From Rouxiella chamberiensis (GTDB taxonomy: Bacteria; Pseudomonadota; Gammaproteobacteria; Enterobacterales; Enterobacteriaceae), in NCBI RefSeq assembly GCF_026967475.1, contig NZ_CP114058.1, positions 310,001 through 374,000 of the forward strand: a stretch of 64,000 bases of DNA, given 5' to 3'. The stretch's first letter is position 1. Every line of letters starts with the position of its first letter. Position numbers and translations under genes: made by a program. Positions 1-64,000 of this stretch are shown here, in pieces. The notes beneath the pieces are model-generated. The model did not search any database, was not told the origin of the DNA, and saw nothing but the letters and a program-made list of their open reading frames with translations.

Positions 1-1
1 G

Positions 2-412
2 ATGTTGAATAAAACCCGGTTAATCTCGGCTGAATTTCGTGCGGCCTTATTGCGCCATTATATTTCTCAGGCGTTCATTTCCCTGATGGCTTCTAAACAT
101 GGCAACCCGGTCTTTATTGCTGACGGTGAAATTATTCCTCTCAGCCTGGATAAGGTCGCGGCCAATATTATTTATCACATTGAGCATCCGTTTATTCAAA
201 AGCTGGGCGCAATTGAGGGCGGGCGTTTAGCCGCGCAGGAATTAAATAAGATGCTCAAGCCGGGATTTATGAGCGAAGCCATGCAGCTTTCTTGTTACGG
301 CACGATGCGCCTGTGCCGGGTTTATCAGGACATTATTTACGGTGCGCCGGACGGCGAATTTCCCGCAGGCAGCTGCATCATGGATGAACAGGACGGGGAG
401 GCAACGTTATGA
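2..412 (+). CDS. Small conserved protein of P4-like elements, function unknown
   Basis: This is a 136-residue soluble protein with no signal peptide or membrane segment. The ATG is at the very window edge, so a ribosome binding site cannot be inspected and the true start may lie upstream. Its stop overlaps the start of the primase gene by the four bases ATGA, so the two are translationally coupled and belong to one operon. I recognise the type from the stretch upstream of the primase in P4-like elements, but no function can be assigned. Confidence 0.6.
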   Translation: MLNKTRLISAEFRAALLRHYISQAFISLMASKHGNPVFIADGEIIPLSLDKVAANIIYHIEHPFIQKLGAIEGGRLAAQELNKMLKPGFMSEAMQLSCYGTMRLCRVYQDIIYGAPDGEFPAGSCIMDEQDGEATL

Positions 413-3092
413 GTCACAAGCCGGTATCAGAGGTGATCAGCGCCGCGAAAGGCCGCTGGCCACATATACTTCCTGCGCTGGGTATCACCGTTCCCGCCAA
501 CGGCCAGCACGGAGCCTGTCCAAAATGCGGCGGGAAGGATCGCTTTCGCTTTGATGATAAGGGCGGGCGCGGCACCTGGATTTGTTCGCAGTGTGAACAC
601 GGCGACGGGCTGGACTTAGTGCGTCTGGTCGGCGGGACGACTGCGGCGGAAGCCGCCAAAGAAGTGGCGGCGGCGTTGGCGATGGCCTCAGTGTCATTAC
701 CGACAAACACGCCCGCCAGGAAAGAAGCCTCCCCGGAGCAAAAGCGGGCGATGTGCCTGAAAGCGTATGGTGCGCTACTGGGTCAGTGCATTCAGGGCGA
801 AAGTGAATATCTGAAAGGGAAGGGATTAGACAACACCGAGGGAATGCTAACGCAGGTCATGAAACCGTTCGGGGGCGTGGAGTTTATCCCCGGCTCTCTT
901 TTGTTGCCCTTAACCAACGCGCAGGGGCAGCAAACCGGTGCGCAGCTTATTCACCCCTACGGTGAAAAACGACTCTTACCCCATTCCGCGCTGGCCGGTT
1001 CATTCATCAGCGTGGTTGAACCGGGCGATATCGCCCCTGAGCAGGTGACGATCACCGAAGGGTTTGCGACGGCGCTCACCGTGTCCAGGCTGACGGACGG
1101 GGTTTGCGTGGCGGCCCTCTCGGCAAATAACCTGCTTAACGTGGCGCAGGCCGTGCGTGAAAAGTGGCCGGACGCACGGATCATCATTGCCGGGGACAAC
1201 GACTTTGACGACGGCAAGGAAAACACCGGCAAGCTGTGCGCGCAGAAGGCGGCTAAAGCGGTCAACGGGTGGGTGACGGTGCCGCCCACACGGCATAAGG
1301 CCGACTGGGACGATTTCCGCCAGGAGCACGGCATGGATCGCGCTAAAGAGGCGTTTAAAGAAGAACTCGTGCTGTTTGGCAAAGGGAAAACCAAGTTGCC
1401 GCAGGGGTTCCGCCTGACGCAGGAATACCTGTGGTACGACAAACAGGTGCAGAAATCCGACGGTGACACGGAAATCCGCAACATCAAGCTGTGCAGCCCA
1501 GTGCGCGTCACGGCCATCACCTGCGACGAAGACGGCAGCAACTATGGCCGCCTGCTGGAGTGGGAGGATACCAACGGGATCAGCCGAAAATGGGCAATGC
1601 CGATGGAAATGCTGGCCAGCGCCGGGGAAGAGCTGCGCCGCACGCTGCTGGTTAACGGGCTGTCGTACATCAATATTAACGGCCAGGCGCGTGCGCACCT
1701 GATGGAATACATTTCTCTGTGCAAGCCCGAGCGAAAAGTCACCTGCGTGACCAAAACCGGGTGGCACGGTTCGGTGTACGTTCTCCAGGATGAAGTGATC
1801 GGCGTCGGTTCGGAGTCCGTTATTTTGCAGACCTCAAGCGTTCAGGGGCGGGATTTTAGAACAGCGGGCACGCTGGAAGACTGGCGGGAACAGGTTTCAC
1901 GCTACTGCGTCGGCAACGGGCGGGTGGCTTTTGCCGTGAGCCTGGCGTTTGCCGCACCGCTGCTGAAACTGGTGGGCGTTGGCGGGGGCGGATATCACCT
2001 CAAGGGTGAATCCACGGATGGTAAAACCACTACCATGAAGGTGGCCGCGTGGGTGTGCGGCGGGGCTGACTTCTGGCACACCTGGCGTGCCACCGGCAAC
2101 GCGCTGGAAGGCACCGCCAGCCGCCGCAATGACGCCACGCTAATGTTGGATGAAATTCGCGAAGTAGACGGCAGAGAGGCGGGGAACATTGCCTACATGC
2201 TGGCGAACGGCCAGGGTAAAGCGCGAGCGAGAACGGACGGCAGCGTGCGGGAAACTAACCGCTGGTGCCTGCTGTTCCTGTCCACCGGTGAGCTTTCCCT
2301 GGTCGAACACGCCGCCAACGTGGGGAAAAGACCTACGCTGGGGTTGAGGTGCGGATGATCCAAATCCCCAGCGACACCGGCAAGTACGGCGTGTTTGAGG
2401 AGTTGCACGGTTTTGCTGGCGGCAAGGCGCTGGCCGAACACCTTGAGCAGTCCGTGATGCTGAGCCACGGTGCGCCGTTCAGGGAGTGGCTGCGCTGCCT
2501 AACGGCCGATCTTCCGGGCATGACCAGCAAGGCCAAGGCCATGCTGAAAGAGTTTACCCGCAGGCTGACGCCTGACAACGCCGGGAACCAGGTAGGACGC
2601 GCGGTCACGCGCTTTGCGCTGGTGGCGATGGCGGGCGAGTTGGCCACCGAGGCGGGGATCACCGGCTGGCAACCCGGAGAGGCCTACAACGCGGCCAAAA
2701 GCTGTCTGGATGCGTGGATGTATGACCGTGGCCACACGGCGAACCAGGAGGACGCCGCCGCGCTGGAGCAGGTCAGGGACTTCATGACGCGCAATCAGTA
2801 CAGCCGCTTTGCCGACTGGCACGACTCACACAGCCGCCCGGCCAACATGGTGGGCTTTCGCCGCGTAGAGAAGGGCAGCGGTCAGGAGGATACGGTAACC
2901 ACCTTCTACGTGCTGCCTACCGGCTGGAAGGAGGTCACCAAAGGCTTTGACGCCAAGAAGGTGGCCAGGCTGTGCGCGACGGCGGGCTATCTCGACGTGC
3001 CGGAGGAGGAAGCCAGAACCCAGAAAAGCCTCCGCCTGCCAGAGATGGGGGTTAAACGGGTCTATCAGCTAAACAGCACCGTTTTAGGGTAA
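409..3092 (+). CDS. P4-type primase-helicase (DUF927), apparent frameshift at 2326-2329
   Basis: This is the replication protein of the satellite. The N-terminus has a primase zinc ribbon (CPKC, then CSQC about 24 residues later). A TOPRIM-like part follows, with ITEGFAT and the acidic IAGDND. The C-terminal DUF927/helicase part has a Walker A-like ESTDGKTTT and a Walker B LMLDE. The reading frame breaks at the AAAA run 2326-2329: with one more A the frame continues into the segment ending at 3092, giving about 894 residues. The break lies in the ATPase part, so the literal product would be cut to 649 residues. A base-calling deletion is more likely than a real mutation, because the downstream half stays open. 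The start overlaps the upstream gene (ATGA). Confidence 0.85.
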
Positions 3093-3120
3093 TACTCTCG
3101 CACGAGTCTTATTTATAACT

Positions 3121-3308
3121 GGTAACAGAGGTAACACTGGTTACAACCCCTAATAGCAAGGCCTCGGCCTGTTACCAGTAAAAAGGGTCACTGGTAACAC
3201 TGGTAACAAAGTGCCGAGCGTTACCAGTGGTTACCAGTACTAAACAGGACGAGGTAACAGGATATTTATATATAAAACAAGGGTTTAACCAGTGTTACCT
3301 CTGTTACC
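3121..3308. repeat. Array of GGTAAC hexamers, candidate replication origin of the satellite
   Basis: Ten exact copies of GGTAAC or its complement GTTACC start at 3121, 3130, 3171, 3193, 3202, 3220, 3230, 3253, 3294 and 3303. Several neighbours are 9-10 bp apart, about one helical turn. The array is directly downstream of the primase-helicase gene. In phage P4 the alpha primase-helicase binds short repeated octamers (GGTGAACA) at ori and crr, so an analogous role here is inferred from position, spacing and motif likeness. Confidence 0.6.
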
Positions 3309-3389
3309 AGTCAAAAACGATAAAGCAAACATGAAACCCCGGCTTGAGGCTTCTTTCTGGCTGGCTGGGGTTAAGAAGGATAAAACAGG

Positions 3390-3716
3390 ATGCGAGTATT
3401 CAAAGTGATATGCCCGGAGTGTGATGCTGCGGCCGTAATCAAAAAGACGCACCGCAAACATAAGCATTTTGCTGATCTCTACTGTTCCTGTTCGGATCCG
3501 GAATGTGGTCACACCTTTGTGATGAATATGACCTTCTCGCATACCCTAAGCCCAAGCGGCAGAACGTACAGCCGTATAGTAAAGGATATTGCGGACAACA
3601 TTGCGCCCGCGCAGCGCGAAGAAATAGCGGTTTTTCTGACGAACTCGGCAAAAGAAGCGAGGGAAGGAGAGCAACGTAACAGTGAGGCAAAAAGTACGGT
3701 TGTTCGCCGAAGTTAA
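3390..3716 (+). CDS. Ogr/Delta-type zinc-finger transcription activator
   Basis: This 108-residue protein carries the signature of the P2 Ogr / P4 Delta family: Cys8-x2-Cys11, 22 residues, Cys34-x4-Cys39, followed by HTF. These activators bind one zinc and turn on late promoters of P2-like helper phages through the RNA polymerase alpha subunit. In a satellite such a gene ties gene expression to a helper phage. The C-terminal third is basic and polar and probably disordered. It stands alone, with the hexamer array upstream and a long AT-rich gap downstream. Confidence 0.8.
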   Translation: MRVFKVICPECDAAAVIKKTHRKHKHFADLYCSCSDPECGHTFVMNMTFSHTLSPSGRTYSRIVKDIADNIAPAQREEIAVFLTNSAKEAREGEQRNSEAKSTVVRRS

Positions 3717-4100
3717 TCCGGTGAGCGAAATGCTCAAACGCGGACTTACAGGTTTTTAGCATTACATTTTTTTCAGTTTTGATTTTCATCCCTTGTGCTT
3801 CCAGGCCGCGTGGCGCAAGGGTTCTCACGTTTTACCCCACCCACATACCACTCCCTTTTTGCTCACTTATTTTCACGTAAAATAGAAAAGTTGTTTTTAA
3901 ACATATGGTTAACCGGCATTCAACAAGGTAGGCAGAACTCTAAAACTGAAAAATACTGAAATTCATTTCAATCTTTTCAGTTTGGGATTTACGAGACAAC
4001 ACCAGACGTGGCGCGGCCTGGCGTATCGGTTTGTAAAAAATGAAAACTGAAAAAATTATGCATTGCAAAAACCGCAGGCGGGTGCGGTGTAGTGCAATTT
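3717..4100. other. AT-rich intergenic stretch between ogr-like gene and the RT module
   Basis: No open frame here looks like a gene. It holds four copies of the decamer AAACTGAAAA or its complement (annotated separately), a nested palindrome at 3943-3983 and the first copy of a 13-bp direct repeat at 4020-4032. It may contain upstream control sites or part of the RT-associated RNA. Confidence 0.5.
3770..4053. repeat. Four copies of decamer AAACTGAAAA / TTTTCAGTTT
   Basis: Copies lie at 3770-3779 (minus), 3943-3952 (plus), 3974-3983 (minus) and 4044-4053 (plus). The middle two form a perfect 10-bp inverted repeat that encloses a second hairpin, GAAAT/ATTTC at 3958-3969. Role unknown; a binding site for a regulator of the RT module or an RNA stem are both possible. 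Confidence 0.6.
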
Positions 4101-4129
4101 TTGTTAGATTTCATTTTTTTATTGATACT
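4101..4129 (+). promoter_or_regulatory. Candidate promoter for the RT-associated RNA and SLATT-RT operon
   Basis: TTGTTA (4101-4106) and GATACT (4124-4129) are 17 bp apart, each matching the sigma70 consensus at four of six positions. A start near 4136 would place the hairpin chain and then the SLATT and RT genes on one transcript. The prediction rests on sequence only. Confidence 0.35.
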
Positions 4130-4135
4130 TTAATA

Positions 4136-4300
4136 AGTAGCGGTAGAATTAGATTTCTTGGGGCGTATCGGTTTTCCGATCATCCAGAAATTGGGTGTAA
4201 CTAATTTTGAGGGGATTATATCCCCTAGCTACCTGCTAGCCTGTTTTAATAGGCGTTACTCTTAATACTACGTAAGGCGTCTCAAGAACCCTATCACCTC
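4136..4300 (+). ncRNA. Candidate structured non-coding RNA of the RT system
   Basis: The stretch between the candidate promoter and the SLATT ribosome binding site holds a chain of hairpins: 4153-4191 (ATTTCT/AGAAAT base, top ATCGG-TTTT-CCGAT), 4210-4226 (AGGGGAT-TAT-ATCCCCT), 4225-4239 (CTAGC/GCTAG, competing by two bases) and 4239-4254 (GCCT/AGGC). The 3' part has TACT twice nine bases apart. Defence RTs with SLATT partners are known to need an upstream ncRNA template; assignment here is inferred from position and folding potential. Ends are approximate. Confidence 0.5.
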
Positions 4301-4310
4301 GGAGTGTAAG

Positions 4311-4871
4311 ATGAGTTTGAATAATAAAATATGGTGGACAAGAAAAACCAGGATACAATCCGAGAAACGCCTCTTGAGTTATGATATCCACTCTCAATTA
4401 ATGCTCCTTTGGTATTCAATCGTTCTTGTTTGTGTATCTATTTTTGAGTTGAAATTGCCATCCCCAAGTAACTTTTTTCCTTTGATAATGGTAACTCTAT
4501 CTGTATTGGTTCTATGCGCGACTCTTTTTGTAAACAATAGAAACTTTAAAGAGAGGGCTATGTTAATGAAGCAGTGCTATGAGCAGTTGAGTATTATTAT
4601 CGAGAAGCTTAATAGTACGGAGTCCGATTCGGTTGAGTTAAATAGAGAGTATCAAAGTATTTTGAGTGTTTGCGAGAACCACAAGGATATTGATTTTAAA
4701 AAAGCTGTGGTTTCCGAGTTTTATAATACACACGCTAGCCAAGTTGATAGCTTAACTAAAAAACCGACAAAAATTCAAACTGCTGTTGTTCTATCAAGTT
4801 CAATCGGATACTCCATCTTCTTATTGGTTTTATTTATATTCCCCTTGTTGATTTCTATATATTTGAGGTGA
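4311..4871 (+). CDS. SLATT-domain membrane protein, partner of the reverse transcriptase
   Basis: This 186-residue protein has two closely spaced hydrophobic segments (about residues 29-46 and 55-74), a central charged helical region and a C-terminal membrane segment (about 158-184). This matches SLATT proteins, two-transmembrane effectors of bacterial conflict systems thought to damage the membrane when triggered. GGAG at 4301-4304 is a good ribosome binding site six bases before the ATG. The RT gene follows after four bases, so the pair is one operon. I expect it to be the killing or effector arm while the RT senses or makes DNA; that division of labour is inference. Confidence 0.7.
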   Translation: MSLNNKIWWTRKTRIQSEKRLLSYDIHSQLMLLWYSIVLVCVSIFELKLPSPSNFFPLIMVTLSVLVLCATLFVNNRNFKERAMLMKQCYEQLSIIIEKLNSTESDSVELNREYQSILSVCENHKDIDFKKAVVSEFYNTHASQVDSLTKKPTKIQTAVVLSSSIGYSIFLLVLFIFPLLISIYLR

Positions 4872-4875
4872 TGTC

Positions 4876-6210
4876 GTGAAAATATGGGATGAGTATGACA
4901 GGATATTCAAAGAAGATAACCTAATAAGAATTTATAAGGAATTTGTCATCCTGTCTGCAGCGACAGGCATAGATAATATGACTCATAAAAAATTATGGGA
5001 GATTTTTGATTCGCAAATATCAATTATCAGAAGAAAAGTATTGTTGGGAGAGTATCGTTTTACCAAGTATAAGTTGAAACTTATTAGTAAAGGAAGAGGA
5101 AAGCCTCCTCGAGAAATATCAATACCAACAATTCGTGATAAAATTGCATTAAGAGCTCTATGTGATTTTCTTCAAAATAGATTTTCCGCTTCTTTGAAAT
5201 TTTCTATTCCGCAATTGGTTGTTAAAGATATTAAAGAGGTTTTGTTGTCAGCTGAATATGATGCATTTATTAAACTTGACGTGTCAAACTTTTATCCGAA
5301 AATAAATCATAAAAAGTTACTTACTACTCTTAGAAAGAGAATTAGAGATGAGAGAATATTAGCGCTTATTCTGAGTGCTATCACTGCGCCTACGGTATCA
5401 AAATCAAGCAGCTCTGACAAGCTTGCTACAGTCGGTGGTTCTCAGGGCCTTTCTATATCTAATGTGCTTGCTGCAATATACTTATCCAATATCGATAAAT
5501 ATTATAGTCAAATGGAAGGTATTAAGTATTTTAGATATGTAGATGATATTTTAATTCTTTGTCGTAAAGAAGAATGTATTCAGCTATCCAAAGATGTTAT
5601 TAAAAGATTTAAAAATATTCGTTTAGAAATTCACGATCCTATAAAATCCCCAGATAAATCCTCTGTAGGTGTCCTTGGTGTGAGTGATTTTTCTTACTTA
5701 GGATATCAGTTTTCATCTACTCAGGTTTCCGCTAAACAGGCATCTAAAGATAGACTTCGCGAATCAATTATGTCTATTTTTACAGGTTATAAATACTCAA
5801 AAATTAAGAGCAAAGAATTTCTTGAATGGCGAGTCAATTTAAGGATTACAGGGTGTGTATTTCAAGCAAAGTCTAAGGGGTGGTTGTTCTTCTTCTCTGA
5901 AATAAATGATGAGGTATTTTTGCATGCAATGGACGCCTTTATTAATCGGCTATGTATTCGTTATAATGTAAAAATAAATGTAAAAAGTTTCGTAAGAGCA
6001 TTTTACCAAGTCAAACATAATCGTTCTAAAACTAGTTATATTCCAAATTTTGATAACTATACTGAAGAGCAAATGTGTGATGTTCTTAATAAATACTTCA
6101 AAAAATCTACAGAAAACATGAGACTTGAGGAGATTAGTTATAACTTCAGGAAAAGAATCTCAAAACAAGTTAAAGAACTTGAAACGGATATTACTGATGC
6201 AGGTTATTAA
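4876..6210 (+). CDS. Defence-associated reverse transcriptase (UG/Abi type, DRT10-like)
   Basis: This 444-residue RT has motif A with Asp135 (KLDVSNF), motif B GSQGLS (about 188-193) and the catalytic YVDD at 221-224. The N-terminal part RGKPPREISIP is typical of RT motif 1 regions. There is no maturase or endonuclease domain, so it is not a group II intron protein, and no retron-type msr-msd is recognisable next to it. The start is GTG at 4876, using GAGGTG of the SLATT stop region as ribosome binding site. The RT + SLATT + upstream RNA arrangement matches what I recall for DRT10 systems; the subgroup needs a tree. It sits beside the integrase, the known defence hotspot of P4-like satellites. 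Confidence 0.85.
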   Translation: MKIWDEYDRIFKEDNLIRIYKEFVILSAATGIDNMTHKKLWEIFDSQISIIRRKVLLGEYRFTKYKLKLISKGRGKPPREISIPTIRDKIALRALCDFLQNRFSASLKFSIPQLVVKDIKEVLLSAEYDAFIKLDVSNFYPKINHKKLLTTLRKRIRDERILALILSAITAPTVSKSSSSDKLATVGGSQGLSISNVLAAIYLSNIDKYYSQMEGIKYFRYVDDILILCRKEECIQLSKDVIKRFKNIRLEIHDPIKSPDKSSVGVLGVSDFSYLGYQFSSTQVSAKQASKDRLRESIMSIFTGYKYSKIKSKEFLEWRVNLRITGCVFQAKSKGWLFFFSEINDEVFLHAMDAFINRLCIRYNVKINVKSFVRAFYQVKHNRSKTSYIPNFDNYTEEQMCDVLNKYFKKSTENMRLEEISYNFRKRISKQVKELETDITDAGY

Positions 6211-6211
6211 A

Positions 6212-7390
6212 TTAATTTGTTTTTTCATTTAGCAAATAATCACTGAATGATTGGAGCATTTTTTTTCGACTTTCTAAATACTGCGCATGATTGTAAGTTC
6301 CGCGAATTGAGTTTTTATCAACATGCGCAAGTTGTAACTCTATCCAGGCGCTATCAAAACCTTGCTCATGCAAGATAGTGCTCATGGTGTGCCTGAATCC
6401 ATGTCCTGTGGCTTTCCCATGATACCCGATCAGTTTTAGTACCTTATTAATGCTCCCTTCACTCATCGGCTTACTGGCATTATTGCGCCCAGGGAACACG
6501 AGCTGGTAACGCCCTGTTAGCGTCTCTAACTGGCGTAGGATCTCCAGTGCCTGCGTTGATAATGGAACTAGGTGAGGACGTTTCATTTTCATGCGTTCCG
6601 CAGGGATCTCCCACATAGCATTTTCTAAATCAAACTCCTCCCATCTTGCTGCTCTTAACTCGATTGTTCGGGTGCCGGTTAGCATTAGCAGCTGCGTGGC
6701 CAATTTAGTTATGATGCTGCCTGAGTAGGAATCCAGAGCTTTTATAAAAGCAGGGAGTTCATCCGCCATCAGGAAGGGGTAGTGGTTTCTTTTTGGCGTC
6801 TGTAAGGCGCTGGCCAGATCTGGAGCTGGGTTATACGCGGCGCGGCCAGTAATAACAGCGTAGCGGAATACCTCTCCACAGCGTTGGCGTACTTTACTGG
6901 CTAATTCTACCGCTCCCCGACCTTCAATTTTCTGAAGTACAAGCAGCAACTCTAAAGGCTGGATCCCATCAATTGCCCTTTCACCCAGGAAAGTAAATAC
7001 ATTCAACTCAAGAAGACGGATCACTGACTGAGCGTAATTCTCTGTCCAGGATGCTTTCTTAGCGGCATGCCATTCCAGAGCAATAGCTTTGAATGTATTG
7101 CCAGCAGCGGACAGCTGAGCAAGTTTACCGGCTTTACGGGCTTCACTCGGATTTATACCTTTGGCCAGTTGGGATTTGGCTTCTTCACGTCTGGCACGCG
7201 CATCTGCCAAAGAAACTGCGGGATACACACCAAAAGAAATCATTTTTGGCTTACCTGCAAAGCGATATCTGAACCGCCAGCCTTTCGCACCCGAGGTTTC
7301 GACGAGCAAAGAAAGCCCATTACCATCATTGAGGGTGTAGGGTTTTTCGGTTGGTTTGGCGCGTTTTATTTGGATATCACTGAGTGGCAT
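6212..7390 (-). CDS. P4-type tyrosine integrase of the satellite
   Basis: This 392-residue integrase inserts and excises the satellite at tRNA-Arg. The N-terminal DUF4102-type domain (residues 1-85, with NDGNGLSLLV and the FGVYPAVSLADAR motif) is typical of P4-like integrases. Catalytic residues are visible as Arg241 (TGTRT), His330 and Arg333 (HGFRH), His356 and nucleophile Tyr366 (GTYNH). It is read away from the tRNA, whose 3' end lies 160 bp from its start. Its stop is one base from the RT stop, so the two genes converge with no terminator space. Confidence 0.95.
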   Translation of the reverse strand: MPLSDIQIKRAKPTEKPYTLNDGNGLSLLVETSGAKGWRFRYRFAGKPKMISFGVYPAVSLADARARREEAKSQLAKGINPSEARKAGKLAQLSAAGNTFKAIALEWHAAKKASWTENYAQSVIRLLELNVFTFLGERAIDGIQPLELLLVLQKIEGRGAVELASKVRQRCGEVFRYAVITGRAAYNPAPDLASALQTPKRNHYPFLMADELPAFIKALDSYSGSIITKLATQLLMLTGTRTIELRAARWEEFDLENAMWEIPAERMKMKRPHLVPLSTQALEILRQLETLTGRYQLVFPGRNNASKPMSEGSINKVLKLIGYHGKATGHGFRHTMSTILHEQGFDSAWIELQLAHVDKNSIRGTYNHAQYLESRKKMLQSFSDYLLNEKTN

Positions 7391-7550
7391 GTGTATAGCT
7401 CTCTACATCGAACCTGAGTTATACGCAATTATATACACAATTGTGCGAGCTTTTACTGCATTTTCTTAGATGTGCTGAGACGTGGTTTTAGATTATTTGT
7501 TTGAAAGATATGTGTTTTTAGACTTTAAGAGATGTAATGAGCAGTGAAAA

Positions 7551-7625
7551 TGGTGTCCCCTACAGGAATCGAACCTGTAACTAGCCCTTAGGAGGGGCTT
7601 GTTATATCCGTTTAACTAAGGAGAC
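7551..7625 (-). tRNA. argW: tRNA-Arg, anticodon CCT (argW-type)
   Basis: The 75-nt gene folds as a cloverleaf. The acceptor arm GTCTCCT pairs with AGGGGAC, the anticodon stem is AGCCC/GGGCT, the loop CTCCTAA has anticodon CCT at 7592-7590, the T arm holds GGTTCGATTCC, and the 3' CCA is encoded. It closely matches E. coli argW. It is the insertion target of both elements: the satellite at its 3' end, the prophage inside its 5' third. The gene remains complete. Confidence 0.95.
7607..7625. repeat. attL core of the prophage (19-bp direct repeat)
   Basis: It is identical to 46333-46351 and corresponds to nucleotides 1-19 of tRNA-Arg. Flanking bases differ on both sides. The neighbouring integrase gene (7819) shows this is the integrase-proximal end. 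Confidence 0.9.
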
Positions 7626-7664
7626 TTTGTGCGGCATTGTTTCGCAATGTTCGCCGTTGTTTGT

Positions 7665-7694
7665 ATCTTATCGTAATTGCTCATGTTTTTTCAA
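7665..7694 (-). promoter_or_regulatory. Prophage-borne promoter for tRNA-Arg
   Basis: On the minus strand TTGAAA (7694-7689) and TAAGAT (7670-7665) are 18 bp apart and point at the tRNA 33 bp beyond the expected start. The block 7664-7703 matches 34 of 40 bases of the native upstream block 46389-46428, and both lie at nearly the same distance from the att core. Confidence 0.65.
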
Positions 7695-7766
7695 GCTTTA
7701 CGTTTTAATTCGTTCCTCTTTGTTCCAGTACGTTTGAGGTCATAATCACTTCGTTCACTTGCCAAT

Positions 7767-7809
7767 GAGTACAGATTGAGTACAGAATGATTTAACCAGT
7801 GTGTACAGG
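7767..7809. repeat. Candidate integrase arm-type sites (GAGTACAGA repeats)
   Basis: GAGTACAGA occurs at 7767-7775 and 7778-7786, 11 bp apart, followed by GTGTACAGG at 7801-7809. The right end carries GTGTACAGA at 46249-46257. Repeated short sites flanking the core are expected for arm-type integrase binding; function is inferred. Confidence 0.4.
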
Positions 7810-7818
7810 AAAATCATT

Positions 7819-8988
7819 GTGGCATTAAGCGATACCAAACTTAGAAGTATAAACGGGAAACCCTACAGTGGACCTGCAGAGGTAACCGACGCCGATGGTC
7901 TGGGGGCCAGGATATCCCCTACTGGGACGATAGCATTCCAGTATCGTTTCAGGTGGCAGGGAAAGCCAGCTCGCGTAACTATTGGTCGCTATCCCTCTAC
8001 TACACTCAAAGACGCCCGGATAACTGTCGGTGAGTTGCGCGCATTGTACATGAAGGGGGTTCACCCAAAAACCTATTTCTCTGGATCCACTGGAGAACTA
8101 ACACTGAAAGATTGCTTGGACTATTGGTGGGAAAAATACGTTAGTGGACTCAAAGAAAATACTCGGATTTTGTACAAATCAGTTGTCTACAACACGATGT
8201 ACTCTGAATTTCCAGACACACCTGTTGCAAATATTCCTATCTCAATGTGGGTGAAGTTTTTTGACAAGCAAGAATCTTTGAACAAAAAGAAGGCGCGGGT
8301 TTTACTCACTCAGTTACGTTCAGTCATTAATTGGTGTATTAGTAGGCAAATAATACCGTCATGTGAGCTAACCAAGCTTAGTGTAAAAAATATCGGCAAA
8401 AAGGCGGATGTCGGCGATCGCGTACTCACGTACTCGGAACTGGCTAAGATATGGTTGGGACTTGAGAACAGCAAAATTGCTTCATCTAACAAAATGTTAC
8501 ATCAGTTACTTCTTTTATGGGGCGCTAGGCTTTCCGAATTGCGACTTTCCACCATTGGAGAATTCAATATGGAAGACCTTATATGGACCACTCCATCGAT
8601 ACACTCAAAAATGGGAAATGTCATTCGTAGACCAATCTTCGAGCAAATCCAACCGTCTATCGAAAGGCTACTTAATTCCGGTAATAAAATTCTTTTCCCA
8701 GGCCAAGAGTTAGACAAAGCGATAGACAGATCATCCTCAAACACTTACATGAAGAAGTTTAGGGCAACACTTGATATTCCTGAATGGAGGACTCACGACT
8801 TTCGCCGCTCGCTGGTAACGAATCTGTCCAGTGAAGGTGTAATGCCCCATGTTACTGAAAAGATGCTTGGACATGAGTTAGGTGGTGTCATGGCTGTATA
8901 TAATAAACATGACTGGATGGAAGAACAGCGCAAAGCCTATGAACTCTACGCTGATAAAATTTTCTGGCACGTTAAGAAACTCGGTTGA
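7819..8988 (+). CDS. Tyrosine integrase of the prophage
   Basis: This enzyme catalyses insertion and excision at the tRNA-Arg core. It has the N-terminal DUF4102-type domain (IGRYPSTTLKDAR) and a tyrosine recombinase catalytic domain. The visible active-site residues are Arg of GARLSELR, His and Arg of HDFRRS, His of LGHELGG and Tyr of AVYNKHD. I chose GTG 7819 as the start because AGGAAA (7807-7812) lies seven bases upstream and the protein then begins with the family's usual ALSDTK. An in-frame GTG at 7801 exists but has no ribosome binding site. It resembles the integrases of argW phages such as KplE1, HK620 and Sf6. Confidence 0.93.
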   Translation: MALSDTKLRSINGKPYSGPAEVTDADGLGARISPTGTIAFQYRFRWQGKPARVTIGRYPSTTLKDARITVGELRALYMKGVHPKTYFSGSTGELTLKDCLDYWWEKYVSGLKENTRILYKSVVYNTMYSEFPDTPVANIPISMWVKFFDKQESLNKKKARVLLTQLRSVINWCISRQIIPSCELTKLSVKNIGKKADVGDRVLTYSELAKIWLGLENSKIASSNKMLHQLLLLWGARLSELRLSTIGEFNMEDLIWTTPSIHSKMGNVIRRPIFEQIQPSIERLLNSGNKILFPGQELDKAIDRSSSNTYMKKFRATLDIPEWRTHDFRRSLVTNLSSEGVMPHVTEKMLGHELGGVMAVYNKHDWMEEQRKAYELYADKIFWHVKKLG

Positions 8989-9151
8989 CGCCACCATCCG
9001 CGATCCATTTTTCGACGGCAGCCCTGCTATATTTGGCAGGGTGAGTAAGCACTGGGGCTGGGAAACCATTGAATTTTCTTAGCCTCCACAGGGCAGTCCT
9101 CGCCTTACCAATTTTGAGCATTACCTCTTCTTCAGTCATAAAGTCACTCAT
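8972..9151 (-). CDS. AlpA/excisionase-like small DNA-binding protein
   Basis: A 59-residue frame begins MSDFMTEEEVMLKIG and contains the AlpA/Xis-type pattern: a winged-helix with KARTALWRLRKFNGFPAPV followed by YSRAAVEKWI. Such proteins bend DNA for excision or control the integrase. The ribosome binding site AGGGAA lies seven bases ahead of the ATG, and the start overlaps the stop of the upstream gene (ATGA). Its 3' end overlaps the convergent integrase gene by 17 bp, the usual int-xis geometry. It is shorter than 60 residues and easily missed. Confidence 0.8.
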   Translation of the reverse strand: MSDFMTEEEVMLKIGKARTALWRLRKFNGFPAPVLTHPAKYSRAAVEKWIADGGVNRVS

Positions 9152-9504
9152 AGCGTTTTCCCTTCCTTCCCCGCATAAGTAGAACCCATGTCATTCCCCA
9201 TACTTTCCCATATTTCAATCCCATACGAAGTAAGGCCACTTTTATTTTTCAAACACTTTTTCAGTATGGCGATACCAAATCTTTCCCACTTATCAAGATT
9301 TTGTTCCAATGCTTCTAGAAGGTATCCATCAATTAGCTGACGCACACCTTTTACTCCGCCGATAATCTCGATACGCAAAGACGAATGCCCAGCAGGGACC
9401 TCAAACCAATCGCCTTTATTTTTCGAGCGTACATGATCCAGCACAGAGGCTGCATATTGATTTGCCAGAGAATTCAACTGGAAGTTCTTGGTTGCAATTT
9501 TCAT
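9148..9504 (-). CDS. Phage protein of unknown function, early left operon
   Basis: This is a 118-residue soluble protein with no recognised motif. GGAGG precedes the ATG by seven bases. It overlaps the excisionase start and abuts the antirepressor-like gene, so it is part of the leftward PL operon. It may act in recombination or regulation, but nothing in the sequence shows this. Confidence 0.7.
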   Translation of the reverse strand: MKIATKNFQLNSLANQYAASVLDHVRSKNKGDWFEVPAGHSSLRIEIIGGVKGVRQLIDGYLLEALEQNLDKWERFGIAILKKCLKNKSGLTSYGIEIWESMGNDMGSTYAGKEGKTL

Positions 9505-10367
9505 TATTTTACCTCCGACATATAGAGAGCTTTGTCATGGCTGAATTCACCGTTCCATGACACCTTCATCGGCAATTCACCTTTCAGATACAGGGCATAC
9601 AGCCGGTGACACCCCTTTTCCAAAAGAACAGGGGTTTTCTTTCGAAAAGCCTCCATGCCATGCGGCTTAATCTCCGTTTCCTCCTCGGTGAGGTATTTAT
9701 CCCGCGCATAAGAGGCAACACGCCAGCGTGGGTCTTTCTCGGGATCACGTTGCTCATTGAAAATCCAGTCGCGTCCAAACGCCCACCACATAACTTTGCT
9801 GGTGTTTACCCCATTAAGACACTTGCAGAAGGCCGGTATAGTCATCCCTTTGGCAAAATGCTTTTCCAGGCTCTCTACCGTTACTGACAACTCTTTGTTT
9901 TGGTTTTTAAGCCTTTCATTATCGCCTGAGTAATTCATCAATAAATTACGCAGTGTTGCAGGGTCATTGAGCAACTGCATAGCATCGATAGGTGCTGCAA
10001 TAGTTCCACGGTGCGTGAAATAAAATTCACTCAAATCGTTGAAGTAATCCCACGCTCGATCTGTTTCCAGCATCTTCGAATGGTAGGCCGCGCCGCGTTC
10101 CGTCCAAAGAATCAGGCTTCGTGCATTTTTACCTACAGCCCCGATTATTTCGGGTCTGTTCTTGAATTCACGTAGCTCCTCACCCTCAACACGAAAGAAG
10201 TGCTTTTCTACTACAAAACGCAGCCGGTTATTCTGAAAGTTGTCTTGAATGTTTTTGACGCTGGCACCATAGCCAGCTGCCATTTGCTCGGTCGTTACCA
10301 CGCGCTGGCCGCGATATTCGATAACCTGCAGGTTTTTGGCCTCTAAAGGCTTCAATTGAGTTTTCAC
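9504..10367 (-). CDS. ORF6N-domain antirepressor-like protein
   Basis: This is a 287-residue protein. Its N-terminal 110 residues (QVIEYRGQRVVTTEQMAAGY, then NRLRFVVEKHFFRVEGEELREF) match the ORF6N domain of phage antirepressors. A coiled-coil stretch follows (about 150-175) and then a C-terminal domain with CKCLNGVNTSKVMWW and a basic end. Antirepressors of this type bind DNA or the repressor to promote induction. The start is GTG with AAGGAT ahead. It overlaps the neighbouring gene by four bases. Confidence 0.75.
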   Translation of the reverse strand: MKTQLKPLEAKNLQVIEYRGQRVVTTEQMAAGYGASVKNIQDNFQNNRLRFVVEKHFFRVEGEELREFKNRPEIIGAVGKNARSLILWTERGAAYHSKMLETDRAWDYFNDLSEFYFTHRGTIAAPIDAMQLLNDPATLRNLLMNYSGDNERLKNQNKELSVTVESLEKHFAKGMTIPAFCKCLNGVNTSKVMWWAFGRDWIFNEQRDPEKDPRWRVASYARDKYLTEEETEIKPHGMEAFRKKTPVLLEKGCHRLYALYLKGELPMKVSWNGEFSHDKALYMSEVK

Positions 10368-10585
10368 TTGATATCCTTCTGAGTGTTGTAGCGCTCGTGG
10401 CTCATTAACTGCCAGCTTTTACCCTGGTTTTTTGAAAGTAGGCGCCAGCGTCGATTCACTTTTAGCGATAGATTCCCGGTCGAAAGAATTCGTGTGGGCA
10501 GCTGTCGCTGGTGGCGATACTTTTTGAGCACGCTCACTGCCTTATCCACGACCCACGCAGGTGCCTTGATTACTGTTATGTTCAT
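10364..10585 (-). CDS. Small basic phage protein, possibly ParE-like toxin fold
   Basis: It has 73 residues and is strongly basic. The pattern VNRRWRLLSKNQGKSWQLMSHERYN resembles small phage proteins that have been described as ParE-like; I am not sure of this. No separate antitoxin gene is recognisable next to it, which argues against a stand-alone toxin pair. It overlaps both neighbours by four bases within the PL operon. Confidence 0.6.
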   Translation of the reverse strand: MNITVIKAPAWVVDKAVSVLKKYRHQRQLPTRILSTGNLSLKVNRRWRLLSKNQGKSWQLMSHERYNTQKDIK

Positions 10586-10968
10586 TCAGCCACCACTTTC
10601 AAATCTGAACCCTTGGGCTGCTTGAGCGCCTCAGATACCATTTCGACCATCAATGCCTCCATAAAGCCAAAGCCTTGCTGAGTCAGTTTTCCATTATTGG
10701 GATCGAAAAATTCAGCGTATGTATCGGCTACGCAGCGCATTTCATCAGTGGTAACGAACGGAGTTATTCCAGACTTCATCACCAAGTTCTCAAAGCGCTC
10801 AATCATGCCTTTTTTGATGCCAGCTTCGGACAGTTCAACGACAACCGGCATTTTCTTTCTTGGCACCTTAATGTGGGCAACCTTTACTCCGTGCTGACTT
10901 TTGCAATAGTCGATATATGAAAGTGCAATACGCTTTCTGTCCCTTTCAATTCTTTGCTCTACATTCAT
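10582..10968 (-). CDS. Phage protein of unknown function, early left operon
   Basis: This 128-residue protein is helical and charged, with a basic N-terminus (MNVEQRIERDRKRIALSYIDY) and no catalytic motif that I recognise. Its stop overlaps the next gene by four bases. There are 79 bp of non-coding DNA upstream before the following gene. Confidence 0.7.
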   Translation of the reverse strand: MNVEQRIERDRKRIALSYIDYCKSQHGVKVAHIKVPRKKMPVVVELSEAGIKKGMIERFENLVMKSGITPFVTTDEMRCVADTYAEFFDPNNGKLTQQGFGFMEALMVEMVSEALKQPKGSDLKVVAE

Positions 10969-11047
10969 GCTATAAACTCCAGGCGGCGATTTGGGCGCAG
11001 TTATCCCCGACCAAATGGCCGCTATTATTTTTTGAGTTAATTAATAT

Positions 11048-11467
11048 TTAAAATGGCTTGGCTTTATTCAACGCCTGATAATCAGCAACCAATTTATCGT
11101 GCTTTATTTTCCATTTTTGAATATCACGTTTTTTAGCAAGTATCCTACGGATACGACGAATGCAGCGTAATTGCATTTGCCAATATTCTTCGCGGATTTC
11201 ACCGCGTCGCCAAAGCACTTTGTCATCACGGTCTATCTTTACATCGGGATGGCGTGAAGGGCGGTTGGCTCGCGTAAATACTTTTTGCGTCATAAAGTGC
11301 GCAAGGGTGTTTATTGCCGCCGAGCGGCTGAGGCATTTTTTAAAACGGCCATGACGAGAGATATAAAAAACAGGCGTAGGGCGAATGCGAAAAGCTACGT
11401 CAATACCACCGTCGTCAATTAATTCATCTTCTTCAAATCTTGAGTAGTCAATTTTTGCTGATTTCAT
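11048..11467 (-). CDS. Basic phage protein of unknown function
   Basis: This is a 139-residue protein with a very basic C-terminal half rich in Arg and Lys (QMQLRCIRRIRRILAKKRD), so nucleic-acid binding is plausible. No known domain was recognised. It overlaps the next upstream gene by four bases, so both are translated together from the PL transcript. Confidence 0.65.
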   Translation of the reverse strand: MKSAKIDYSRFEEDELIDDGGIDVAFRIRPTPVFYISRHGRFKKCLSRSAAINTLAHFMTQKVFTRANRPSRHPDVKIDRDDKVLWRRGEIREEYWQMQLRCIRRIRRILAKKRDIQKWKIKHDKLVADYQALNKAKPF

Positions 11468-11670
11468 TTAAGTAGCTCTCTATCGATTGTTGATAATTCA
11501 TTCCTGATTGAACTTAAGTGCTCTACTGCTAATTGTAATGCGGACCACTCTTTGAATGAGGTTTCATATAAAGATTCCATTGCCAATTTAATAGTGGCTT
11601 CGGCAACTTCAATCCCAGCTACGCTATCAATGATTTGATCGGAAATTTCAATTTTCAAATCTTCTTTCAT
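11464..11670 (-). CDS. Small acidic phage protein, function unknown
   Basis: This is a 68-residue acidic, helical protein overlapping both neighbouring genes in the leftward operon. No motif was recognised. Its negative charge contrasts with the basic protein encoded immediately downstream, so the two might interact; this is a guess from charge only. Confidence 0.6.
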   Translation of the reverse strand: MKEDLKIEISDQIIDSVAGIEVAEATIKLAMESLYETSFKEWSALQLAVEHLSSIRNELSTIDRELLK

Positions 11671-11863
11671 GTTTAATTCCCAAATAAGTGGGCATTCGGC
11701 AACTTAATGATAAAACATATTTGGATGACAGCTGGCGGCGAGCTTCGATTTCACTTGTAGCCACCACACGCTTCATCATAGGCTTGGCGAAGCAGTCAGA
11801 GCGAAGTACGGAAGCAAAAACATATATGTGTAAAACGTCAGTTGAATTTTTTAACATAGTCAT
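11648..11863 (-). CDS. Icd-like host cell division inhibitor homologue
   Basis: It has 71 residues. The central pattern VLRSDCFAKPMMKRVVATSEIEARRQLSSKY followed by a final Arg-Met-Pro-Thr resembles small phage proteins annotated as Icd-like, after the P1 cell-division inhibitor Icd. In this family the block before it normally forms a beta strand. The assignment is by recollection of the pattern. It is in the PL operon, so it would be made early after induction. Confidence 0.55.
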   Translation of the reverse strand: MTMLKNSTDVLHIYVFASVLRSDCFAKPMMKRVVATSEIEARRQLSSKYVLSLSCRMPTYLGIKHERRFEN

Positions 11864-12015
11864 GAGGGTTCTTCTATGGTGATCTCAATCTATCTACAAA
11901 GTTAAGAGTTTTCACTACTGTTTTAATGTGAATTTTCTTGAGATAAAACCAACCTTAAAAAGCTATCACGCAATGAAATTCACAAAGGAAATTATTTGTT
12001 TTTGTTAAAGACGAA

Positions 12016-12360
12016 TTACTTATTATTTACCCAGTAGTCACCTCCTTTAAGACAGTTTTGCAAAGAAGTTTTAAGCTCTTCTGAGCTATTGATGATTTGC
12101 ATTGCTTCATGGCAAATTTCATCCTTATTTTCAAAAGCACAAATCAAAACAAAAAAAGATCCAAACCTTTTATATAAGGCATAAATAGGACGGTTTACAT
12201 CAGGTTTAAGGTGAAGGCATAAACTATCAGTTGATACTGTCTTATAAAAATCATAGAACTCACCTTTATTGTCCACTTTAGAAAAAGACTGATATTGACC
12301 GTGAGCTATGCAAAGGGTGAATGAATCAACTTCATATATTTTATTTTCCAGATTGAACAT
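12016..12360 (-). CDS. First gene of the leftward operon, function unknown
   Basis: This 114-residue protein has no recognised domain. I place the start at the ATG of MFNLENKIY because GGGAGG lies six bases upstream; an ATG four codons earlier has that ribosome binding site behind it. It is the first gene after PL and is AT-rich compared with its neighbours. In lambdoid phages this position often holds exclusion, antitermination or repressor-control genes, but the sequence gives no direct support for any of these. A gap of 152 bp separates it from the Icd-like gene. Confidence 0.6.
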   Translation of the reverse strand: MFNLENKIYEVDSFTLCIAHGQYQSFSKVDNKGEFYDFYKTVSTDSLCLHLKPDVNRPIYALYKRFGSFFVLICAFENKDEICHEAMQIINSSEELKTSLQNCLKGGDYWVNNK

Positions 12361-12389
12361 TATGCCTCCCATTAGTATTCGATGGGGTA

Positions 12390-12456
12390 AGTATCACCGC
12401 TGGAGATTTATATGTCAACTCCGCTGGTGATTTTTATATAACACTTGCGGTGGATT
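12390..12456 (-). promoter_or_regulatory. PL promoter with repressor operators
   Basis: On the minus strand a consensus TTGACA (12418-12413) and GATACT (12395-12390) are 17 bp apart. Operator half-sites lie at 12392-12400 (TATCACCGC), 12423-12432 (GCTGGTGATT, complement) and 12447-12453 (GCGGTGG, complement), overlapping the -10 region and spacer and lying upstream of the -35 box. The same half-site recurs at PR and PRM, so one repressor should control both regions. Confidence 0.7.
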
Positions 12457-12520
12457 TAAGTAGAAGTTACTGATTTGAGGGAAAAAATGAAAAGATGTTT
12501 ATTTTATCGGAGACATAAAA

Positions 12521-12541
12521 AAACCGGCTTAACGCCGGTTT
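12521..12541 (-). terminator. Rho-independent terminator of the repressor gene
   Basis: AAACCGGC and GCCGGTTT enclose a five-base loop, and a run of seven A before it on the plus strand gives the U tract for the leftward repressor transcript. Confidence 0.8.
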
Positions 12542-12558
12542 AATTTTGAAACTTGTAG

Positions 12559-13287
12559 TTAGTTAGGACTGTGCTTTGGCGGGATTTCGTCGTGATCCAT
12601 ATAGCGAGTTGCTTTTACTATTGCGGACACAAAGTGCATTTTTTGTACTTCATTTGCATCTAAAGTAATAGGCTTATGTTCATTATTTATGCTAGAGAAC
12701 TGGTAGCTTCCGTCCCTAGTTTTAGTCATTATTTTTATCATGTTGTGGCCGTCCAAAGTACGAACAAACACCTCATCCCCTGAGTGAACATGAGTGTTTG
12801 GTTCGATAACCACAAACTCACCCGATTGAATCCGAGGGTGCATGCTGTCACCTTTGACTTTAAGCCCATAAGCGTCTTTATCGGTACTATAAATTTGTAA
12901 CCATCCAGCCGGTATCTCCACCATGTCGATCATGCCATCAACTCCCAAGATAGCCTCTCCAACGACCGGTATTAAACCCAGGCGCGGCTTACCTGCATAC
13001 TCAAACTCATCCGCACTCAACGACTTAGCCATAATCGCAATTTCTTCTGCTAATGAAGGACTGAAATCACCAACTGAAACCTGAAGGATTTTTGCAAATG
13101 TCGCAGCATTACTAGTGTTTAATGCGTTGACGCCATTTAAAAGTGCATTTACTGCGCTTTGCCCCATGTTCAATTCGTCAGCAATAAAACCTTGAGATAA
13201 ACCCAAAGATTTCTTTTTCGCTTCATATAGCGACTTAAGGCGCTGAGCATCAGCGATTTGCTCTGAGGATAAGGGTTTCTTTTTCAT
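12559..13287 (-). CDS. CI-like repressor with S24 autoprotease domain
   Basis: This 242-residue protein maintains lysogeny. The N-terminal helix-turn-helix is at about residues 28-60 (LGLSQGFIADELNMGQSAVNALLNG). The C-terminal S24 domain has nucleophile Ser148 in GDSMHP and the general base Lys185 in NMIKIM. Ala98-Gly99 (EYAGKP) is a likely self-cleavage site, so the repressor should be inactivated by RecA during the SOS response. It is transcribed leftward from PRM and ends at the hairpin 12521-12541. Its operators lie at 12392-12456 and 13298-13374. Confidence 0.92.
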   Translation of the reverse strand: MKKKPLSSEQIADAQRLKSLYEAKKKSLGLSQGFIADELNMGQSAVNALLNGVNALNTSNAATFAKILQVSVGDFSPSLAEEIAIMAKSLSADEFEYAGKPRLGLIPVVGEAILGVDGMIDMVEIPAGWLQIYSTDKDAYGLKVKGDSMHPRIQSGEFVVIEPNTHVHSGDEVFVRTLDGHNMIKIMTKTRDGSYQFSSINNEHKPITLDANEVQKMHFVSAIVKATRYMDHDEIPPKHSPN

Positions 13288-13293
13288 TCTCGC

Positions 13294-13374
13294 AATTTAT
13301 CACCGCAGGGAATAACAGTCAACCACCGCAGGTGTTGACTAAAAATCTCTAGCGGTGATACTTATCGCAGTGAA
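13294..13374. promoter_or_regulatory. PR and PRM promoters with operator half-sites
   Basis: PRM (minus) has TTGACT (13322-13317) and TAAATT (13299-13294) with 17 bp spacing. PR (plus) has TTGACT (13335-13340) and GATACT (13357-13362) with 16 bp spacing. Half-sites TATCACCGC (13298-13306), CCACCGCAGG (13323-13332), GCGGTGATA (13352-13360) and TATCGCAGTGAA (13363-13374) cover both promoters, as expected for a CI/Cro switch. Confidence 0.75.
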
Positions 13375-13390
13375 TTTCTTAGGAGCCAGG

Positions 13391-13600
13391 ATGAAAAGAA
13401 TACCTCTTTCAGTTTTTGTCAAAGAGCATGGGCAAGTTAACACTGCAAATATGCTTGGTGTAAGACAAAGTGCGATAAACAAGGCATTGAAATACAAGAG
13501 AAATATATTAATCACTCAACATGAAAATGGTGAGATCGACGCAGAAGAATGGAGGAAGTTTCCAAGTCAATTACCTAGAGGCAAAATTCCTAATGCCTAA
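13391..13600 (+). CDS. Cro-like repressor
   Basis: This is a 69-residue protein directly downstream of PR and divergent from the repressor. The stretch VKEHGQVNTANMLGVRQSAINKALKY is a helix-turn-helix typical of Cro proteins of the lambda/P22 group. I use ATG 13391, with AGGAG at 13381-13385, and not the upstream in-frame start at 13355, which would lie inside the promoter. Cro should bind the same operators and shut off repressor synthesis during lytic growth. Confidence 0.8.
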   Translation: MKRIPLSVFVKEHGQVNTANMLGVRQSAINKALKYKRNILITQHENGEIDAEEWRKFPSQLPRGKIPNA

Positions 13601-13772
13601 TTTAATACAAACTCTTGACCGTAGGTATCGTGACCCACGAGGAGTGATTGTGCGGGTGATTGCGTTCGATCGTATCAACCAAAGAGTGATTTTTATGCGT
13701 GAAGGTTGGCCCGATGAATGTTTTCGACCACTTAAAGATTTTCAAGATAACTTCGTGAGGGTTGATCAATGA
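13593..13772 (+). CDS. DUF4222 protein
   Basis: A 59-residue protein beginning MPNLIQTLDRRYRDPRG, which matches DUF4222 proteins found between cro/cII and replication genes in enterobacterial prophages. Start ATG 13593 overlaps the last codons of cro, and its stop overlaps the start of the replication gene. Function unknown. Confidence 0.7.
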   Translation: MPNLIQTLDRRYRDPRGVIVRVIAFDRINQRVIFMREGWPDECFRPLKDFQDNFVRVDQ

Positions 13773-14611
13773 GCATGGAGTTAATGACTAAGGCTTTCAA
13801 AATTAAAGTGGGCAATCCATTGAGAAAGCTGATCCTCATCAAGCTGGCTGATAATGCGAGTGATCAGGGCGAGTGCTGGCCGAGCTATCAACATATAGCC
13901 GAACAGTGTGAAACGACAAGACGTTCCGTTATCACCCATATCGATGCGCTATGCGAGTCGGGATTGCTCAGGAAAGAGCTTCGTCCAGGTCAAAAAGGGA
14001 ATTCAAGCAACCTATATCGCCTTAATTTAGGTGGTGCAGGAATTTCACTAGGGGGTGGTGCAGGAAATTCACCCCCCTAGTGCAGGAGATTCACCCCCTA
14101 GTGAAGGAGATTTACCAGGTGGTGAAGGAGATTCACTAGGGGTGGTGAAGGAGTTTCACCCAGAATCAGTCACTCTTTTGAATCAGTCAGTGAATCAGTC
14201 ATTGAACCTAAATCTATTGGTGCACAGGCAGCTGCCAGTACACCGACCAAAAGTGGATCTGCAGATTATTCTCCCGAATTTGAACAGGCTTGGCAGGCAT
14301 ACCCTAAACGAGCTGGTGGCAACTCAAAGATTAATGCCTTCAAAGCTTGGAACGCGAGACTGCATGAAGGGGTTACCCCGGCCTCAATGGTGGCAGGTAT
14401 GCAGCGTTACACCGCTTTCCTCGAAAGCACAGGCAAGCTTGGGACCGAATTTGTCAAGCAGGCAGCAACGTTTTTTGGCCCAAGTCGCTCGTTCGATGAA
14501 GCATGGAGTGCGCCTGCAAAGCGGGTAGCAACCCAGCGCCATAGCGGATTCGTAACAGCCGACTACGGCGTATCACAAACACCATCTTGGGCGAGGGAAA
14601 ACGATGAATAA
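13769..14611 (+). CDS. Phage replication initiator (O-type, helix-turn-helix), two compensating apparent frameshifts
   Basis: The N-terminal 90 residues form a winged helix-turn-helix (HIAEQCETTRRSVITHIDALCESG) as in phage replication proteins. The C-terminal part (FEQAWQAYPKRAGGNSKINAFKAWNARL) is the usual tail of such proteins. In the middle are six iterons. Read literally the frame stops at 14078. Removing one C from the six-C run 14072-14077 and adding one G at the GGGG run 14139-14142 restores a single frame of about 280 residues. Its end overlaps the helicase loader start. It probably binds its own iterons to open the origin and recruits the DnaC/DnaB-like proteins encoded next. Confidence 0.75.
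14035..14161. repeat. Six iterons inside the replication gene, candidate phage origin
   Basis: Six copies of TG(C/A)AGGANNTT(C/T)AC start at 14035, 14059, 14081, 14102, 14123 and 14146, i.e. 21-24 bp apart, each encoding a G-A/E-G-D/N-S-type unit. Iterons within the initiator gene are the layout of the lambda origin. Confidence 0.65.
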
Positions 14612-15476
14612 TCAGCTTTCAGAAAGACGTCAGGAGCTGGCCGAGATCGCAACCAAGCAGGCAGACCTGCGTGAAGAACGTAGTTTTGCCCAAGGGAAAA
14701 TTGGGTCGCTTTACAGCGCCTACCGGAACAGTGAGACGCTGCAAGTTACTTGCCCTCAACACGGTGAGTTTGAACAGCAGCATATCTGGATGTTCTTCTC
14801 CGGCCGAGAGTCGCACAAGCATTCCCGTTGCCCACACTGTCTGGATCAGGAAGCCAAAGACTTAAAAACCCGCAAACAGGAAATCCGGATCGGGGAGTTA
14901 ACCGAGAATGCCAATATCCCGCCGCGCTTTACCGGCTGCGATTTTGACAATTTCAAAGTGGTTAATCCAAATGCCGGAAAAAACCTCGGTGTAATGCGTG
15001 CGTATGCAAAGGCGTGGCCGCAAATGCAAAGTGCAGGCACAAGCCTGATCCTTTGCGGCGCACCTGGCACCGGCAAGAATCACCTGGCCGTCTCGTTGGC
15101 CAAGGAGATAATCCGAAGCTATCAGGGCGACGTTCTTCTGACGTCGGTCATGCGGATAATTCGGGCAGTCAGGCGCAGTTGGGACAAGGCATCAGACCAG
15201 CGTGAAGAAGACGTGATTGATTTTTACACCAGCCGCGATTTGCTGATTATTGACGAGGTGGGCATCCAGTACGGCAGCGATTCCGAGAAGATTATTCTTT
15301 TCGACATCCTGAACACTCGCTACGAGGAGATGCTGCCCACAGTGCTGATTAGCAACCTCCCACCAGCAGATATTGCCGAGGTGATTGGCGAACGCCTGAT
15401 GGATCGTATGGTTGAAGGCGAAGGCGCAACGCTGGTTTTTGATTGGGAAAGTTATCGTGGAAAAAAGGGGCAGTGA
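14604..15476 (+). CDS. DnaC-like helicase loader
   Basis: This 290-residue AAA+ ATPase should load the phage helicase at the origin. It has Walker A GAPGTGKN (about residues 154-161; Asn replaces the usual Thr or Ser, as in other phage DnaC proteins) and Walker B LLIIDEVG. An N-terminal Cys pattern (CPQHGEF and later CPHC) may bind zinc. It overlaps the initiator gene by eight bases and is followed within a few bases by the helicase gene, giving an initiator-loader-helicase operon. Confidence 0.88.
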   Translation: MNNQLSERRQELAEIATKQADLREERSFAQGKIGSLYSAYRNSETLQVTCPQHGEFEQQHIWMFFSGRESHKHSRCPHCLDQEAKDLKTRKQEIRIGELTENANIPPRFTGCDFDNFKVVNPNAGKNLGVMRAYAKAWPQMQSAGTSLILCGAPGTGKNHLAVSLAKEIIRSYQGDVLLTSVMRIIRAVRRSWDKASDQREEDVIDFYTSRDLLIIDEVGIQYGSDSEKIILFDILNTRYEEMLPTVLISNLPPADIAEVIGERLMDRMVEGEGATLVFDWESYRGKKGQ

Positions 15477-15480
15477 CCGC

Positions 15481-16845
15481 ATGAGCAGTATTTGGCGTGA
15501 TGAAGATATCGAAGGTGCGGTGATTGGCGGCATCTTCCAGCGAGGCGAAGAGCCGGAGGTAATGGAAATTCTGGACACAGTGCCAGCCTCCCACTTTGGC
15601 AATTGGCAGTATCAGCAAATTTTTGAAGGCATTCGGACTCAGGCTAAAGGCAAGGGCGTGATTGATCCGTACCTCCTGTGTGAGTCATTGCCGCAGCACG
15701 AGGCAGCGATCCTCGAAGCCAGCAGCAAGCTCTGGGCCAAATCCTCTCTACGTCATTACATCGACGTCTTGAAACGCAATGCCACGCTTAGAATGGCGGA
15801 AAGTAGTTTGGAGGTGTCCTTGAACCGCATTAAAACGGCCACCAGCAGCGAGCAGGCGATAGGGTTACTGGACGAGCTTAAAGCCCAAATAAACGCACTG
15901 GATACCGTTCAGGAAGAATTACGGGCTATCCACATCAATGAACTGCTACCGAAAATTACCGACCGGCTGCAGGAGAAGATGGACGGACACGCCGAGGGCC
16001 GCACGCTACTGACCGGCCTTGAAGAACTTGACACGCTTACCGGCGGTCTGGATCAGACGGATTTGGTGGTGCTGGCCGCAAGGCCCTCGATGGGCAAAAC
16101 CGAACTGGTGCTGAATATCATCGACAGGGTGACCGAGCAAGGTCATGGCATTCTCTTTTTCAGCATGGAAATGGGCGCAATTCAGATTGCAGAACGTCAG
16201 GTGGCTGGCGCGGGACAATTCTCGACCTCGAAACTCAAGTCTCCGGACAAGCTTGAAGACGAAGACTGGGCGCGTATTGCCAGCGGCATTGGCCGAATGA
16301 CGGACCGCAACATCTGGATTATCGACGCCACGAACCTGACAGCTGAACAAATTAAACAGCGTGCCATCAAGCACAAACTGGAGTTTCCTCAAACGGCGCT
16401 GGTGGCCGTGGACTATGTTGGACTCGTTAAAACGCAAGGTAAGGGCCGTCACGATCTGGAAGTGGGCGAGATATCGAAAACGCTCAAGTCGCTGGCGAAG
16501 ACCAACAAAACGCCGGTCGTTGCCCTCAGCCAGCTTTCTCGCGGCGTGGAGTCGCGCCCGAACAAGCGGCCGGTCAATGCCGACCTCAAAAACTCGGGTG
16601 AGATTGAAGCAGACGCAGACATCATCATGATGCTTTACCGCGATGAGGTTTATAACCCCGAAAGTCCGGCGCGCGGCATTGCCGAAATCAACGTGACCAA
16701 AAATCGTAACGGGGCGCTGGGCACCGTTTACCGAGGTTTCCGCCTTGGGCACTTTTACCCGATTGATCAGGCGGAGGCCGACAACCTCAGCAGAGAACAG
16801 CCACAAGATAATAATCGCCGTTACCGCGATGGGAGAGCAGCATAA
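15481..16845 (+). CDS. Replicative DNA helicase, DnaB type
   Basis: This 454-residue helicase has an N-terminal DnaB domain (EDIEGAVIGGIFQRGEEPEVMEIL) and a RecA-type motor with Walker A ARPSMGKTE. Walker B is LVAVDYVGL, and the C-terminal arginine-finger region is NRNGALGTVYRGF. ATG 15481 is chosen since the protein then begins like DnaB; a longer frame upstream only overlaps the loader gene. It lets the phage replicate with its own helicase. Confidence 0.92.
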   Translation: MSSIWRDEDIEGAVIGGIFQRGEEPEVMEILDTVPASHFGNWQYQQIFEGIRTQAKGKGVIDPYLLCESLPQHEAAILEASSKLWAKSSLRHYIDVLKRNATLRMAESSLEVSLNRIKTATSSEQAIGLLDELKAQINALDTVQEELRAIHINELLPKITDRLQEKMDGHAEGRTLLTGLEELDTLTGGLDQTDLVVLAARPSMGKTELVLNIIDRVTEQGHGILFFSMEMGAIQIAERQVAGAGQFSTSKLKSPDKLEDEDWARIASGIGRMTDRNIWIIDATNLTAEQIKQRAIKHKLEFPQTALVAVDYVGLVKTQGKGRHDLEVGEISKTLKSLAKTNKTPVVALSQLSRGVESRPNKRPVNADLKNSGEIEADADIIMMLYRDEVYNPESPARGIAEINVTKNRNGALGTVYRGFRLGHFYPIDQAEADNLSREQPQDNNRRYRDGRAA

Positions 16846-17495
16846 TGCGCACTGACAACATCGAACATAAAACACTCTTTACAATTCCAACTGCCTCTTT
16901 CAGCACGGCTATGGCAGTACCAAAAGCTTTGCCTCCTCAAGAAGTGGTGACCGGTCACAAGCAAACGGATGCTTACCTCTGGATTTTGAAAGTTATCAGG
17001 CTCAACGAACCTGCACATCTGGATGCGGCAGAAGAGGCGCTGGGCAAGCTCAAAATCAGCCCGAAAGATGCCCAGCAGCGTTACATCGATTATCTGCACA
17101 GGACGGGTGCTCACCCCTTGCAAATTGCTTTTGGCACGATGTCTATGGATAACCCAGCTGGCTACATCAAGGCAGCCAAAAAAGCTATTGAGACGGCCAG
17201 TAGCGTGAGGAACATTTTCGGCAGTTATGAGGCGGCATTGGAGAAAACGCAGGCCGAAAAAATGATGCTGGTGGGAGAACTGGCGGAAATTTATGAGCCA
17301 TTTTATTACTGGAATGAACAAGAGAAACTTGAAGAATGCATGTACGGCCAGCGCATTATTGAAACTATGGCTCTGCGAAAGGCAACCTCAAAAGGTTTTG
17401 CTAACGTTCTGCCAACCCCAAATTCAATTTCGGACGTAGTGAAAGAGATTCTTTACTGGCGGTGGCTCCATGAGATGCGAAGAACCGGCTTATGA
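16845..17495 (+). CDS. Conserved phage protein after the helicase gene, function unknown
   Basis: This is a 216-residue, mainly helical soluble protein. Its start overlaps the helicase stop by one base, so it is co-translated. Similar proteins occur in the same position in other enterobacterial prophages, but I do not know a function. No catalytic motif or membrane segment is seen. Confidence 0.65.
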   Translation: MRTDNIEHKTLFTIPTASFSTAMAVPKALPPQEVVTGHKQTDAYLWILKVIRLNEPAHLDAAEEALGKLKISPKDAQQRYIDYLHRTGAHPLQIAFGTMSMDNPAGYIKAAKKAIETASSVRNIFGSYEAALEKTQAEKMMLVGELAEIYEPFYYWNEQEKLEECMYGQRIIETMALRKATSKGFANVLPTPNSISDVVKEILYWRWLHEMRRTGL

Positions 17496-17703
17496 AGCAT
17501 TGTATAACGAGTATTATCACGACGAGGATTGTTGGATTACCGACCGTGAAGATTATTTGGATAATCTTCTGTGCCAAATCAAGCCTTCCTCTCGCGCCGA
17601 AGCATCCAGTGTGTGCGAATGGGTTTTGGGGGATTCGCGTTATGAATTGGGCAGCGGCAATACCAAGGAAATTATCCTGAACCTCGTAAGGGAGTGTGCT
17701 TAA
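17470..17703 (+). CDS. Small acidic phage protein, function unknown
   Basis: It has 77 residues, acidic and rich in Tyr and Asp/Glu near the start (YEALYNEYYHDEDCW). It overlaps the previous gene by 26 bases, and its stop TAA shares one base with the Q antiterminator start (TAATG). Co-expression with Q is likely; nothing else can be said from sequence. Confidence 0.6.
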   Translation: MRCEEPAYEALYNEYYHDEDCWITDREDYLDNLLCQIKPSSRAEASSVCEWVLGDSRYELGSGNTKEIILNLVRECA

Positions 17704-18119
17704 TGCGAGACATTCAGATGGTACTGGCGCGATGGGGCGCATGGGCAGCAAGTGGGGAAACTAATCATGGATACCCACGAACCGCAGCAGGGCTTTCAAG
17801 GCTGCTTCCGGCCACACGCGCAGGGCGGGTTTCATGCTGTGACGACGACGGCATGCAGATTAATGAGGCGATGATTCGCCTGAGCAAAAAAGATGAATAC
17901 CTGTGCTCATTAATCGAGTGGTATTACATCGACAATCTCAACCTGAGAGTGATGGGTAAGAAGCTGGGGATTTCATATAACACGGTTGCCATGCGTTTGC
18001 AGACAGCAGAAGGCTTTATTGACGGTTGCCTGTGGGCGTTGAATATCCGGCTTGAGATGGATAGAGAATGCCGAAGAGAAAATGTTCTGGTTGAAAAGCT
18101 TAAAAGAGTTGCGTCATGA
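17703..18119 (+). CDS. Q-type late antitermination protein
   Basis: This 138-residue protein begins MRDIQMVLARWGAWAASG, the characteristic start of Phage_antitermQ proteins (P21/82-like). CCDDDG and the helix-turn-helix-like MGKKLGISYNTVAMRLQTAEGF follow. It should modify RNA polymerase at the late promoter and let it read through terminators. That fits the many hairpin terminators placed between the late genes downstream. ATG 17703 is preferred to the longer frame. Confidence 0.82.
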   Translation: MRDIQMVLARWGAWAASGETNHGYPRTAAGLSRLLPATRAGRVSCCDDDGMQINEAMIRLSKKDEYLCSLIEWYYIDNLNLRVMGKKLGISYNTVAMRLQTAEGFIDGCLWALNIRLEMDRECRRENVLVEKLKRVAS

Positions 18120-18180
18120 CAAAACCCTGATTAATCTGCTAAGACTGGTTACTTAGCCACGTAGCTTACACACTTTAAGA

Positions 18181-18202
18181 CCTCGCCTCGGCGGGGTTTT
18201 TT
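18181..18202 (+). terminator. Terminator after the Q gene
   Basis: CCTCGC-CTCG-GCGGGG followed by six T. It may be the tR'-like site overcome by Q. Confidence 0.75.
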
Positions 18203-18234
18203 ATTGCTCTCCCAAAATGAAGTAAACAAAAATG

Positions 18235-18264
18235 TTGACTATGTAAGCAAAAATGCTTACATAG
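18235..18264 (+). promoter_or_regulatory. hicA promoter with palindromic operator
   Basis: TTGACT (18235-18240) overlaps a perfect 11-bp inverted repeat, CTATGTAAGCA / TGCTTACATAG (18239-18264, four-A centre), whose right arm covers the -10 region. HicB, a DNA-binding antitoxin, is the likely ligand. Confidence 0.65.
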
Positions 18265-18292
18265 TTTCATGTTTAACAAATAGGAGAGAGTA

Positions 18293-18469
18293 GTGAAGCA
18301 AAGCGAGTTCAGGCGGTGGCTTGAATCTCAAGGGGTAGAAGTTTACGACGGTACCAAACATCTAAAACTTCGATTCAAAGGCAAGCGTAGTGTGATGCCA
18401 AGACACCCCGGCTCTGAGTTAGATGACCGACTCAGAAAAGTGATTCTCAAGCAATTAGGCCTTAAATAA
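18293..18469 (+). CDS. hicA: HicA toxin (mRNA interferase)
   Basis: This 58-residue protein has the HicA double-stranded RNA-binding-like fold signature. It starts MKQSEFRRWLESQGVEV, then GTKHLKLRFKGK (catalytic His in the GTKH motif) and MPRHPGSEL, ending with LRKVILKQLGLK. HicA cleaves mRNA until neutralised by HicB, encoded 50 bp downstream. The start is GTG 18293 with AGGAGAG six bases upstream. The gene is short and lies in a gap that would otherwise look empty. Confidence 0.9.
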   Translation: MKQSEFRRWLESQGVEVYDGTKHLKLRFKGKRSVMPRHPGSELDDRLRKVILKQLGLK

Positions 18470-18470
18470 A

Positions 18471-18490
18471 ACCAGCCCTTCGGGGCTGGT
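18471..18490 (+). promoter_or_regulatory. Hairpin between hicA and hicB
   Basis: ACCAGCCC-TTCG-GGGCTGGT is a perfect stem with a stable tetraloop and no U tract after it. It may stabilise the hicA message end or tune hicB expression. Confidence 0.55.
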
Positions 18491-18518
18491 ACTTGCAGCG
18501 ATTCATTACGAAAATATT

Positions 18519-18926
18519 ATGCGATACCCAGTAACCTTAGAACCCGATAACGGCGTATACCTTGTGCAGTTTCCCGACATCCCCGAAGCTTTAACGCAGG
18601 GAGGATCACGGGAAGAAGCCTTGGAAATGGCGCTCGATGCTTTGGTAACATCCTTTGAGTTTTACTTTGAGGATAGTGAAAAGGTTCCAGCGCCAAGCGC
18701 CGTGACAGGTGATTATGTTGAGGTGCCTGCCAGCGTGACAGCCAAAGTGATAATGCTGAACGCTTTCATTGATTCAGGATTGACGCAAATTCAGTTGGCG
18801 AACGCGATGGGCGTGAAAAAGCAGGAAGTGACCAGGTTGTTTGACCTGCAGCATTCCACCAAGATTGACACTATCCAAAAGGCTCTTTCGGCCTTGGGAA
18901 AGCAACTTGAACTTGTCGCTGTCTGA
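18519..18926 (+). CDS. hicB: HicB antitoxin
   Basis: This 135-residue protein has the HicB N-terminal domain (MRYPVTLEPDNGVYLVQFPDIPEALTQG), which binds the toxin. Its C-terminal helix-turn-helix (LTQIQLANAMGVKKQEVTRLFD) should bind the palindrome ahead of hicA. The order toxin then antitoxin is usual for this family. A strong terminator follows. The pair probably protects the prophage against loss or limits superinfecting phage. Confidence 0.92.
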   Translation: MRYPVTLEPDNGVYLVQFPDIPEALTQGGSREEALEMALDALVTSFEFYFEDSEKVPAPSAVTGDYVEVPASVTAKVIMLNAFIDSGLTQIQLANAMGVKKQEVTRLFDLQHSTKIDTIQKALSALGKQLELVAV

Positions 18927-18942
18927 TTAAATTCACCTTTTC

Positions 18943-18970
18943 AAAAGGGCCACTTCGGTGGCCCTTTTTT
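18943..18970 (+). terminator. Terminator after hicB
   Basis: AAAAGGGCCAC-TTCG-GTGGCCCTTTT, a perfect 11-bp stem, followed by T residues. Confidence 0.85.
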
Positions 18971-19064
18971 ATTGCCAGTTACATCGAGATTTACCCGAAC
19001 CTGCAAAAGCGTGGATAGCTTCGTTTTTGAAAGCCAGCGCATAAGCAGGTTGACGGACATATTG

Positions 19065-19352
19065 TTAAGCTGGCTTTAAACCTCGCACAGCCATCCCTGC
19101 CGATTTGGTAACTAAAACTGACGAGGATGGGCATATGGAGTTAGCTATTGCGACGACTTCGTTTGCAACACCTCGTTCATCAAGAATGCTTTCAATAATG
19201 TAGTCAGCATCTGGCAATAAATACGTTTTACCAGAGCGCCCAACTATCGATTTTGTATACCCTTTTTTTGCCAGTTTCTCATGTAACTTGGCATAGCTGG
19301 TTGCTTGAGCATCGTTAAGATGAACTCGAATTGTGAATTGAGCTTTTCTCAT
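19065..19352 (-). CDS. Small protein, possibly DUF2622 / GhoS-like
   Basis: This 95-residue protein starts at ATG of MRKAQFTIRVHLND; GGAGA lies five bases ahead, so the longer frame starting at 19364 is not used. The pattern (FTIRVHLNDAQATSYAKLHEKLAKKGYTKSIVGRSGKTYLLPDADY) resembles DUF2622 proteins, a group sometimes named after the antitoxin GhoS. No GhoT-like toxin peptide is seen beside it. It stands alone on the minus strand between hicAB and the lysis genes, so it is probably a moron. Confidence 0.55.
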   Translation of the reverse strand: MRKAQFTIRVHLNDAQATSYAKLHEKLAKKGYTKSIVGRSGKTYLLPDADYIIESILDERGVANEVVAIANSICPSSSVLVTKSAGMAVRGLKPA

Positions 19353-19434
19353 AACCATCTCCAAATAAAAGAGCAGTAATTTAAGATAACACTAATTGTT
19401 ACATTTTAGTCAATCTTAACAAATGTTTTCAGCG

Positions 19435-19457
19435 GGTCACTCAGGTGGCCTTTTTTT
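19435..19457 (+). terminator. Terminator upstream of the lysis genes
   Basis: GGTCAC-TCAG-GTGGCC followed by seven T, located before the holin gene; a likely target of Q antitermination. Confidence 0.65.
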
Positions 19458-19536
19458 ATTGTGTAAATTCAGCGCTCATTCATCGGATGTGTGCTTTCGA
19501 CTACAGCACAGCCAACCCTGAGTTGGAGGTGAACGG

Positions 19537-19785
19537 ATGATTAAATTTATGCCAGACAAAATCGCATCGGTAACGACCTACTGCGTGTCAGGCAGTCTTG
19601 TTTGCGGAGGTAGCGTGGCTCAGTGGTTCAGCCAGATCGACTGGAACAAGGTAGCCGTGATCGTGGGGATACTTATCGCGGTAGCTACTTACCTGACGAA
19701 CGCCTACTACAAATCACGCGCCGTCAAAGCTTATGAAGCCTCGCTAAAGCAGGGGCTGATAACCCCGCCGCCGCAACAGGACTGA
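19537..19785 (+). CDS. Holin (P21 S-like)
   Basis: This 82-residue protein has two hydrophobic stretches (about residues 14-30 and 38-56) and a charged C-terminus, like class II holins of the phage 21 S family. The stretch VGILIAVATYLTNAYYKSRAVKAYE is typical. Pinholins depolarise the membrane and free SAR endolysins, which fits the lysozyme encoded next. GGAGGT precedes the start. The lysozyme ATG follows two bases after the stop. Confidence 0.8.
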   Translation: MIKFMPDKIASVTTYCVSGSLVCGGSVAQWFSQIDWNKVAVIVGILIAVATYLTNAYYKSRAVKAYEASLKQGLITPPPQQD

Positions 19786-19787
19786 TT

Positions 19788-20288
19788 ATGGCCATGACAA
19801 CAACGCTTCGAAATAAAGTGGTAGCTGCTGCAGCCTCGGCTGGTGGCGCGGTCGCGATAGCCGTTGCGCTATTGGGCGGTAACGACGGAGTGGAAGGGTT
19901 GAGACATTACCCTTACCAAGATGTCGGCGGCGTCTGGACAGTATGCAGCGGCATTACAGGGTCGGATGTCGTCAAGGGGCGCTACTACTCGGATGCAGAA
20001 TGCGACGCGTTACTGGCAAAGCTTCTCGCGCCGGTCAAAAAGGCGGTGGACGCATCGGTGAGGGTACCCATTGATGATTACACACGTGCCGCGCTCTACT
20101 CGTTTGCCTACAACGTCGGCGTGAGCGCCTTCAAGAATTCCTCTTTGCTGCGCCACCTGAACGCGGGGAACACGGCTCAGGCCTGTGACGATTTACGCGC
20201 ATGGGTCTACGTCAATAAGCAGCGCAATCGCGGCCTGATTAACCGGCGTGAGATAGACCGGCAAGTTTGCCTAATGAGGCGGTCATGA
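19788..20288 (+). CDS. SAR-type lysozyme (GH24 endolysin)
   Basis: This 166-residue muramidase degrades peptidoglycan at lysis. The T4-type catalytic triad is visible with the right spacing: Glu36, Asp45 and Thr51 in VEGLRHYPYQDVGGVWT. The N-terminus (about residues 11-31) is a weakly hydrophobic, Gly/Ala-rich signal-arrest-release segment, so the enzyme is exported by Sec and kept inactive in the membrane until the holin acts. It is longer at the N-terminus than soluble T4 lysozyme, as expected for the R21 type. Confidence 0.9.
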   Translation: MAMTTTLRNKVVAAAASAGGAVAIAVALLGGNDGVEGLRHYPYQDVGGVWTVCSGITGSDVVKGRYYSDAECDALLAKLLAPVKKAVDASVRVPIDDYTRAALYSFAYNVGVSAFKNSSLLRHLNAGNTAQACDDLRAWVYVNKQRNRGLINRREIDRQVCLMRRS

Positions 20289-20398
20289 GTGGACTCTACT
20301 TGCTCATAGCCGTGTCGATGAGCATAAGCAATTTTAAGGCACGCTGGTGGATAGGCGTCTGGTTAGCGGGGATTGTGCTTCCATGCTTAATAAAATAA
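20285..20398 (+). CDS. Possible 37-residue membrane peptide of the lysis cassette
   Basis: A short frame starts at ATG 20285, overlapping the lysozyme stop (ATGA) and the first codons of Rz. It encodes a hydrophobic peptide with two short membrane-compatible segments separated by KARWW. Position and overlap suggest translation, but peptides of this size are hard to prove. Confidence 0.35.
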   Translation: MSGLYLLIAVSMSISNFKARWWIGVWLAGIVLPCLIK

Positions 20399-20801
20399 TC
20401 GTGGCGCTGGCCACCCTGTTGTTCGCTCTGGTGATCTGCCTCGCTTGGGTGGCATTTCACTATTACGGAAAGGCCACGGATCAGGCAGGTACGATAACCA
20501 CGCTGACCCAGCAGAAAAACGAGGCCGAATTTATCAGCCAGTCACAGGCGCAGACAGTCGGCATATTCAACACCATCGCCGGAGCAACGCTTAATGATCA
20601 GAAAGCCAACACAGCCACCAGCCAGAACGCCAGGTCATTATCAAGACGGTTCTCAAGACCGAGCCGTGCGCTGTGGTGCCTGTTCCTGCTGCCGCTGCTG
20701 GTAGCCTGCTCGACCACTACAACGCAATACGTAAAGGTGCCAGCAACGCCGATACCGGCCAGCCTGTTAAGCCCGTGCCCAATATCACCACCGCCGGATG
20801 A
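20383..20801 (+). CDS. Rz-type inner-membrane spanin, apparent frameshift at 20630-20631
   Basis: An N-terminal membrane anchor (residues 2-25) precedes a helical periplasmic part, as in Rz proteins that link the membranes at lysis. The literal frame runs from Rz into the embedded Rz1 frame, a fusion that would abolish both. Adding one C at 20630-20631 separates the two: Rz then continues QVIIKTVLKTEPC to a stop at 20799-20801 (about 139 residues). Confidence 0.7.
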
Positions 20802-20904
20802 ACCGCTGTCTTACGGTGGCTCTGTGCTCTGGAACGAGTTACTGCTAAATGATTTGCAGAACTGTAATAGACAAATAGAAGGCATTATTAAGATTAAGAC
20901 TTAG
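20594..20904 (+). CDS. Rz1-type outer-membrane spanin lipoprotein (embedded gene)
   Basis: With one C restored at 20630-20631 a frame opens at ATG 20594 inside Rz. It encodes a basic leader, a hydrophobic stretch and the lipobox LLVAC, and then a Pro-rich periplasmic part (VPATPIPASLLSPCP, ISPPPDEP). This is the classic nested Rz/Rz1 layout. The C-terminal tail is longer than in lambda Rz1. The two spanins fuse inner and outer membranes at the last step of lysis. Confidence 0.7.
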
Positions 20905-21132
20905 AAAGCTATGTTTTTAAAGTCTGGTATGCCCTAATCAATTAAGGTGGTTTACGCCGATTTTTGAAAAAAGAAATTATACTAGTGATTTTTATTGAGT
21001 ATGTAACTTATTGTTTTGTAGTAAAATTTTAACCAAAATTACAGTGTGAAATACTTTATGTATCAGTGTTTTTAATTTTATAAGAATGATATCTTGATCA
21101 TCTGCAATTCAGCAGATTTTCGGGGTCTTGAA
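20905..21132. other. AT-rich gap upstream of the protease moron
   Basis: This stretch has no gene. Its base composition is clearly more AT-rich than the phage genes on either side. It probably holds the promoter of the protease gene, but no convincing -35/-10 pair with good spacing is visible. Confidence 0.4.
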
Positions 21133-22019
21133 ATGGAAAACGTGAATGGCTTATCTTTAACAACAACAATGATTTTATTGAAGTCTGGTGGAAATGTTGT
21201 ATCCCAAGGTACAGGCTTTTTTTATTTCAACAGAGAAAATATAACTTTCCTCGCTACTAATTTTCATGTGGTAACTGGTTTAGACCCAGTAGATAAGGGC
21301 AATAAGGAACCCAAGGGTGACGAACTCGAAATTTTTCTTCGAGATAAAAGTGGAAAACCAGTTTCAAAGGTAATTCCTCTCTACAAAGATGGAGAGAAAT
21401 TATGGCTTGAGCATCCAACGGATACATTAGCTGATTTAGTACTTATCCCCATGCTAACAGGGCATTTAGATAACATTGAATACACATCAATAAATAGTAC
21501 TTTCGTCTCTTCTGAGATCAGACTAACCCCATCTACCTCTGTAGTAATGATTGGTTATCCTCATGGGTATCATGATGAAAAAATCGATTACCAATTTGGA
21601 AAACTGGAAGTATTGCAAGTGAACCTGATTATGACTTCAATGGGCAAAAAATAATAGTTGTCGATATTTCTGCATTCCCGGGCATGTCTGGCTCCCCTGC
21701 ATTTTTCGTTTCGCATGGAGGGTATCAAAAAAGAAATGGCGAGTTTTCCTATGGGGCAGGAATGACTATAAGTTTTTTAGGGATTTTTGCTAGCATGCCA
21801 ATGCTTAATACGGATGTCTTTTTAGAAGAGGTTAATCAAACGGTTACACAAAAAGTTAGGCATTCGGAATCACTTCAATTAGGGAACGTTTGGAAAGCCT
21901 TACTGTTTGAAGAAATATTACAAACTTTTCAACCTACGCAGTATTTAAGAAAGTTTGTAACACCTCCATCTGGCATTTTTAACTTGGCTGAATGGCAACA
22001 GCTTAAAAGCAGACAATGA
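21133..22019 (+). CDS. Trypsin-like serine protease, moron, apparent frameshift at 21600-21603
   Basis: A cytoplasmic trypsin-like peptidase of about 295 residues: catalytic His in NFHVV, Asp in LADLVLI and Ser in GMSGSP. There is no signal peptide. The frame breaks at the AAAA run 21600-21603; with one more A it reads on as KTGSIASEPDYDF to the Ser motif. ATG 21133 is chosen because it follows a G-rich ribosome binding stretch; a TTG at 21094 in frame is less likely. The gene is AT-rich, ends at its own terminator and interrupts the lysis-packaging order, so it is a moron. Proteases of this kind occur in defence systems, but a defence role is inference. Confidence 0.7.
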
Positions 22020-22033
22020 AAGACACCAAAACG

Positions 22034-22055
22034 ACCGCCCATGGGCGGTTTTTTT
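22034..22055 (+). terminator. Terminator of the protease moron
   Basis: ACCGCCC-AT-GGGCGGT followed by seven T. Confidence 0.85.
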
Positions 22056-22143
22056 ATGCCTGCAACTCATCATCAGAACTATCGGCCAAGGCTGGTGGCT
22101 CTGCTAATGGTTTGCCTATCAATCGAACAGAGTGAGGGATTCA

Positions 22144-22368
22144 TGAAACAGACCAAACAATTTCAAATGGCAAAGCTTTATCGTGGCGGTATGGTTCTTT
22201 GGCTTTGCTGTCGCCGTCGATGGCGAGATCATTGGCAGGCAGGTTAGTTCAAACATCGAGACGCTACCTGGCTCAATGCCCGTGATTAACGCTCAATTCA
22301 TGCTGACCGAAAGCGAGGTTGAGAACCCCATCGTTGTTCATCTGGATCAGGACGAACCGCCATCATGA
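22144..22368 (+). CDS. Small phage protein, possible frameshift at 22175-22177
   Basis: ATG 22144 opens MKQTKQFQMA; removing one A from the run 22175-22177 joins it to a frame with a hydrophobic segment (FIVAVWFFGFAVAV) and an acidic end, stopping at 22368, where it overlaps the HNH start. Without the correction the first frame stops at 22245. The join is less certain than others in the window. Confidence 0.35.
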
Positions 22369-22703
22369 AAGAGCCAAGAATATACGGCAGTCGATGGAAC
22401 AAGGCGCGACTGACCTTTCTTCGTGACAACCCCCTGTGTGTGATGTGTCAGGAGCAACGACGCGTTACTGCCGCGACCGTAGTGGACCACAAGGTGCCGC
22501 ACAAGCTTAAGGCCGCCATGAAGTCAGGCGACTCTTTGGCTGTGAAGAAGGCTCAGAAACTTTTCTGGGACAAGGGCAACTGGCAGGCACTCTGCGATAC
22601 CCACCATAGCGCCACCAAGCAGCGCATGGAAAAGAGCGGCGTTGTCATCGGCTGTGATGCCAGCGGCTACCCTTTAGACCCAAACTTACACTGGAGTAAG
22701 TGA
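22365..22703 (+). CDS. HNH endonuclease of the packaging module
   Basis: This 112-residue HNH nuclease has the zinc ligands CVMC and CDTHH and the catalytic VVDHKVPH, with Asn in GNWQALC. In HK97-type phages such an HNH protein next to the terminase is needed with TerS and TerL for cutting cos. The position right before the small terminase gene fits this. It overlaps the preceding small gene by four bases. Confidence 0.88.
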   Translation: MKEPRIYGSRWNKARLTFLRDNPLCVMCQEQRRVTAATVVDHKVPHKLKAAMKSGDSLAVKKAQKLFWDKGNWQALCDTHHSATKQRMEKSGVVIGCDASGYPLDPNLHWSK

Positions 22704-22900
22704 TGACCGAAGAGCAGCAAACCATCCTGATGTTTAAAGGACTGATAGCCTCGTTACCGGCAGATAGTCAGGCAAATTTCAAAGATGCCGAGCAAAAAAT
22801 CCAACAGGTGCTCGACGATTACCCTGATGGCGAAGGAACGTTGGCACTAGGCTTTATTGGTGCGCAGTTACAGGCCGGTCCTGAAATGATTACCAAGTGA
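22703..22900 (+). CDS. Small phage protein between HNH and terminase
   Basis: It has 65 residues, is helical and mildly acidic, and has no recognised domain. GGAG lies six bases before ATG 22703; a GTG one codon earlier is possible. It overlaps the HNH stop by one base. Position suggests a packaging-related role but nothing in the protein shows it. Confidence 0.55.
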   Translation: MTEEQQTILMFKGLIASLPADSQANFKDAEQKIQQVLDDYPDGEGTLALGFIGAQLQAGPEMITK

Positions 22901-23041
22901 AACTATTACCCCTCAAATGACAATCATTCTCATTTTCATGAGGGGGGAGGGTAAATCTCTGAGGCGCACGCCTCTAAAGACCGCTCGCATCCTTTTAATT
23001 TAACGCTAACCCGATTTTTTCAGTTTTATAGGTGTTGACAT
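22901..23041. other. Candidate cos region
   Basis: This non-coding stretch lies between the HNH side and TerS, where HK97-type phages carry cos. It has a purine-rich run (GAGGGGGGAGGG, about 22940-22951) and a perfect palindrome GAGGCG-CA-CGCCTC (22961-22974). The cut position cannot be told from sequence alone. Confidence 0.45.
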
Positions 23042-23525
23042 ATGGCAGAAAAACGAACCCGCTCGGACAGTTCGACGGCGGCGCTTCAGGCCATGCAAAA
23101 TGCAACTGTGGGCACCATCCACCCCCAGAACATGCGGGTTTGGAGAAAAAAGCCGAACCATTTTGGCATGACAATATCAGATCCAAAGCGTTGGATAGCT
23201 GGACGCCGGCCGATCTGCTGGCCGCTGCGGAACTTGCAAATAACCAGCTTTATATCACCGTTTTACGCAAGGATTTGCGTAAGGAAGAGCGCGTGAGGGG
23301 GAAGGCCGTAACGAAGCGCTTATCAAGGACCTGCGTAAGCAGATTGTTGAATTGCAGCGAACTATCCTCGCCCAGCGCCGTGATCTACAGATTCACTCGC
23401 ACGCCACCAACGGTGAAAGCCGCGACCAAAAGAAGCGTAACCAGAATGATCACAACGCCAGAAGAACGTCCGAACGGCATCAGGCCGGAGATGACAATTT
23501 GCTGGCCTTCCCCAAACACGGATAA
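23042..23525 (+). CDS. Terminase small subunit, two apparent frameshifts
   Basis: This is the DNA-recognition subunit of the packaging motor. Three frames join after adding one C at the C5 run 23122-23126 and one G at the G5 run 23297-23301, giving about 161 residues. The protein has the N-terminus MAEKRTRSDSSTAALQAMQ, then FWHDNIRSKALDSWTPADLLAAAELANNQ, and the C-terminal LRKQIVELQRTILAQRRDL. This is the HK97 gp1-like/P27-type small terminase. The C-terminus is rich in His, Arg and Asn. Both sites are homopolymers, so base-calling errors are likely. Confidence 0.8.
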
Positions 23526-23531
23526 TTACCT

Positions 23532-25046
23532 ATGACGCGAGGTGAGCGTGTAATAGCGTTCATCGAACGTTATTGCGTAGTGCCGGAGGGTAAGTTAATC
23601 GGGCAACCGATGCGGCTGGATGATTTCCAGAAAGATTTTATCCTCGCCGTCTACGACAATCCCGTCGGCACGGATATGGCAATTTTGAGCATTGCCCGAA
23701 AAAATGGAAAGACGGGGCTGATTGCCGGCATTCTTCTCGCCCACCTGGTGGGGCCGGAGGCGGTACAGAACTCGCAGATTGTCAGCGGGGCTTTGAGTCG
23801 TGAGCAGGCATCCATTGTTTTCAATCTGGCCGTGAAAATGGTTAACCTGAATCCCGACCTTCAGGAAATCGTTCATATCACGCCCAGCGGTAAAAAGCTT
23901 ATCGGTCTGCCCTGCAACGTCGAATATAAGGCGCTGTCTGCAGAAGGCAAAACCACACACGGTCTTTCTCCCATTCTGGCGATTCTGGACGAAACCGGTC
24001 AGGTGCGTGGTTCACAGGATGACTTCATCGATGCCATTACCACGGCGCAGGGTGCACACGAAAACCCTCTGCTGATTGTGATTAGCACGCAGGCTGCAAA
24101 CGACGCCGACCTACTGAGCATCTGGATTGACGATGCGGTCAAATCCGCCGATCCCCATATCGTGTGCCACGTGTACGAAGCGCCCAAAGATGCCGACATT
24201 AGTAAGCGAGACAGCTGGCTGGCAGCAAATCCGGCGCTGGGCACGTTCAGGTCGGAAAAAGATATGGCGCGGCAGGCGGAGAAGGCAGGCCGCATGCCGA
24301 GTTTTGAAAATACCTTCCGAAACCTGAATCTTAATCAGCGCGTGTCTACGGTTTCCCCGTTTATCTCCCGCAGCGTGTGGGAGTCGTGCGGTGAACCACC
24401 GGTCAACACTTCACGCAAGTGGTTTGCGGGGCTGGATTTGTCGGCGCGTAATGACCTTACTGCGCTGGTTATTGCCGGTCCAGACGATGACGGGATTTGG
24501 GACATTTTCCCGTTTTTCTGGACGCCAGAAAAAACGCTGGTGGAGCGTGCCAAGACAGACCGTGCGCCCTACGACGTATGGGTTAAGCAGGGCTTCCTAC
24601 GAACCACACCTGGTGCGTCGGTCGATTACTCCTTTGTCGTCAATGAAATCGCCGAAATTCTTGGCGAGTTCGACCTGACGTCGATGGCCTTCGACCGTTG
24701 GCGCATCGAGCAATTCAAAAAAGATTGCGACAACATTGGGCTGACGCTTCCGCTTGTCCAGTTCGGTCAGGGCTTCAAGGACATGGGACCGGCGGTCGAT
24801 ACCCTTGAATCACTGATGCTGAATGGAAGGGTGCGACACGGAATGCATCCGGTGCTGACCATGTGTGCCGTTAACGCCGTAGTAGTCAAGGACGCTGCAG
24901 GAAACCGAAAATTGGACAAGTCAAAGGCGACCGGCCGCATTGACGGCATGGTGGGGCTGACAATGTCAGTAGGTGCCGCAAATGGTGAAGTCACCGAACA
25001 AGGTGGTGATTTCGAGGACTTCATATTCAAACCGTTGAGCATGTGA
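23532..25046 (+). CDS. Terminase large subunit
   Basis: This 504-residue packaging ATPase-nuclease is of HK97 type. The ATPase part has the Walker A-like SIARKNGKTGL (about residues 53-63) and Walker B with the catalytic acid ILAILDETGQ. The nuclease part has the metal-binding Asp of GLDLSARNDLTAL and a second acidic site in the C-terminal third (GRIDGMVGLTM). It follows TerS after six bases and overlaps the portal start by four bases. Confidence 0.93.
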   Translation: MTRGERVIAFIERYCVVPEGKLIGQPMRLDDFQKDFILAVYDNPVGTDMAILSIARKNGKTGLIAGILLAHLVGPEAVQNSQIVSGALSREQASIVFNLAVKMVNLNPDLQEIVHITPSGKKLIGLPCNVEYKALSAEGKTTHGLSPILAILDETGQVRGSQDDFIDAITTAQGAHENPLLIVISTQAANDADLLSIWIDDAVKSADPHIVCHVYEAPKDADISKRDSWLAANPALGTFRSEKDMARQAEKAGRMPSFENTFRNLNLNQRVSTVSPFISRSVWESCGEPPVNTSRKWFAGLDLSARNDLTALVIAGPDDDGIWDIFPFFWTPEKTLVERAKTDRAPYDVWVKQGFLRTTPGASVDYSFVVNEIAEILGEFDLTSMAFDRWRIEQFKKDCDNIGLTLPLVQFGQGFKDMGPAVDTLESLMLNGRVRHGMHPVLTMCAVNAVVVKDAAGNRKLDKSKATGRIDGMVGLTMSVGAANGEVTEQGGDFEDFIFKPLSM

Positions 25047-26317
25047 TGGAAGAAAATAATTACAGCATTGACCTTCGTACCAATCGCGGCTGGTTTGCAC
25101 GCCTTCAGTCGTGGTTTGTCGGTGGACGTCTCGTTACCCCAAATCAAGGTTCGCAATCCGGTCCCGTATCGGCATCCGGGCATCTCGGGGATTCAGCCGT
25201 TAATGATGAACGGGTGTTGCAGATATCAACGGTTTGGCGCTGCGTCAGCCTTATTTCGACGCTCACTGCCTGCCTGCCTCTGGATGTTTTCGAAACTGAC
25301 AAGGATAACAATCGCAGCAAGGTTGACATGAACAACCCGCTGGCGCGTCTGCTGCGCTACTCGCCCAATCAATACATGACTGCGCAGGAATTTCGTGAAG
25401 CCATGACGATGCAGCTCTGTTTCTACGGCAACGCCTACGCGCTGGTGGAAAGAAACAGCGTGGGTGACGTGATAAGCCTGCTCCCGCTTCAGTCAGCAAA
25501 TATGGACGTGAAGATGGTCGGCAAAAATTTGGTCTATCGCTATCAACGCGATGCGGAATATGCCGATTTTACCCAAAGGGAAATTTTTCACCTCAAGGGG
25601 TTCGGGTTTACCGGCCTGGTCGGCCTGTCGCCGATAGCCTTTGCCTGCAAGACGGCCGGCGTTGCGGTGGCAATGGAAGATCAGCAGCGTGATTTCTTCG
25701 CCAACGGCGCAAAGTCGCCGCAGATACTTTCAACCGGTGACAAGGTTCTGGCCAAGGAACAACGCGACCAGTTGCAGGAAAATTTCAAGGAAATTGCCGG
25801 CGGGCCGGTGAAAAAGCGCCTGTGGATCCTCGAAGCGGGATTTAGCAATGCTCCTATCGGTGTCACGCCGCAGGATGCCGAGATGATGGCATCAAGAAAG
25901 TTTCAGGTCAGCGAGCTGGCGCGATTCTTCGGCGTTCCGCCGCATCTGGTGGGTGACGTGGAAAAGTCTACGAGCTGGGGAACGGGCATTGAGCAGCAAA
26001 ACCTCGGGTTTCTTCAGTACACCCTTCAGCCGTTTATCTCGCGCTGGGAAAACAGCATCCAGCGCTGGCTTTTAAAGCCTGCCGACGTGGGCAGGCTACA
26101 TGCCGAACACAATCTGGACGGGCTGCTGCGTGGCGATTCAACCGCGCGTGCGGCTTACATGAAGGCAATGGGTGACGCCGGCTTGCGAACCATCAATGAA
26201 ATGCGGCGCACCGACAACATGCCGCCGCTTGCCGGAGGCGATGTAGCCACTCGACAGTCGCAAAACGTTCCGTTAACGGATTTAGGCAAACAGGACCCCG
26301 CTAAAAGCGGGGTTTAG
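25043..26317 (+). CDS. Portal protein (HK97 family)
   Basis: This 424-residue protein forms the dodecameric ring at the capsid vertex through which DNA passes. Family marks are VWRCVSLISTLTACLPLDVF, the central MTAQEFREAMTMQLCFYGNAYALVER, and FGVPPHLVGDVEKSTSWGTGIEQQN. It overlaps TerL by four bases (ATGA). Its last codons contain a terminator-like hairpin. Confidence 0.93.
   Translation: MMEENNYSIDLRTNRGWFARLQSWFVGGRLVTPNQGSQSGPVSASGHLGDSAVNDERVLQISTVWRCVSLISTLTACLPLDVFETDKDNNRSKVDMNNPLARLLRYSPNQYMTAQEFREAMTMQLCFYGNAYALVERNSVGDVISLLPLQSANMDVKMVGKNLVYRYQRDAEYADFTQREIFHLKGFGFTGLVGLSPIAFACKTAGVAVAMEDQQRDFFANGAKSPQILSTGDKVLAKEQRDQLQENFKEIAGGPVKKRLWILEAGFSNAPIGVTPQDAEMMASRKFQVSELARFFGVPPHLVGDVEKSTSWGTGIEQQNLGFLQYTLQPFISRWENSIQRWLLKPADVGRLHAEHNLDGLLRGDSTARAAYMKAMGDAGLRTINEMRRTDNMPPLAGGDVATRQSQNVPLTDLGKQDPAKSGV
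26296..26312 (+). terminator. Hairpin at the end of the portal gene
   Basis: CCCCGC-TAAAA-GCGGGG followed by a T-rich stretch; it overlaps the last portal codons. Confidence 0.55.
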
Positions 26318-26334
26318 TTTTTATGGGGGTAACG

Positions 26335-27009
26335 ATGCGCAGCATCAACAAGACACTCGCCTTTGACCAGGCAGAAATCAAGTTCTCCGGAGACGGCACG
26401 CAGGGGATTTTTGAAGGCTACGCGTCGGTATTCAACAACACCGATTCGGACGGCGACATCATCCTGCCTGGTGCATTTAAAAAAGCGCTGACCAGTCAGT
26501 CCCGCAAGGTCGCGATGTTCTACAACCACCGTACGTGGGAAATGCCGGTCGGCAAGTGGGATAGCATCGAGGAAGACAGCAAGGGATTGCTGGTTCGTGG
26601 CGTACTAACCCCAGGACATTCCCAGGCAAACGACCTCAAGGCGGCGATGAAACACGGCACGGTCGAAGGAATGTCGGTAGGTTTCAGTGCCACAAAGGAT
26701 GACTTCACCCTGAGCGCTTCGGGGCGAATTTTCAAAAGCGTGGCGGCGCTGCGTGAAATCAGTATTTGTACCTTTCCGGCCAACGAGCTTGCGGGCGTCA
26801 GTTCCCTGAAAAGCATCGACGGCGTGGAAACCATTCGCGATGCGGAGGAGTGGCTGAGGGACTCAGTCGGCCTATCAAAATCGGAAGCACAGGGCTTTAT
26901 TGCCCGTATCAAGTCCGCAGTTCGGAGCGAGTCCGGAGGCGACGACCCTGAAATATCTGCTCTTTTGCAGAGCATTAAAACCTTCTCACCACTCCAAACA
27001 GGAAAATAA
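26335..27009 (+). CDS. Prohead protease (HK97 type)
   Basis: This 224-residue maturation protease (U35 type) should cut the capsid delta domain. The catalytic His is in NHRTWEMPVGKW and the Ser in GMSVGF, the standard pair of this fold. ATG 26335 (MRSINKTLAFDQ) follows a G-rich ribosome binding site; an upstream in-frame start at 26323 adds only four residues. Portal, protease and capsid genes occur in the order of HK97. Confidence 0.92.
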   Translation: MRSINKTLAFDQAEIKFSGDGTQGIFEGYASVFNNTDSDGDIILPGAFKKALTSQSRKVAMFYNHRTWEMPVGKWDSIEEDSKGLLVRGVLTPGHSQANDLKAAMKHGTVEGMSVGFSATKDDFTLSASGRIFKSVAALREISICTFPANELAGVSSLKSIDGVETIRDAEEWLRDSVGLSKSEAQGFIARIKSAVRSESGGDDPEISALLQSIKTFSPLQTGK

Positions 27010-27011
27010 CA

Positions 27012-28175
27012 ATGTCTGAATTAGCTGAAATTCAAAAGGCCATCGCCGACTCCCAGAAAAACGTGACTCAGTTGTTTGAAGCACAAAAGCATGAAATCGA
27101 AGCCACCGGTAAAATCTCCAAGGAATTGCAGGGCGATTTGGCAAGGGTTCAGGATGAAATGAAATCTTCCGGCGCACGCCTGTTCGATTTGGAGCAGAAA
27201 CTGGCCGCCGGCGCAGAAAATCCGGAAACCAAAAAATCCTTTGCCGAGCGTGCTTCGGAAGGTCTGGTCAAATCATGGAACGGTAGCGCAGGCCGTTTTG
27301 ACGCCAAAACCTTCAACAAGTCTCTGGGAAGCGACGACGCTTCCGCCGGCTCGCTTATCCAGCCAATGCAGGTGCCTGGTATTGTGATGCCTGGGCTGCG
27401 TCGTCTTACCATCCGTGACCTGCTGGCGCAGGGCCGTATTTCCAGCAACTCACTGGAATACGTTCGTGAAGAGCTGTTTACCAATAGCGCCGCATCGGTG
27501 AAGGAGAAGGCACTGAAGCCGGAATCCGACATCAAGTTCAGCAAGCAAACGGCGAACGTTAAAACGGTAGCACACTGGATCCAGGCATCCCGTCAGGTCA
27601 TGGACGATGCACCGATGCTGCAATCCTATGTCAACAACCGCCTGATGTACGGCCTGGCGCTGAAAGAAGAGGAGCAGTTGCTGAACGGTGAAGGCAGCGG
27701 TGACGATCTGGAGGGCCTCAACTTTGTGGCCACCGCTTATGACGAAACGCTGAATGAAACCGGCGACAGCCGCGCCGACCTGATTGCCCACGCAATTTAT
27801 CAGGTGACCGAATCCGAGTTCAGCGCCTCCGGCATCATCCTCAATCCACGTGACTGGCACAGTATCGCGCTGCTGAAAGATGAGCAGGGACGCTACCTGT
27901 TCGGCGGCCCTTCGGCATTTACCAGCAACGTTATGTGGGGCCTGCCGGTCGTGCCTACCCGTGCGCAGGCGGCAGGTACCTTTACCGTCGGCGGTTTCGA
28001 TATGGCTTCGCAGGTTTGGGATCGCATGGATGCCAGCATCGAGGTGAGCCGTGAAGACCGCGACAACTTCGTTAAAAACATGCTGACCATCCTGTGTGAA
28101 GAACGCCTGGCGCTGGCGCACTATCGTCCGAAGGCGCTTATCAAGGGCAGCTTTACTGCACCGGCTGCCGCGTAA
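27012..28175 (+). CDS. Major capsid protein (HK97 gp5-like, cross-linking)
   Basis: This 387-residue protein follows HK97 gp5 closely. A helical delta domain (1-103) ends in Lys103-Ser104 (FNKSLGSDD), the cleavage site of the prohead protease. Cross-link residues fall at the same positions as in HK97: Lys169 and Asn356, which form the isopeptide bond, and Glu363, the catalytic residue. The mature shell is therefore predicted to be chain-mail linked. The gene follows the protease after two bases. Confidence 0.96.
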   Translation: MSELAEIQKAIADSQKNVTQLFEAQKHEIEATGKISKELQGDLARVQDEMKSSGARLFDLEQKLAAGAENPETKKSFAERASEGLVKSWNGSAGRFDAKTFNKSLGSDDASAGSLIQPMQVPGIVMPGLRRLTIRDLLAQGRISSNSLEYVREELFTNSAASVKEKALKPESDIKFSKQTANVKTVAHWIQASRQVMDDAPMLQSYVNNRLMYGLALKEEEQLLNGEGSGDDLEGLNFVATAYDETLNETGDSRADLIAHAIYQVTESEFSASGIILNPRDWHSIALLKDEQGRYLFGGPSAFTSNVMWGLPVVPTRAQAAGTFTVGGFDMASQVWDRMDASIEVSREDRDNFVKNMLTILCEERLALAHYRPKALIKGSFTAPAAA

Positions 28176-28215
28176 TTAACTTGTGGGAGGGGGCGGGTGA
28201 CCGCCCCAATAGCCG

Positions 28216-28545
28216 ATGGCGATTACCGTGACAGATTTGGTCGATATCGAAGAGCTTCGACAGCACATCGAATTCGACGGTGATGACCGCGATGCATTAA
28301 TCAGACGCTACGCGCAGGGCGCATTGGAACTTTGCCTAAAGTGGTGTGACAACCCCGCGTGGAAGGTTGCAGGTGATATTCCTGCACCGGTTGTCAACGC
28401 CACGCTACTCGTCTTTGCAGACTTGTTTGAACATCGGACAAGTCAAAGTGAAGTGCAGCTTTATGATAACCGCGCAGCCCAAAACCTGATGTGGCCTTAC
28501 CGCTGCTTTCGCGACAGTCAGCCAGTCGAAAAGGGAGACGGATAA
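28216..28545 (+). CDS. Head-tail connector (HK97 gp6-like)
   Basis: This 109-residue protein forms the ring below the portal. The helical pattern VTDLVDIEELRQHIEFDGDDRDALIRRYAQGALELCLKWC is that of the gp6/phage_connect family. It lies directly after the capsid gene, as in HK97, and shares one base with the next start. Confidence 0.82.
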   Translation: MAITVTDLVDIEELRQHIEFDGDDRDALIRRYAQGALELCLKWCDNPAWKVAGDIPAPVVNATLLVFADLFEHRTSQSEVQLYDNRAAQNLMWPYRCFRDSQPVEKGDG

Positions 28546-28868
28546 TGGAGCCAGGGCGCTTTAGACATCGCGTCATTATTCAGACGCTGAAGACTATCCG
28601 TTCGCCTTCGGGCCAGCCGGTAGAGGAGTGGGTGGATTCGCCTCCCGTATCTGCCGAGGTCAAGGCTATTTCGGGGGCCGAACTTATGAGGTCGGGTGCC
28701 GAGCTTGCAGAGGCAAAATATCGTGTCTGGATGAGATACAGAGACGATATCGATGCCACGTCGCGATTGTTGTTTCGCGGACAAATCTTCGAGATAACAT
28801 CGCCGCCGATGCCCAATGCCAAGTTCAGCCGACTGGAAATCCTTTGCGGCGCAGGAGTTAAACAATGA
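28545..28868 (+). CDS. Head closure / head-tail adaptor protein
   Basis: This 107-residue, beta-rich protein starts MEPGRFRHRVIIQ and contains VSAEVKAISGAEL. It belongs to the SPP1 gp16 / HK97 gp7-like head-tail joining family that seals the filled capsid. ATG 28545 overlaps the stop of gp6 by one base; a longer frame exists upstream but only inside gp6. The next gene overlaps by four bases. Confidence 0.8.
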   Translation: MEPGRFRHRVIIQTLKTIRSPSGQPVEEWVDSPPVSAEVKAISGAELMRSGAELAEAKYRVWMRYRDDIDATSRLLFRGQIFEITSPPMPNAKFSRLEILCGAGVKQ

Positions 28869-29311
28869 TTGGTGCAAATCTTGATTTTGGCGACCTGCTC
28901 AGGCTTACCGAGGATTTGGACACACTGAGCAAGTCGGAAACGAAGCAGGTACTGAATAAGGCCGCACGCGCCGGTGCCGAGGTGCTGAGAGCCGCGGTCG
29001 AAAACAATGCACCAGTACGCACGGGCAAGTTAAAAAGGAACGTTGTCGTCCTGAGCAGAAAATCGGGACCCGGCGAGGCGGTGGCCGGCGTGCATATTCG
29101 GGGCACCAATCCGTCAGGGACCAACAGCGATACGACCACCAAAGGGTCTAGCCAAAACAATGCCTTTTACTGGCGATTTATCGAATTGGGTACGTCGAAA
29201 ATGCCTGCAAATCCCTTTGTCCGTCCGGCGTACGATACCAATCAGGAATTGGCGGCTCAGGCAGGTTTCGACATGCTGAATGCAGCCATTGATGAGGTAT
29301 TGTCGAAATGA
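28865..29311 (+). CDS. HK97 gp10-family tail completion protein
   Basis: A 148-residue protein with the conserved pattern NNAPVRTGKLKRNVVV and WRFIELGTSKMPANPFVRPAYD, which defines the HK97-gp10/tail-component family. It acts at the head-tail joint or tail terminus. Start and stop overlap neighbours by four bases. Confidence 0.85.
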   Translation: MIGANLDFGDLLRLTEDLDTLSKSETKQVLNKAARAGAEVLRAAVENNAPVRTGKLKRNVVVLSRKSGPGEAVAGVHIRGTNPSGTNSDTTTKGSSQNNAFYWRFIELGTSKMPANPFVRPAYDTNQELAAQAGFDMLNAAIDEVLSK

Positions 29312-29634
29312 CCGAATCACAAATCTATCCGTTGTTGGCCACGTTGTGTAAAGGGAATGTTTTTCCTTATGTAGCGCCGCAGAAAACGCTCGCACCGTGG
29401 ATCGTGTTTAGTCTCCCGACGGAAACGGGTGATGACGTGTTGAACGGACAGTCTGGCTATACCTCGACGTCGCTACAGGTTGATGTCTATGCCAAGACTA
29501 TCGACGAGGCCAACGAAATTCATCGTCAAGTCGCGTTGGCCATAAACCCCTTGATGCCTGTTTCGCTGATGAAAACAAAGAGCTATGAATCGGACACTGG
29601 CCTTAATCGGGTCACTGTCGAAGTGCAGGTTTAA
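29308..29634 (+). CDS. Tail terminator (DUF3168)
   Basis: A 108-residue protein with MTESQIYPLLATLCKGNVFP and LQVDVYAKTIDEANEIHRQV, typical of DUF3168 tail terminator proteins, which cap the tail tube and set its length with the tape measure. It overlaps the previous gene by four bases and is followed by a terminator hairpin. Confidence 0.82.
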   Translation: MTESQIYPLLATLCKGNVFPYVAPQKTLAPWIVFSLPTETGDDVLNGQSGYTSTSLQVDVYAKTIDEANEIHRQVALAINPLMPVSLMKTKSYESDTGLNRVTVEVQV

Positions 29635-29657
29635 TTGTATCCGCTTTATCAACCATC

Positions 29658-29679
29658 ACCGCCTACGGGCGGTTTTTTT
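29658..29679 (+). terminator. Hairpin terminator before the major tail gene
   Basis: ACCGCC-TACG-GGCGGT followed by seven T, directly upstream of the tail tube ribosome binding site (GGAG, about 29686). Confidence 0.75.
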
Positions 29680-29696
29680 ATGTCTGGAGAAAACTA

Positions 29697-30146
29697 ATGG
29701 CCAGTAAGTACGAAAAAACGCAAGGCACCAAGGTGAGCATTTCGAGTGCCGTTGCCACCGAGGCAAACCCGACCGGCGCAACCTGGCTTGATGCCGAATG
29801 TGCAACGAAAGAAATCAGCTTTACCGGCGGACAGAAGGCCGACATTGACGTGACCACACTCTGTTCTACCGAACAGGAAAATACCAACGGTCTGCCGGCT
29901 CAGGCCGAAATAACTATTTCCCGTAACTGGAGCGGTGACGAAGATGCGCAGGAGGCATTGCAAGCTGCCTACGACAACGACGAACTTCGTGCGATCCGCG
30001 TGATTTTCCCGTCCGGCAACGGCTATGCCTATCTTGCCGAGGTTCGTCAGAACTCCTGGTCTGCCTCGACGTCCGGCATTGTTACTGCATCGTACACCTT
30101 GCGTATCAAGGGAAAACCGGTGCGCATTCGTCCGGCAACTCTCTAA
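29697..30146 (+). CDS. Major tail tube protein
   Basis: This 149-residue, beta-rich protein belongs to the lambda V/HK97 tail tube group: MASKYEKTQGTKVSIS, FTGGQKADIDVTTLCSTEQE and a C-terminal SYTLRIKGKPVRI. It polymerises around the tape measure. It lacks the C-terminal Ig domain found in lambda V, so it is the short form. The preceding terminator suggests its level depends on Q read-through. Confidence 0.85.
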   Translation: MASKYEKTQGTKVSISSAVATEANPTGATWLDAECATKEISFTGGQKADIDVTTLCSTEQENTNGLPAQAEITISRNWSGDEDAQEALQAAYDNDELRAIRVIFPSGNGYAYLAEVRQNSWSASTSGIVTASYTLRIKGKPVRIRPATL

Positions 30147-30190
30147 GCGGCAGCCGCCGCTTTTCTCCCGATCATATGGAATAAATTCGA

Positions 30191-30646
30191 ATGACCAATA
30201 AATCTGCCAAACCTTCTCTACGCGAACTCGCCCTGGCCCCGCTTTCCGGTTTCCGTAAAAAAGAAGTATTCGTACCCGATTGGGGCGTTACGGTAACTGG
30301 TTCGTGAGCCTTCGGCCGCAGGGTGGCTCGAATGGCGTCAACTTTTCGAGCTACCGGATGATGAGGGCGATCAGCCTAATCCTGATACCGAACAGGAAAA
30401 TTCAAAAGAGGCTGCGCTACCGCTCACAGCTGCACAGCAGGCAAATCGCAACTTGAAGTCCGACGTGATCCTGTTTATCGACATTCTGCTGGATGAAGAC
30501 CTGAAACCCGTGTTTACGCTGGCAGATAAGGAAAAAGTTGAAGCCATTTACGGTCCGGTACATTCCCGCTTGCTTCGCCAGGCGCTGGATCTTGGCCGCT
30601 CGGAAGACATCGAAAAAAGTCCGAACCCCAGGAACCCTCTTCCTGA
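30191..30646 (+). CDS. Tail assembly chaperone (gp13/lambda G-like), apparent indels
   Basis: ATG 30191 opens MTNKSAKPSLRELALAPLSGF. Removing one G from GG 30299-30300 and adding one A to the A6 run 30613-30618 yields an open frame ending EKKSEPQEPSS at a stop at 30644-30646. The frame includes WLEWRQLFELPDDE and FIDILLDEDLKPVF, typical of HK97 gp13. This chaperone keeps the tape measure soluble during tail assembly. Confidence 0.7.
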
Positions 30647-30918
30647 TGACGCTTGCGCTCCGATTGGGGCGCACGCTTCAAGAACTGAAAGAAACGCTGA
30701 CGGCTACGGAGCTTAAGATGTGGATGGAGTTCGATAAGGTCAACCCGATTAGCGACCGGCGCGGAGACAGGCAGGCGGCCCAGATTACGGCGGCAATTTT
30801 CAATGCCCAGGGTGGAAACGTGAGTTTGGAAGACGCCACATTGCAGTGGGGTGTTGAGCCTGAAGAAGCGGACGATAGCAATGGGCTGGAAGGATTCCTC
30901 GGGAAATTGGCCGACTAA
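30613..30918 (+). CDS. Frameshift extension of the tail chaperone (gp14/lambda T-like)
   Basis: The frame reaching 30918 (TLALRLGRTLQELKETLTATELKMW, then GDRQAAQITAAIFNAQGG) has no own start with a ribosome binding site. It would be joined to the first chaperone by a -1 slip on A-AAA-AAG. The sequence shown has only six A at 30613-30618; seven would make both the stop-terminated and the fused product possible. Programmed slippage at this point is the rule in lambda-like tails. Confidence 0.7.
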   Translation, partial: KKVRTPGTLFLMTLALRLGRTLQELKETLTATELKMWMEFDKVNPISDRRGDRQAAQITAAIFNAQGGNVSLEDATLQWGVEPEEADDSNGLEGFLGKLAD

Positions 30919-31022
30919 TTTTTATTAAAAATGTTGGTTAGAACTAAGAATAAAAGTACATAAGTTGATCTAAATCCCCTCCTTGATAGTATGTCACTTA
31001 TAAATACCAAGGAGGTTTTATT

Positions 31023-31546
31023 TTGAAAAAAGTTTCATCACTGCGTTTATATGCATGTTCATTACGAGTTGTTCACGACCAGTTCCTGAATTGGTAGATA
31101 GCGTAGACTCGGATTTAAGGCTTGCTAAAATATATAGTACTAACGATTTTAACTTAGCACAGTTGAAAGCAGATAGACTTTGTGGGAACAAATCTTATTA
31201 TTTAAAAATAGTTTACGATAGTGAGAAAGATATAAATTCAAAATACCCAGATTTGGTGCCGTATGTTGGATTACCTTTTAGCTGTGATGTTAAAGGTGCT
31301 GCAACAGCAGGGAATTTAGAAGCAAAAAAAATAGTAGAGGCTGAGAGAGAGAAACTCTATAAAGATTTGGATGCAGCTTATAGGCATCAATATGAGGTTC
31401 ATAAAGCTTATGCCAAGAAGTATGGGGGCGATACTTATAGCGTTGAATTACCCGATGGTAGTATAGAAGCCCATAGTTTCGATAGTGATGGTAGCGCTTG
31501 TCACAGTAGCGCAAATCAATTCGGGGGTGAAACCTACTGCGATTGA
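31023..31546 (+). CDS. Lipoprotein moron in the tail operon, apparent frameshift at 31026-31031
   Basis: TTG 31023 with GGAGG at 31011-31015 and one added A in the run 31026-31031 gives a secreted lipoprotein of about 174 residues: MKKSFITAFICMFITSC with lipobox FITSC. The mature part is polar and has a coiled stretch rich in Glu and Lys. AT-rich codons, a possible own promoter (TTGATC 30965, TAGTAT 30987) and a terminator behind it mark it as a moron. Phage lipoproteins at such sites often block superinfection at the outer membrane; this role is inferred. Confidence 0.6.
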
Positions 31547-31584
31547 TAAATATTTATCACCCGATTATTAATTGAATTAACACA

Positions 31585-31604
31585 CCCGCTTCGGCGGGTT
31601 TTTT
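31585..31604 (+). terminator. Terminator after the lipoprotein moron
   Basis: CCCGC-TTCG-GCGGG followed by six T. Confidence 0.85.
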
Positions 31605-31616
31605 ATTAGGTGAAGC

Positions 31617-34600
31617 ATGGCAACTTTACGCGAATTAATCATCAAAATATCCGCCAACTCTACTTCATTTCAGAGTGAGATAGCGCGTGCCTCCCGAATG
31701 GGCGAGAACTACTATCGAACTATGGAGCAGGGTAGTCGTCGCGCGGAGTCTGCATCACGACAAAGCCAACGCGCTATTTCAGAGTTGAATGAAGAATTGT
31801 CAGGCATTGGTGAAATGGCCAAAGGTGTGGCCGGAGTATTTGCCGGCGCGTTTGCCACGGGCCACCTTATTGGTCTGGCGGATGAATGGAATCAGGTTAA
31901 TGCGCGTTTAAAACAAGCCTCAAACTCCACTTCTGATTTTAGTAAAAACCAAAGTGCACTGATGGCTATCAGTCAGGCGACTGGTACGGCATTCGGAGAT
32001 AATGCCAACCTTTTCGCGCGGTTCTGCTGCTTCAATGCGTGAATTCGGCTATCAGTCACAAGATGTTCTCAACGTCACGGAAGCAGTCGCGACGGGATTA
32101 AAATTATCAGGGGCCAGTGCAGAGGAAAGCGGCTCAGTCATCACGCAGTTCAGCCAGGCATTGGCGCAGGGCGTGCTACGCGGCGAAGAATTCAACGCAG
32201 TAAATGAGGCCGGTGACCGTGTTATTCGCGCCCTGGCCGCGGGAATGGGCGTTGCTCGAAAAGACCTTAAATCAATGGCGGATCAGGGGCAGCTGACCAT
32301 TGATAAGGTTGTGCCGGCGCTTATAAGCCAATTGGGGAAACTGCGTGGTGAATACCAAAGCTTGCCAGCTTCGGTAAGTGGTTCAGTCACTAAGGTAGAA
32401 AACGCCTTTCAGGCATGGGTGGGCGCTCAAAACCAGACTACGGGTTCCACGGCAAAGCTCAGTGTAATACTCGACGGATTAGCCAATAACATTGATACCG
32501 TTGCCTCGTCATTGGGTATTTTAGTTGGCTTGGGTGCAGCGCGTTATTTCGGTGGCATGGCTTCGGGGATTGTCTCTGCTACAGGAGCGATGGTGGCAGC
32601 ACAGCGCAGTGAAGTCGCCTTGGCCGCCGCGCAGGTTCGGGGTACACAGGTTGCGACTGCTCGAGCGCGTGCAGCGGTATACCGTGCCCAACAAGCAAAA
32701 GCGGCCGCGACCTCCGCAGACCTACAGGCAGCGGCAGAAAAAGGCTTAGTGCGGCGCAGGCGCAAGTTACTCGAAACACTGCTGCCCGTGAAGCGGCGCA
32801 AAATCGTTTGAACTCAGTTACATCGGTAGGTATGCGGCTTGCTGGTGGGATGTTGAGTGCTGTCGGAGGTATTCCAGGTATAGTTTTAGGATTGGGAGCT
32901 GCTTGGCTTTATTCATATCAAAAAACCGAGCAGGCGCGGCAGGAGGCGCAGGAATACGCAAAAACCATTGATGATATTAAACAAAAAACTAGTTCGATGG
33001 CCTTACCCGAGGCTGATAATAGCCTACAAAACACTCAAAAATCCTATGATGAACAAAACAGGCTGGTAGAAGAGCAGGCTGATAAAGTTAGAAAATTAAA
33101 GAATGAAATTGCCGGTTATCAAAAAATAGTTTCGAATCCGGGGCTGACCGAATTGGCATTTGGCATGAGTTCGAGTGACGCAGCGAGTGCACTGAGCGAG
33201 GCAACCCAAAAACTTGCTGTGGAGCAGGAAAGGCTCACTGAGATGCAGTCCAAATCTCAACAGATTCAGGAAGTATTGGAAGGTTTGGAAAACCGGCGAG
33301 TCACTTTGATCCGTCAACAGGCAGCGGAGCAAAACTTGGCTTATCAGTCGCTGGTAATGATGAACGGGCAACATACCGAGTTTAACCGCCTTCTAACTCT
33401 GGGAAACTCCCTACTGCAAACTCGTTCAGGTCTTGTAACTGCGCCCATGCGGTTACCGCAGGTTGATGTCTCGACCCAAGACCAACAAACGTTATTACAG
33501 AAACAGCAGCAGGCAGAACTGGCAGGCTTGACAGGACTCGCAAGAGTGCGAAAGCAGGCCCAGTTCGAACTTCAAAAAATGGGTAGAACAGGCCCTGAAA
33601 ACGCCACCTACGCTATTGACTACACCCACGCGGCAGAAAATGAATATTACAACACCCAGAATGTGGCCAATGCAAAAAAGGCGGCCACCGATGCCACCAA
33701 TGCCCACAACAAGGCGGAGCGAGAAGCCGCTCAGGTAGCAGAACAATATTCACGTAAAGTTGCCGATCTCAGTATTGCCATCGAAGTTCAAAAGGTCAGG
33801 TCTAAGGAGGGTGAGGACGCCGCCGAACTGTACGCTGCTTCGCATCAGGCCGGAACAAAGTGGACCGATGAACAAATCAAGTCAGTGCGTAGCCTGTCCA
33901 CTGAATATGCAAAGTGGAATCAAAAGGCTGATGAAAACGTCAAGAAACAGAGAGACCAGGCAGAGGCGCTCAAGGATCTGGGGAGGCGGCAAGGAAATAC
34001 CGTGATGATGCCCAGCTCAACAGAGATACGGCAGGGCTTAGCGACCGTCAGCGTCAGATGTATGAAGATCGCCAACAGGTAGGGCGCGTATTTGCCAAGA
34101 CCAATACTGACTCTCCAGCGGCAATCGCCGCATACAATGACGCACTGAAAGCTCTGGGTGAAAAAATAAGTCAATTGCCGCCGCGCAAGCCGATTGGCAA
34201 TCAGGGATCAGCAAAGGTTATAGCAACTGGATGGAAAGCGTCAGCAATATCAGCGGCACGGTATCTCAGGGAATTGAGAACACCATGTCAAGCGCACTGG
34301 ACAACACGGCGGCCATGCTGACCGGCAGTAAAGCCGACTGGAAAAGCTGGGGGCTATCGGCGCTGCAAATGATAGCCAAAGTCGGCCTGCAAATGGCGAT
34401 TGTTGGTTCAATGGGCGGCGGTAAATCCTCCGGCCTGTTCGGTTCATTGGTCAATGGGGTGGCCGGATATCTTGGTGGGTCAACGAGTACCGCCGCCGCT
34501 GCAGGAGGCTCGACGGGATTCAGTACCGGTGCTTACAGCAACCTGGCATTTAATGCCAAGGGCGGCGTCTATGACTCGCCGTCCTTGAGTGATTTTAGTA

Positions 34601-34939
34601 ACGGCGTGTACGACAAGCCCCAGATGTTCGCGTTTGCAAAAGGTGCAGGGATATTTGGCGAGGCGGGGCCGGAGGCCATTATGCCGCTGACGCGTTCTGC
34701 CGATGGTTCCCTTGGCGTCAGGGCGATTGGCGGCGGTGACAGCGGGGCTAAAAGTGCAGGTTCTACCACAATACACGTGGAGGTCCCCGTTACCTTGGTT
34801 CAGGGGGGATACCGGTGGGGCCTCGTCATCGGATCCTTCAGGCATCGCCGCACAGCTTTCAGGTATCGTCCAAAGGGAAGTGTCTGACAGATTTCGCAAG
34901 GAAATTGCTCCAGGTGGTTTGTTGTACAATATGAAATAG
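31617..34939 (+). CDS. Tape measure protein, five apparent frameshifts
   Basis: The reconstructed product is about 1,107 residues. It has an N-terminal helical region (MATLRELIIKISANSTSFQSEI), a tape measure domain (SAEESGSVITQFSQALAQGVLRGEEFNAVNEAG) and coiled coils rich in Gln and Ala. Hydrophobic segments follow (GIPGIVLGLGAAWLYSY), and the conserved C-terminus is KSWGLSALQMIAKVGLQMAIVGSMGGG, then FGEAGPEAIMPLTRS. Suspected sites are: extra G at 32020-32021; missing A at 32748; missing G at 33980-33983; missing G at 34177; extra G at 34803-34808. It sets tail length and ejects with the DNA. Confidence 0.85.
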
Positions 34940-34963
34940 CTCCTCTTCAATGCTTAACTTTCT

Positions 34964-34983
34964 TCCCGCTTCGGCGGGTTTTT
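34964..34983 (+). terminator. Hairpin terminator before tail gene M
   Basis: CCCGC-TTCG-GCGGG followed by five T, 11 bp before the next start. Confidence 0.75.
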
Positions 34984-34994
34984 ATAGGTGAAAC

Positions 34995-35335
34995 ATGGCT
35001 ACCGACACTTTCACATGGTGCGTTCAGGTCAATGCGTCCGAGGAAATCAAGGTTTCCAGCCTGCAGGCGCAGTTCGGCGACGGATATAAACAGGTAGCCG
35101 AGAACGGCATTAATTCGGCGGCCCAAACGTGGACCCTGTCATGCAACGGCAAACTTGACGACATGAGGCCGGTGCGTGCCTTTTTAAAAAGTCACGTCAC
35201 GGCGTCTTTCTGGTGGGTTAATCCGTGGGGGAGAGAAATCTCTACAGGGTGACATCGGATTCTATCAAGCCGACATTCGTGAACGGTAATTTCGTCGGCA
35301 TTGCTTTTGTGTTCGAGCAGGCGGTTCGCCCCTAA
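34995..35335 (+). CDS. Minor tail protein M-like, apparent frameshift at 35227-35231
   Basis: The 113-residue reconstructed protein starts MATDTFTWCVQVNASEEIKV and carries FGDGYKQVAENGINSA and FWWVNPWGE, hallmarks of lambda M. One G added to the G5 run 35227-35231 continues the frame to LYRVTSDSIKPTFVNGNFVG and the stop at 35335. It builds the upper part of the tail tip with L and the tape measure end. Confidence 0.82.
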
Positions 35336-35355
35336 ATTACTGTCAGGTTATCAGA

Positions 35356-35378
35356 GGCTGCCCACGGGCGGCCTTTTT
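35356..35378 (+). terminator. Hairpin terminator before tail gene L
   Basis: GGCTGCCC-AC-GGGCGGCC followed by five T. Confidence 0.65.
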
Positions 35379-35392
35379 CATTTGGAGCAACC

Positions 35393-36130
35393 ATGAACTT
35401 TACGCAGGACGTGCAGGCGCTCGAGCCTGGTCAACTTATTACGCTGATTGAAATCGACGGGGCAGAGTTCGGGCTTGATAGTGTATTGAGATTTCATGCA
35501 CACAATATTTCTCTTTCCGGCTGGAAATCCTTTGCCGCCGACAACCTGCCTTCCATTATCTGGCAGGGCCATGAATACGATCCGCACCCCTACGAACTAA
35601 CAGGCCTTGAGCTGTCGAGTACCGGCTCGCAGCCAACGCCGACGCTTTCCGTGGGCAACGTCGGAAACAACGTCACCGCGCTGTGCCTGCAGTATGACGA
35701 TATGGTCAAGGCCAAGGTCAAAATCCATACCACGCTTGCCAGGTATCTCGATGCCGCGAACTGGACTGCAGGTAACCCCAACGCCAGCCCGACGGAGGAG
35801 CGCGTTCAGCTTTTTTATATCAATTCCAAAAAGGCCGAAACCCGCGTGCAGGTCGATTTCGAACTGTGCTCGCCTTTTGACGTACAGAGCCTTCAACTGC
35901 CGACGCGGCAAATCACCCCCGTTTGCACCTGGTGTATGCGCGGATGGTATCGCACAGGGACGGGCTGCGATTACAACGGGAATGCCTACTTTATGAAAGA
36001 CGGCACGCCGACCGACAATCCGGCGCTCGATGTCTGCGGCGGTCGGCTTACGGACTGTAAAAAACGTTTTGGCGACACCAGCCCGTTACCCTTCGGCGGC
36101 TTCCCGGCTGCAAACCTACAGGGGAAATAA
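35393..36130 (+). CDS. Minor tail protein L-like (tail tip, iron-sulphur type)
   Basis: This 245-residue protein matches lambda L: LTGLELSSTGSQPTPTLSVGNV in the N-terminal part. In the C-terminal part it has Cys residues in CSPFD, CTWCMRGWYR, GCDY and DVCGGRLTDCKKRFG. The four conserved Cys of lambda L bind an iron-sulphur cluster at the tail tip. It is followed directly by K and I. Confidence 0.9.
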   Translation: MNFTQDVQALEPGQLITLIEIDGAEFGLDSVLRFHAHNISLSGWKSFAADNLPSIIWQGHEYDPHPYELTGLELSSTGSQPTPTLSVGNVGNNVTALCLQYDDMVKAKVKIHTTLARYLDAANWTAGNPNASPTEERVQLFYINSKKAETRVQVDFELCSPFDVQSLQLPTRQITPVCTWCMRGWYRTGTGCDYNGNAYFMKDGTPTDNPALDVCGGRLTDCKKRFGDTSPLPFGGFPAANLQGK

Positions 36131-36132
36131 CC

Positions 36133-36867
36133 ATGCGTGAAAAGCTGATGAACGAGATCCGGGCGCATGTAGCCGAGCAATATCCCAGCGAAGCCTGCGG
36201 CCTCGTTGTCCAGACCGGCACGTCACAAATCTTTTTCAGGTGCCGCAACGTGGCCGATAACCCAGGTGACAACTTCACCGTGTCGCCCGACGACTACCTC
36301 GCCGCCTCTTCGCGGGGTGAGATTATTATGGTTGTCCATTCACACCCCGACGTGGTGCAGCTTATCCCGTCGGAGTTGGACCGTATCCAGTGCGATCACT
36401 CGGGCATCGAGTGGGGGATTATGTCGTGGCCGGACGGCGATTTCTGCACGCTGTCCCCTCGCGGAGATCGGGAGCTGGCCGGTCGCCGCTGGGTACTCGG
36501 TCATGCCGACTGCTGGTCGCTCATCATGGACTATTACCGAATAGAGCACGACATCACGGTAAAAAATTATTCGGTCGAACGGGAGTGGTGGGTGGACGGT
36601 GACGAAAACCTGTATGACGACAACTGGCAGGCCGAGGGTTTTGTCGAAGTGGATCCGGCATCCATGCAGGTGGGGGATATGGTGATGATGCAGGTTCAGT
36701 CCTCGGTGACCAACCACGCCGCCATTTATCTGGGTGACAACATCATCCTTCATCATCTGGCCGGCAATCTTTCCTCACGCGTGCCTTACGGCAAATATTA
36801 TCGGGACCGCACGGTGCGTGTCGTGCGCAGAAAGGAGCTGATGAATGATCAAGACCATGACGCTTGA
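36133..36867 (+). CDS. Tail tip assembly protein K-like (JAB + NlpC/P60)
   Basis: This 244-residue two-domain enzyme is like lambda K. The N-terminal JAB/MPN part has Glu in SEACG and the metal motif HSHPD. The C-terminal NlpC/P60 part has catalytic Cys in HADCWSLI and His in TNHAAIYLG. It may trim tail proteins and cut peptidoglycan during infection. GGGGAAATAACC separates it from L; gene I starts within its last codons. Confidence 0.92.
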   Translation: MREKLMNEIRAHVAEQYPSEACGLVVQTGTSQIFFRCRNVADNPGDNFTVSPDDYLAASSRGEIIMVVHSHPDVVQLIPSELDRIQCDHSGIEWGIMSWPDGDFCTLSPRGDRELAGRRWVLGHADCWSLIMDYYRIEHDITVKNYSVEREWWVDGDENLYDDNWQAEGFVEVDPASMQVGDMVMMQVQSSVTNHAAIYLGDNIILHHLAGNLSSRVPYGKYYRDRTVRVVRRKELMNDQDHDA

Positions 36868-37470
36868 GGGGGCGGCCGGTAAACAGTTTGGCCGCATACA
36901 CCGCTATCACGTATCGGACGTTAACGAGATGATCCGGGCGATGTGTTCGCAGGTGAAGGGCTTTAAAAGTATCTCTCCAACGCCCACCTCAGCGGCGTGA
37001 AATTCGCCTTTTACAGCGGCAACAACAATATTTCCGTGGAAGAGTTCGAGATGACCGGCGCAGCCGAGCATTTTCGTATGGTCCCCATCATCGAGGGGGC
37101 AAAACGGGGCGGGACGCTGCAAATCGTGATCGGGGCCGTTGCCCTGGTTGCGGCTTTCTTTACCGCTGGCGCATCGTTTGCAGCATTTGCGGCGGCCAGC
37201 GGTATCAGTGCCACCGCCGTCACCGCGACCACCACTGCGCTGGTGGGAATTGGTCTGAGCATGACGCTGGGCGGCGTGGTGCAGTTGCTCACCCCGCAGG
37301 CCAAATATGATGTCGGTGCCTCGTCCAGCGCCGACAACAAGGCAAACTATGCCTTCGGCTCGGCGGTCAATACCGTGGCAATGGGGTATCCCGTACCGCT
37401 GCTTTACGGCCAGCGGGAAATCGGCGGGGCCATCATCAGCGCCGGCATCTTTTCCAGCGACCAGCAGTAA
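36845..37470 (+). CDS. Tail assembly protein I-like, apparent frameshift at 36964-36967
   Basis: ATG 36845 opens MIKTMTLEGAAGKQFGRIHRYHVSDV. One A added at AAAA 36964-36967 joins this to the rest: KKYLSNAHLSGVKFAFYSG, a hydrophobic Ala-rich segment (VIGAVALVAAFFTAGASFAAFAAASG), and the conserved VAMGYPVPLLYGQREIGGAIISAGI. It totals about 208 residues. It matches lambda I and is needed for joining J to the tail tip. Confidence 0.85.
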
Positions 37471-37491
37471 TTTCCTGTCGATTTTAACCTA

Positions 37492-37512
37492 CCCGCTATG
37501 GCGGGTTTTTTT
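37492..37512 (+). terminator. Hairpin terminator before tail gene J
   Basis: CCCGC-TATG-GCGGG followed by seven T. Confidence 0.75.
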
Positions 37513-37523
37513 ATGGGTGAAAC

Positions 37524-40500
37524 ATGCAACAACACGATGCTGAAGCCGTGATCCGTGGTGCCAAGGGCGGTGGCGGTAGTGCCTATACGCCTGTTGAACA
37601 GAGTGACGATTTACTCTCGGAAGCCAAGCTTAAAATGGTGATTGCGTTGTCCGAGGGAGAAATTCAGGGCGAACTGGTGGCCCAGCAAATTTTTCTGGAC
37701 GATACCCCGCTGGCGAACGACGACGGGACCTATAACTTTACCGGCGTAAATTGGGATTATCGCGTCGGGACGCAGGATCAGGATTATCTGCAGGGCTTGC
37801 CGGAAATCGACAACGAGTCCTCGGTGTCAATCGAAGTGAAATCGACATCACCCTGGACACGCCAGTTTTCCAATCTGTCTCTTGATGCCGTACGCATCAA
37901 GTTGAGCCTGCCCGTCCAGTATAAATATCAGGACAACGGGGACATGGTGGGATCGGTGACGCAGTATGCCATTGACCTTTCGGTTGACGGCGCGGCCTAT
38001 ACCACCGTGGTAAACGGCACTTTCGACGGGAAAACCACGTCGGAATATCAGCGCGATCATCGCATCAACCTGCCGACGGCCACGTCTGGATGGAATATTC
38101 GCGTGCGCCGTATCACCGCCGATTCGACCTCGACCAAGCTGGTGGATGCGTTCAAGGTGTTTTCCTTTGCCGAGGTTATCGACAGCAAACTGCGCTATCC
38201 GAACACGGCGTTGCTTTATATCGAACTCGACTCCAGCCAGTTTAACGGCAGCGTGCCGAAAACTACCTGCAAACCCAAGGGTAAACTCATTCGGGTACCC
38301 ACCACCTACGATCCGATTAACCGGACTTACAGCGGGACGTGGGCGGGTGATTTCAAGATTGCCTACAGCAATAATCCGGCATGGATTTTCTATGACCTGG
38401 TGCTCGATGAGATCTACGGCATGGGGAACCGCGTCGATGCGTCGATGATTGATAAATGGGAGCTGTACAGCATTGCGCAGTACTGCGACGAACCCGTTTC
38501 CAACGGGGCCGGCGCGACCGAACCGCGCTTTACCTGCAACGTTTTTATTCAGAGCCAGCAGGATGCCTACACCGTATTGAAAGACCTGGCCGCAGTGTTC
38601 AGGGGGATAACGTTCTGGGGCAACGATCAGATTTATGTTCGCGCCGACGTGCCGCAGGACGACGTCGATTTTACCTACCACAGCGCCAACGTCATTGATG
38701 GGCTGTTTACCTATGCCGGCGGGTCCTATAAAAACCGCTATACCTCCTGTCAGGTGGGTTGGTCAGATCCGATTAACCACTACACCGACACCATTGAAAG
38801 CGTTTACGACGCCGACCTGGTGGAGCGCTATGGCTGGAACGAAACGCAGCTGACCGCGGTGGGCTGCACCTCTCAAAGCGAAGCGCACCGCCGTGGGCGC
38901 TGGGTGCTGCTGTCCAACGCCAAGGACGGCACCGTTTCATTCGGCGTGGGCCTCGATGGCTATATCCCGATGCCGGCGGAAATTATCGGAATTGCCGATC
39001 CTTTCCGTGCCGGTAAGGCAAACGGCGGGCGTATCAAGTCGGTTGCGGGCAATAGCATCACCGTGGACCGCGCGGCAGACTATGGCGTTGGCGACCGGAT
39101 GGTGGTGAACCTGCCGGACGGTACGGCACAGACGCGCACCATCAGCGCCGTCAGTGCGGACAAAAAGACCTTTACCGTGGCGACCGCCTATCGCATGACG
39201 CCGGTGGCCGGTGCCGTCTGGGCCATTGACAGCGATAATCTGGCTATCCAGTATTTTCGTATTACGTCTATCGGCATGAACAACGACGGGACGTTTACCG
39301 TCTCGGGTGTGCAGCACGATCCGAACAAATATCGCTACATCGACGATGGGGTCAAGGTCGATGCCGCGCCAATCACCATTACGCCAACCAGCGTGATGAA
39401 GGCACCGGCAAACATCGTGATCACCGAAGTGGACCACGTCGCCCAGGGTCTGACGGTCGCCACGTTGCAGGCTTCGTGGGACAAGGTGGAGGGCGCAATC
39501 AACTACACCGCGCAGTGGAGAAAGGACAACGGCGAATGGGTCAACGTGGGCAAGACCAGCGCCCAGGGATTTGCCGTGCAGGGAATTTATGCGGGCGTCT
39601 ACGATGTCAGGGTGCGGGCCGTCAACGCTTCCGAAGTCTCTTCCCCGTGGGGATATGCCGACTCCACGTCGTTAAGTGGCAAGGTAGGTAAGCCAGGCAC
39701 GCCGCAAAATCTTCTGGCCACTGACGATGTGCTCTGGAATATCAATATCAGCTGGGCGTTTCCGGCCGGCAGCGGCGACACGGCCTACACGGAAATTCAG
39801 CAATCGACTACGGATGACCATCAAAACCCGCTGCTGCTGGTGACGGTGCCTTACCCGGGAGCAATCTATCAGCACGGGCCGTTACCGGCAGGGGTGCGCC
39901 GGTGGTACCGTGCCCGCCTGGTTGACCGTATCGGTAACGTGGGGGACTGGACTGACTTTGTCATGGGAACGTCGTCTATCAATACTTCCGAAATTCTGGA
40001 CGACATTACCAATACGGTGCTCAATTCCGAGCTGGGCAAGCAACTGTTCTCGCGGGTTGACTCTGTCGAGGACAGCGTTGAAAGCCTTGGCGCCACGGTC
40101 AGTTCCGGCATTGATTCTATCAACAACATCAATACCCGTATTGACCAGACCAACGACTATCTTCAGCAGAACGTCACGGCGGCGGGGCAGCAGATAGCCG
40201 ACGCCAATTCCCGTATCGAACAGGTAAACAGTGACCTTCAGGGCAAGGTTGATCAGACCAACGCCAACATTGACCAGGTTAACGGCTCTCTTCAGCAAAA
40301 AATCGAGGACATTACAGGCGGCGACGCCTCGTCGATTGCCGACGTAATCACGCAAATCGATACGTTGCAGGACGCCGACATGGCGCTGGGCAGCCGGATA
40401 GATGCCGTGGTCGCAAAAAATGAGGATAACGCAGCCGCTGTCGCCTCCGAAACCACCGCACGCACCGACGCCGACGCCGCATTAGGTTCGCGCATCGATA

Positions 40501-42239
40501 CCGTCAATGCACAGGTAGGTGACAACAAGACGGCCATTACCAGTGAACAAAAGGCGCGTGCAGACGCCGACACCGCCCTGGGCAGTCGCATTGACAGCAT
40601 CAAGGCCACGTCTGACGGCAACACGTCGGCCATCACCTCGGAGCAGAAAGCGAGAACGGACGCCGACAGTGCGCTGGGTAGCCGAATTGACTCTGTCAAA
40701 ACGACCACCGACGGCAATACCTCGGCCATTGCCTCTGAAGCGTCGGCACGCACCACGGCGGATACCTCCCTCGGCACGCGGATTGACACGCTGAATACCA
40801 CAGTGGGCAACAACACCACCGCCATTACGACCGAACAAAAGGCACGTTCGGACGCCGACACGGCGCTGGGCAGCCGCATTGATTCGATTAAAACCACAAC
40901 CGACAGCAACACGTCGGCCATTACCACCGAGACGAAGGCACGTACCTCGGCGGATACGGCGCTGGGATCACGAATCGACAGTCTGACAACCACCGTTGGG
41001 AGCAATACAACGGCTATCACCACCGAACAGAAAGCACGCTCCGATGCCGACACGGCGCTGGGCAGTCGCCTTGACGCCATCAAAACGACTACCGACAGCA
41101 ATACCTCGGCCATCACTTCCGAGGTATCGGCACGGACCACAGCCGACAGTGCGCTGGGTACGCGAATTGATAGCCTGACGACAACCGTCGGCAACAATAC
41201 CACGGCAATAACCACCGAGCAGAAGGCACGGGCCGATGCCGATACCGCGCTGGGCAGCCGTATTGACGTAATCAAGACCACGACCGACAACAATACGGCG
41301 GCTATCACGTCCGAAGCCTCCTCCCGCACGACGGCCGACACGGCGCTGGGTAAGCGTATCGATGCCGTGCAGGCAACGACCGACGCGAATGTTGCGGCCA
41401 TTTTATCGGAGTCCACCGCTCGGGCCGATGCCGATACCGCGCTGGGGACAAGGATTGATAGCGTGCAGGCGACGACAGGGCAAAACACGGCGGATATCAC
41501 CAGCCTGCAGAGCGCCCAGACAACCACTGCCGGCGCGGTTGCCGACTTTACCCAGCAGACAGCGGCGTCGTTCAGCAGCGCCGCCGTGGCCGCCATTGAA
41601 AATGCGCTATCCAACGACAAGGATGCGCAAACTCAACGTGCTGTCTCGGGGAATATTCGCGCCCAGGTGGTGACAACCCAAAAAGCACAGGCCGATGCAG
41701 ACAGGGCATTTGCACAGTACCAGCAGACTGTTCAGACCCAGTTTGACACCACGACCGCCGCGGTCCAGACCACGTCGTCTGCGGTAACGGATTTAAAGGG
41801 CAATGTTGCCGCCATGTACAGCATCAAGTTGGGGGTTACCAGCAACGGCACCTATTACGCGGCGGGAATGGGGATCGGCATCGAAAACACCCCGAACGGA
41901 ATGCAAACCAACGTGGCGTTTCTGGCGAGTAACTTTACCGTGATGACCGATGTTAACGGTTCGCCCCGCGCCTTCTTTGCGGTGCGGAACGGCCAGACGT
42001 TTATGAATGAAGCCTTTATCCAGGACGGCACAATCGACAACGCCAAAATAGGGTCATTTATTCAATCGACCAACTATGACGGCGTTTCGAAGGGCTGGAG
42101 GCTGGATAAGGGCGGGACCTTCGTGAATTTCGGTTCGGACAATACCGGCAAGATGAAACAGACCAACAACCGCATAGCGATTGCCGATGCGGCGGGAAAT
42201 CTTATCGTCGAGCTTGGCGTGATCACGGGAGCGTTCTGA
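37524..42239 (+). CDS. Central tail fibre / host specificity protein J-like
   Basis: This 1,571-residue tail tip protein has an N-terminal part that follows lambda J (residues 1-610: AKLKMVIALSEGEIQGE and RVGTQDQDYLQG). Two fibronectin-III-like domains follow (about 640-820), then a coiled-coil hinge (850-950), twelve 32-residue repeats (951-1334), and a C-terminal DUF1983-like domain (about 1420-1550, FLASNFTVMTDVNG, FIQDGTIDNAKIG). It contacts the host receptor. The frame is intact over 4.7 kb, in contrast to its neighbours. It overlaps the next gene by one base. Confidence 0.93.
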   Translation: MQQHDAEAVIRGAKGGGGSAYTPVEQSDDLLSEAKLKMVIALSEGEIQGELVAQQIFLDDTPLANDDGTYNFTGVNWDYRVGTQDQDYLQGLPEIDNESSVSIEVKSTSPWTRQFSNLSLDAVRIKLSLPVQYKYQDNGDMVGSVTQYAIDLSVDGAAYTTVVNGTFDGKTTSEYQRDHRINLPTATSGWNIRVRRITADSTSTKLVDAFKVFSFAEVIDSKLRYPNTALLYIELDSSQFNGSVPKTTCKPKGKLIRVPTTYDPINRTYSGTWAGDFKIAYSNNPAWIFYDLVLDEIYGMGNRVDASMIDKWELYSIAQYCDEPVSNGAGATEPRFTCNVFIQSQQDAYTVLKDLAAVFRGITFWGNDQIYVRADVPQDDVDFTYHSANVIDGLFTYAGGSYKNRYTSCQVGWSDPINHYTDTIESVYDADLVERYGWNETQLTAVGCTSQSEAHRRGRWVLLSNAKDGTVSFGVGLDGYIPMPAEIIGIADPFRAGKANGGRIKSVAGNSITVDRAADYGVGDRMVVNLPDGTAQTRTISAVSADKKTFTVATAYRMTPVAGAVWAIDSDNLAIQYFRITSIGMNNDGTFTVSGVQHDPNKYRYIDDGVKVDAAPITITPTSVMKAPANIVITEVDHVAQGLTVATLQASWDKVEGAINYTAQWRKDNGEWVNVGKTSAQGFAVQGIYAGVYDVRVRAVNASEVSSPWGYADSTSLSGKVGKPGTPQNLLATDDVLWNINISWAFPAGSGDTAYTEIQQSTTDDHQNPLLLVTVPYPGAIYQHGPLPAGVRRWYRARLVDRIGNVGDWTDFVMGTSSINTSEILDDITNTVLNSELGKQLFSRVDSVEDSVESLGATVSSGIDSINNINTRIDQTNDYLQQNVTAAGQQIADANSRIEQVNSDLQGKVDQTNANIDQVNGSLQQKIEDITGGDASSIADVITQIDTLQDADMALGSRIDAVVAKNEDNAAAVASETTARTDADAALGSRIDTVNAQVGDNKTAITSEQKARADADTALGSRIDSIKATSDGNTSAITSEQKARTDADSALGSRIDSVKTTTDGNTSAIASEASARTTADTSLGTRIDTLNTTVGNNTTAITTEQKARSDADTALGSRIDSIKTTTDSNTSAITTETKARTSADTALGSRIDSLTTTVGSNTTAITTEQKARSDADTALGSRLDAIKTTTDSNTSAITSEVSARTTADSALGTRIDSLTTTVGNNTTAITTEQKARADADTALGSRIDVIKTTTDNNTAAITSEASSRTTADTALGKRIDAVQATTDANVAAILSESTARADADTALGTRIDSVQATTGQNTADITSLQSAQTTTAGAVADFTQQTAASFSSAAVAAIENALSNDKDAQTQRAVSGNIRAQVVTTQKAQADADRAFAQYQQTVQTQFDTTTAAVQTTSSAVTDLKGNVAAMYSIKLGVTSNGTYYAAGMGIGIENTPNGMQTNVAFLASNFTVMTDVNGSPRAFFAVRNGQTFMNEAFIQDGTIDNAKIGSFIQSTNYDGVSKGWRLDKGGTFVNFGSDNTGKMKQTNNRIAIADAAGNLIVELGVITGAF
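40374..41525 (+). repeat. Twelve tandem 96-bp repeats in the tail fibre gene
   Basis: Each unit codes for 32 residues of the form ADTALGSRIDS, then a variable TTT(D/V)(S/G)N block, and TAITSEQKART. From the fifth copy two sub-types tend to alternate (IKTTTDSNTSAIT and LTTTVGNNTTAIT), pointing to duplication of 192-bp pairs. No length variation that breaks the phase is seen. Confidence 0.9.
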
Positions 42240-42505
42240 TGGCAATGGGCGCACGGCTTTATATAAACGGCACCTCTTTTGATGTCGTCAACGCGTTTCT
42301 GCCTTCCTATTACCTCGATATTATCAGCGGCACGGTGTCGGGTAGCAAAGCCCAGGCCGTGCCGACGGGGAAACTGATGAAGGCGGAAATATTTGCACTT
42401 TCAATGGGGGGAACAGGCACAGCGCCGAGCTATTCAATAAGCGGCAACGTGATTAGCTGGGCAAACCTTTCCTCTCAATATCAGCTTATTGTTTACGCGG
42501 AGTAA
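42239..42505 (+). CDS. Small tail protein downstream of J, function unknown
   Basis: This is an 88-residue beta-rich protein overlapping the J stop by one base (TGATGG). No domain was recognised; it contains Gly/Ser-rich strands. Position suggests a tip-associated or fibre-related protein. Confidence 0.65.
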   Translation: MAMGARLYINGTSFDVVNAFLPSYYLDIISGTVSGSKAQAVPTGKLMKAEIFALSMGGTGTAPSYSISGNVISWANLSSQYQLIVYAE

Positions 42506-42509
42506 TTTC

Positions 42510-43166
42510 ATGGCTTACGGGATGTCCATACGGACCGACGCGGGGCAGTTCGTTGCCTCTCCCGACGTAACCCCGCTGCTGCTGGCACAGGTTATCGACT
42601 ATGCCGTCCCCTCGGGCGGCAACGTTCAAATTCAGACCAACATTCCAAACGGGATTAACTGCATCGTTTTTCAGCGTGCAAGCGTTGCCGGATGTGGATG
42701 TTTCCTCAGCGTGGTAAACGGCTCGGTCAATAAGGTGATCAGTATTGGTAATGCGTCACCCACCGCGTCGCCGACGTTCACGGTCAGGTTTTATGTCTTT
42801 GCCAACATTGTGCTCAAGCGACCTTCCGTCGGGATCGTGTTCTATAAAAATGGCGTGTGCATTTATTCGGGCCGTAGCCTGCCGCTAAGGTTGCTTAGAG
42901 GATCCACGCAGTCAAATCCTGGCGTCCCCTGCGCTGTTGTGGGCGGATATCTGGATTATCAGTTCCAGCCCACGTCGCCAGGCAATAACTTTATCGGCGT
43001 AGACACAATTTTTGGTCTGTGCGCGAGCAATGCCGGTGTCGAGAGGGGAGCCATCATCGTCAGAAATACCTCATCCGGCATGGCGCTGTCGCCGCCGGTC
43101 ATGAGCAACTATCTGTATATCGAGACGTCCTTCTACGACGCCTATTATCAAAATTCCCTCAGCTGA
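42510..43166 (+). CDS. Tail-associated protein, function unknown
   Basis: This 218-residue protein starts MAYGMSIRTDAGQFV, with GGAG seven bases before ATG 42510. It is beta-rich, with many Cys (eight), and ends in YIETSFYDAYYQ. Proteins with this start occur after J in lambda-like prophages of enterobacteria; their role is unknown to me. A surface or receptor-modifying role would fit its variable late position. Confidence 0.65.
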   Translation: MAYGMSIRTDAGQFVASPDVTPLLLAQVIDYAVPSGGNVQIQTNIPNGINCIVFQRASVAGCGCFLSVVNGSVNKVISIGNASPTASPTFTVRFYVFANIVLKRPSVGIVFYKNGVCIYSGRSLPLRLLRGSTQSNPGVPCAVVGGYLDYQFQPTSPGNNFIGVDTIFGLCASNAGVERGAIIVRNTSSGMALSPPVMSNYLYIETSFYDAYYQNSLS

Positions 43167-43288
43167 AACGTATATTCAAAACCCTCTATCAGTTTTGCGG
43201 CGCATGACTGATGCACACCTATTTTTGATTAAAAACTTTTTAGAATCAAAATCATCCAATTCTGGATAATAAAACCACGGAGATTTTT

Positions 43289-44172
43289 ATGGCTGGCAAC
43301 TGGTATAAAACCGGCACGGCAAAAGTAACGAAGGGCAGCGCGGTCGTCACCGGTACAGGCACTGCATGGGCCGACAACAAACAGGGCATTGGCCCAGGGC
43401 AAATGTTTTTGGTACCTGGTTCCGGCACCGTGCTGATGTTCGAAATCCTGAGCGTTGACAGCAATACGCAGCTGACGCTGGCGAGCACATTTACCGGCAC
43501 CACGGCCACGGCGGCGGCCTACGCCATCCCGTCCTTTTATGTCGATTCGGTGCCGGACTTTGCCCGACGCCTCGCCGCGCAGCTGAGTTACTACCAAAGC
43601 CAGATGGACGGCTGGCAGCAAATCATGACCGGCACCGGCACCATTGCTCTGACCGCGCCGGACGGGACCACGGTTAACCTCAGCAGTTTTGCCAAGCTAA
43701 CCGCAGACATGGCCTCGAAAGCGGCAAAGGGGGTCAATTCTGATATTACCCAGATTACGGGTTTAACCACCATGCTTGCCGTTAGTCAGGGGGGACGGGA
43801 GCAAACACCGAGTCCTTGGCGCGAACGAAATTGGGCGTGGGCTACTTTAACGGATTGGCCAACCCCGGTGCGGGGGTCGTCAGGTTCCTGCGCTATGACG
43901 ACTCGGGGTTGATGATCATTACGCGACGATTTTTGGTGTCGGCGGCGGCTACCTCTTCCACAGGGTGGAGTTACAGCTGGCAGTCAGAACTGAGTGTGGG
44001 CTTTACGACATATCCAGCGCTATCGGTTTCAGGTTCGGGTGCCAACTCGGCCGACTGGCGTGTAGGAACTGAAGGTGAGGGAGGAGGCGGGTGCTCCGGT
44101 TTTATCAGAAATAATAACGCCGCAACCATTTCAGTCTGGGTCACGGTAATAGCAATCGGGATAAAGGCATAA
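43289..44172 (+). CDS. Tail fibre protein, apparent frameshift at 43789-43794
   Basis: This is a fibre of about 294 residues. The N-terminus (MAGNWYKTGTAKVTKGSAVVTGTGTAW) is the usual tail-attachment domain of enterobacterial side fibres, with a coiled middle. One G added at the G6 run 43789-43794 gives the standard motif QGGTGANTESLARTKLG and a glycine-rich receptor-binding end. The end is short, so the fibre is small. The chaperone-like gene follows after one base. Confidence 0.75.
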
Positions 44173-44173
44173 C

Positions 44174-44458
44174 ATGAGCGATCAATTGGACATAAACGAA
44201 CAGCCGGAAACCGTTTTTGACTCCGGTGACATCCCCATCAATGATGATGCGATCATCACCTCGATTAATTTTGAGGATTCTTCGAAAATGCGCATTGAGC
44301 TGGCGATGAGTCGGATACAGCAATATTCCGCTATGGCCGTAGTGGATCCGACATTTAAAGCCAAATACGATGCCTGGGTAGGGTACTACAACAGCATCAA
44401 GGACCTCAGTGCGACGAGCAATTATGAAGAACTTTACGGCATTCAACTCCCCGAGTAA
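44174..44458 (+). CDS. Probable tail fibre assembly protein
   Basis: This is a 94-residue acidic protein. Its C-terminal pattern KAKYDAWVGYYNSIKDL resembles the end of tail fibre assembly chaperones (the W.....Y segment). It lies one base after the fibre gene, the usual place for such a chaperone. The N-terminal part is short, so it may be a reduced form. Confidence 0.6.
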   Translation: MSDQLDINEQPETVFDSGDIPINDDAIITSINFEDSSKMRIELAMSRIQQYSAMAVVDPTFKAKYDAWVGYYNSIKDLSATSNYEELYGIQLPE

Positions 44459-44502
44459 TTGATTACCCCTCAGCGCTTTTCATTAATGCCCGAACATGAT
44501 TA

Positions 44503-44522
44503 TACTGTATGCATAACCAGTA
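44503..44522 (+). promoter_or_regulatory. LexA box (SOS operator)
   Basis: TACTGTATGCATAACCAGTA has the required CTG-N10-CAG with flanking TA. It lies 17 bp upstream of the next start codon (44540) and should repress the following two genes until DNA damage. Confidence 0.8.
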
Positions 44523-44539
44523 TAAGTGAGGGCAATCCC

Positions 44540-44779
44540 ATGCCACGTTATAGCGATAAAGTCGGCGCATTCATTGCGGCCGAGCAGGTGCATCCTGGCG
44601 GCCGCCGGACCGTTAAAACACAGGACTTCGTTAAGGAGTTGGAAAAAGTAAACTGGCACTTTTCATTAAGCGAGGCCAATGAATGGATCCGGCTCTACGT
44701 TACCGGCTACCGCGATATCTCGACACAGGAGGGTGAAGACAAAACCTACCAGTGTTACAACCCCTATGGAGGTTTTTGA
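44540..44779 (+). CDS. LexA-controlled small protein, function unknown
   Basis: This 79-residue protein begins MPRYSDKVGAFIAAEQVHPGG. ATG 44540 is used; an earlier frame from 44459 would run through the LexA box. GGCAATCCC is a weak ribosome binding site. The pair with the S24-like gene behind it recurs, as I recall, in enterobacterial prophages and is SOS-controlled. No enzyme motif is seen. Confidence 0.7.
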   Translation: MPRYSDKVGAFIAAEQVHPGGRRTVKTQDFVKELEKVNWHFSLSEANEWIRLYVTGYRDISTQEGEDKTYQCYNPYGGF

Positions 44780-44780
44780 T

Positions 44781-45173
44781 ATGGCATTCCCATCTCCGGC
44801 AGCAGATTACGCAGAAGGAAGGGTCACGCCGAACGTGGCCTGCAAATGGAAAGACAGCCCAGCGCAGTTTTTGGTACACGCGAATGATGCCAGCTGGCGT
44901 GCCGGTATCAAAAAGGACGCCGTGCTGGTGGTCAATAAAGCCCGTAAGCCGGTAGACGGCAGCCTGGTGATTGTTGACCATGAGGGAGAGTTTGAGGTCA
45001 AGCGCCTCAAAACCGGTTCCGTGATGCGCCTTGAATCATTGGACAATCCCGAGGAGGTTCGACTTATCAGCAGTGGCGATCTGGAGGGGAGCGAAACTAT
45101 CGTGTGGGGCGTGGTGACGCATATCATCAACGATGCCTGTACTGAAGAGTTTGATGATTGCCCGCTTATCTAA
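44781..45173 (+). CDS. UmuD/HumD-like S24-family protein, active site doubtful
   Basis: This 130-residue protein starts MAFPSPAADYAEGRV, the conserved start of UmuD-like proteins (FPSPAADY). The S24 fold is shown by AGIKKDAVLVVNKARKPVDGSLVIVDHEGEFEVKRL, where the Lys of VKRL is the general base. The nucleophile region reads NDASWRAGI in place of GDSM, so self-cleavage is doubtful. UmuD-like proteins act with DNA polymerase V subunits or in SOS control. A good ribosome binding site, GGAGG, lies at 44770-44774. It is the second gene behind the LexA box. Confidence 0.7.
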   Translation: MAFPSPAADYAEGRVTPNVACKWKDSPAQFLVHANDASWRAGIKKDAVLVVNKARKPVDGSLVIVDHEGEFEVKRLKTGSVMRLESLDNPEEVRLISSGDLEGSETIVWGVVTHIINDACTEEFDDCPLI

Positions 45174-45186
45174 CATCGCTTATAAA

Positions 45187-45206
45187 ATGCCCACGTAAGT
45201 GGGCAT
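45187..45206. terminator. Bidirectional hairpin between converging genes
   Basis: ATGCCCAC-GTAA-GTGGGCAT between the rightward S24-like gene and the leftward AriR-like gene. A/T-rich flanks on both sides; the U tract is weak. Confidence 0.6.
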
Positions 45207-45224
45207 GATATTTACATCTATATT

Positions 45225-45554
45225 TTAAGCATCGTCTGGTGTAGCAGAGACTACGGCTTGCAATGCATCTCTCAAAAGATCTTTTTGAGTCATACTGTCA
45301 GAAAACTCAAGTAGCAAAATGATTTGCAAGATAATATCTTTATTTGTAATAAAGCCACGTGCGAGTATAAGTTCATAAGCTATTGAACCTATGACCTCTT
45401 GTATACTACTGAAAATTCTTTCAAAGTGCATAGGACCCTTATCAAGCTTGATAGAATCCTTAGTCGATGAAACTTCATTAAAACCTGAATCGCTGAAAAG
45501 ATAATCCTGAGATAAAAGCTCAGCATCAGAAGGCTTAGTGGTTCTTTTTGCCAT
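45225..45554 (-). CDS. ariR: AriR/YmgB-like biofilm and acid-resistance regulator
   Basis: This 109-residue protein has a C-terminal half matching YmgB/AriR: ITNKDIILQIILLLEFSD, then LLRDALQAVV and a final ATPDDA (E. coli has NNKNIILSLIHSLE and YTADDM). AriR is a small helical protein that acts on the RcsCDB pathway to reduce biofilm and increase acid resistance. ATG 45554 (MAKRTTKPSD) is used because the earlier frame lies in the upstream gene. It overlaps the YmgA-like gene by 20 bases, as the E. coli genes form an operon. The N-terminal 40 residues are extra compared with E. coli. Confidence 0.7.
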   Translation of the reverse strand: MAKRTTKPSDAELLSQDYLFSDSGFNEVSSTKDSIKLDKGPMHFERIFSSIQEVIGSIAYELILARGFITNKDIILQIILLLEFSDSMTQKDLLRDALQAVVSATPDDA

Positions 45555-45831
45555 TTGATAGTCCTTCAATGGAAAAATGCTGGAGTACATTGCCCGCATC
45601 ACGAACAGAATAGTTCGTACTATTTGCGGAGGTGTTAATGGAGGTGTTTAGAGCAGAGATTGTTCTTTCGCAGGCTCGTTTAACGAGTGCGCTTTCTGAA
45701 TCATCTGCCATCTTCTTAAGTTGTTCCATCAACTCACTAACTGTCACAGGCTTACCAGATTTCAGTAACGTTAAAACTGCATCCCCTATGAGAGTATCGT
45801 TCAAACTGGAGTCGTTTTCATCAATTCTCAT
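45535..45831 (-). CDS. ymgA: YmgA-like connector protein
   Basis: This 98-residue protein has the pattern TLIGDAVLTLLKSGKPVTVSELMEQLKKM and ends with NGKKNH. This resembles E. coli YmgA (GQAVLQILR, LQTLIKQLLVM, FNGKKINRIH). YmgA and AriR signal to the Rcs phosphorelay. ATG 45831 (MRIDENDSS) is preferred to a longer frame. Both genes are leftward, opposite to the late phage genes, so they can be expressed in the lysogen: a lysogenic-conversion candidate at the phage end. Confidence 0.6.
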   Translation of the reverse strand: MRIDENDSSLNDTLIGDAVLTLLKSGKPVTVSELMEQLKKMADDSESALVKRACERTISALNTSINTSANSTNYSVRDAGNVLQHFSIEGLSNGKKNH

Positions 45832-46332
45832 AAATGAAGCTCTTTTTACTAGCATTAAAATTCATCAATTCATTAGCCTCAAATCGCAGCAGACATAAAC
45901 CACGGCCAAAACTTAAAAATGATGTCCATTCATAATTGTCGCAAAACCCACAAGTTCATGCTCCATCGAACCTGACCACTTAACTGTCGTCGTATCAGGG
46001 TAAAGCGGGCGATTATGATACACAAAACTTATACATAGAACACCTTTTGTATAAGTTTTTTATGAATAGTTTCTTGAATGGGAATTGCAATAATTGTTTT
46101 AACAAATTTGGAATGTTAGCCGGAGTTTAGTTCTCGGGATGTTGTAGGTTGTTTTTGTCCTAACCATGATGTGCCGATGAACTTGAAAATTTGCTATGAA
46201 ATGGGACTTGAAAGGAGAATGTAAAATTAATTTGATTAATTTTAAGTTGTGTACAGAAGGGGGTACATAAGTAAAGTGGATTGTCGTTTTTTTGCTAGTA
46301 AATACAGGTGCTTATCTATTTTTTTAACTTAG
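45832..46332. other. Non-coding right end of the prophage
   Basis: This 500-bp AT-rich stretch has no gene. It should carry the promoter of the ymgA-ariR-like pair and the right arm of the attachment site (GTGTACAGA at 46249-46257). A long inverted repeat at 46024-46059 is listed separately. Confidence 0.5.
46024..46059. repeat. Perfect 12-bp inverted repeat near attR
   Basis: AAAACTTATACA (46024-46035) and TGTATAAGTTTT (46048-46059) flank a 12-base centre, with T residues after it. It could be a terminator facing the host or a binding site. Confidence 0.6.
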
Positions 46333-46351
46333 TCCGTTTAACTAAGGAGAC
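46333..46351. repeat. attR core of the prophage
   Basis: Identical over 19 bp to the tRNA-Arg 5' end at 7607-7625. It marks the host-prophage junction. Confidence 0.9.
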
Positions 46352-46693
46352 GCTTTTTTGCACTAAAATGGTGAGTTCGTTGCGGGGGTATCCTAGCGTA
46401 AATGCTCATGTTTTTACAACCCTTACGTCGTCTTTCTTGATGCGCAAGCCAGAGATTCATAACCTTTTGAAAGAATAGAGTCGGCATGCGTCACAATGCA
46501 CCTCGCCACGTTTAACAGAAGAATGGCAAAGCATTGAGTGAGGGGGCAAACCTTTCTAGTCGTGGTCATCGACTCCTGTCTGATTTCACGCCGTTTAGGA
46601 AACAGAATCGCGTTCACATCAAGGGATCCTTTCACATGGTTCGGGTTCGGCAACTGCTATGCTTAACTAGGGTGCCTAAAGCAGGAAAGATCT
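46352..46693. other. Host intergenic region between attR and yedK
   Basis: Besides the orphan tRNA promoter I see no supported gene. A minus-strand frame at 46423-46653 (76 codons) has no ribosome binding site and is not annotated. Confidence 0.5.
46390..46419 (-). promoter_or_regulatory. Orphaned native promoter of tRNA-Arg
   Basis: On the minus strand TTGTAA (46419-46414) and TAGGAT (46395-46390), 18 bp apart, point into attR. Before insertion this lay directly upstream of the tRNA gene; now it drives only the 19-bp tRNA stub and phage sequence. Confidence 0.6.
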
Positions 46694-47374
46694 ATGTGTG
46701 GCCGTTTTACGCAGTATGAAAGTCGAGACAACTATTTCGACGCGCTCGGGCTGACTCCCGACGATATTCTCTTTGATCCAGAACCTATCGGGCGCTATAA
46801 CGTGGCTCCAGGCACTTCTGTGCTTTTGCTTCATCGACTTGATGGCGACTTTCACCTTGAGCCCGTTCATTGGGGATATGGGCCCGAATGGTGGCATAAA
46901 GCGCCATTGATTAATGCCCGCAGCGAAACGGCGGCTACCGGTCGCATGTTTAAACCCCTTTGGCGCACAGGGCGCGCTGTCGTGCCTGCCAATGGTTGGT
47001 TTGAGTGGAAACGCGACGGAGAGGCCAAACAACCTTACTTTATTCACCACAAGAGTGCGGTGCCACTATTTTTTGCAGCGATGGGTCATGCCCCTTTTGA
47101 CAGAGATAATCCGGCTCAGGGTTTTGTCATTGTAACTGCCGCAAGTGACAGGGGACTCGTGGATATTCACGATAGAATGCCACTGGCGCTTGAACCCAAA
47201 GCCGCAATCGAGTGGATTAACCCTGAAAATACCCCTGAACAGTCTGAAGAGATAGTTAAAGAGGGCGCAGTAAAACTGGATAAATTTGCCTGGCATCCGG
47301 TAACAAAAAAAGTGGGGAATATCCGCAATAAAGGCCGTGACCTCATTGAAGAGATTGATGATGCCGAGGTGTAA
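46694..47374 (+). CDS. yedK: YedK/HMCES-type SRAP protein (abasic-site shield)
   Basis: This 226-residue protein forms a DNA-protein cross-link with abasic sites in single-stranded DNA. The key residues are all present: Cys2 (exposed after Met removal), Asn74 in NARSE, Glu104 in GWFEWKR and His159 in DIHDRMP, each within one residue of the E. coli YedK numbering. AGGAAAG precedes the ATG. It is a host gene lying 340 bp from the prophage end. Confidence 0.93.
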   Translation: MCGRFTQYESRDNYFDALGLTPDDILFDPEPIGRYNVAPGTSVLLLHRLDGDFHLEPVHWGYGPEWWHKAPLINARSETAATGRMFKPLWRTGRAVVPANGWFEWKRDGEAKQPYFIHHKSAVPLFFAAMGHAPFDRDNPAQGFVIVTAASDRGLVDIHDRMPLALEPKAAIEWINPENTPEQSEEIVKEGAVKLDKFAWHPVTKKVGNIRNKGRDLIEEIDDAEV

Positions 47375-47443
47375 AGTATCGGCATTATCTTTAGCACGAC
47401 TGTACAGTATATTATCCATCAAAATTGACGGGTGTTAAATTCT

Positions 47444-47847
47444 TTATGTACTCTGCATTTCATTTTTAAGTGGTGCATTTAAAATATCCCTGATATTCAC
47501 CAATGCATTGCGTACTGCCGCGCCTCCCGCATAAAACAGTAATTGCAAAACTGTCTCAATAATCTCTTCACGACGCGCACCTGCATTCAAGGCCGCCTGA
47601 GTATGTGCACGCAATTGAGGAACGGTATGCCCCATAGTTACGCAGGAAGCAATGACGACCAATTCACGGGTTTTGGCATCTAGGCCGGGTCGCGCAAGAA
47701 TTCCCCCATTGCCCATTCAATCGATATATCCGTAAAGTCAGGACATATATCTGCCATATCTTTTCGTAAATCTTCTCCAGCACCATTGCCATATAGTTCA
47801 TCAAAGAGTGCCATCCCGCGTCTACGAAGCTCTGGGTTAATATTCAT
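47444..47847 (-). CDS. Carboxymuconolactone decarboxylase-family protein, apparent frameshift
   Basis: The reconstructed protein is about 135 residues: MNINPELRRRGMALFDELYG, then EWAMGG, LDAKTRELVVIASCVTMG and LRAHTQAALNAGARREEIIETVLQ, the CMD/AhpD-like pattern. One C added to the C5 run 47703-47707 (plus strand) joins the two parts. It lacks the redox CxxC of AhpD, so it is of the decarboxylase type with unknown substrate. It is transcribed away from a LysR regulator, probably its activator. Confidence 0.8.
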
Positions 47848-47946
47848 GTTAATGTCCACTGTTAAGAAAAAATCTATTAAAGCCTACTAACACTTTTTGA
47901 TAAACAGCGATATATTTTAATCTTTAACAAGTTTAACTTGGTAATC

Positions 47947-48858
47947 ATGAATAAACTGGACAGTATGGCAGTATTTGCCCGTGTAGTGGAGCGGGGTAGT
48001 TTTAGCGCGGTTGCCGAAGAAATGAGGCTAAGCGGAACAATGATAGGGCTACACATAAAAGCGCTGGAAGAACACCTTGGCGTTCGTCTTTTAAACAGAA
48101 CGACTCGCCGTCAGAGTCTGACCGATTTTGGACATGAGTATTATCAAAATTGCCGTCGAATTTTAGCAGATATTGAAGATGCCGAATCAGCTGCACTAAC
48201 TTTGCACCAGAGTCCACGTGGAAAACTGAGAGTAGCCTGCCCCGTGTCATTTGGGGCTCATGCGCTTTCGCCCGCTTCTTCTAAATTTCTTATCACCTGG
48301 CCAGACATGAAATTAGATTTAGTGCTCAGTGATAAAGCGATGGATATGGCTGAAGAAGGCATTGACGTCATGATAAAAGTTGGTGAGTTGGAGCATGTTA
48401 ATTCGTTGGTTGCTCGCCCTTTGGCGCCTTATCGCTCGGTTATCTGTGCTTCGCCTGCTTATATCAAAGAAGCGGGTCAACCTGTAACCCCCGATGAATT
48501 AACCCATCATCGTTGTCTAGGATTCGCACACCCTATAGCCGGGAGTGAATGGACATTGCAACGAAAAGGTAAACTCATCCAGATACCGGTAAATATTATT
48601 ATGTCTGTGAATAGTGGTGAAGCATTACGAAATGCAGCATTAAATGGGCTGGGGATTATCATGCAACCAGAAATTCTTCTGGCAGAAGATTTGCGTAAAG
48701 GCAAACTAATACCTCTGTTTTCCGATTATCCACCGGTGGCAAAGCCTGTGCATATTTTGACCTTTGCGGATCGTCAGCAACTGCCAAAAATTCGTCTTTA
48801 CGTTGATTTTCTAATACAACATTTCAAGGAGACGCTTTGCTGGACGAGTTGGGTATAG
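47947..48858 (+). CDS. LysR-family transcription regulator
   Basis: This 303-residue regulator has an N-terminal helix-turn-helix (MNKLDSMAVFARVVERGSFSAVAEEMRLSGTMIGLHIKALE) and a substrate-binding domain of the CrgA type. ATG 47947 is used; an upstream in-frame start adds three residues. It diverges from the CMD-family gene across about 100 bp, the usual LysR-target layout, so it probably controls that gene. The ligand is unknown. Confidence 0.88.
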   Translation: MNKLDSMAVFARVVERGSFSAVAEEMRLSGTMIGLHIKALEEHLGVRLLNRTTRRQSLTDFGHEYYQNCRRILADIEDAESAALTLHQSPRGKLRVACPVSFGAHALSPASSKFLITWPDMKLDLVLSDKAMDMAEEGIDVMIKVGELEHVNSLVARPLAPYRSVICASPAYIKEAGQPVTPDELTHHRCLGFAHPIAGSEWTLQRKGKLIQIPVNIIMSVNSGEALRNAALNGLGIIMQPEILLAEDLRKGKLIPLFSDYPPVAKPVHILTFADRQQLPKIRLYVDFLIQHFKETLCWTSWV

Positions 48859-49415
48859 GGCCTTGAGCAAGGCGTTAGTAATATCTTTATGTTCATGTTT
48901 GTCATGTCAAGCAGATAATTAATAGGACTCTATAAACTTTAAGCAATTCTGATTGGGTGGAGTTTAGTCGTTGATAACTTAATAATGAAACATAGGGCAT
49001 TAGCTGTCATTACTGCCCTGTTTTTGAGTGCAAGCTTCTATTTCAAGGCATTTAACAATACGGTTAGAATTATCAATAGCAGAGAAATCACTTGCATGAG
49101 TTATAAGAATTGTCTATGCCTGTGAGATTACGAGGTTTTTAACCATCATTTAACAGCTTGATTCTGTTTTTTTCTCCGTTAGTCGCCGCATGATAAAAAT
49201 TCATTGTTCAAATAAGAAATGCTTTTTCTCGACTACCTTCTGATGCCATTATTTTTACCTCTTTCAAAGGCTCTGGTAACGGGTGCCACCCCTATAAAAA
49301 TTTTGGGCAGTTTTTGTTTACAGTGAGAGCACCGTTGTTTTGCTAACTAAGCCCCCTTAAAAGTCCCTTTGCGAATCGCCAATATCGCCAACTTTCGCCA
49401 AAAAAAGAGGTGTGA
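48859..49415. other. Intergenic region, no supported gene
   Basis: Spans 557 bp. One short frame (48985-49125, 46 codons) has a signal-peptide-like start but no ribosome binding site. No clear terminator, repeat or RNA gene is seen. Confidence 0.4.
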
Positions 49416-50501
49416 TTAATCCACGGCTTTCGGATTGTCATCTTTTTTATCGGACAGTGTGGCCCGTACGTGTGGAAGGCTCTGCGGATAATTTTGCTGG
49501 ATGAACTCAATCATTTTTTCCCGCACGTGGCAGCGTAAATCCCAGGCTATAGGGGAGTTCTGTGCAGTCATCAACAATCTGATCGTCATGGTTTTATCAG
49601 TTGTATCGGTAACCTGAAGCACTTGTGTCTGCTGATCCCAAAGCCTTGTTTCGCTGAGTATTTTTTCAAAATGCTTGCGTAGTGGATCGAGGGGCATGGA
49701 ATAATCGACGTAAAGAAACACGGAGCCCAATATTTGTGCGTTATTACGCGTCCAGTTCTGGAAGGCATTTTCCGTAAAGTATGTGATGGGCAGGACGAGT
49801 CGGCGCAGGTCCCAGATACGTACAACAACATACGTGAGGTTTATCTCCTCTATCCAGCCCCACTCATTTTCAACCACCACGGCATCGTCGATTTTTATGG
49901 GTTGAGTAAAGGCTATCTGAATTCCGGCAAACAGGTTGACGAGGGATTTCTGAAGGGCAAAACCTATTATTATTCCAGCAACCCCGGCACCGGCAAGAAT
50001 GGTCGTGCCGAATTTACGCACACCAGGGAAATTGAGCAAGATTAAGGTAAGGCAGAATGCCACGAGTAAGACGATTGCGACCTTTTTGACATAGATAATT
50101 TGGGTGCGAATTTTACGGGCGCGAAGATTATTGGAAAGATTGATGTCGTAGCGTATGAAAAGCATATCCTGTGCAACATTAATCAATCTAATGAGAATGG
50201 AGCAAAATGACAATATGATGAAAATATTGACGGTGGTGGTAATAAAAGCCAGAGAATCTGGGTGTAGATTAATATAGTTGACCCCTACATTAATCAACAG
50301 TAAGGGGATGAACAGGAACATCGACCCGCGAAGATGCTTTTCAAGTGATTTAAAGAGCTTTCGATCACGATTCTGCCAGTAGCGAACGAATCTGAGAAGA
50401 ATAAATCGAGCCAGGAATCCCAGTGCGAATGAGAGTGTGACGAGCAATACCGCAGGCACCCATAATGGAGCACCAGATAACTCACCGAAAATCATGGGCA
50501 T
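49416..50501 (-). CDS. MscS-family mechanosensitive channel
   Basis: This 361-residue inner-membrane protein has about four hydrophobic segments in the N-terminal half. The MscS pore helix and beta domain follow: TTILAGAGVAGIIIGFALQKSLVNLFAGIQIAFTQPIKIDDAVVV. The C-terminal part has the usual alpha/beta fold. It should open under membrane tension and release osmolytes. It stands alone, leftward. Confidence 0.88.
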   Translation of the reverse strand: MPMIFGELSGAPLWVPAVLLVTLSFALGFLARFILLRFVRYWQNRDRKLFKSLEKHLRGSMFLFIPLLLINVGVNYINLHPDSLAFITTTVNIFIILSFCSILIRLINVAQDMLFIRYDINLSNNLRARKIRTQIIYVKKVAIVLLVAFCLTLILLNFPGVRKFGTTILAGAGVAGIIIGFALQKSLVNLFAGIQIAFTQPIKIDDAVVVENEWGWIEEINLTYVVVRIWDLRRLVLPITYFTENAFQNWTRNNAQILGSVFLYVDYSMPLDPLRKHFEKILSETRLWDQQTQVLQVTDTTDKTMTIRLLMTAQNSPIAWDLRCHVREKMIEFIQQNYPQSLPHVRATLSDKKDDNPKAVD

Positions 50502-50661
50502 TCTTTTCCCTTGTATCCAGCCAATAACCTTGGGCTATCAGCGCATGAATGAAATTTCAGTAACCTTTATCTTCCCGGTTAGCTGCAACTTGAATAGTCA
50601 ACCTACATGATTGGAAAAGTAGTCCACTGACTCTGTGCCACTTTTCACCTCACCGTATCGG

Positions 50662-51399
50662 TTAAAGACTCACGTGATGGCTGGTAAGAATATTATTAAC
50701 ATAGCGGTGAATCATTAACGCGGGGGCATTCTCTGCCGGTGGAACATGTTCTGTGCCGAACCATAAAGGATTGGCCGGGCAGACTGAGCCACAGATATAA
50801 GCCGGGATACGGGCAAATACACTCGCTACGGGTCGATGCACATGCCCCGACGATATGGCCAGCACTTTGGCGCGTGTGTGCCTAATCAACTCTTCCAACT
50901 GGCCCAACCCTCTGCACATTGTTTCATCCAGCGTCGGTATGCCGGTTGCAAATACGTGATGATGCAAAAACACCAGCGACGGAGAATGATGTCCCTCTTT
51001 AAGTTGTCTATCGAGCCAGGTTAAATGGTTCGTCACAGAGCCATACTCTTCTGCATCAATTTTGGTATCCAGACCTATTAATCGTAGACCATCCAAATCG
51101 TAGAGAAAGTGAAGGGCATTGTTTGACGCATCCTGCACCCATCGATTCTTACCCCATTCAGCAAGCATTGCATGGCGGTCGTCTGAATTACCCGGAAGCA
51201 TAAGTGAAGGATAAGACTGATGATTCAGCCGACTGGCAATCTGTCGGTAACCTTCCTGCCACTGCCCGTCTATCAAATCACCGGTTAATACCAGGACGTC
51301 CGGTGACATGTGTTCAAGCCACGTCAGTACATGTTCGAAGCGGAGCAGATGATCATTCTGGGGCGAAGCGTGAATATCTGACACCTGCGCTATCAGCAT
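50662..51399 (-). CDS. Calcineurin-like metallophosphoesterase (CpdA-like)
   Basis: This 245-residue phosphodiesterase has all metal motifs: SDIH (Asp, His), TGDLID, GNSDDR, the His of FLHHHVF, and SGHVH. The layout and length fit class III cyclic nucleotide phosphodiesterases, but the substrate cannot be told. GGAGG lies six bases before the ATG of MLIAQVSDIH; the longer frame is not used. Confidence 0.85.
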   Translation of the reverse strand: MLIAQVSDIHASPQNDHLLRFEHVLTWLEHMSPDVLVLTGDLIDGQWQEGYRQIASRLNHQSYPSLMLPGNSDDRHAMLAEWGKNRWVQDASNNALHFLYDLDGLRLIGLDTKIDAEEYGSVTNHLTWLDRQLKEGHHSPSLVFLHHHVFATGIPTLDETMCRGLGQLEELIRHTRAKVLAISSGHVHRPVASVFARIPAYICGSVCPANPLWFGTEHVPPAENAPALMIHRYVNNILTSHHVSL

Positions 51400-51506
51400 A
51401 AAGCCCTCCAAGAATTATTAAGAACAAGGCAGGCCAGAAATTCACTCGGACTTCCTTTAGCATTCAGGTTATCCGCCATGCTCAAATAGCGATTAAACGA
51501 CTAAGC

Positions 51507-52505
51507 TTATTGCGCGTTTTTATCATGGCCCGGCCGTTTCTTGATGTCCTGACCTCTATTTTTGCCACCGGTTTGCCCCTTGTCGCTATCCTTGTCTTTA
51601 CCTTCGAGTTCCTGGGCTTTCTTGCGCTCATTGCTCAAATCGTTGCGGATCTGCGCGTGACTGATCAATGCAAAAATAAAAGTACCGCCAATGATATTGC
51701 CCGCGAGAGTCGGCAGGGCGAAAGGCCACAGAAACGCTTCCCAAGGAAGAGTGCCGGACAGCACAAGATAGAGCACCTCGACGGAGCCGACGACAATATG
51801 GGTAAGATTGCCGATGGCGACCAGATAGGTCATAAGGAGGATAACCCAGATTTTGGCGGCTCCGGCGCTGGGCTGCATCCAGACCATTGTCGCAATCAAC
51901 CAGCCTGATACCACACCCCCGACAAACATGCCTGCAGGATCTTTTTCCATCACCTCAAGACTAATGGTTGTCATCGCGTGAAGAATAGAGGGTTCGAACA
52001 GGGGTAAATAGATAAACGCCAGTGATGCACAGGCCGCGCCAATAAGGTTGCCGGCCAAGACCACGCCCCAGAGACGGAATAAAATACCAAAATTCTTAAG
52101 GGTGGGTTTGTGCATGACGGGGAGCACGGCGGTGACGGTGTTTTCGGTAAACAACTGCTGGCGCGCCATAATAACGATGATAAACCCGACGGTATAACCT
52201 AGATTTTCCAGAAAGAACCGCGCCGGAGTGTCTTCCAGCTGTTCATGTAAAATGCCTTTGGTCACCAGCGATGCGCTAATCGACAGACCTGCGGCAATCG
52301 CCGACCACATCAGCGCCAGCCCATCGCGCTCAAGCTCTTTTTCACCTTCCATTCGAATCTGTTCATGCACTGCGGCCGCGCGTGAGGGCAGATTTTCTTC
52401 GTCTACCTCAATCTCGGTGCCTTCCTCTTCTTCTTTGCTGTCAACTTCCGGGCCATCGGTAATCGATTCTTTGGCGGCATGCGCGGCATTGGAACGTTGA
52501 TTCAT
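51507..52505 (-). CDS. yfdC: YfdC-like formate/nitrite transporter-family protein
   Basis: This 332-residue inner-membrane protein has six hydrophobic segments and FNT-family features. An acidic N-terminal extension (residues 1-45, EEEEGTEIEVDEE) and a basic, disordered C-terminus (KGQTGGKNRGQDIKKRPGHD) flank the channel domain. ATG 52505 (MNQRSNAAHA) is chosen. In E. coli yfdC also lies near argW and mlaA, so local gene order is conserved. Confidence 0.88.
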   Translation of the reverse strand: MNQRSNAAHAAKESITDGPEVDSKEEEEGTEIEVDEENLPSRAAAVHEQIRMEGEKELERDGLALMWSAIAAGLSISASLVTKGILHEQLEDTPARFFLENLGYTVGFIIVIMARQQLFTENTVTAVLPVMHKPTLKNFGILFRLWGVVLAGNLIGAACASLAFIYLPLFEPSILHAMTTISLEVMEKDPAGMFVGGVVSGWLIATMVWMQPSAGAAKIWVILLMTYLVAIGNLTHIVVGSVEVLYLVLSGTLPWEAFLWPFALPTLAGNIIGGTFIFALISHAQIRNDLSNERKKAQELEGKDKDSDKGQTGGKNRGQDIKKRPGHDKNAQ

Positions 52506-52794
52506 GTAAAACCCCTTGGCGTAAAATCTTGCGCAAAACGCGTCACTCAAGAAAAAGTGATGCGTTAACATTTTGTTTCATTCACTAAGCATAGGTGAGT
52601 TTTTGTGCATTTCGCGGGGTGGAATCGTTTATTCGGAAAAATAACAATCTATTAACGTTTTGTTATTAGATGCTAAAAGCTGTATTAGTTCTGTAAAATT
52701 CAAGTTAGATAGCGGTAAACTGCGCTGCCAGAACCTACAGGGTTTGTAAGGCTTATGTTATGATGCCCGTTCCCAAAGAGAAGAGACTCGCCCC

Positions 52795-53421
52795 ATGTTT
52801 GAAGCGCTTGACCTTAGTTGTGTTCGTGATGAACGAACCCTGTTTAGCGGCTTAAGTTTCACCATTCAACCGGGCGAGATAGTCCAGATAGAAGGCCATA
52901 ACGGGGCAGGTAAAACCAGTTTGCTGCGTATTCTTGCGGGCCTGTCGGCACCGGAAGAAGGGGAAGTGCGCTGGGAAGGGCATAATACCCGTCGTCAGCG
53001 TGAGACTTTTCACTCGCATTTGCTGTATCTCGGCCATCAGCCAGGGATAAAATCGGTGCTGACCGCATATGAAAATCTGGCTTTTTATCAGTCAGATAAA
53101 GGAAATGAAGCGCAAGACGCCATTTTCGATGCGCTGGAGCAGGTCGGCTTGCTAGGGTACGAAGACGTTGTTGTGGCCCAGCTTTCGGCGGGTCAGCAGC
53201 GCCGCGTTGCGCTTGCCAGATTGTGGATTAGCCGTGCGCCGCTGTGGATTTTGGATGAACCCCTGACTGCCATTGACAAACAGGGCGTCGCCACGTTGAT
53301 TGAACTTTTTGAACGTCATGCCCGGAACGGCGGCATGGTGTTGTTAACCACCCATCAGGATTTGCCGGGCGTAGGTCGCGCAGTGCGTAAAATACGTCTG
53401 ACAAGTACAGAGTCAGTCTAA
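52795..53421 (+). CDS. ccmA: CcmA, ATP-binding subunit of the haem release complex
   Basis: This 208-residue ABC ATPase has Walker [10 protein letters not shown], signature [14 protein letters not shown] and Walker B LWILDEP. With CcmB, CcmC and CcmD it releases haem-loaded CcmE for cytochrome c maturation. It is the first gene of the ccm operon; a TATGATGCC promoter-like site lies about 35 bp upstream. It overlaps ccmB by one base. Confidence 0.95.
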
Positions 53422-54080
53422 TGTTTGTTAAAGTATTTCGTCGTGAACTGAAAATTGCTTTCCGAAAAAGCGCCGAGATTATTAATCCGCTGTGGTTTTT
53501 CCTGATTGTCATTACGCTGTTTCCGCTAGGTATCGGCCCTGAACCCACGTTGCTGGCGCGTATTGCTCCGGGCATTGTCTGGGTAGCGGCGCTGTTATCT
53601 TCTCTGCTTTCTCTCGAACGCCTGTTCCGCGACGACTATCTCGATGGCTCGCTGGAGCAGCTCCTGCTGCTGCCCGCGCCGCTCACACTCACGGTTATCG
53701 GCAAAGTGTGTGCTCACTGGGTAGTAACCGGTCTGCCGCTGCTTATCCTCTCTCCGCTCATTGCCCTGCTGCTCTCGCTGGATTTTAAAACCTGGGAAGC
53801 CGTCGCGCTGACGCTGCTGCTGGGCACGCCGACCTTAAGTTTTATTGGCGCGATTGGCGTGGCACTGACCGTAGGATTAAGAAAGGGCGGCGTATTGCTG
53901 AGTCTGCTGGTCTTGCCGCTGTATATTCCGGTGCTGATATTTTCAACGGGCGCAATCGATGCGGCGTCCATGGCGATGCCTATCGGGGGTTACCTGGCGA
54001 TTCTGGGCGCGATGCTGGCGGGCAGTATCACTCTTGCCCCTTTTGCCACGTCGGCTGCACTGCGAGTGAGTGTGCACTAG
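53421..54080 (+). CDS. ccmB: CcmB, membrane subunit of the haem release complex
   Basis: This 219-residue inner-membrane protein has six hydrophobic segments and the family start [27 protein letters not shown]. It pairs with CcmA. A 244-bp gap follows before ccmC, much longer than elsewhere in this operon. Confidence 0.95.
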   Translation: MFVKVFRRELKIAFRKSAEIINPLWFFLIVITLFPLGIGPEPTLLARIAPGIVWVAALLSSLLSLERLFRDDYLDGSLEQLLLLPAPLTLTVIGKVCAHWVVTGLPLLILSPLIALLLSLDFKTWEAVALTLLLGTPTLSFIGAIGVALTVGLRKGGVLLSLLVLPLYIPVLIFSTGAIDAASMAMPIGGYLAILGAMLAGSITLAPFATSAALRVSVH

Positions 54081-54324
54081 CAAACTTATATAAGGCAGGG
54101 GAAATATGTCTATAGCCCCCATAAAGCCTAATGTTTTTACGAGTAGTTACAATACGGCTGAAAAAACGCAACCTTTGACTAACATCACACTTCTCGATAG
54201 TGAACAATAGAGAACATGCTTAAAAGAGCGGAAGGCGACGGAAACGCCCCTGACTGTTCAAGGTAACAGAGCTAAAGGTTACGGCATTCAACACGATTTA
54301 ATTTTAATATGAGCACCAATAATA

Positions 54325-55060
54325 ATGTGGAAATGGTTACATCAACTCGCAAGGCCTGAGCGGCTTTACCACGTCTGCGGCCGTTTTATTCCCTGGCTCG
54401 CCATCGCGGGCGCTGTCTGTCTTCTTGTCGGCTGGGTCTGGGGCTTCGGCTACGCACCGCCCGACTATCAGCAGGGAAACAGTTATCGCATCATGTATAT
54501 TCATGTGCCGGCCGCGATTTGGTCGATGGGTATCTATAGCTCAATGGCGATTGCCGCATTTATCGGCCTGGTCTGGCAGATGAAAATGTCCGAGCTGGCG
54601 ATGGCGGCGATGGCACCTGTCGGCGCGGTGTTTACCCTGATTGCGCTGGTGACCGGTGCGGCCTGGGGCAAGCCGATGTGGGGAACCTGGTGGGTCTGGG
54701 ACGCGCGTCTCACCTCCGAGCTGGTGCTGCTGTTCCTCTATCTGGGCGTGATCGCGCTCTACAATTCGTTTGACGATCGCCGCACCGCAGGCCGTGCCGC
54801 CGGAATTCTAGTGCTGGTGGGCGTGGTCAACATTCCCATCATTCACTACTCCGTACAGTGGTGGAACACGCTTCATCAGGGTTCCAGCGACTTTGGTAAA
54901 ACGATTGATCCGAGCATGCGTTATCCGCTGGTTCTGGGCGGTGTTCGGCTATCTGTTCTTCTTTATTACGCTGACCCTGATGAGACTGCGTAACGGCATC
55001 ATCAATCAGGAGCGCCTGCGCCCGTGGGTGGCATCGCTTGTCAACAAGGAGCGCGGCTGA
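54325..55060 (+). CDS. ccmC: CcmC, haem delivery protein, apparent frameshift at 54936-54938
   Basis: This 245-residue (reconstructed) membrane protein has the haem-handling tryptophan motif [21 protein letters not shown] and His residues in the loops ([23 protein letters not shown]). It attaches haem to CcmE. Removing one G from GGG 54936-54938 restores the known C-terminus ([20 protein letters not shown]) and the stop at 55058-55060 that overlaps ccmD. Loss of CcmC would abolish c-type cytochromes, so a base-calling error is likely. Confidence 0.93.
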
Positions 55061-55311
55061 TGAACGCAGCATTCCCTACCTGGCAGGCTTTCTTCGCGAT
55101 GGGCGGTTACGCCTTCTATGTCTGGCTGTCTGTCATCGTAACGCTTGCGGCGCTTATCGGCATCGTGGCGCATACCGTCTGGCATCGTCGTCAGCTGCTG
55201 GCGGAAATCCGCCGTCGTCAGTCTCGCGAGCAGCGCATCCGTCAATCGAAAAAACAGACCCACGCCGCCGCGTCCCGGTCGCCGGAACCCAGCCGGGAGA
55301 AGTCATTGTGA
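55060..55311 (+). CDS. ccmD: CcmD, small haem exporter subunit
   Basis: An 83-residue protein with one membrane segment (about residues 15-38) and a long, basic cytoplasmic tail ([18 protein letters not shown]). The start [18 protein letters not shown] is typical. It overlaps both neighbours. Confidence 0.92.
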
Positions 55312-55802
55312 ATCCACGTCGTAAAAATCGTATGTATCTGGCGCTCATCGTGCTGGTCGGCCTCGGGCTTGCCACCACGCTCGTGATGTATGCGCTGCGC
55401 TCCAACATCGACCTGTTTTACACGCCGAGCGAAATATTGCAGGGCAAAGGGCAGGATCATGAAATGCCAACCGTCGGCCAGCGCCTGCGCATCGGTGGCA
55501 TGGTGATGCCGGGTTCCGTCAAGCGCGATGACAAGACGCTGGAAGTGCATTTTAAAATCTACGATGCGCGGGGCGCTATCGCCGTGACCTATTACGGCAT
55601 TCTCCCCGACCTGTTCCGGGAAGGGCAGGGCGTTGTGGCACAGGGCGTAATGGAAGCCAATAACGTGGTCATGGCGAAGCAGGTTCTTGCCAAGCATGAC
55701 GAAAACTATGTTCCACCGGAAGTGAAAGACGCAATGAAAGATAATCATACGGGGCCTGCCTCGGCGTACGTTGCTCCTGCGAAAGGAAACGGCCAGTCAT
55801 GA
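55308..55802 (+). CDS. ccmE: CcmE, periplasmic haem chaperone
   Basis: This 164-residue protein has an N-terminal membrane anchor and an OB-fold domain. Haem is bound covalently at His130 in [13 protein letters not shown], with Tyr134 near by, at the same positions as in E. coli. Start is GTG 55308 ([13 protein letters not shown]), overlapping the ccmD stop. It carries haem from CcmC to CcmF. Confidence 0.95.
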
Positions 55803-57772
55803 TCCCTGAAATAGGTACCTTTGCTCTGTGTCTGGCGCTGGGTCTGTCAACGTTATTGAGCATTTATCCCCAGTGGGGCGCTTCACGGCAGGACGCACGG
55901 ATGATGGCGATGGCCCGTCCGCTGTCTTACGGCATGTTCGGCTGTATTCTGCTGGCCTTTATCATTCTGGTTCACGCCTTCGTGGTGAACGATTTCTCCG
56001 TGGCTTACGTCGCCAACAACTCCAATACCCATTTGCCGGTTTACTACCGAATGGCGGCCACCTGGGGCGCGCACGAAGGCTCGCTGCTCTTGTGGGTGCT
56101 GCTGCTGAGTTGCTGGACCACCGCGGTGGCGCTGTTTAGCCGCCGGATGCCGAACGACGCCGTCGCGCGCGTTCTGGCGGTAATGGGGCTTATCACCACC
56201 GGCTTCCTGCTGTTTATTCTGCTGACTTCCAACCCGTTTCTGCGCACGCTGCCGAATTTCCCGATTGACGGCAGCGACCTGAATCCGGTGTTGCAGGATA
56301 TCGGTCTGATTTTCCACCCGCCTATCCTTTATATGGGATATGTTGGATTCTCGGTCGCCTTTGCGTTTGCGATTGCCTCGCTGATGGCCGGGCGTCTGGA
56401 TACCGCCTGGGCACGCTGGTCGCGTCCGTGGACGCAGGCGGCGTGGGTATTTTTGACCATCGGCATCGTGCTGGGTTCGGCCTGGGCCTATTACGAGCTT
56501 GGCTGGGGCGGCTGGTGGTTCTGGGACCCGGTCGAAAACGCCTCCTTTATGCCGTGGCTCGCCGGTACGGCACTGATTCACTCGCTGGCCGTGACCGAAA
56601 AACGCGGCACCTTCAAGGCGTGGACCGTGCTGCTGGCTATCACCTGTTTCTCGCTGTGCCTGCTCGGGACCTTCCTGGTGCGTTCGGGCGTGCTGGTTTC
56701 CGTGCACTCCTTTGCCTCGGATCCTGCTCGCGGCATGTTTATCCTCGCCTATCTGGTGATTGTTATCGGCAGTTCGCTGCTGCTTTATGCCATTAAAGGC
56801 AACACCGTGCGGGCGCCGAGCCGCCATGAGCCGTATTCCCGCGAGAGTTTCCTGCTCGGCAACAACGTGCTGCTGGTCGCCGCGATGCTGGTGGTGCTTC
56901 TCGGTACGCTGCTGCCGCTGGTTCATAAACAGCTGGGCCTCGGCAGTATTTCGATTGGCGAACCCTTCTTCAACACCATGTTTACCTGGTTGATGGCACC
57001 GATGGCGCTGCTGCTCGGGATTGGTCCGCTGGTGCGCTGGCGTCGTGACGAGCCGAGCAAGCTGTGGCGTCGTCTGGGCCTTGCGCTGGTGGTGACATTG
57101 CTGCTCTCCATTTTGCTGCCGTGGCTGTTGCAGGACAAAATCGTCGGCATGACGGTCGTTGGCATGATGATGTCGGTGTGGGTGATTTTACTGACGCTGA
57201 TGGAGCTGCACGAGCGCGCGACGCACCGCCACAGCTTCTGGCGCGGGCTGACGCACCTTTCACGCAGCCATTGGGGCATGGTGCTCGGGCATCTTGGCGT
57301 CGCGGTAACGGTTATCGGCATTGCCTTTAGCCAGAACTACAGCGTCGAACGCGATGTGCGCATGAAAGCGGGTGACAGCGTAGACATTCAGGGTTATCAC
57401 TTTGAATTTCGCAGCCTCACCGACATTCAAGGCTCCAACTACACGGGCGGCGAAGCCAATATCGACGTCACTCGCGACGGCAAATTCGTCACGCAGCTGC
57501 ACGCCGAAAAACGTTACTACAGCGTTGCGCGCAGCATGATGACCGAAGCCGCCATCGACGGCAATCTGGCCCGTGACCTGTATGCCGCCCTCGGCGAAGA
57601 GCTGGACGACGGCTCGTGGGCGGTGCGTCTCTATTACAAACCGTTTGTGCGCTGGATCTGGCTGGGCGGTCTGTTTATGGCGGTCGGCGGTGTTCTGTGT
57701 ATTCTCGATCCGCGTTACAGAATGACCAAAAAACTCAAACGTCAGGGCAAAGCCGCGGTGGAGGAAGTATGA
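55799..57772 (+). CDS. ccmF: CcmF, cytochrome c haem lyase subunit
   Basis: This 657-residue membrane protein has many hydrophobic segments and the haem-binding motif [20 protein letters not shown] periplasmic C-terminal domain is also present. It joins haem from CcmE to the CxxCH Cys of apocytochromes together with CcmH and CcmI. It overlaps ccmE and ccmG by four bases. Confidence 0.96.
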
Positions 57773-58320
57773 GCCGTAAGATTCTCTTTATACCGCTGTT
57801 TCTTTTTCTGGCGCTGGCGGCGGCGTTTCTGGTGCAGTTGACCCGCAACGCCAATGGCGACGACCCTACGTTGCTGGAGTCCGCGCTGGTCGGCAAACCG
57901 GTGCCGGTTTTCAAGCTCGAATCGCTGTTCGAGCCGGGCAAGACATACGATCAGGCGGTGTTCCACACAGGCCAGCCGATTCTGCTCAATGTCTGGGCGA
58001 CGTGGTGTCCGACCTGTCGCGCCGAGCATGATTATCTCAATACGCTGGCTGCGAAGGGCGTGCACGTCGTGGGCCTGAACTACAAGGACGACCGCAACAA
58101 GGCAGTTAACTGGCTGAATACGTTAGGTAATCCCTATGCCTTGAGCCTGTATGACGGCGATGGCATGCTTGGCCTCGATCTCGGCGTTTACGGCGCGCCC
58201 GAAACCTTCCTGATCGACGGCAACGGCATCGTACGTTATCGCCATGCCGGCGATCTCAACGAGCAGGTGTGGCAGAAGGAAGTGCGTCCGCTTTATAACA
58301 AATACGGAGGCAAGGCATGA
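57769..58320 (+). CDS. ccmG: CcmG/DsbE thiol-disulphide reductase
   Basis: This 183-residue membrane-anchored thioredoxin-like protein has active site WCPTC and the family insert YKDDRNKAVNWLNTLGNPYA. It keeps apocytochrome Cys residues reduced. ATG 57769 overlaps the ccmF stop; a longer frame upstream lies inside ccmF. Confidence 0.95.
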   Translation: MSRKILFIPLFLFLALAAAFLVQLTRNANGDDPTLLESALVGKPVPVFKLESLFEPGKTYDQAVFHTGQPILLNVWATWCPTCRAEHDYLNTLAAKGVHVVGLNYKDDRNKAVNWLNTLGNPYALSLYDGDGMLGLDLGVYGAPETFLIDGNGIVRYRHAGDLNEQVWQKEVRPLYNKYGGKA

Positions 58321-58773
58321 GGATCCTGGCGCTATTTTTAGGCATGGTGCTGAGCTTTAGCGTATTTGCCGCCATCGATACCTACCAGTTCACGTCGCCG
58401 CAGCAGGAGCAGCAATACCGTCAGTTGACAGAAACAGCTGCGCTGCCCGAAATGTCAGAACACCAATATTGCCGCTTCGGACTCGATTATTGCGGCGGAT
58501 ATGCGCACCAAAGTGTATCAGTTGTTGAATCAGGGGCAGTCGAGCAAGCAGATTATCGATTATATGGTCGCGCGCTACGGCAACTTTGTGACTTACGAGC
58601 CGCCGGTGACGCCGTCGACGCTGATTTTGTGGGTTGGACCAGCGCTGTTCGTGCTGGTCGGCGCGCTGGTTATTATTTTACGCGCCCGTCGCCGACCGGG
58701 TGAGCAGATGTCTTCGCAGGAGCAACAGCGTTTGGCGCGTCTGCTTGGCGAAAGTGACGGGAAAGAATCATGA
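58317..58773 (+). CDS. ccmH: CcmH, apocytochrome thiol reductase, apparent frameshift at 58432-58434
   Basis: The reconstructed protein is about 151 residues with a signal peptide, the active-site motif LRCPKCQN, a helical domain and a C-terminal membrane anchor (TLILWVGPALFVLVGALVIIL). Removing one A from AAA 58432-58434 restores the motif; read literally, the Cys pair is lost. It is the short form; the CcmI part is a separate gene, in contrast to the fused E. coli CcmH. Confidence 0.92.
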
Positions 58774-59984
58774 TTGTTTTTTGGCTGGTCATTGTTGTAC
58801 TGGTGCTGATGGGCATCGCGCTGTTTATCGTGCCGGTCATTCGCGGCGATCGTGCGGATCTGGCGACAAGCCGCGACGACCTGAACAAGGCGTTTTATCA
58901 TCACCGCCTGACCGAACTGGAAGAAGATGAAGATCAGGGCGTGGTCACCGATCGTCCCTTGTTTGTCAAAGAGTTGCAGGAGAATCTGCTAAGCGATATT
59001 CCGGGGCAGTCGAGCAGGGTCGGCAAGCCCATCCCGCGTTGGACGCTGGTGCCGGGCGCGTTGCTGCTGGTCATCGTTACCTGTGGTTTCTACCTTTATA
59101 CGGGGGGACTGGCTCAGGTCAGCGCCTGGAATCAGGTCATGAAAAGCATGCCGGAACTGCGTGAGCGCGTCGCCGATGTCAACGCCAAACCGCTCGACAT
59201 GATGGATATTCAGAACCTCGGCCTGGGGTTGCGTACCGATTTGCAGGCGGATCCGAACAATGCCAAAGACTGGCTGATGCTCGGACGTGTGGGCATGGCG
59301 TTGAACAACGCCAGCACCGCGACGCAGGCTTTCGCCCATGCCTACGCACTTTCCCCCAATGATATGGACATCAAACTGGGTTATGCTGACGTCCTGACGC
59401 GTTCTACCGATCCTCAGGATAATATCAATGGCGGCAATATGCTGCGCGATATGCTGGAACATAATCAGGGTAATCTGCAGGTATTGAGTTTACTGGCATA
59501 TAATGAATACGAGCAGGGTCACTATCCGCAGGCGATAGGGGCGTGGCAGGTGATGTTGAAGATTCTGCCCGCCAATGACAAGCGCACCGAAATGGTCAAG
59601 GCCAGCATTGAGCAGGCCAATGCCAAATCGGGGATGGATAAGGTCAAGTTAGGCGTTGCCGTGGCGCTGTCGCCGCGTGCGCAGCAGCAGCTTCCGCAGC
59701 AGGGCACGGTATTTATTTCGGTGACGGACGGCAGCACGCCGGTGCCGGTTGCCGTCAAAAAGCTGCCGCTCAGTCGCTTCCCGCTGTCCACAACGGTTGA
59801 CGATACCAATGCCATGATGCCTCAGCGCTTGCTTTCTTCGCTGCATCAATTAAAAGTACGAGTACGTATTTCACAAAATGGCCTCGCGACCCCGTCATCA
59901 GGCGACTGGTACGGCGACAGTCCGCTGACCGACTTCTCGGGAACCGGACAGGTCAACATTGAAATTAATCAGCAGGTTCCCTAA
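58770..59984 (+). CDS. ccmI: CcmI, apocytochrome chaperone
   Basis: This 404-residue protein has two N-terminal membrane segments (about 3-22 and 92-112) and then TPR repeats (DPNNAKDWLMLGRVGMALNNASTATQAFAHAYALSPND). It holds apocytochrome c for CcmF and CcmH. The C-terminal domain is beta-rich. It overlaps ccmH by four bases and is the last ccm gene. Confidence 0.93.
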   Translation: MIVFWLVIVVLVLMGIALFIVPVIRGDRADLATSRDDLNKAFYHHRLTELEEDEDQGVVTDRPLFVKELQENLLSDIPGQSSRVGKPIPRWTLVPGALLLVIVTCGFYLYTGGLAQVSAWNQVMKSMPELRERVADVNAKPLDMMDIQNLGLGLRTDLQADPNNAKDWLMLGRVGMALNNASTATQAFAHAYALSPNDMDIKLGYADVLTRSTDPQDNINGGNMLRDMLEHNQGNLQVLSLLAYNEYEQGHYPQAIGAWQVMLKILPANDKRTEMVKASIEQANAKSGMDKVKLGVAVALSPRAQQQLPQQGTVFISVTDGSTPVPVAVKKLPLSRFPLSTTVDDTNAMMPQRLLSSLHQLKVRVRISQNGLATPSSGDWYGDSPLTDFSGTGQVNIEINQQVP

Positions 59985-60016
59985 GCGGGAGCCGAAGCAT
60001 AAACAGGGAGATCATA

Positions 60017-60892
60017 ATGGACTTTCGCCTGACTGGGCTGGCGTTTGCCACATTATTTTTAGTGGGCTGTGCGGGAAGTGGAGACAAACCGAAATCGCTG
60101 GTAACGCCATCGGCCACGGCGCCGACCACGGCGTCTGCGACCGGCAAGGCACCGACGGCGGCGGATGCGTCGAATCCACCGGCTCCCCAAGAGGTCGATC
60201 CTCAACTTGGCGGGCGCTCTGATCCCTTGCAGGGTTTTAACCGCACGATGTTCGACTTCAACTACAACGTGCTCGATCCCTATGTTTTACGCCCGGTCGC
60301 CGTGGCGTGGCGCGACTATTTGCCGTCGCCTGCGCGTAATGGCCTAAGTAACTTCTTCGACAACCTGAGTGAGCCGTCTACGATGGTGAACTACTTTGTT
60401 GAAGGAAACATCAATGAAGGGGCGAAGCACTTTACCCGTTTCTTCCTCAATACCATCCTCGGGATGGGCGGTCTGATTGACGTCGCCTCGATGGCCAATC
60501 CGGATCTGGCAAAAGAAGAGCCGCACCGCTTCGGCAGTACGCTTGGGCATTATGGCGTCGGTTACGGCACCTACGCGGTATTGCCGGGTTACGGCAGCTT
60601 TACGCCGCGTGAAGACGTCGGCGGTCTGGTCGATGACCTCTACTTCCCGCTGAGCTATCTGACCTGGTGGATGACGGCAGGCAAGTGGGCGATTCAGGGC
60701 ATCGAAACCCGGGCACAGCTGCTGGACTCCGACGGTCTGCTGAAGAACTCGTCCGATCCTTACGAGTTCCTGCGTGCGGCCTACTTCCAGCATCATGACT
60801 TCCTCGCCAATGGCGGCAAGCTGACGCCGGTTGACAACCCTAACGCTGCGGCGATTCAGGGTGATCTTGACAGCATCGATTCAGATAACTAA
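60017..60892 (+). CDS. mlaA: MlaA (VacJ), outer-membrane phospholipid transport lipoprotein
   Basis: This 291-residue lipoprotein has lipobox LVGC (Cys17) and a Pro/Ala/Thr-rich linker (25-60). The VacJ domain has DPLQGFNRTMFDFNYNVLDPYVLRPVAVAWRDYLP. It forms a ring in the outer membrane and passes misplaced phospholipids to MlaC. The linker is longer than in E. coli. It follows ccmI by 32 bp and may be co-transcribed with the ccm genes; a terminator follows. Confidence 0.94.
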   Translation: MDFRLTGLAFATLFLVGCAGSGDKPKSLVTPSATAPTTASATGKAPTAADASNPPAPQEVDPQLGGRSDPLQGFNRTMFDFNYNVLDPYVLRPVAVAWRDYLPSPARNGLSNFFDNLSEPSTMVNYFVEGNINEGAKHFTRFFLNTILGMGGLIDVASMANPDLAKEEPHRFGSTLGHYGVGYGTYAVLPGYGSFTPREDVGGLVDDLYFPLSYLTWWMTAGKWAIQGIETRAQLLDSDGLLKNSSDPYEFLRAAYFQHHDFLANGGKLTPVDNPNAAAIQGDLDSIDSDN

Positions 60893-60947
60893 GACTGAAA
60901 AGCGTCTGCTATAACTGAAAGGTTATCTCGTTCGCAGTAAAATCCCG

Positions 60948-60984
60948 TGAGGCCTGGCTTGAAAAAGTCCGGCCTCATTTTTTT
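60948..60984 (+). terminator. Terminator after mlaA
   Basis: TGAGGCC and GGCCTCA enclose a 16-base loop and are followed by seven T. Confidence 0.85.
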
Positions 60985-61114
60985 GCTTTATCCTCACGCA
61001 AATGCCATGCCTGCCCGCAGCCATCCCCTCTCAAAATGAAACCTTCCACCTATTTTCAGGGCGCGGGCAACGCTATACCTAGGGGAAATGGCGACGAGGT
61101 GATGGGGGGCGTGA

Positions 61115-64000
61115 ATGACAGTTTATGACGATAAAAAGCCGGATGAAGCGAGCGAAAAGAAAACGCAAAAATCGTCAACCCGAAAATCAGCCACTCACTC
61201 TGCGGCCTCGCCGTCGCCTCCCTCATCGCCTCCTCAAGATGAGGGTTACTCATGGTTTCGTTATTTCACTCAATATTATCAAGATACCGACGAGATGGAC
61301 CCTCTCGCCGAAAACGAACGCCCGACCGGGGAGACGCCGCTTTACGAAAAGCCGGATGTCCTACAGGGAATGGAAGAGAGATGGGCAGATGTCATCAAGA
61401 AGTACACGGATATCTTCACCGAATTGAAGTCCGATGCGGCCTCTCGGCAGCATCCAGCTTTTGGTATTTTTGAAGATCTGCTGGATGGCATGAAAGCGGC
61501 CTTTCTCAAATGGCGTGCACGCGTGCGTCTTGGAAAATCAACGGTCGCCGCACTTTCGCTTGAGGGCAACATTACCCTGTCGCATTTCGAACAGCAGTTT
61601 TCATTATTAGGTGGCTCACCACAATCTGACGATATCACTAACAATAATCCGAAGGCCGCGCAGAATATTTCAGACCCTTATGATGCACTCACTCCAGGTC
61701 AGGCAGTGTTACGCTGGCGGAAGGAAAACACCCCCGGACAAGAGGGAGAGGCCAATAAGGCCCACACCATGCCCAATATTATGACTCAGGAACAGGGGCG
61801 TGAGTTTCGCGAACTGAGCGTCGTGCAAAAAGCGCTGTTCGGAATACGTTTGGGGCTGGGTGTCGCGGAGTTAAAACCTGATCTGAGCCACAATGTCGCG
61901 CCGCCTATTGTCGCCGCACCTCCCCGCGGAGAGCGCTTCAATAAATTCGGAATGCGGCTTTATGCCGAATTTATCAAAAAAATGCCTGACTTGAGCAATC
62001 TCTACGCCTCGCAATCGGGGGCGGGCAGCGGCGCGCTTTCGCCTTCCCAAGGCGGCTCATGGTTTGGCGTGGCGGCCAGTCCTGTCCCCAAACCCGCAAC
62101 CCGTTTCGTGCTGGTGCCTTCCGAATCACAGGAAACGTCCGGTGCACAAGAAAATGCAGTAATTGACAACCTTGTCGCAGACAGCGCGCGCGTTAAATTA
62201 AGCGGCACATTACAGGTGAATCAGTACGAAAATTTTAAAGAGACTCTTAATGATGAGGCTTATAGCCTGCCAGCCGACGCGTTCATGGATGCGCTTCGCA
62301 AGGTGCACGGCGCGGAACTGAAAAATAACCCAGAAGTATCTCTGCCTTTGTTGCCGGATGAGAATAACGGAACGGAAGTCGTGGTCGCGGAGCATAATTT
62401 GCCGTTGAATGATTTTTTACAGTTGCCGTATGACCGTTATTCCGCCGCGCACTATAAAGAATATCCGGTTACGTATCCGGCAAGTTTTAGCGCGGCGTTA
62501 ATTAAAACAATCGACCGCTATCGTCAGTCGGTAGAGGCCACCGACGAGGGGGCCGAAAAGGTCACCCCAGGCATTGAAGACCTGGATGTTCTGCTTAAAA
62601 ACTCACAGTTCGTCGAGTCATTGCTGAAGTTTTCGCGGGTTGAGACAAAACGCCGCGATACCTACCAATGGATAGCGGGCAACAAGATTGCCGCCACCTC
62701 AATGCCTCGGCAAAAAAAATGGAAGCTATCAAATATGGAATGGGGACGGCGCAATTGAACCAGGAATTCAAAGGTCAGGAGAAAGATATAACTTATGATG
62801 AGATAGCACAGATATTATCCAGAGAAAATATAGCATTAGACACCCAGCAGAAATTTAACGATTTCAAGAACGGCCTTGGGCAATTTATTCCTGTTAACGA
62901 CATGCTGCATCTGCCCGAAACAGAAGTGGCGAAAAACCTGGCCTTACAGTTTGGGGATGTCTCTACCGAGGATATCATTGAGGCCATCAAGGCAAGCAAA
63001 CCGGGAAATGAGAGGCTAACCCTGCCGCCCGACGTTTCGGCAAATAGCACCTTGCTGCGCGAAATAAACATTTATACCCATGCTACAGCGTGGCAAAAAT
63101 CATCCTCACAGAGAACCTACGACAACTATTTATTGGCCGCCATTGAAAAATATACCGATCCCGAAAAGGCGATGGAAGAGATTACTCGTCAGCGTATCGA
63201 TAAATCGTCTATTTCGCTGACTCATCAAAAATACTCCCGCCCCACGGTAGACACGCCGGTTAGGCTTAAGCTTGAGCATGTAAGCTGGCTTGATAATAAG
63301 AATCCGATGTTCATGCTGCACAAATTGATTTTTGCCGAGTCGGATACCATCGAAACGACCCTAAGCGGCCTGGTTTCCGGCAGTTGGCGTACAGAAACAT
63401 ATGGCAAAACTGGGTTTTCTGGCAAAAATTATCAATCCGCTCGCGCATTATACTCCGGTGATTAAAGAGGCTTTCCTGAATGGAACAAAAACATTAACGC
63501 CTCAGGAAGTTAATATTCTTACCGAGGAGATTGACGAAAAGGCCTTCGAATTCGAAAGCTTCTCCTTTTATATCGATAAAGAAATCAATGAAGTGATGCA
63601 AAGGGGCAAGACAAGGCTGGGAATACAGGCCGCCGGTGCCGTAAAGGAGAATATTCAACTGGGCATTGCGCCGGAATCGATTTATGAAGAGAGCGGCAAT
63701 GTTGCGGCGAATAAAATATTAATCTCCCTGTTAAACGGGGAACCGGTTGAACATACGACCATTATTGCCAAGTCCAAGACAGGCAAAATCGTTATTCCCG
63801 ATATCGTCCTGCTGCCGATAAATGAGGCCAATTCGGTTATTTTCTCACTAAAAACGGCCGAGGTTGTATTTATCACGGCCGAGACACTCTCAAAGCTTTA
63901 CGACCACTCCATGACCGATCAGTTACCTCGAAAAGTCTTCCATTTTCTTATTTCCCATATGGACCCCAAGCAACTCCAGGATGCTACCGTCAAGAATAGA
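61115..64000 (+). CDS. Large toxin/effector-like protein, partial, two apparent frameshifts
   Basis: At least 960 residues, continuing past the window. There is no signal peptide. The first 45 residues are Lys/Ser/Pro-rich and disordered, as in many type III or type VI effectors. The rest is a series of mixed alpha/beta regions with no motif I can name. One C added at 62697-62698 joins the first two frames (AATLNASAKKMEAIKYG), and removing one A at 63395-63397 joins the second to the frame open at the window end. A separate start at ATG 63401 has no ribosome binding site. Size and composition fit a large contact-dependent or insecticidal toxin or a CNF/DUF6543-like effector; this is inference. 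Confidence 0.6.

Follow-up and report, generated by a model that had tools for sequence, protein, structure and literature searches.

The segment 4100-6210 of the window, which denotes here the whole 64,000-nucleotide stretch of DNA that was analyzed, very probably represents an anti-phage cassette of the DRT10 (UG17) kind and of its Eco1-like branch, which would make (TTAAGAGTA)n DNA from its own RNA and kill the cell through its SLATT protein. The name DRT10 was given to UG17 in a 2025 preprint (PMC12632851). The cassette lies entirely on the forward strand and comprises, in this order, a promoter-like site, a structured RNA, a SLATT_5 gene and a reverse transcriptase (RT) gene (Table 1). 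What was observed in this work is the gene content, the fold of the RNA, the RT family, the C-terminal tyrosine and the A-B-A' pattern of the template loop, and the DRT10 assignment made by the sequence-only reading of this DNA is borne out by an RT placed in the UG17 clade, an adjacent SLATT gene and an RNA whose pairs covary.

Table 1. Features of the cassette and of its surroundings (window coordinates).
Feature	Position	Strand	Details
Primase-type (DUF927-like) gene, split	409-3092		Two overlapping frames, 649 + 247 aa; one profile matched almost end to end
Ogr/Delta-type regulator gene	3390-3716		
Sigma-70-like promoter TTGATA-16-TAGAAT	4122-4149	+	10/12 consensus matches
DRT10-type noncoding RNA	about 4155-4288	+	Closing stem, five small hairpins, template loop; folds, covariance model
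Closing stem, 5' strand	4157-4166	+	Fold; covarying helix 1
Stem-loop 1	4167-4180	+	Fold; covarying helix 2
Stem-loop 2, then nearly invariant single-stranded ACUAAU	4181-4197	+	Fold; covarying helix 3
Stem-loop 3	4210-4226	+	Single-sequence folds only; absent from consensus
Stem-loop 4	4227-4237	+	Single-sequence folds only, 3 pairs in window; absent from consensus
Stem-loop 5, expected 5' template boundary	4239-4254	+	Fold; covarying helix 4; role from PMC12632851
Predicted A-B-A' template UACU-CUUAA-UACU	4257-4269	+	Predicted cDNA repeat TTAAGAGTA; loop pattern, alignment
Closing stem, 3' strand	4277-4286	+	Fold; covariation
SLATT_5 membrane protein	4311-4871	+	186 aa ORF; Pfam and PADLOC profiles
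UG17/DRT10 reverse transcriptase	4876-6210	+	444 aa, GTG start, YVDD at residues 221-224
Codon of C-terminal Tyr444, predicted priming residue	6205-6207	+	Position from this work; role from PMC12632851
Tyrosine integrase of satellite (context, outside cassette)	6212-7390	-	
tRNA-Arg(CCT), probable integration site	7551-7625	-	Order integrase, then tRNA-Arg also in E. coli L001 and L073

The RT shows the hallmarks of UG17, including the YxDD motif. It scores 521 bits with the PADLOC RT_UG17 model, followed by a generic RT model (125), Drt3a (99) and DRT9 (52), and this score separates the family cleanly since, in a test set of 185 genomes, sampled from the class to which a seed genome of Morganella belongs, two matches reached 511-531 bits (one of them in the seed genome itself) and the other matches listed stayed at or below 152. 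In a tree of 44 chosen RTs all 29 UG17 rows, the window plus 28, form one clade (support 98/95) apart from six group II, four retron and two DRT2 RTs; the long branches of the single DRT9 row and of two unclassified rows are placed uncertainly in this tree, and Drt3a is absent from it because a search for a Drt3a reference panel gave no genome above the cut-off in 185. A Pfam search to E = 1 returned RVT_1 alone and neither a maturase nor an endonuclease domain. These results agree with the sequence-only reading, which had described a YVDD reverse transcriptase free of maturase and endonuclease parts, coupled to a SLATT membrane protein, and had proposed its placement on a tree as a check. The window protein keeps every invariant residue of a 47-row RT alignment and shows 100% identity from end to end with a database entry that carries the name of Rouxiella chamberiensis (Yersiniaceae).

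The last residue of the protein is Tyr444, for which a priming role is predicted. Among the 120 homologues listed, window protein included, 118 end in Tyr (86) or Ser (32), and for Eco3 the protein primer is S456, for Eco1 probably Y444 (PMC12632851). The predicted structure of the RT (mean pLDDT 89) superposes on reverse transcriptases to about residue 381, and pLDDT falls below 50 for the final four residues, which leaves the position of Tyr444 relative to YVDD poorly modelled. Fold searches superposed group II, DGR, DRT9 and DRT2 RTs; kinship on the basis of these matches was set aside, as they were read as the common RT fold. No structure labelled DRT10 occurs among the matches listed (the best 50 in each of two RT fold lists).

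The SLATT gene adjoins the RT gene, with 4 bases between its stop and the RT start. Its product matches SLATT_5 of Pfam with 109.8 bits (cut-off 29.5) and the PADLOC RTasSLATT model with 189 bits, and its predicted helices include those at residues 3-48, 56-76, 79-100, 107-120, 126-139 and 154-185. No solved SLATT relative was found by sequence search to E = 1 or, at E <= 0.001, by fold search, and the helical-bundle matches listed in the latter were set aside. The association of UG17 with SLATT_5 was reported in 2021 (PMC8934634).

The region 5' of the SLATT gene contains a structured RNA with a closing stem and, in the fold of the window, five small hairpins. The segment 4157-4290 folds at -47.6 kcal/mol versus -32.0 in shuffled sequences (z = -4.6, with none of 200 shuffles as low); the corresponding z values of other RNAs are -4.42 for L060 and -1.75, -2.12 and -0.01 for L001, L034 and L011, these three having been folded on stretches cut in such a way that the closing stem is missing. 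The ends at 4155 and 4288 represent trimming by the analyst and not mapped ends. The promoter-like site begins slightly before position 4136 and sits 7 bases 5' of the closing stem (4157), so that transcription is predicted to start near the 5' end of the RNA. The argument for this promoter is its position and not its score, because sigma-70-like sites are no rarer in shuffled DNA (5 found, 9.9 expected from shuffles). Thus both the promoter-like site and the chain of hairpins that had been pointed out ahead of the cassette are present.

Comparative evidence for this RNA was obtained from 27 non-redundant homologues aligned with MAFFT without structure, 11 near-duplicate loci having been removed beforehand. 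The consensus comprises 25 pairs in four helices, 20 of which show changes on both sides. Paired cells amount to 91.3% vs 78.9% in shuffled alignments and the covariation score to 0.526 vs 0.292, none of 500 shuffles being as high for either; all five measures lie above the shuffles, of which at most 1 in 500 reached the observed value, and the paired share falls from 91% to 35-41% once the pair partners are slid by 1-3 columns. A covariance model, the search of homologous loci that the sequence-only reading had proposed, scores the window RNA, itself one of the 27 training rows, at 92.3 bits (E = 7e-20). The model matches 39 of the 41 loci with an RT at least 50% identical in the best segment, 27 of these being training rows: 38 at E <= 2e-12 and L020 at E = 0.07, with L030 and L041 missed, the contig of the latter starting too late for an upstream RNA. 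Twelve of the 14 loci outside the training set were matched, most of them near-duplicates of training rows. With respect to specificity, the model gave a single match (L068, E = 0.65) in 30 other loci, none in six stretches with other cargo (L071-L076) and five in 110 stretches taken from a DNA-pattern search, four of these five lying on the contigs of L035, L037, L038 and L042 and the fifth (L221) scoring the same as L034, L035 and L038. Locus L020, from a Bathymodiolus gill symbiont, carries SLATT and RT genes and an RNA that seems devoid of 5' hairpins; it was left out of the RNA alignment (A3), its upstream RNA looking truncated (model score 19.2 bits).

The template was assigned according to the published rule, by which A and B lie directly 3' of stem-loop 5 and are followed by A' (PMC12632851). 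If the conserved GUU is a linker, the alternative parse ACU-CUUAAU-ACU applies and the predicted repeat TTAAGAGTA is unchanged. The A-B-A' pattern at 4257-4269 is not above chance for the window alone (p = 0.20), and just two of the 27 loops fall individually under 0.05. Over the 27 RNAs the mean length of A is 4.11 vs 3.05 in shuffled loops, the best of 2000 shuffled sets reaching 3.67; A has at least 4 nt in 16 loops and just 3 nt in 11, and in several loops the longest repeat differs from the one expected at the A' column. Exchange of loop halves between loci, a stricter test, gives no more than a hint, 136 of 2000 permutations doing equally well. A and A' tend to share the base that precedes AC (8:3 vs 1:7, Fisher p = 0.02) in a table that omits 8 of the 27 rows and whose rows are related to one another. 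The A' segment itself is conserved: AC is kept in its column in 27/27 RNAs and ACU at the aligned place in 26/27. As the alignment may have slid A' to fit, ACU was also counted without alignment anywhere in the 3' part of the loop, giving 26/27 vs 7.4 in shuffles (maximum 17 in 5000). At A, ACU occurs in 13/27 RNAs at the fixed place and in 18/27 within the first 7 loop bases, so the difference between A and A' shrinks when A is given the same freedom to slide that the alignment gave to A'. The letter G makes up 5% of the trimmed loops vs 24% of whole RNAs and, for this reason, most predicted repeats contain little C. Two Gs occur in the template of several Eco3-like loops.

Scans of genome contigs and of viral contigs with a single sequence returned no close relatives; with an alignment as the query they yielded 32 and 37 loci. 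The nearest described system is represented by E. coli 33F4 (L001, RT WP_031602037.1), which we infer to be Eco1 of PMC12632851, where Y444 is reported for Eco1 and two of three systems have an associated tyrosine recombinase. This locus shares with the window the order RNA-SLATT-RT, a 444-aa RT ending in Tyr, an RNA with a closing stem, small hairpins and the template after stem-loop 5, and a satellite setting beside an integrase and tRNA-Arg, whereas its RT is 58.5% and its SLATT 48-50% identical to those of the window, its B segment is another one and its unit has 8 nt instead of 9 nt. Eco3-like systems also carry the RNA 5' of SLATT, A-B-A' after stem-loop 5 and GUU, and a 9-nt unit, but their RTs are about 38% identical to that of the window, the Eco3 RT having 456 aa and ending in Ser and the Eco3 consensus having four small hairpins versus the five of the window (PMC12632851), and their RNA is unmatched by the model of the window branch except for the weak match of L068 mentioned above. 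An Eco3-type E. coli locus encodes, by its coordinates, a 456-aa RT, and the template deduced from the Eco3 motif of the preprint is present in L060. Eco3-like cassettes occur in 185 of 5426 E. coli genomes, one copy bearing an IS1 insertion, and the Eco1-like cassette of L001 in five of 5426.

Resemblances to two further systems concern the mechanism. DRT9 (UG28) likewise performs RNA-templated, protein-primed repeated copying, with a similar RNA layout and a product limited by ExoI (PMC12632851; PMC12483538), but it has a larger RT and copies a poly-U tract into poly-dA; besides the low Drt9 score of the window RT, loop 4255-4276 contains no poly-U tract. Telomerase similarly uses a template, an alignment segment and a 5' boundary stem that permit repeat addition, a parallel drawn in PMC12632851, although it extends chromosome ends and the primer of DRT10 is the last residue of the enzyme itself. 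A SLATT-free UG17 variant was considered, as BLAST detected no SLATT at the UG17 loci L025, L027 and L028, and dropped, since neighbouring frames in L025 and L027 look SLATT-like by eye (ENH motif, hydrophobic helices). In the distant UG17 loci L025 (Alcanivorax, 4327-4938) and L031 (Thalassospira, about 4528) a SLATT-like gene lies 3' of the RT, so the RNA may sit elsewhere.

The cassette lies in AT-rich DNA, described as foreign in the earlier reading, at the integrase side of a satellite. The G+C content is 31-39% over 4000-6499, compared with 44-64% in the 2 kb to the left and 41-50% in the 3 kb to the right, and primase-type, Ogr/Delta-type, integrase and tRNA-Arg genes flank the cassette. 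Copies of the flank 4002-4104 are present in 452 of 5426 E. coli genomes; at five of six hand-chosen sites DUF927 and Ogr/Delta genes, whole or in pieces, precede a different cargo (two hypothetical proteins; Shedu; an ATP-dependent nuclease; Kiwa; DprA with a HAD-like protein), the sixth site lying elsewhere. An intact integrase plus tRNA-Arg follows the cargo in one of the five (the nuclease site, L073) and also in L001. The setting agrees broadly with the cargo hotspot of P4 satellites, located between psu and int (PMC9122126): the cassette lies between the Ogr/Delta-type gene and int, and psu and sid were not seen in the window, whose left end cuts the element. Just past tRNA-Arg begins a second, prophage-like element in tandem (7801-16845), with its own tyrosine integrase, a CI-type repressor and DnaC/DnaB-like genes.

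The mode of action proposed for the cassette takes RNA binding, priming, repeat synthesis, defence and the need for SLATT from experiments on relatives, in which defence requires RT activity, SLATT and RNA (PMC12632851). Transcription from the promoter would yield an RNA of about 130 nt; the RT would bind it, prime on the hydroxyl of its own Tyr444 and copy the loop just 3' of stem-loop 5. Because the bases of A recur right after the template as A', the finished strand could slip back and be extended again, giving long single-stranded (TTAAGAGTA)n DNA attached to the RT. Host ExoI (SbcB) may keep this DNA low, and a phage that upsets the ExoI balance may cause it to build up and switch SLATT on, so that the cell would die before the phage matures.

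Departures from this reading may concern the identity of the RT, the integrity of the cassette or the exact template. That the RT is a retron or group II intron enzyme in disguise is hardly credible, given 135.8 bits with the group II model (cut-off 300), 49.1 bits with retron_St85 (cut-off 235), the separate clades of the six group II and four retron RTs, and the lack in the window of any Rfam family at gathering score except tRNA, hence of an intron RNA at that score. A decaying passenger without function is improbable. Next to the cassette, the primase-type gene is broken into two frames, whereas its counterpart in E. coli 33F4 is a single 2688-bp gene (895 aa), and the satellite may be unable to replicate by itself; moreover, in a related Sodalis copy (L032) the SLATT frame is truncated and the RT match covers just 142 residues. 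In the window, by contrast, the SLATT and RT frames run open from end to end, the RT has all invariant residues and the RNA stems are kept. The cassette of L032 (Sodalis sp. dw_96), with an intact-looking RNA (88.8 bits) and a SLATT frame of 43 aa, is itself probably decaying, and this locus and L003 were left out of the SLATT alignment for their short frames. A DRT10 machine whose template differs in register or length, so that the repeat is not the 9-mer TTAAGAGTA, is unlikely, though less so than decay: the template pattern does not rise above chance in the window alone, within the loop the energy fold has CUUA paired to UAAG, and Eco1 and Eco2 have 2-nt A/A' segments, with imprecise repeats in Eco1 (PMC12632851). 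The conservation of AC and ACU at A' speaks for the 9-mer, as does the position of A directly 3' of stem-loop 5 and GUU, an arrangement shared with the Eco3-type RNA for which PMC12632851 mapped the template.

The sign of SLATT control is less settled than the identity of the system. The DRT10 product is RT-linked single-stranded repeat DNA that is degraded by ExoI and not by RecJf, and the cDNA drops on infection with Bas18, which counts against the ExoI step proposed above (PMC12632851). From this decrease the same preprint raised the possibility that the repeat DNA restrains SLATT in healthy cells and that infection removes the DNA, freeing SLATT. On the other hand, in E. coli H120 the gene for ExoI, sbcB, becomes essential through an RT and SLATT pair that a P4-like satellite carries (PMC9122126), UG17 is stated to have this effect too, and DRT9 shows the same dependence together with toxic build-up (PMC12483538); the ExoI finding for DRT9 is repeated in a DRT3 preprint (PMC13174585), and SbcB is not mentioned in the main text of the DRT10 preprint (PMC12632851). 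The dependence on this 3'-5' ssDNA exonuclease argues against restraint, because a protective DNA would make the loss of the enzyme that degrades it harmless. Since UG17/SLATT-RT and DRT9 make sbcB essential, accumulation of repeat DNA is modestly favoured as the trigger of SLATT; restraint is a possible but less probable arrangement, and other arrangements take up the rest.

The conservation of A' allows a speculative extension, offered as a doubtful proposal. The published mechanism demands only that A and A' match (PMC12632851), but ACU is found in 26/27 RNAs in the A' half compared with the 13/27, or 18/27 with sliding, at A, which suggests that A' might be more than a spare copy of A. It could also be the start site of protein-primed synthesis, in which case Tyr444 would carry 5'-AGTATTAAG..., and each repeat would combine a free B with a constant AGT(A/T) signature readable by SLATT or a host factor. 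Together with the ExoI genetics, DRT10 would then be a guard of host ssDNA turnover: a phage that inhibits ExoI, or that protects DNA 3' ends, would let the repeat DNA build up, and this DNA would open SLATT.

The sequence-only reading had regarded the RNA and its template as undescribed; this appears to hold for the present locus, while the RNA and template mechanism of DRT10 in general has been published (PMC12632851). A literature search within PubMed Central found one preprint devoted to DRT10 and no paper joining Rouxiella with DRT10, UG17 or defense-associated reverse transcriptases. The DRT10 kind is therefore known, and what is added here is a member from Rouxiella chamberiensis, the call of its template and the conservation of A'. 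The finding provides the Eco1-like branch with an alignment of 27 RNAs, extends telomerase-like defence to a satellite of the Yersiniaceae with a falsifiable prediction of its product, and makes two open questions testable, namely the start site of protein-primed synthesis and whether the repeat DNA acts as trigger or restraint of SLATT.
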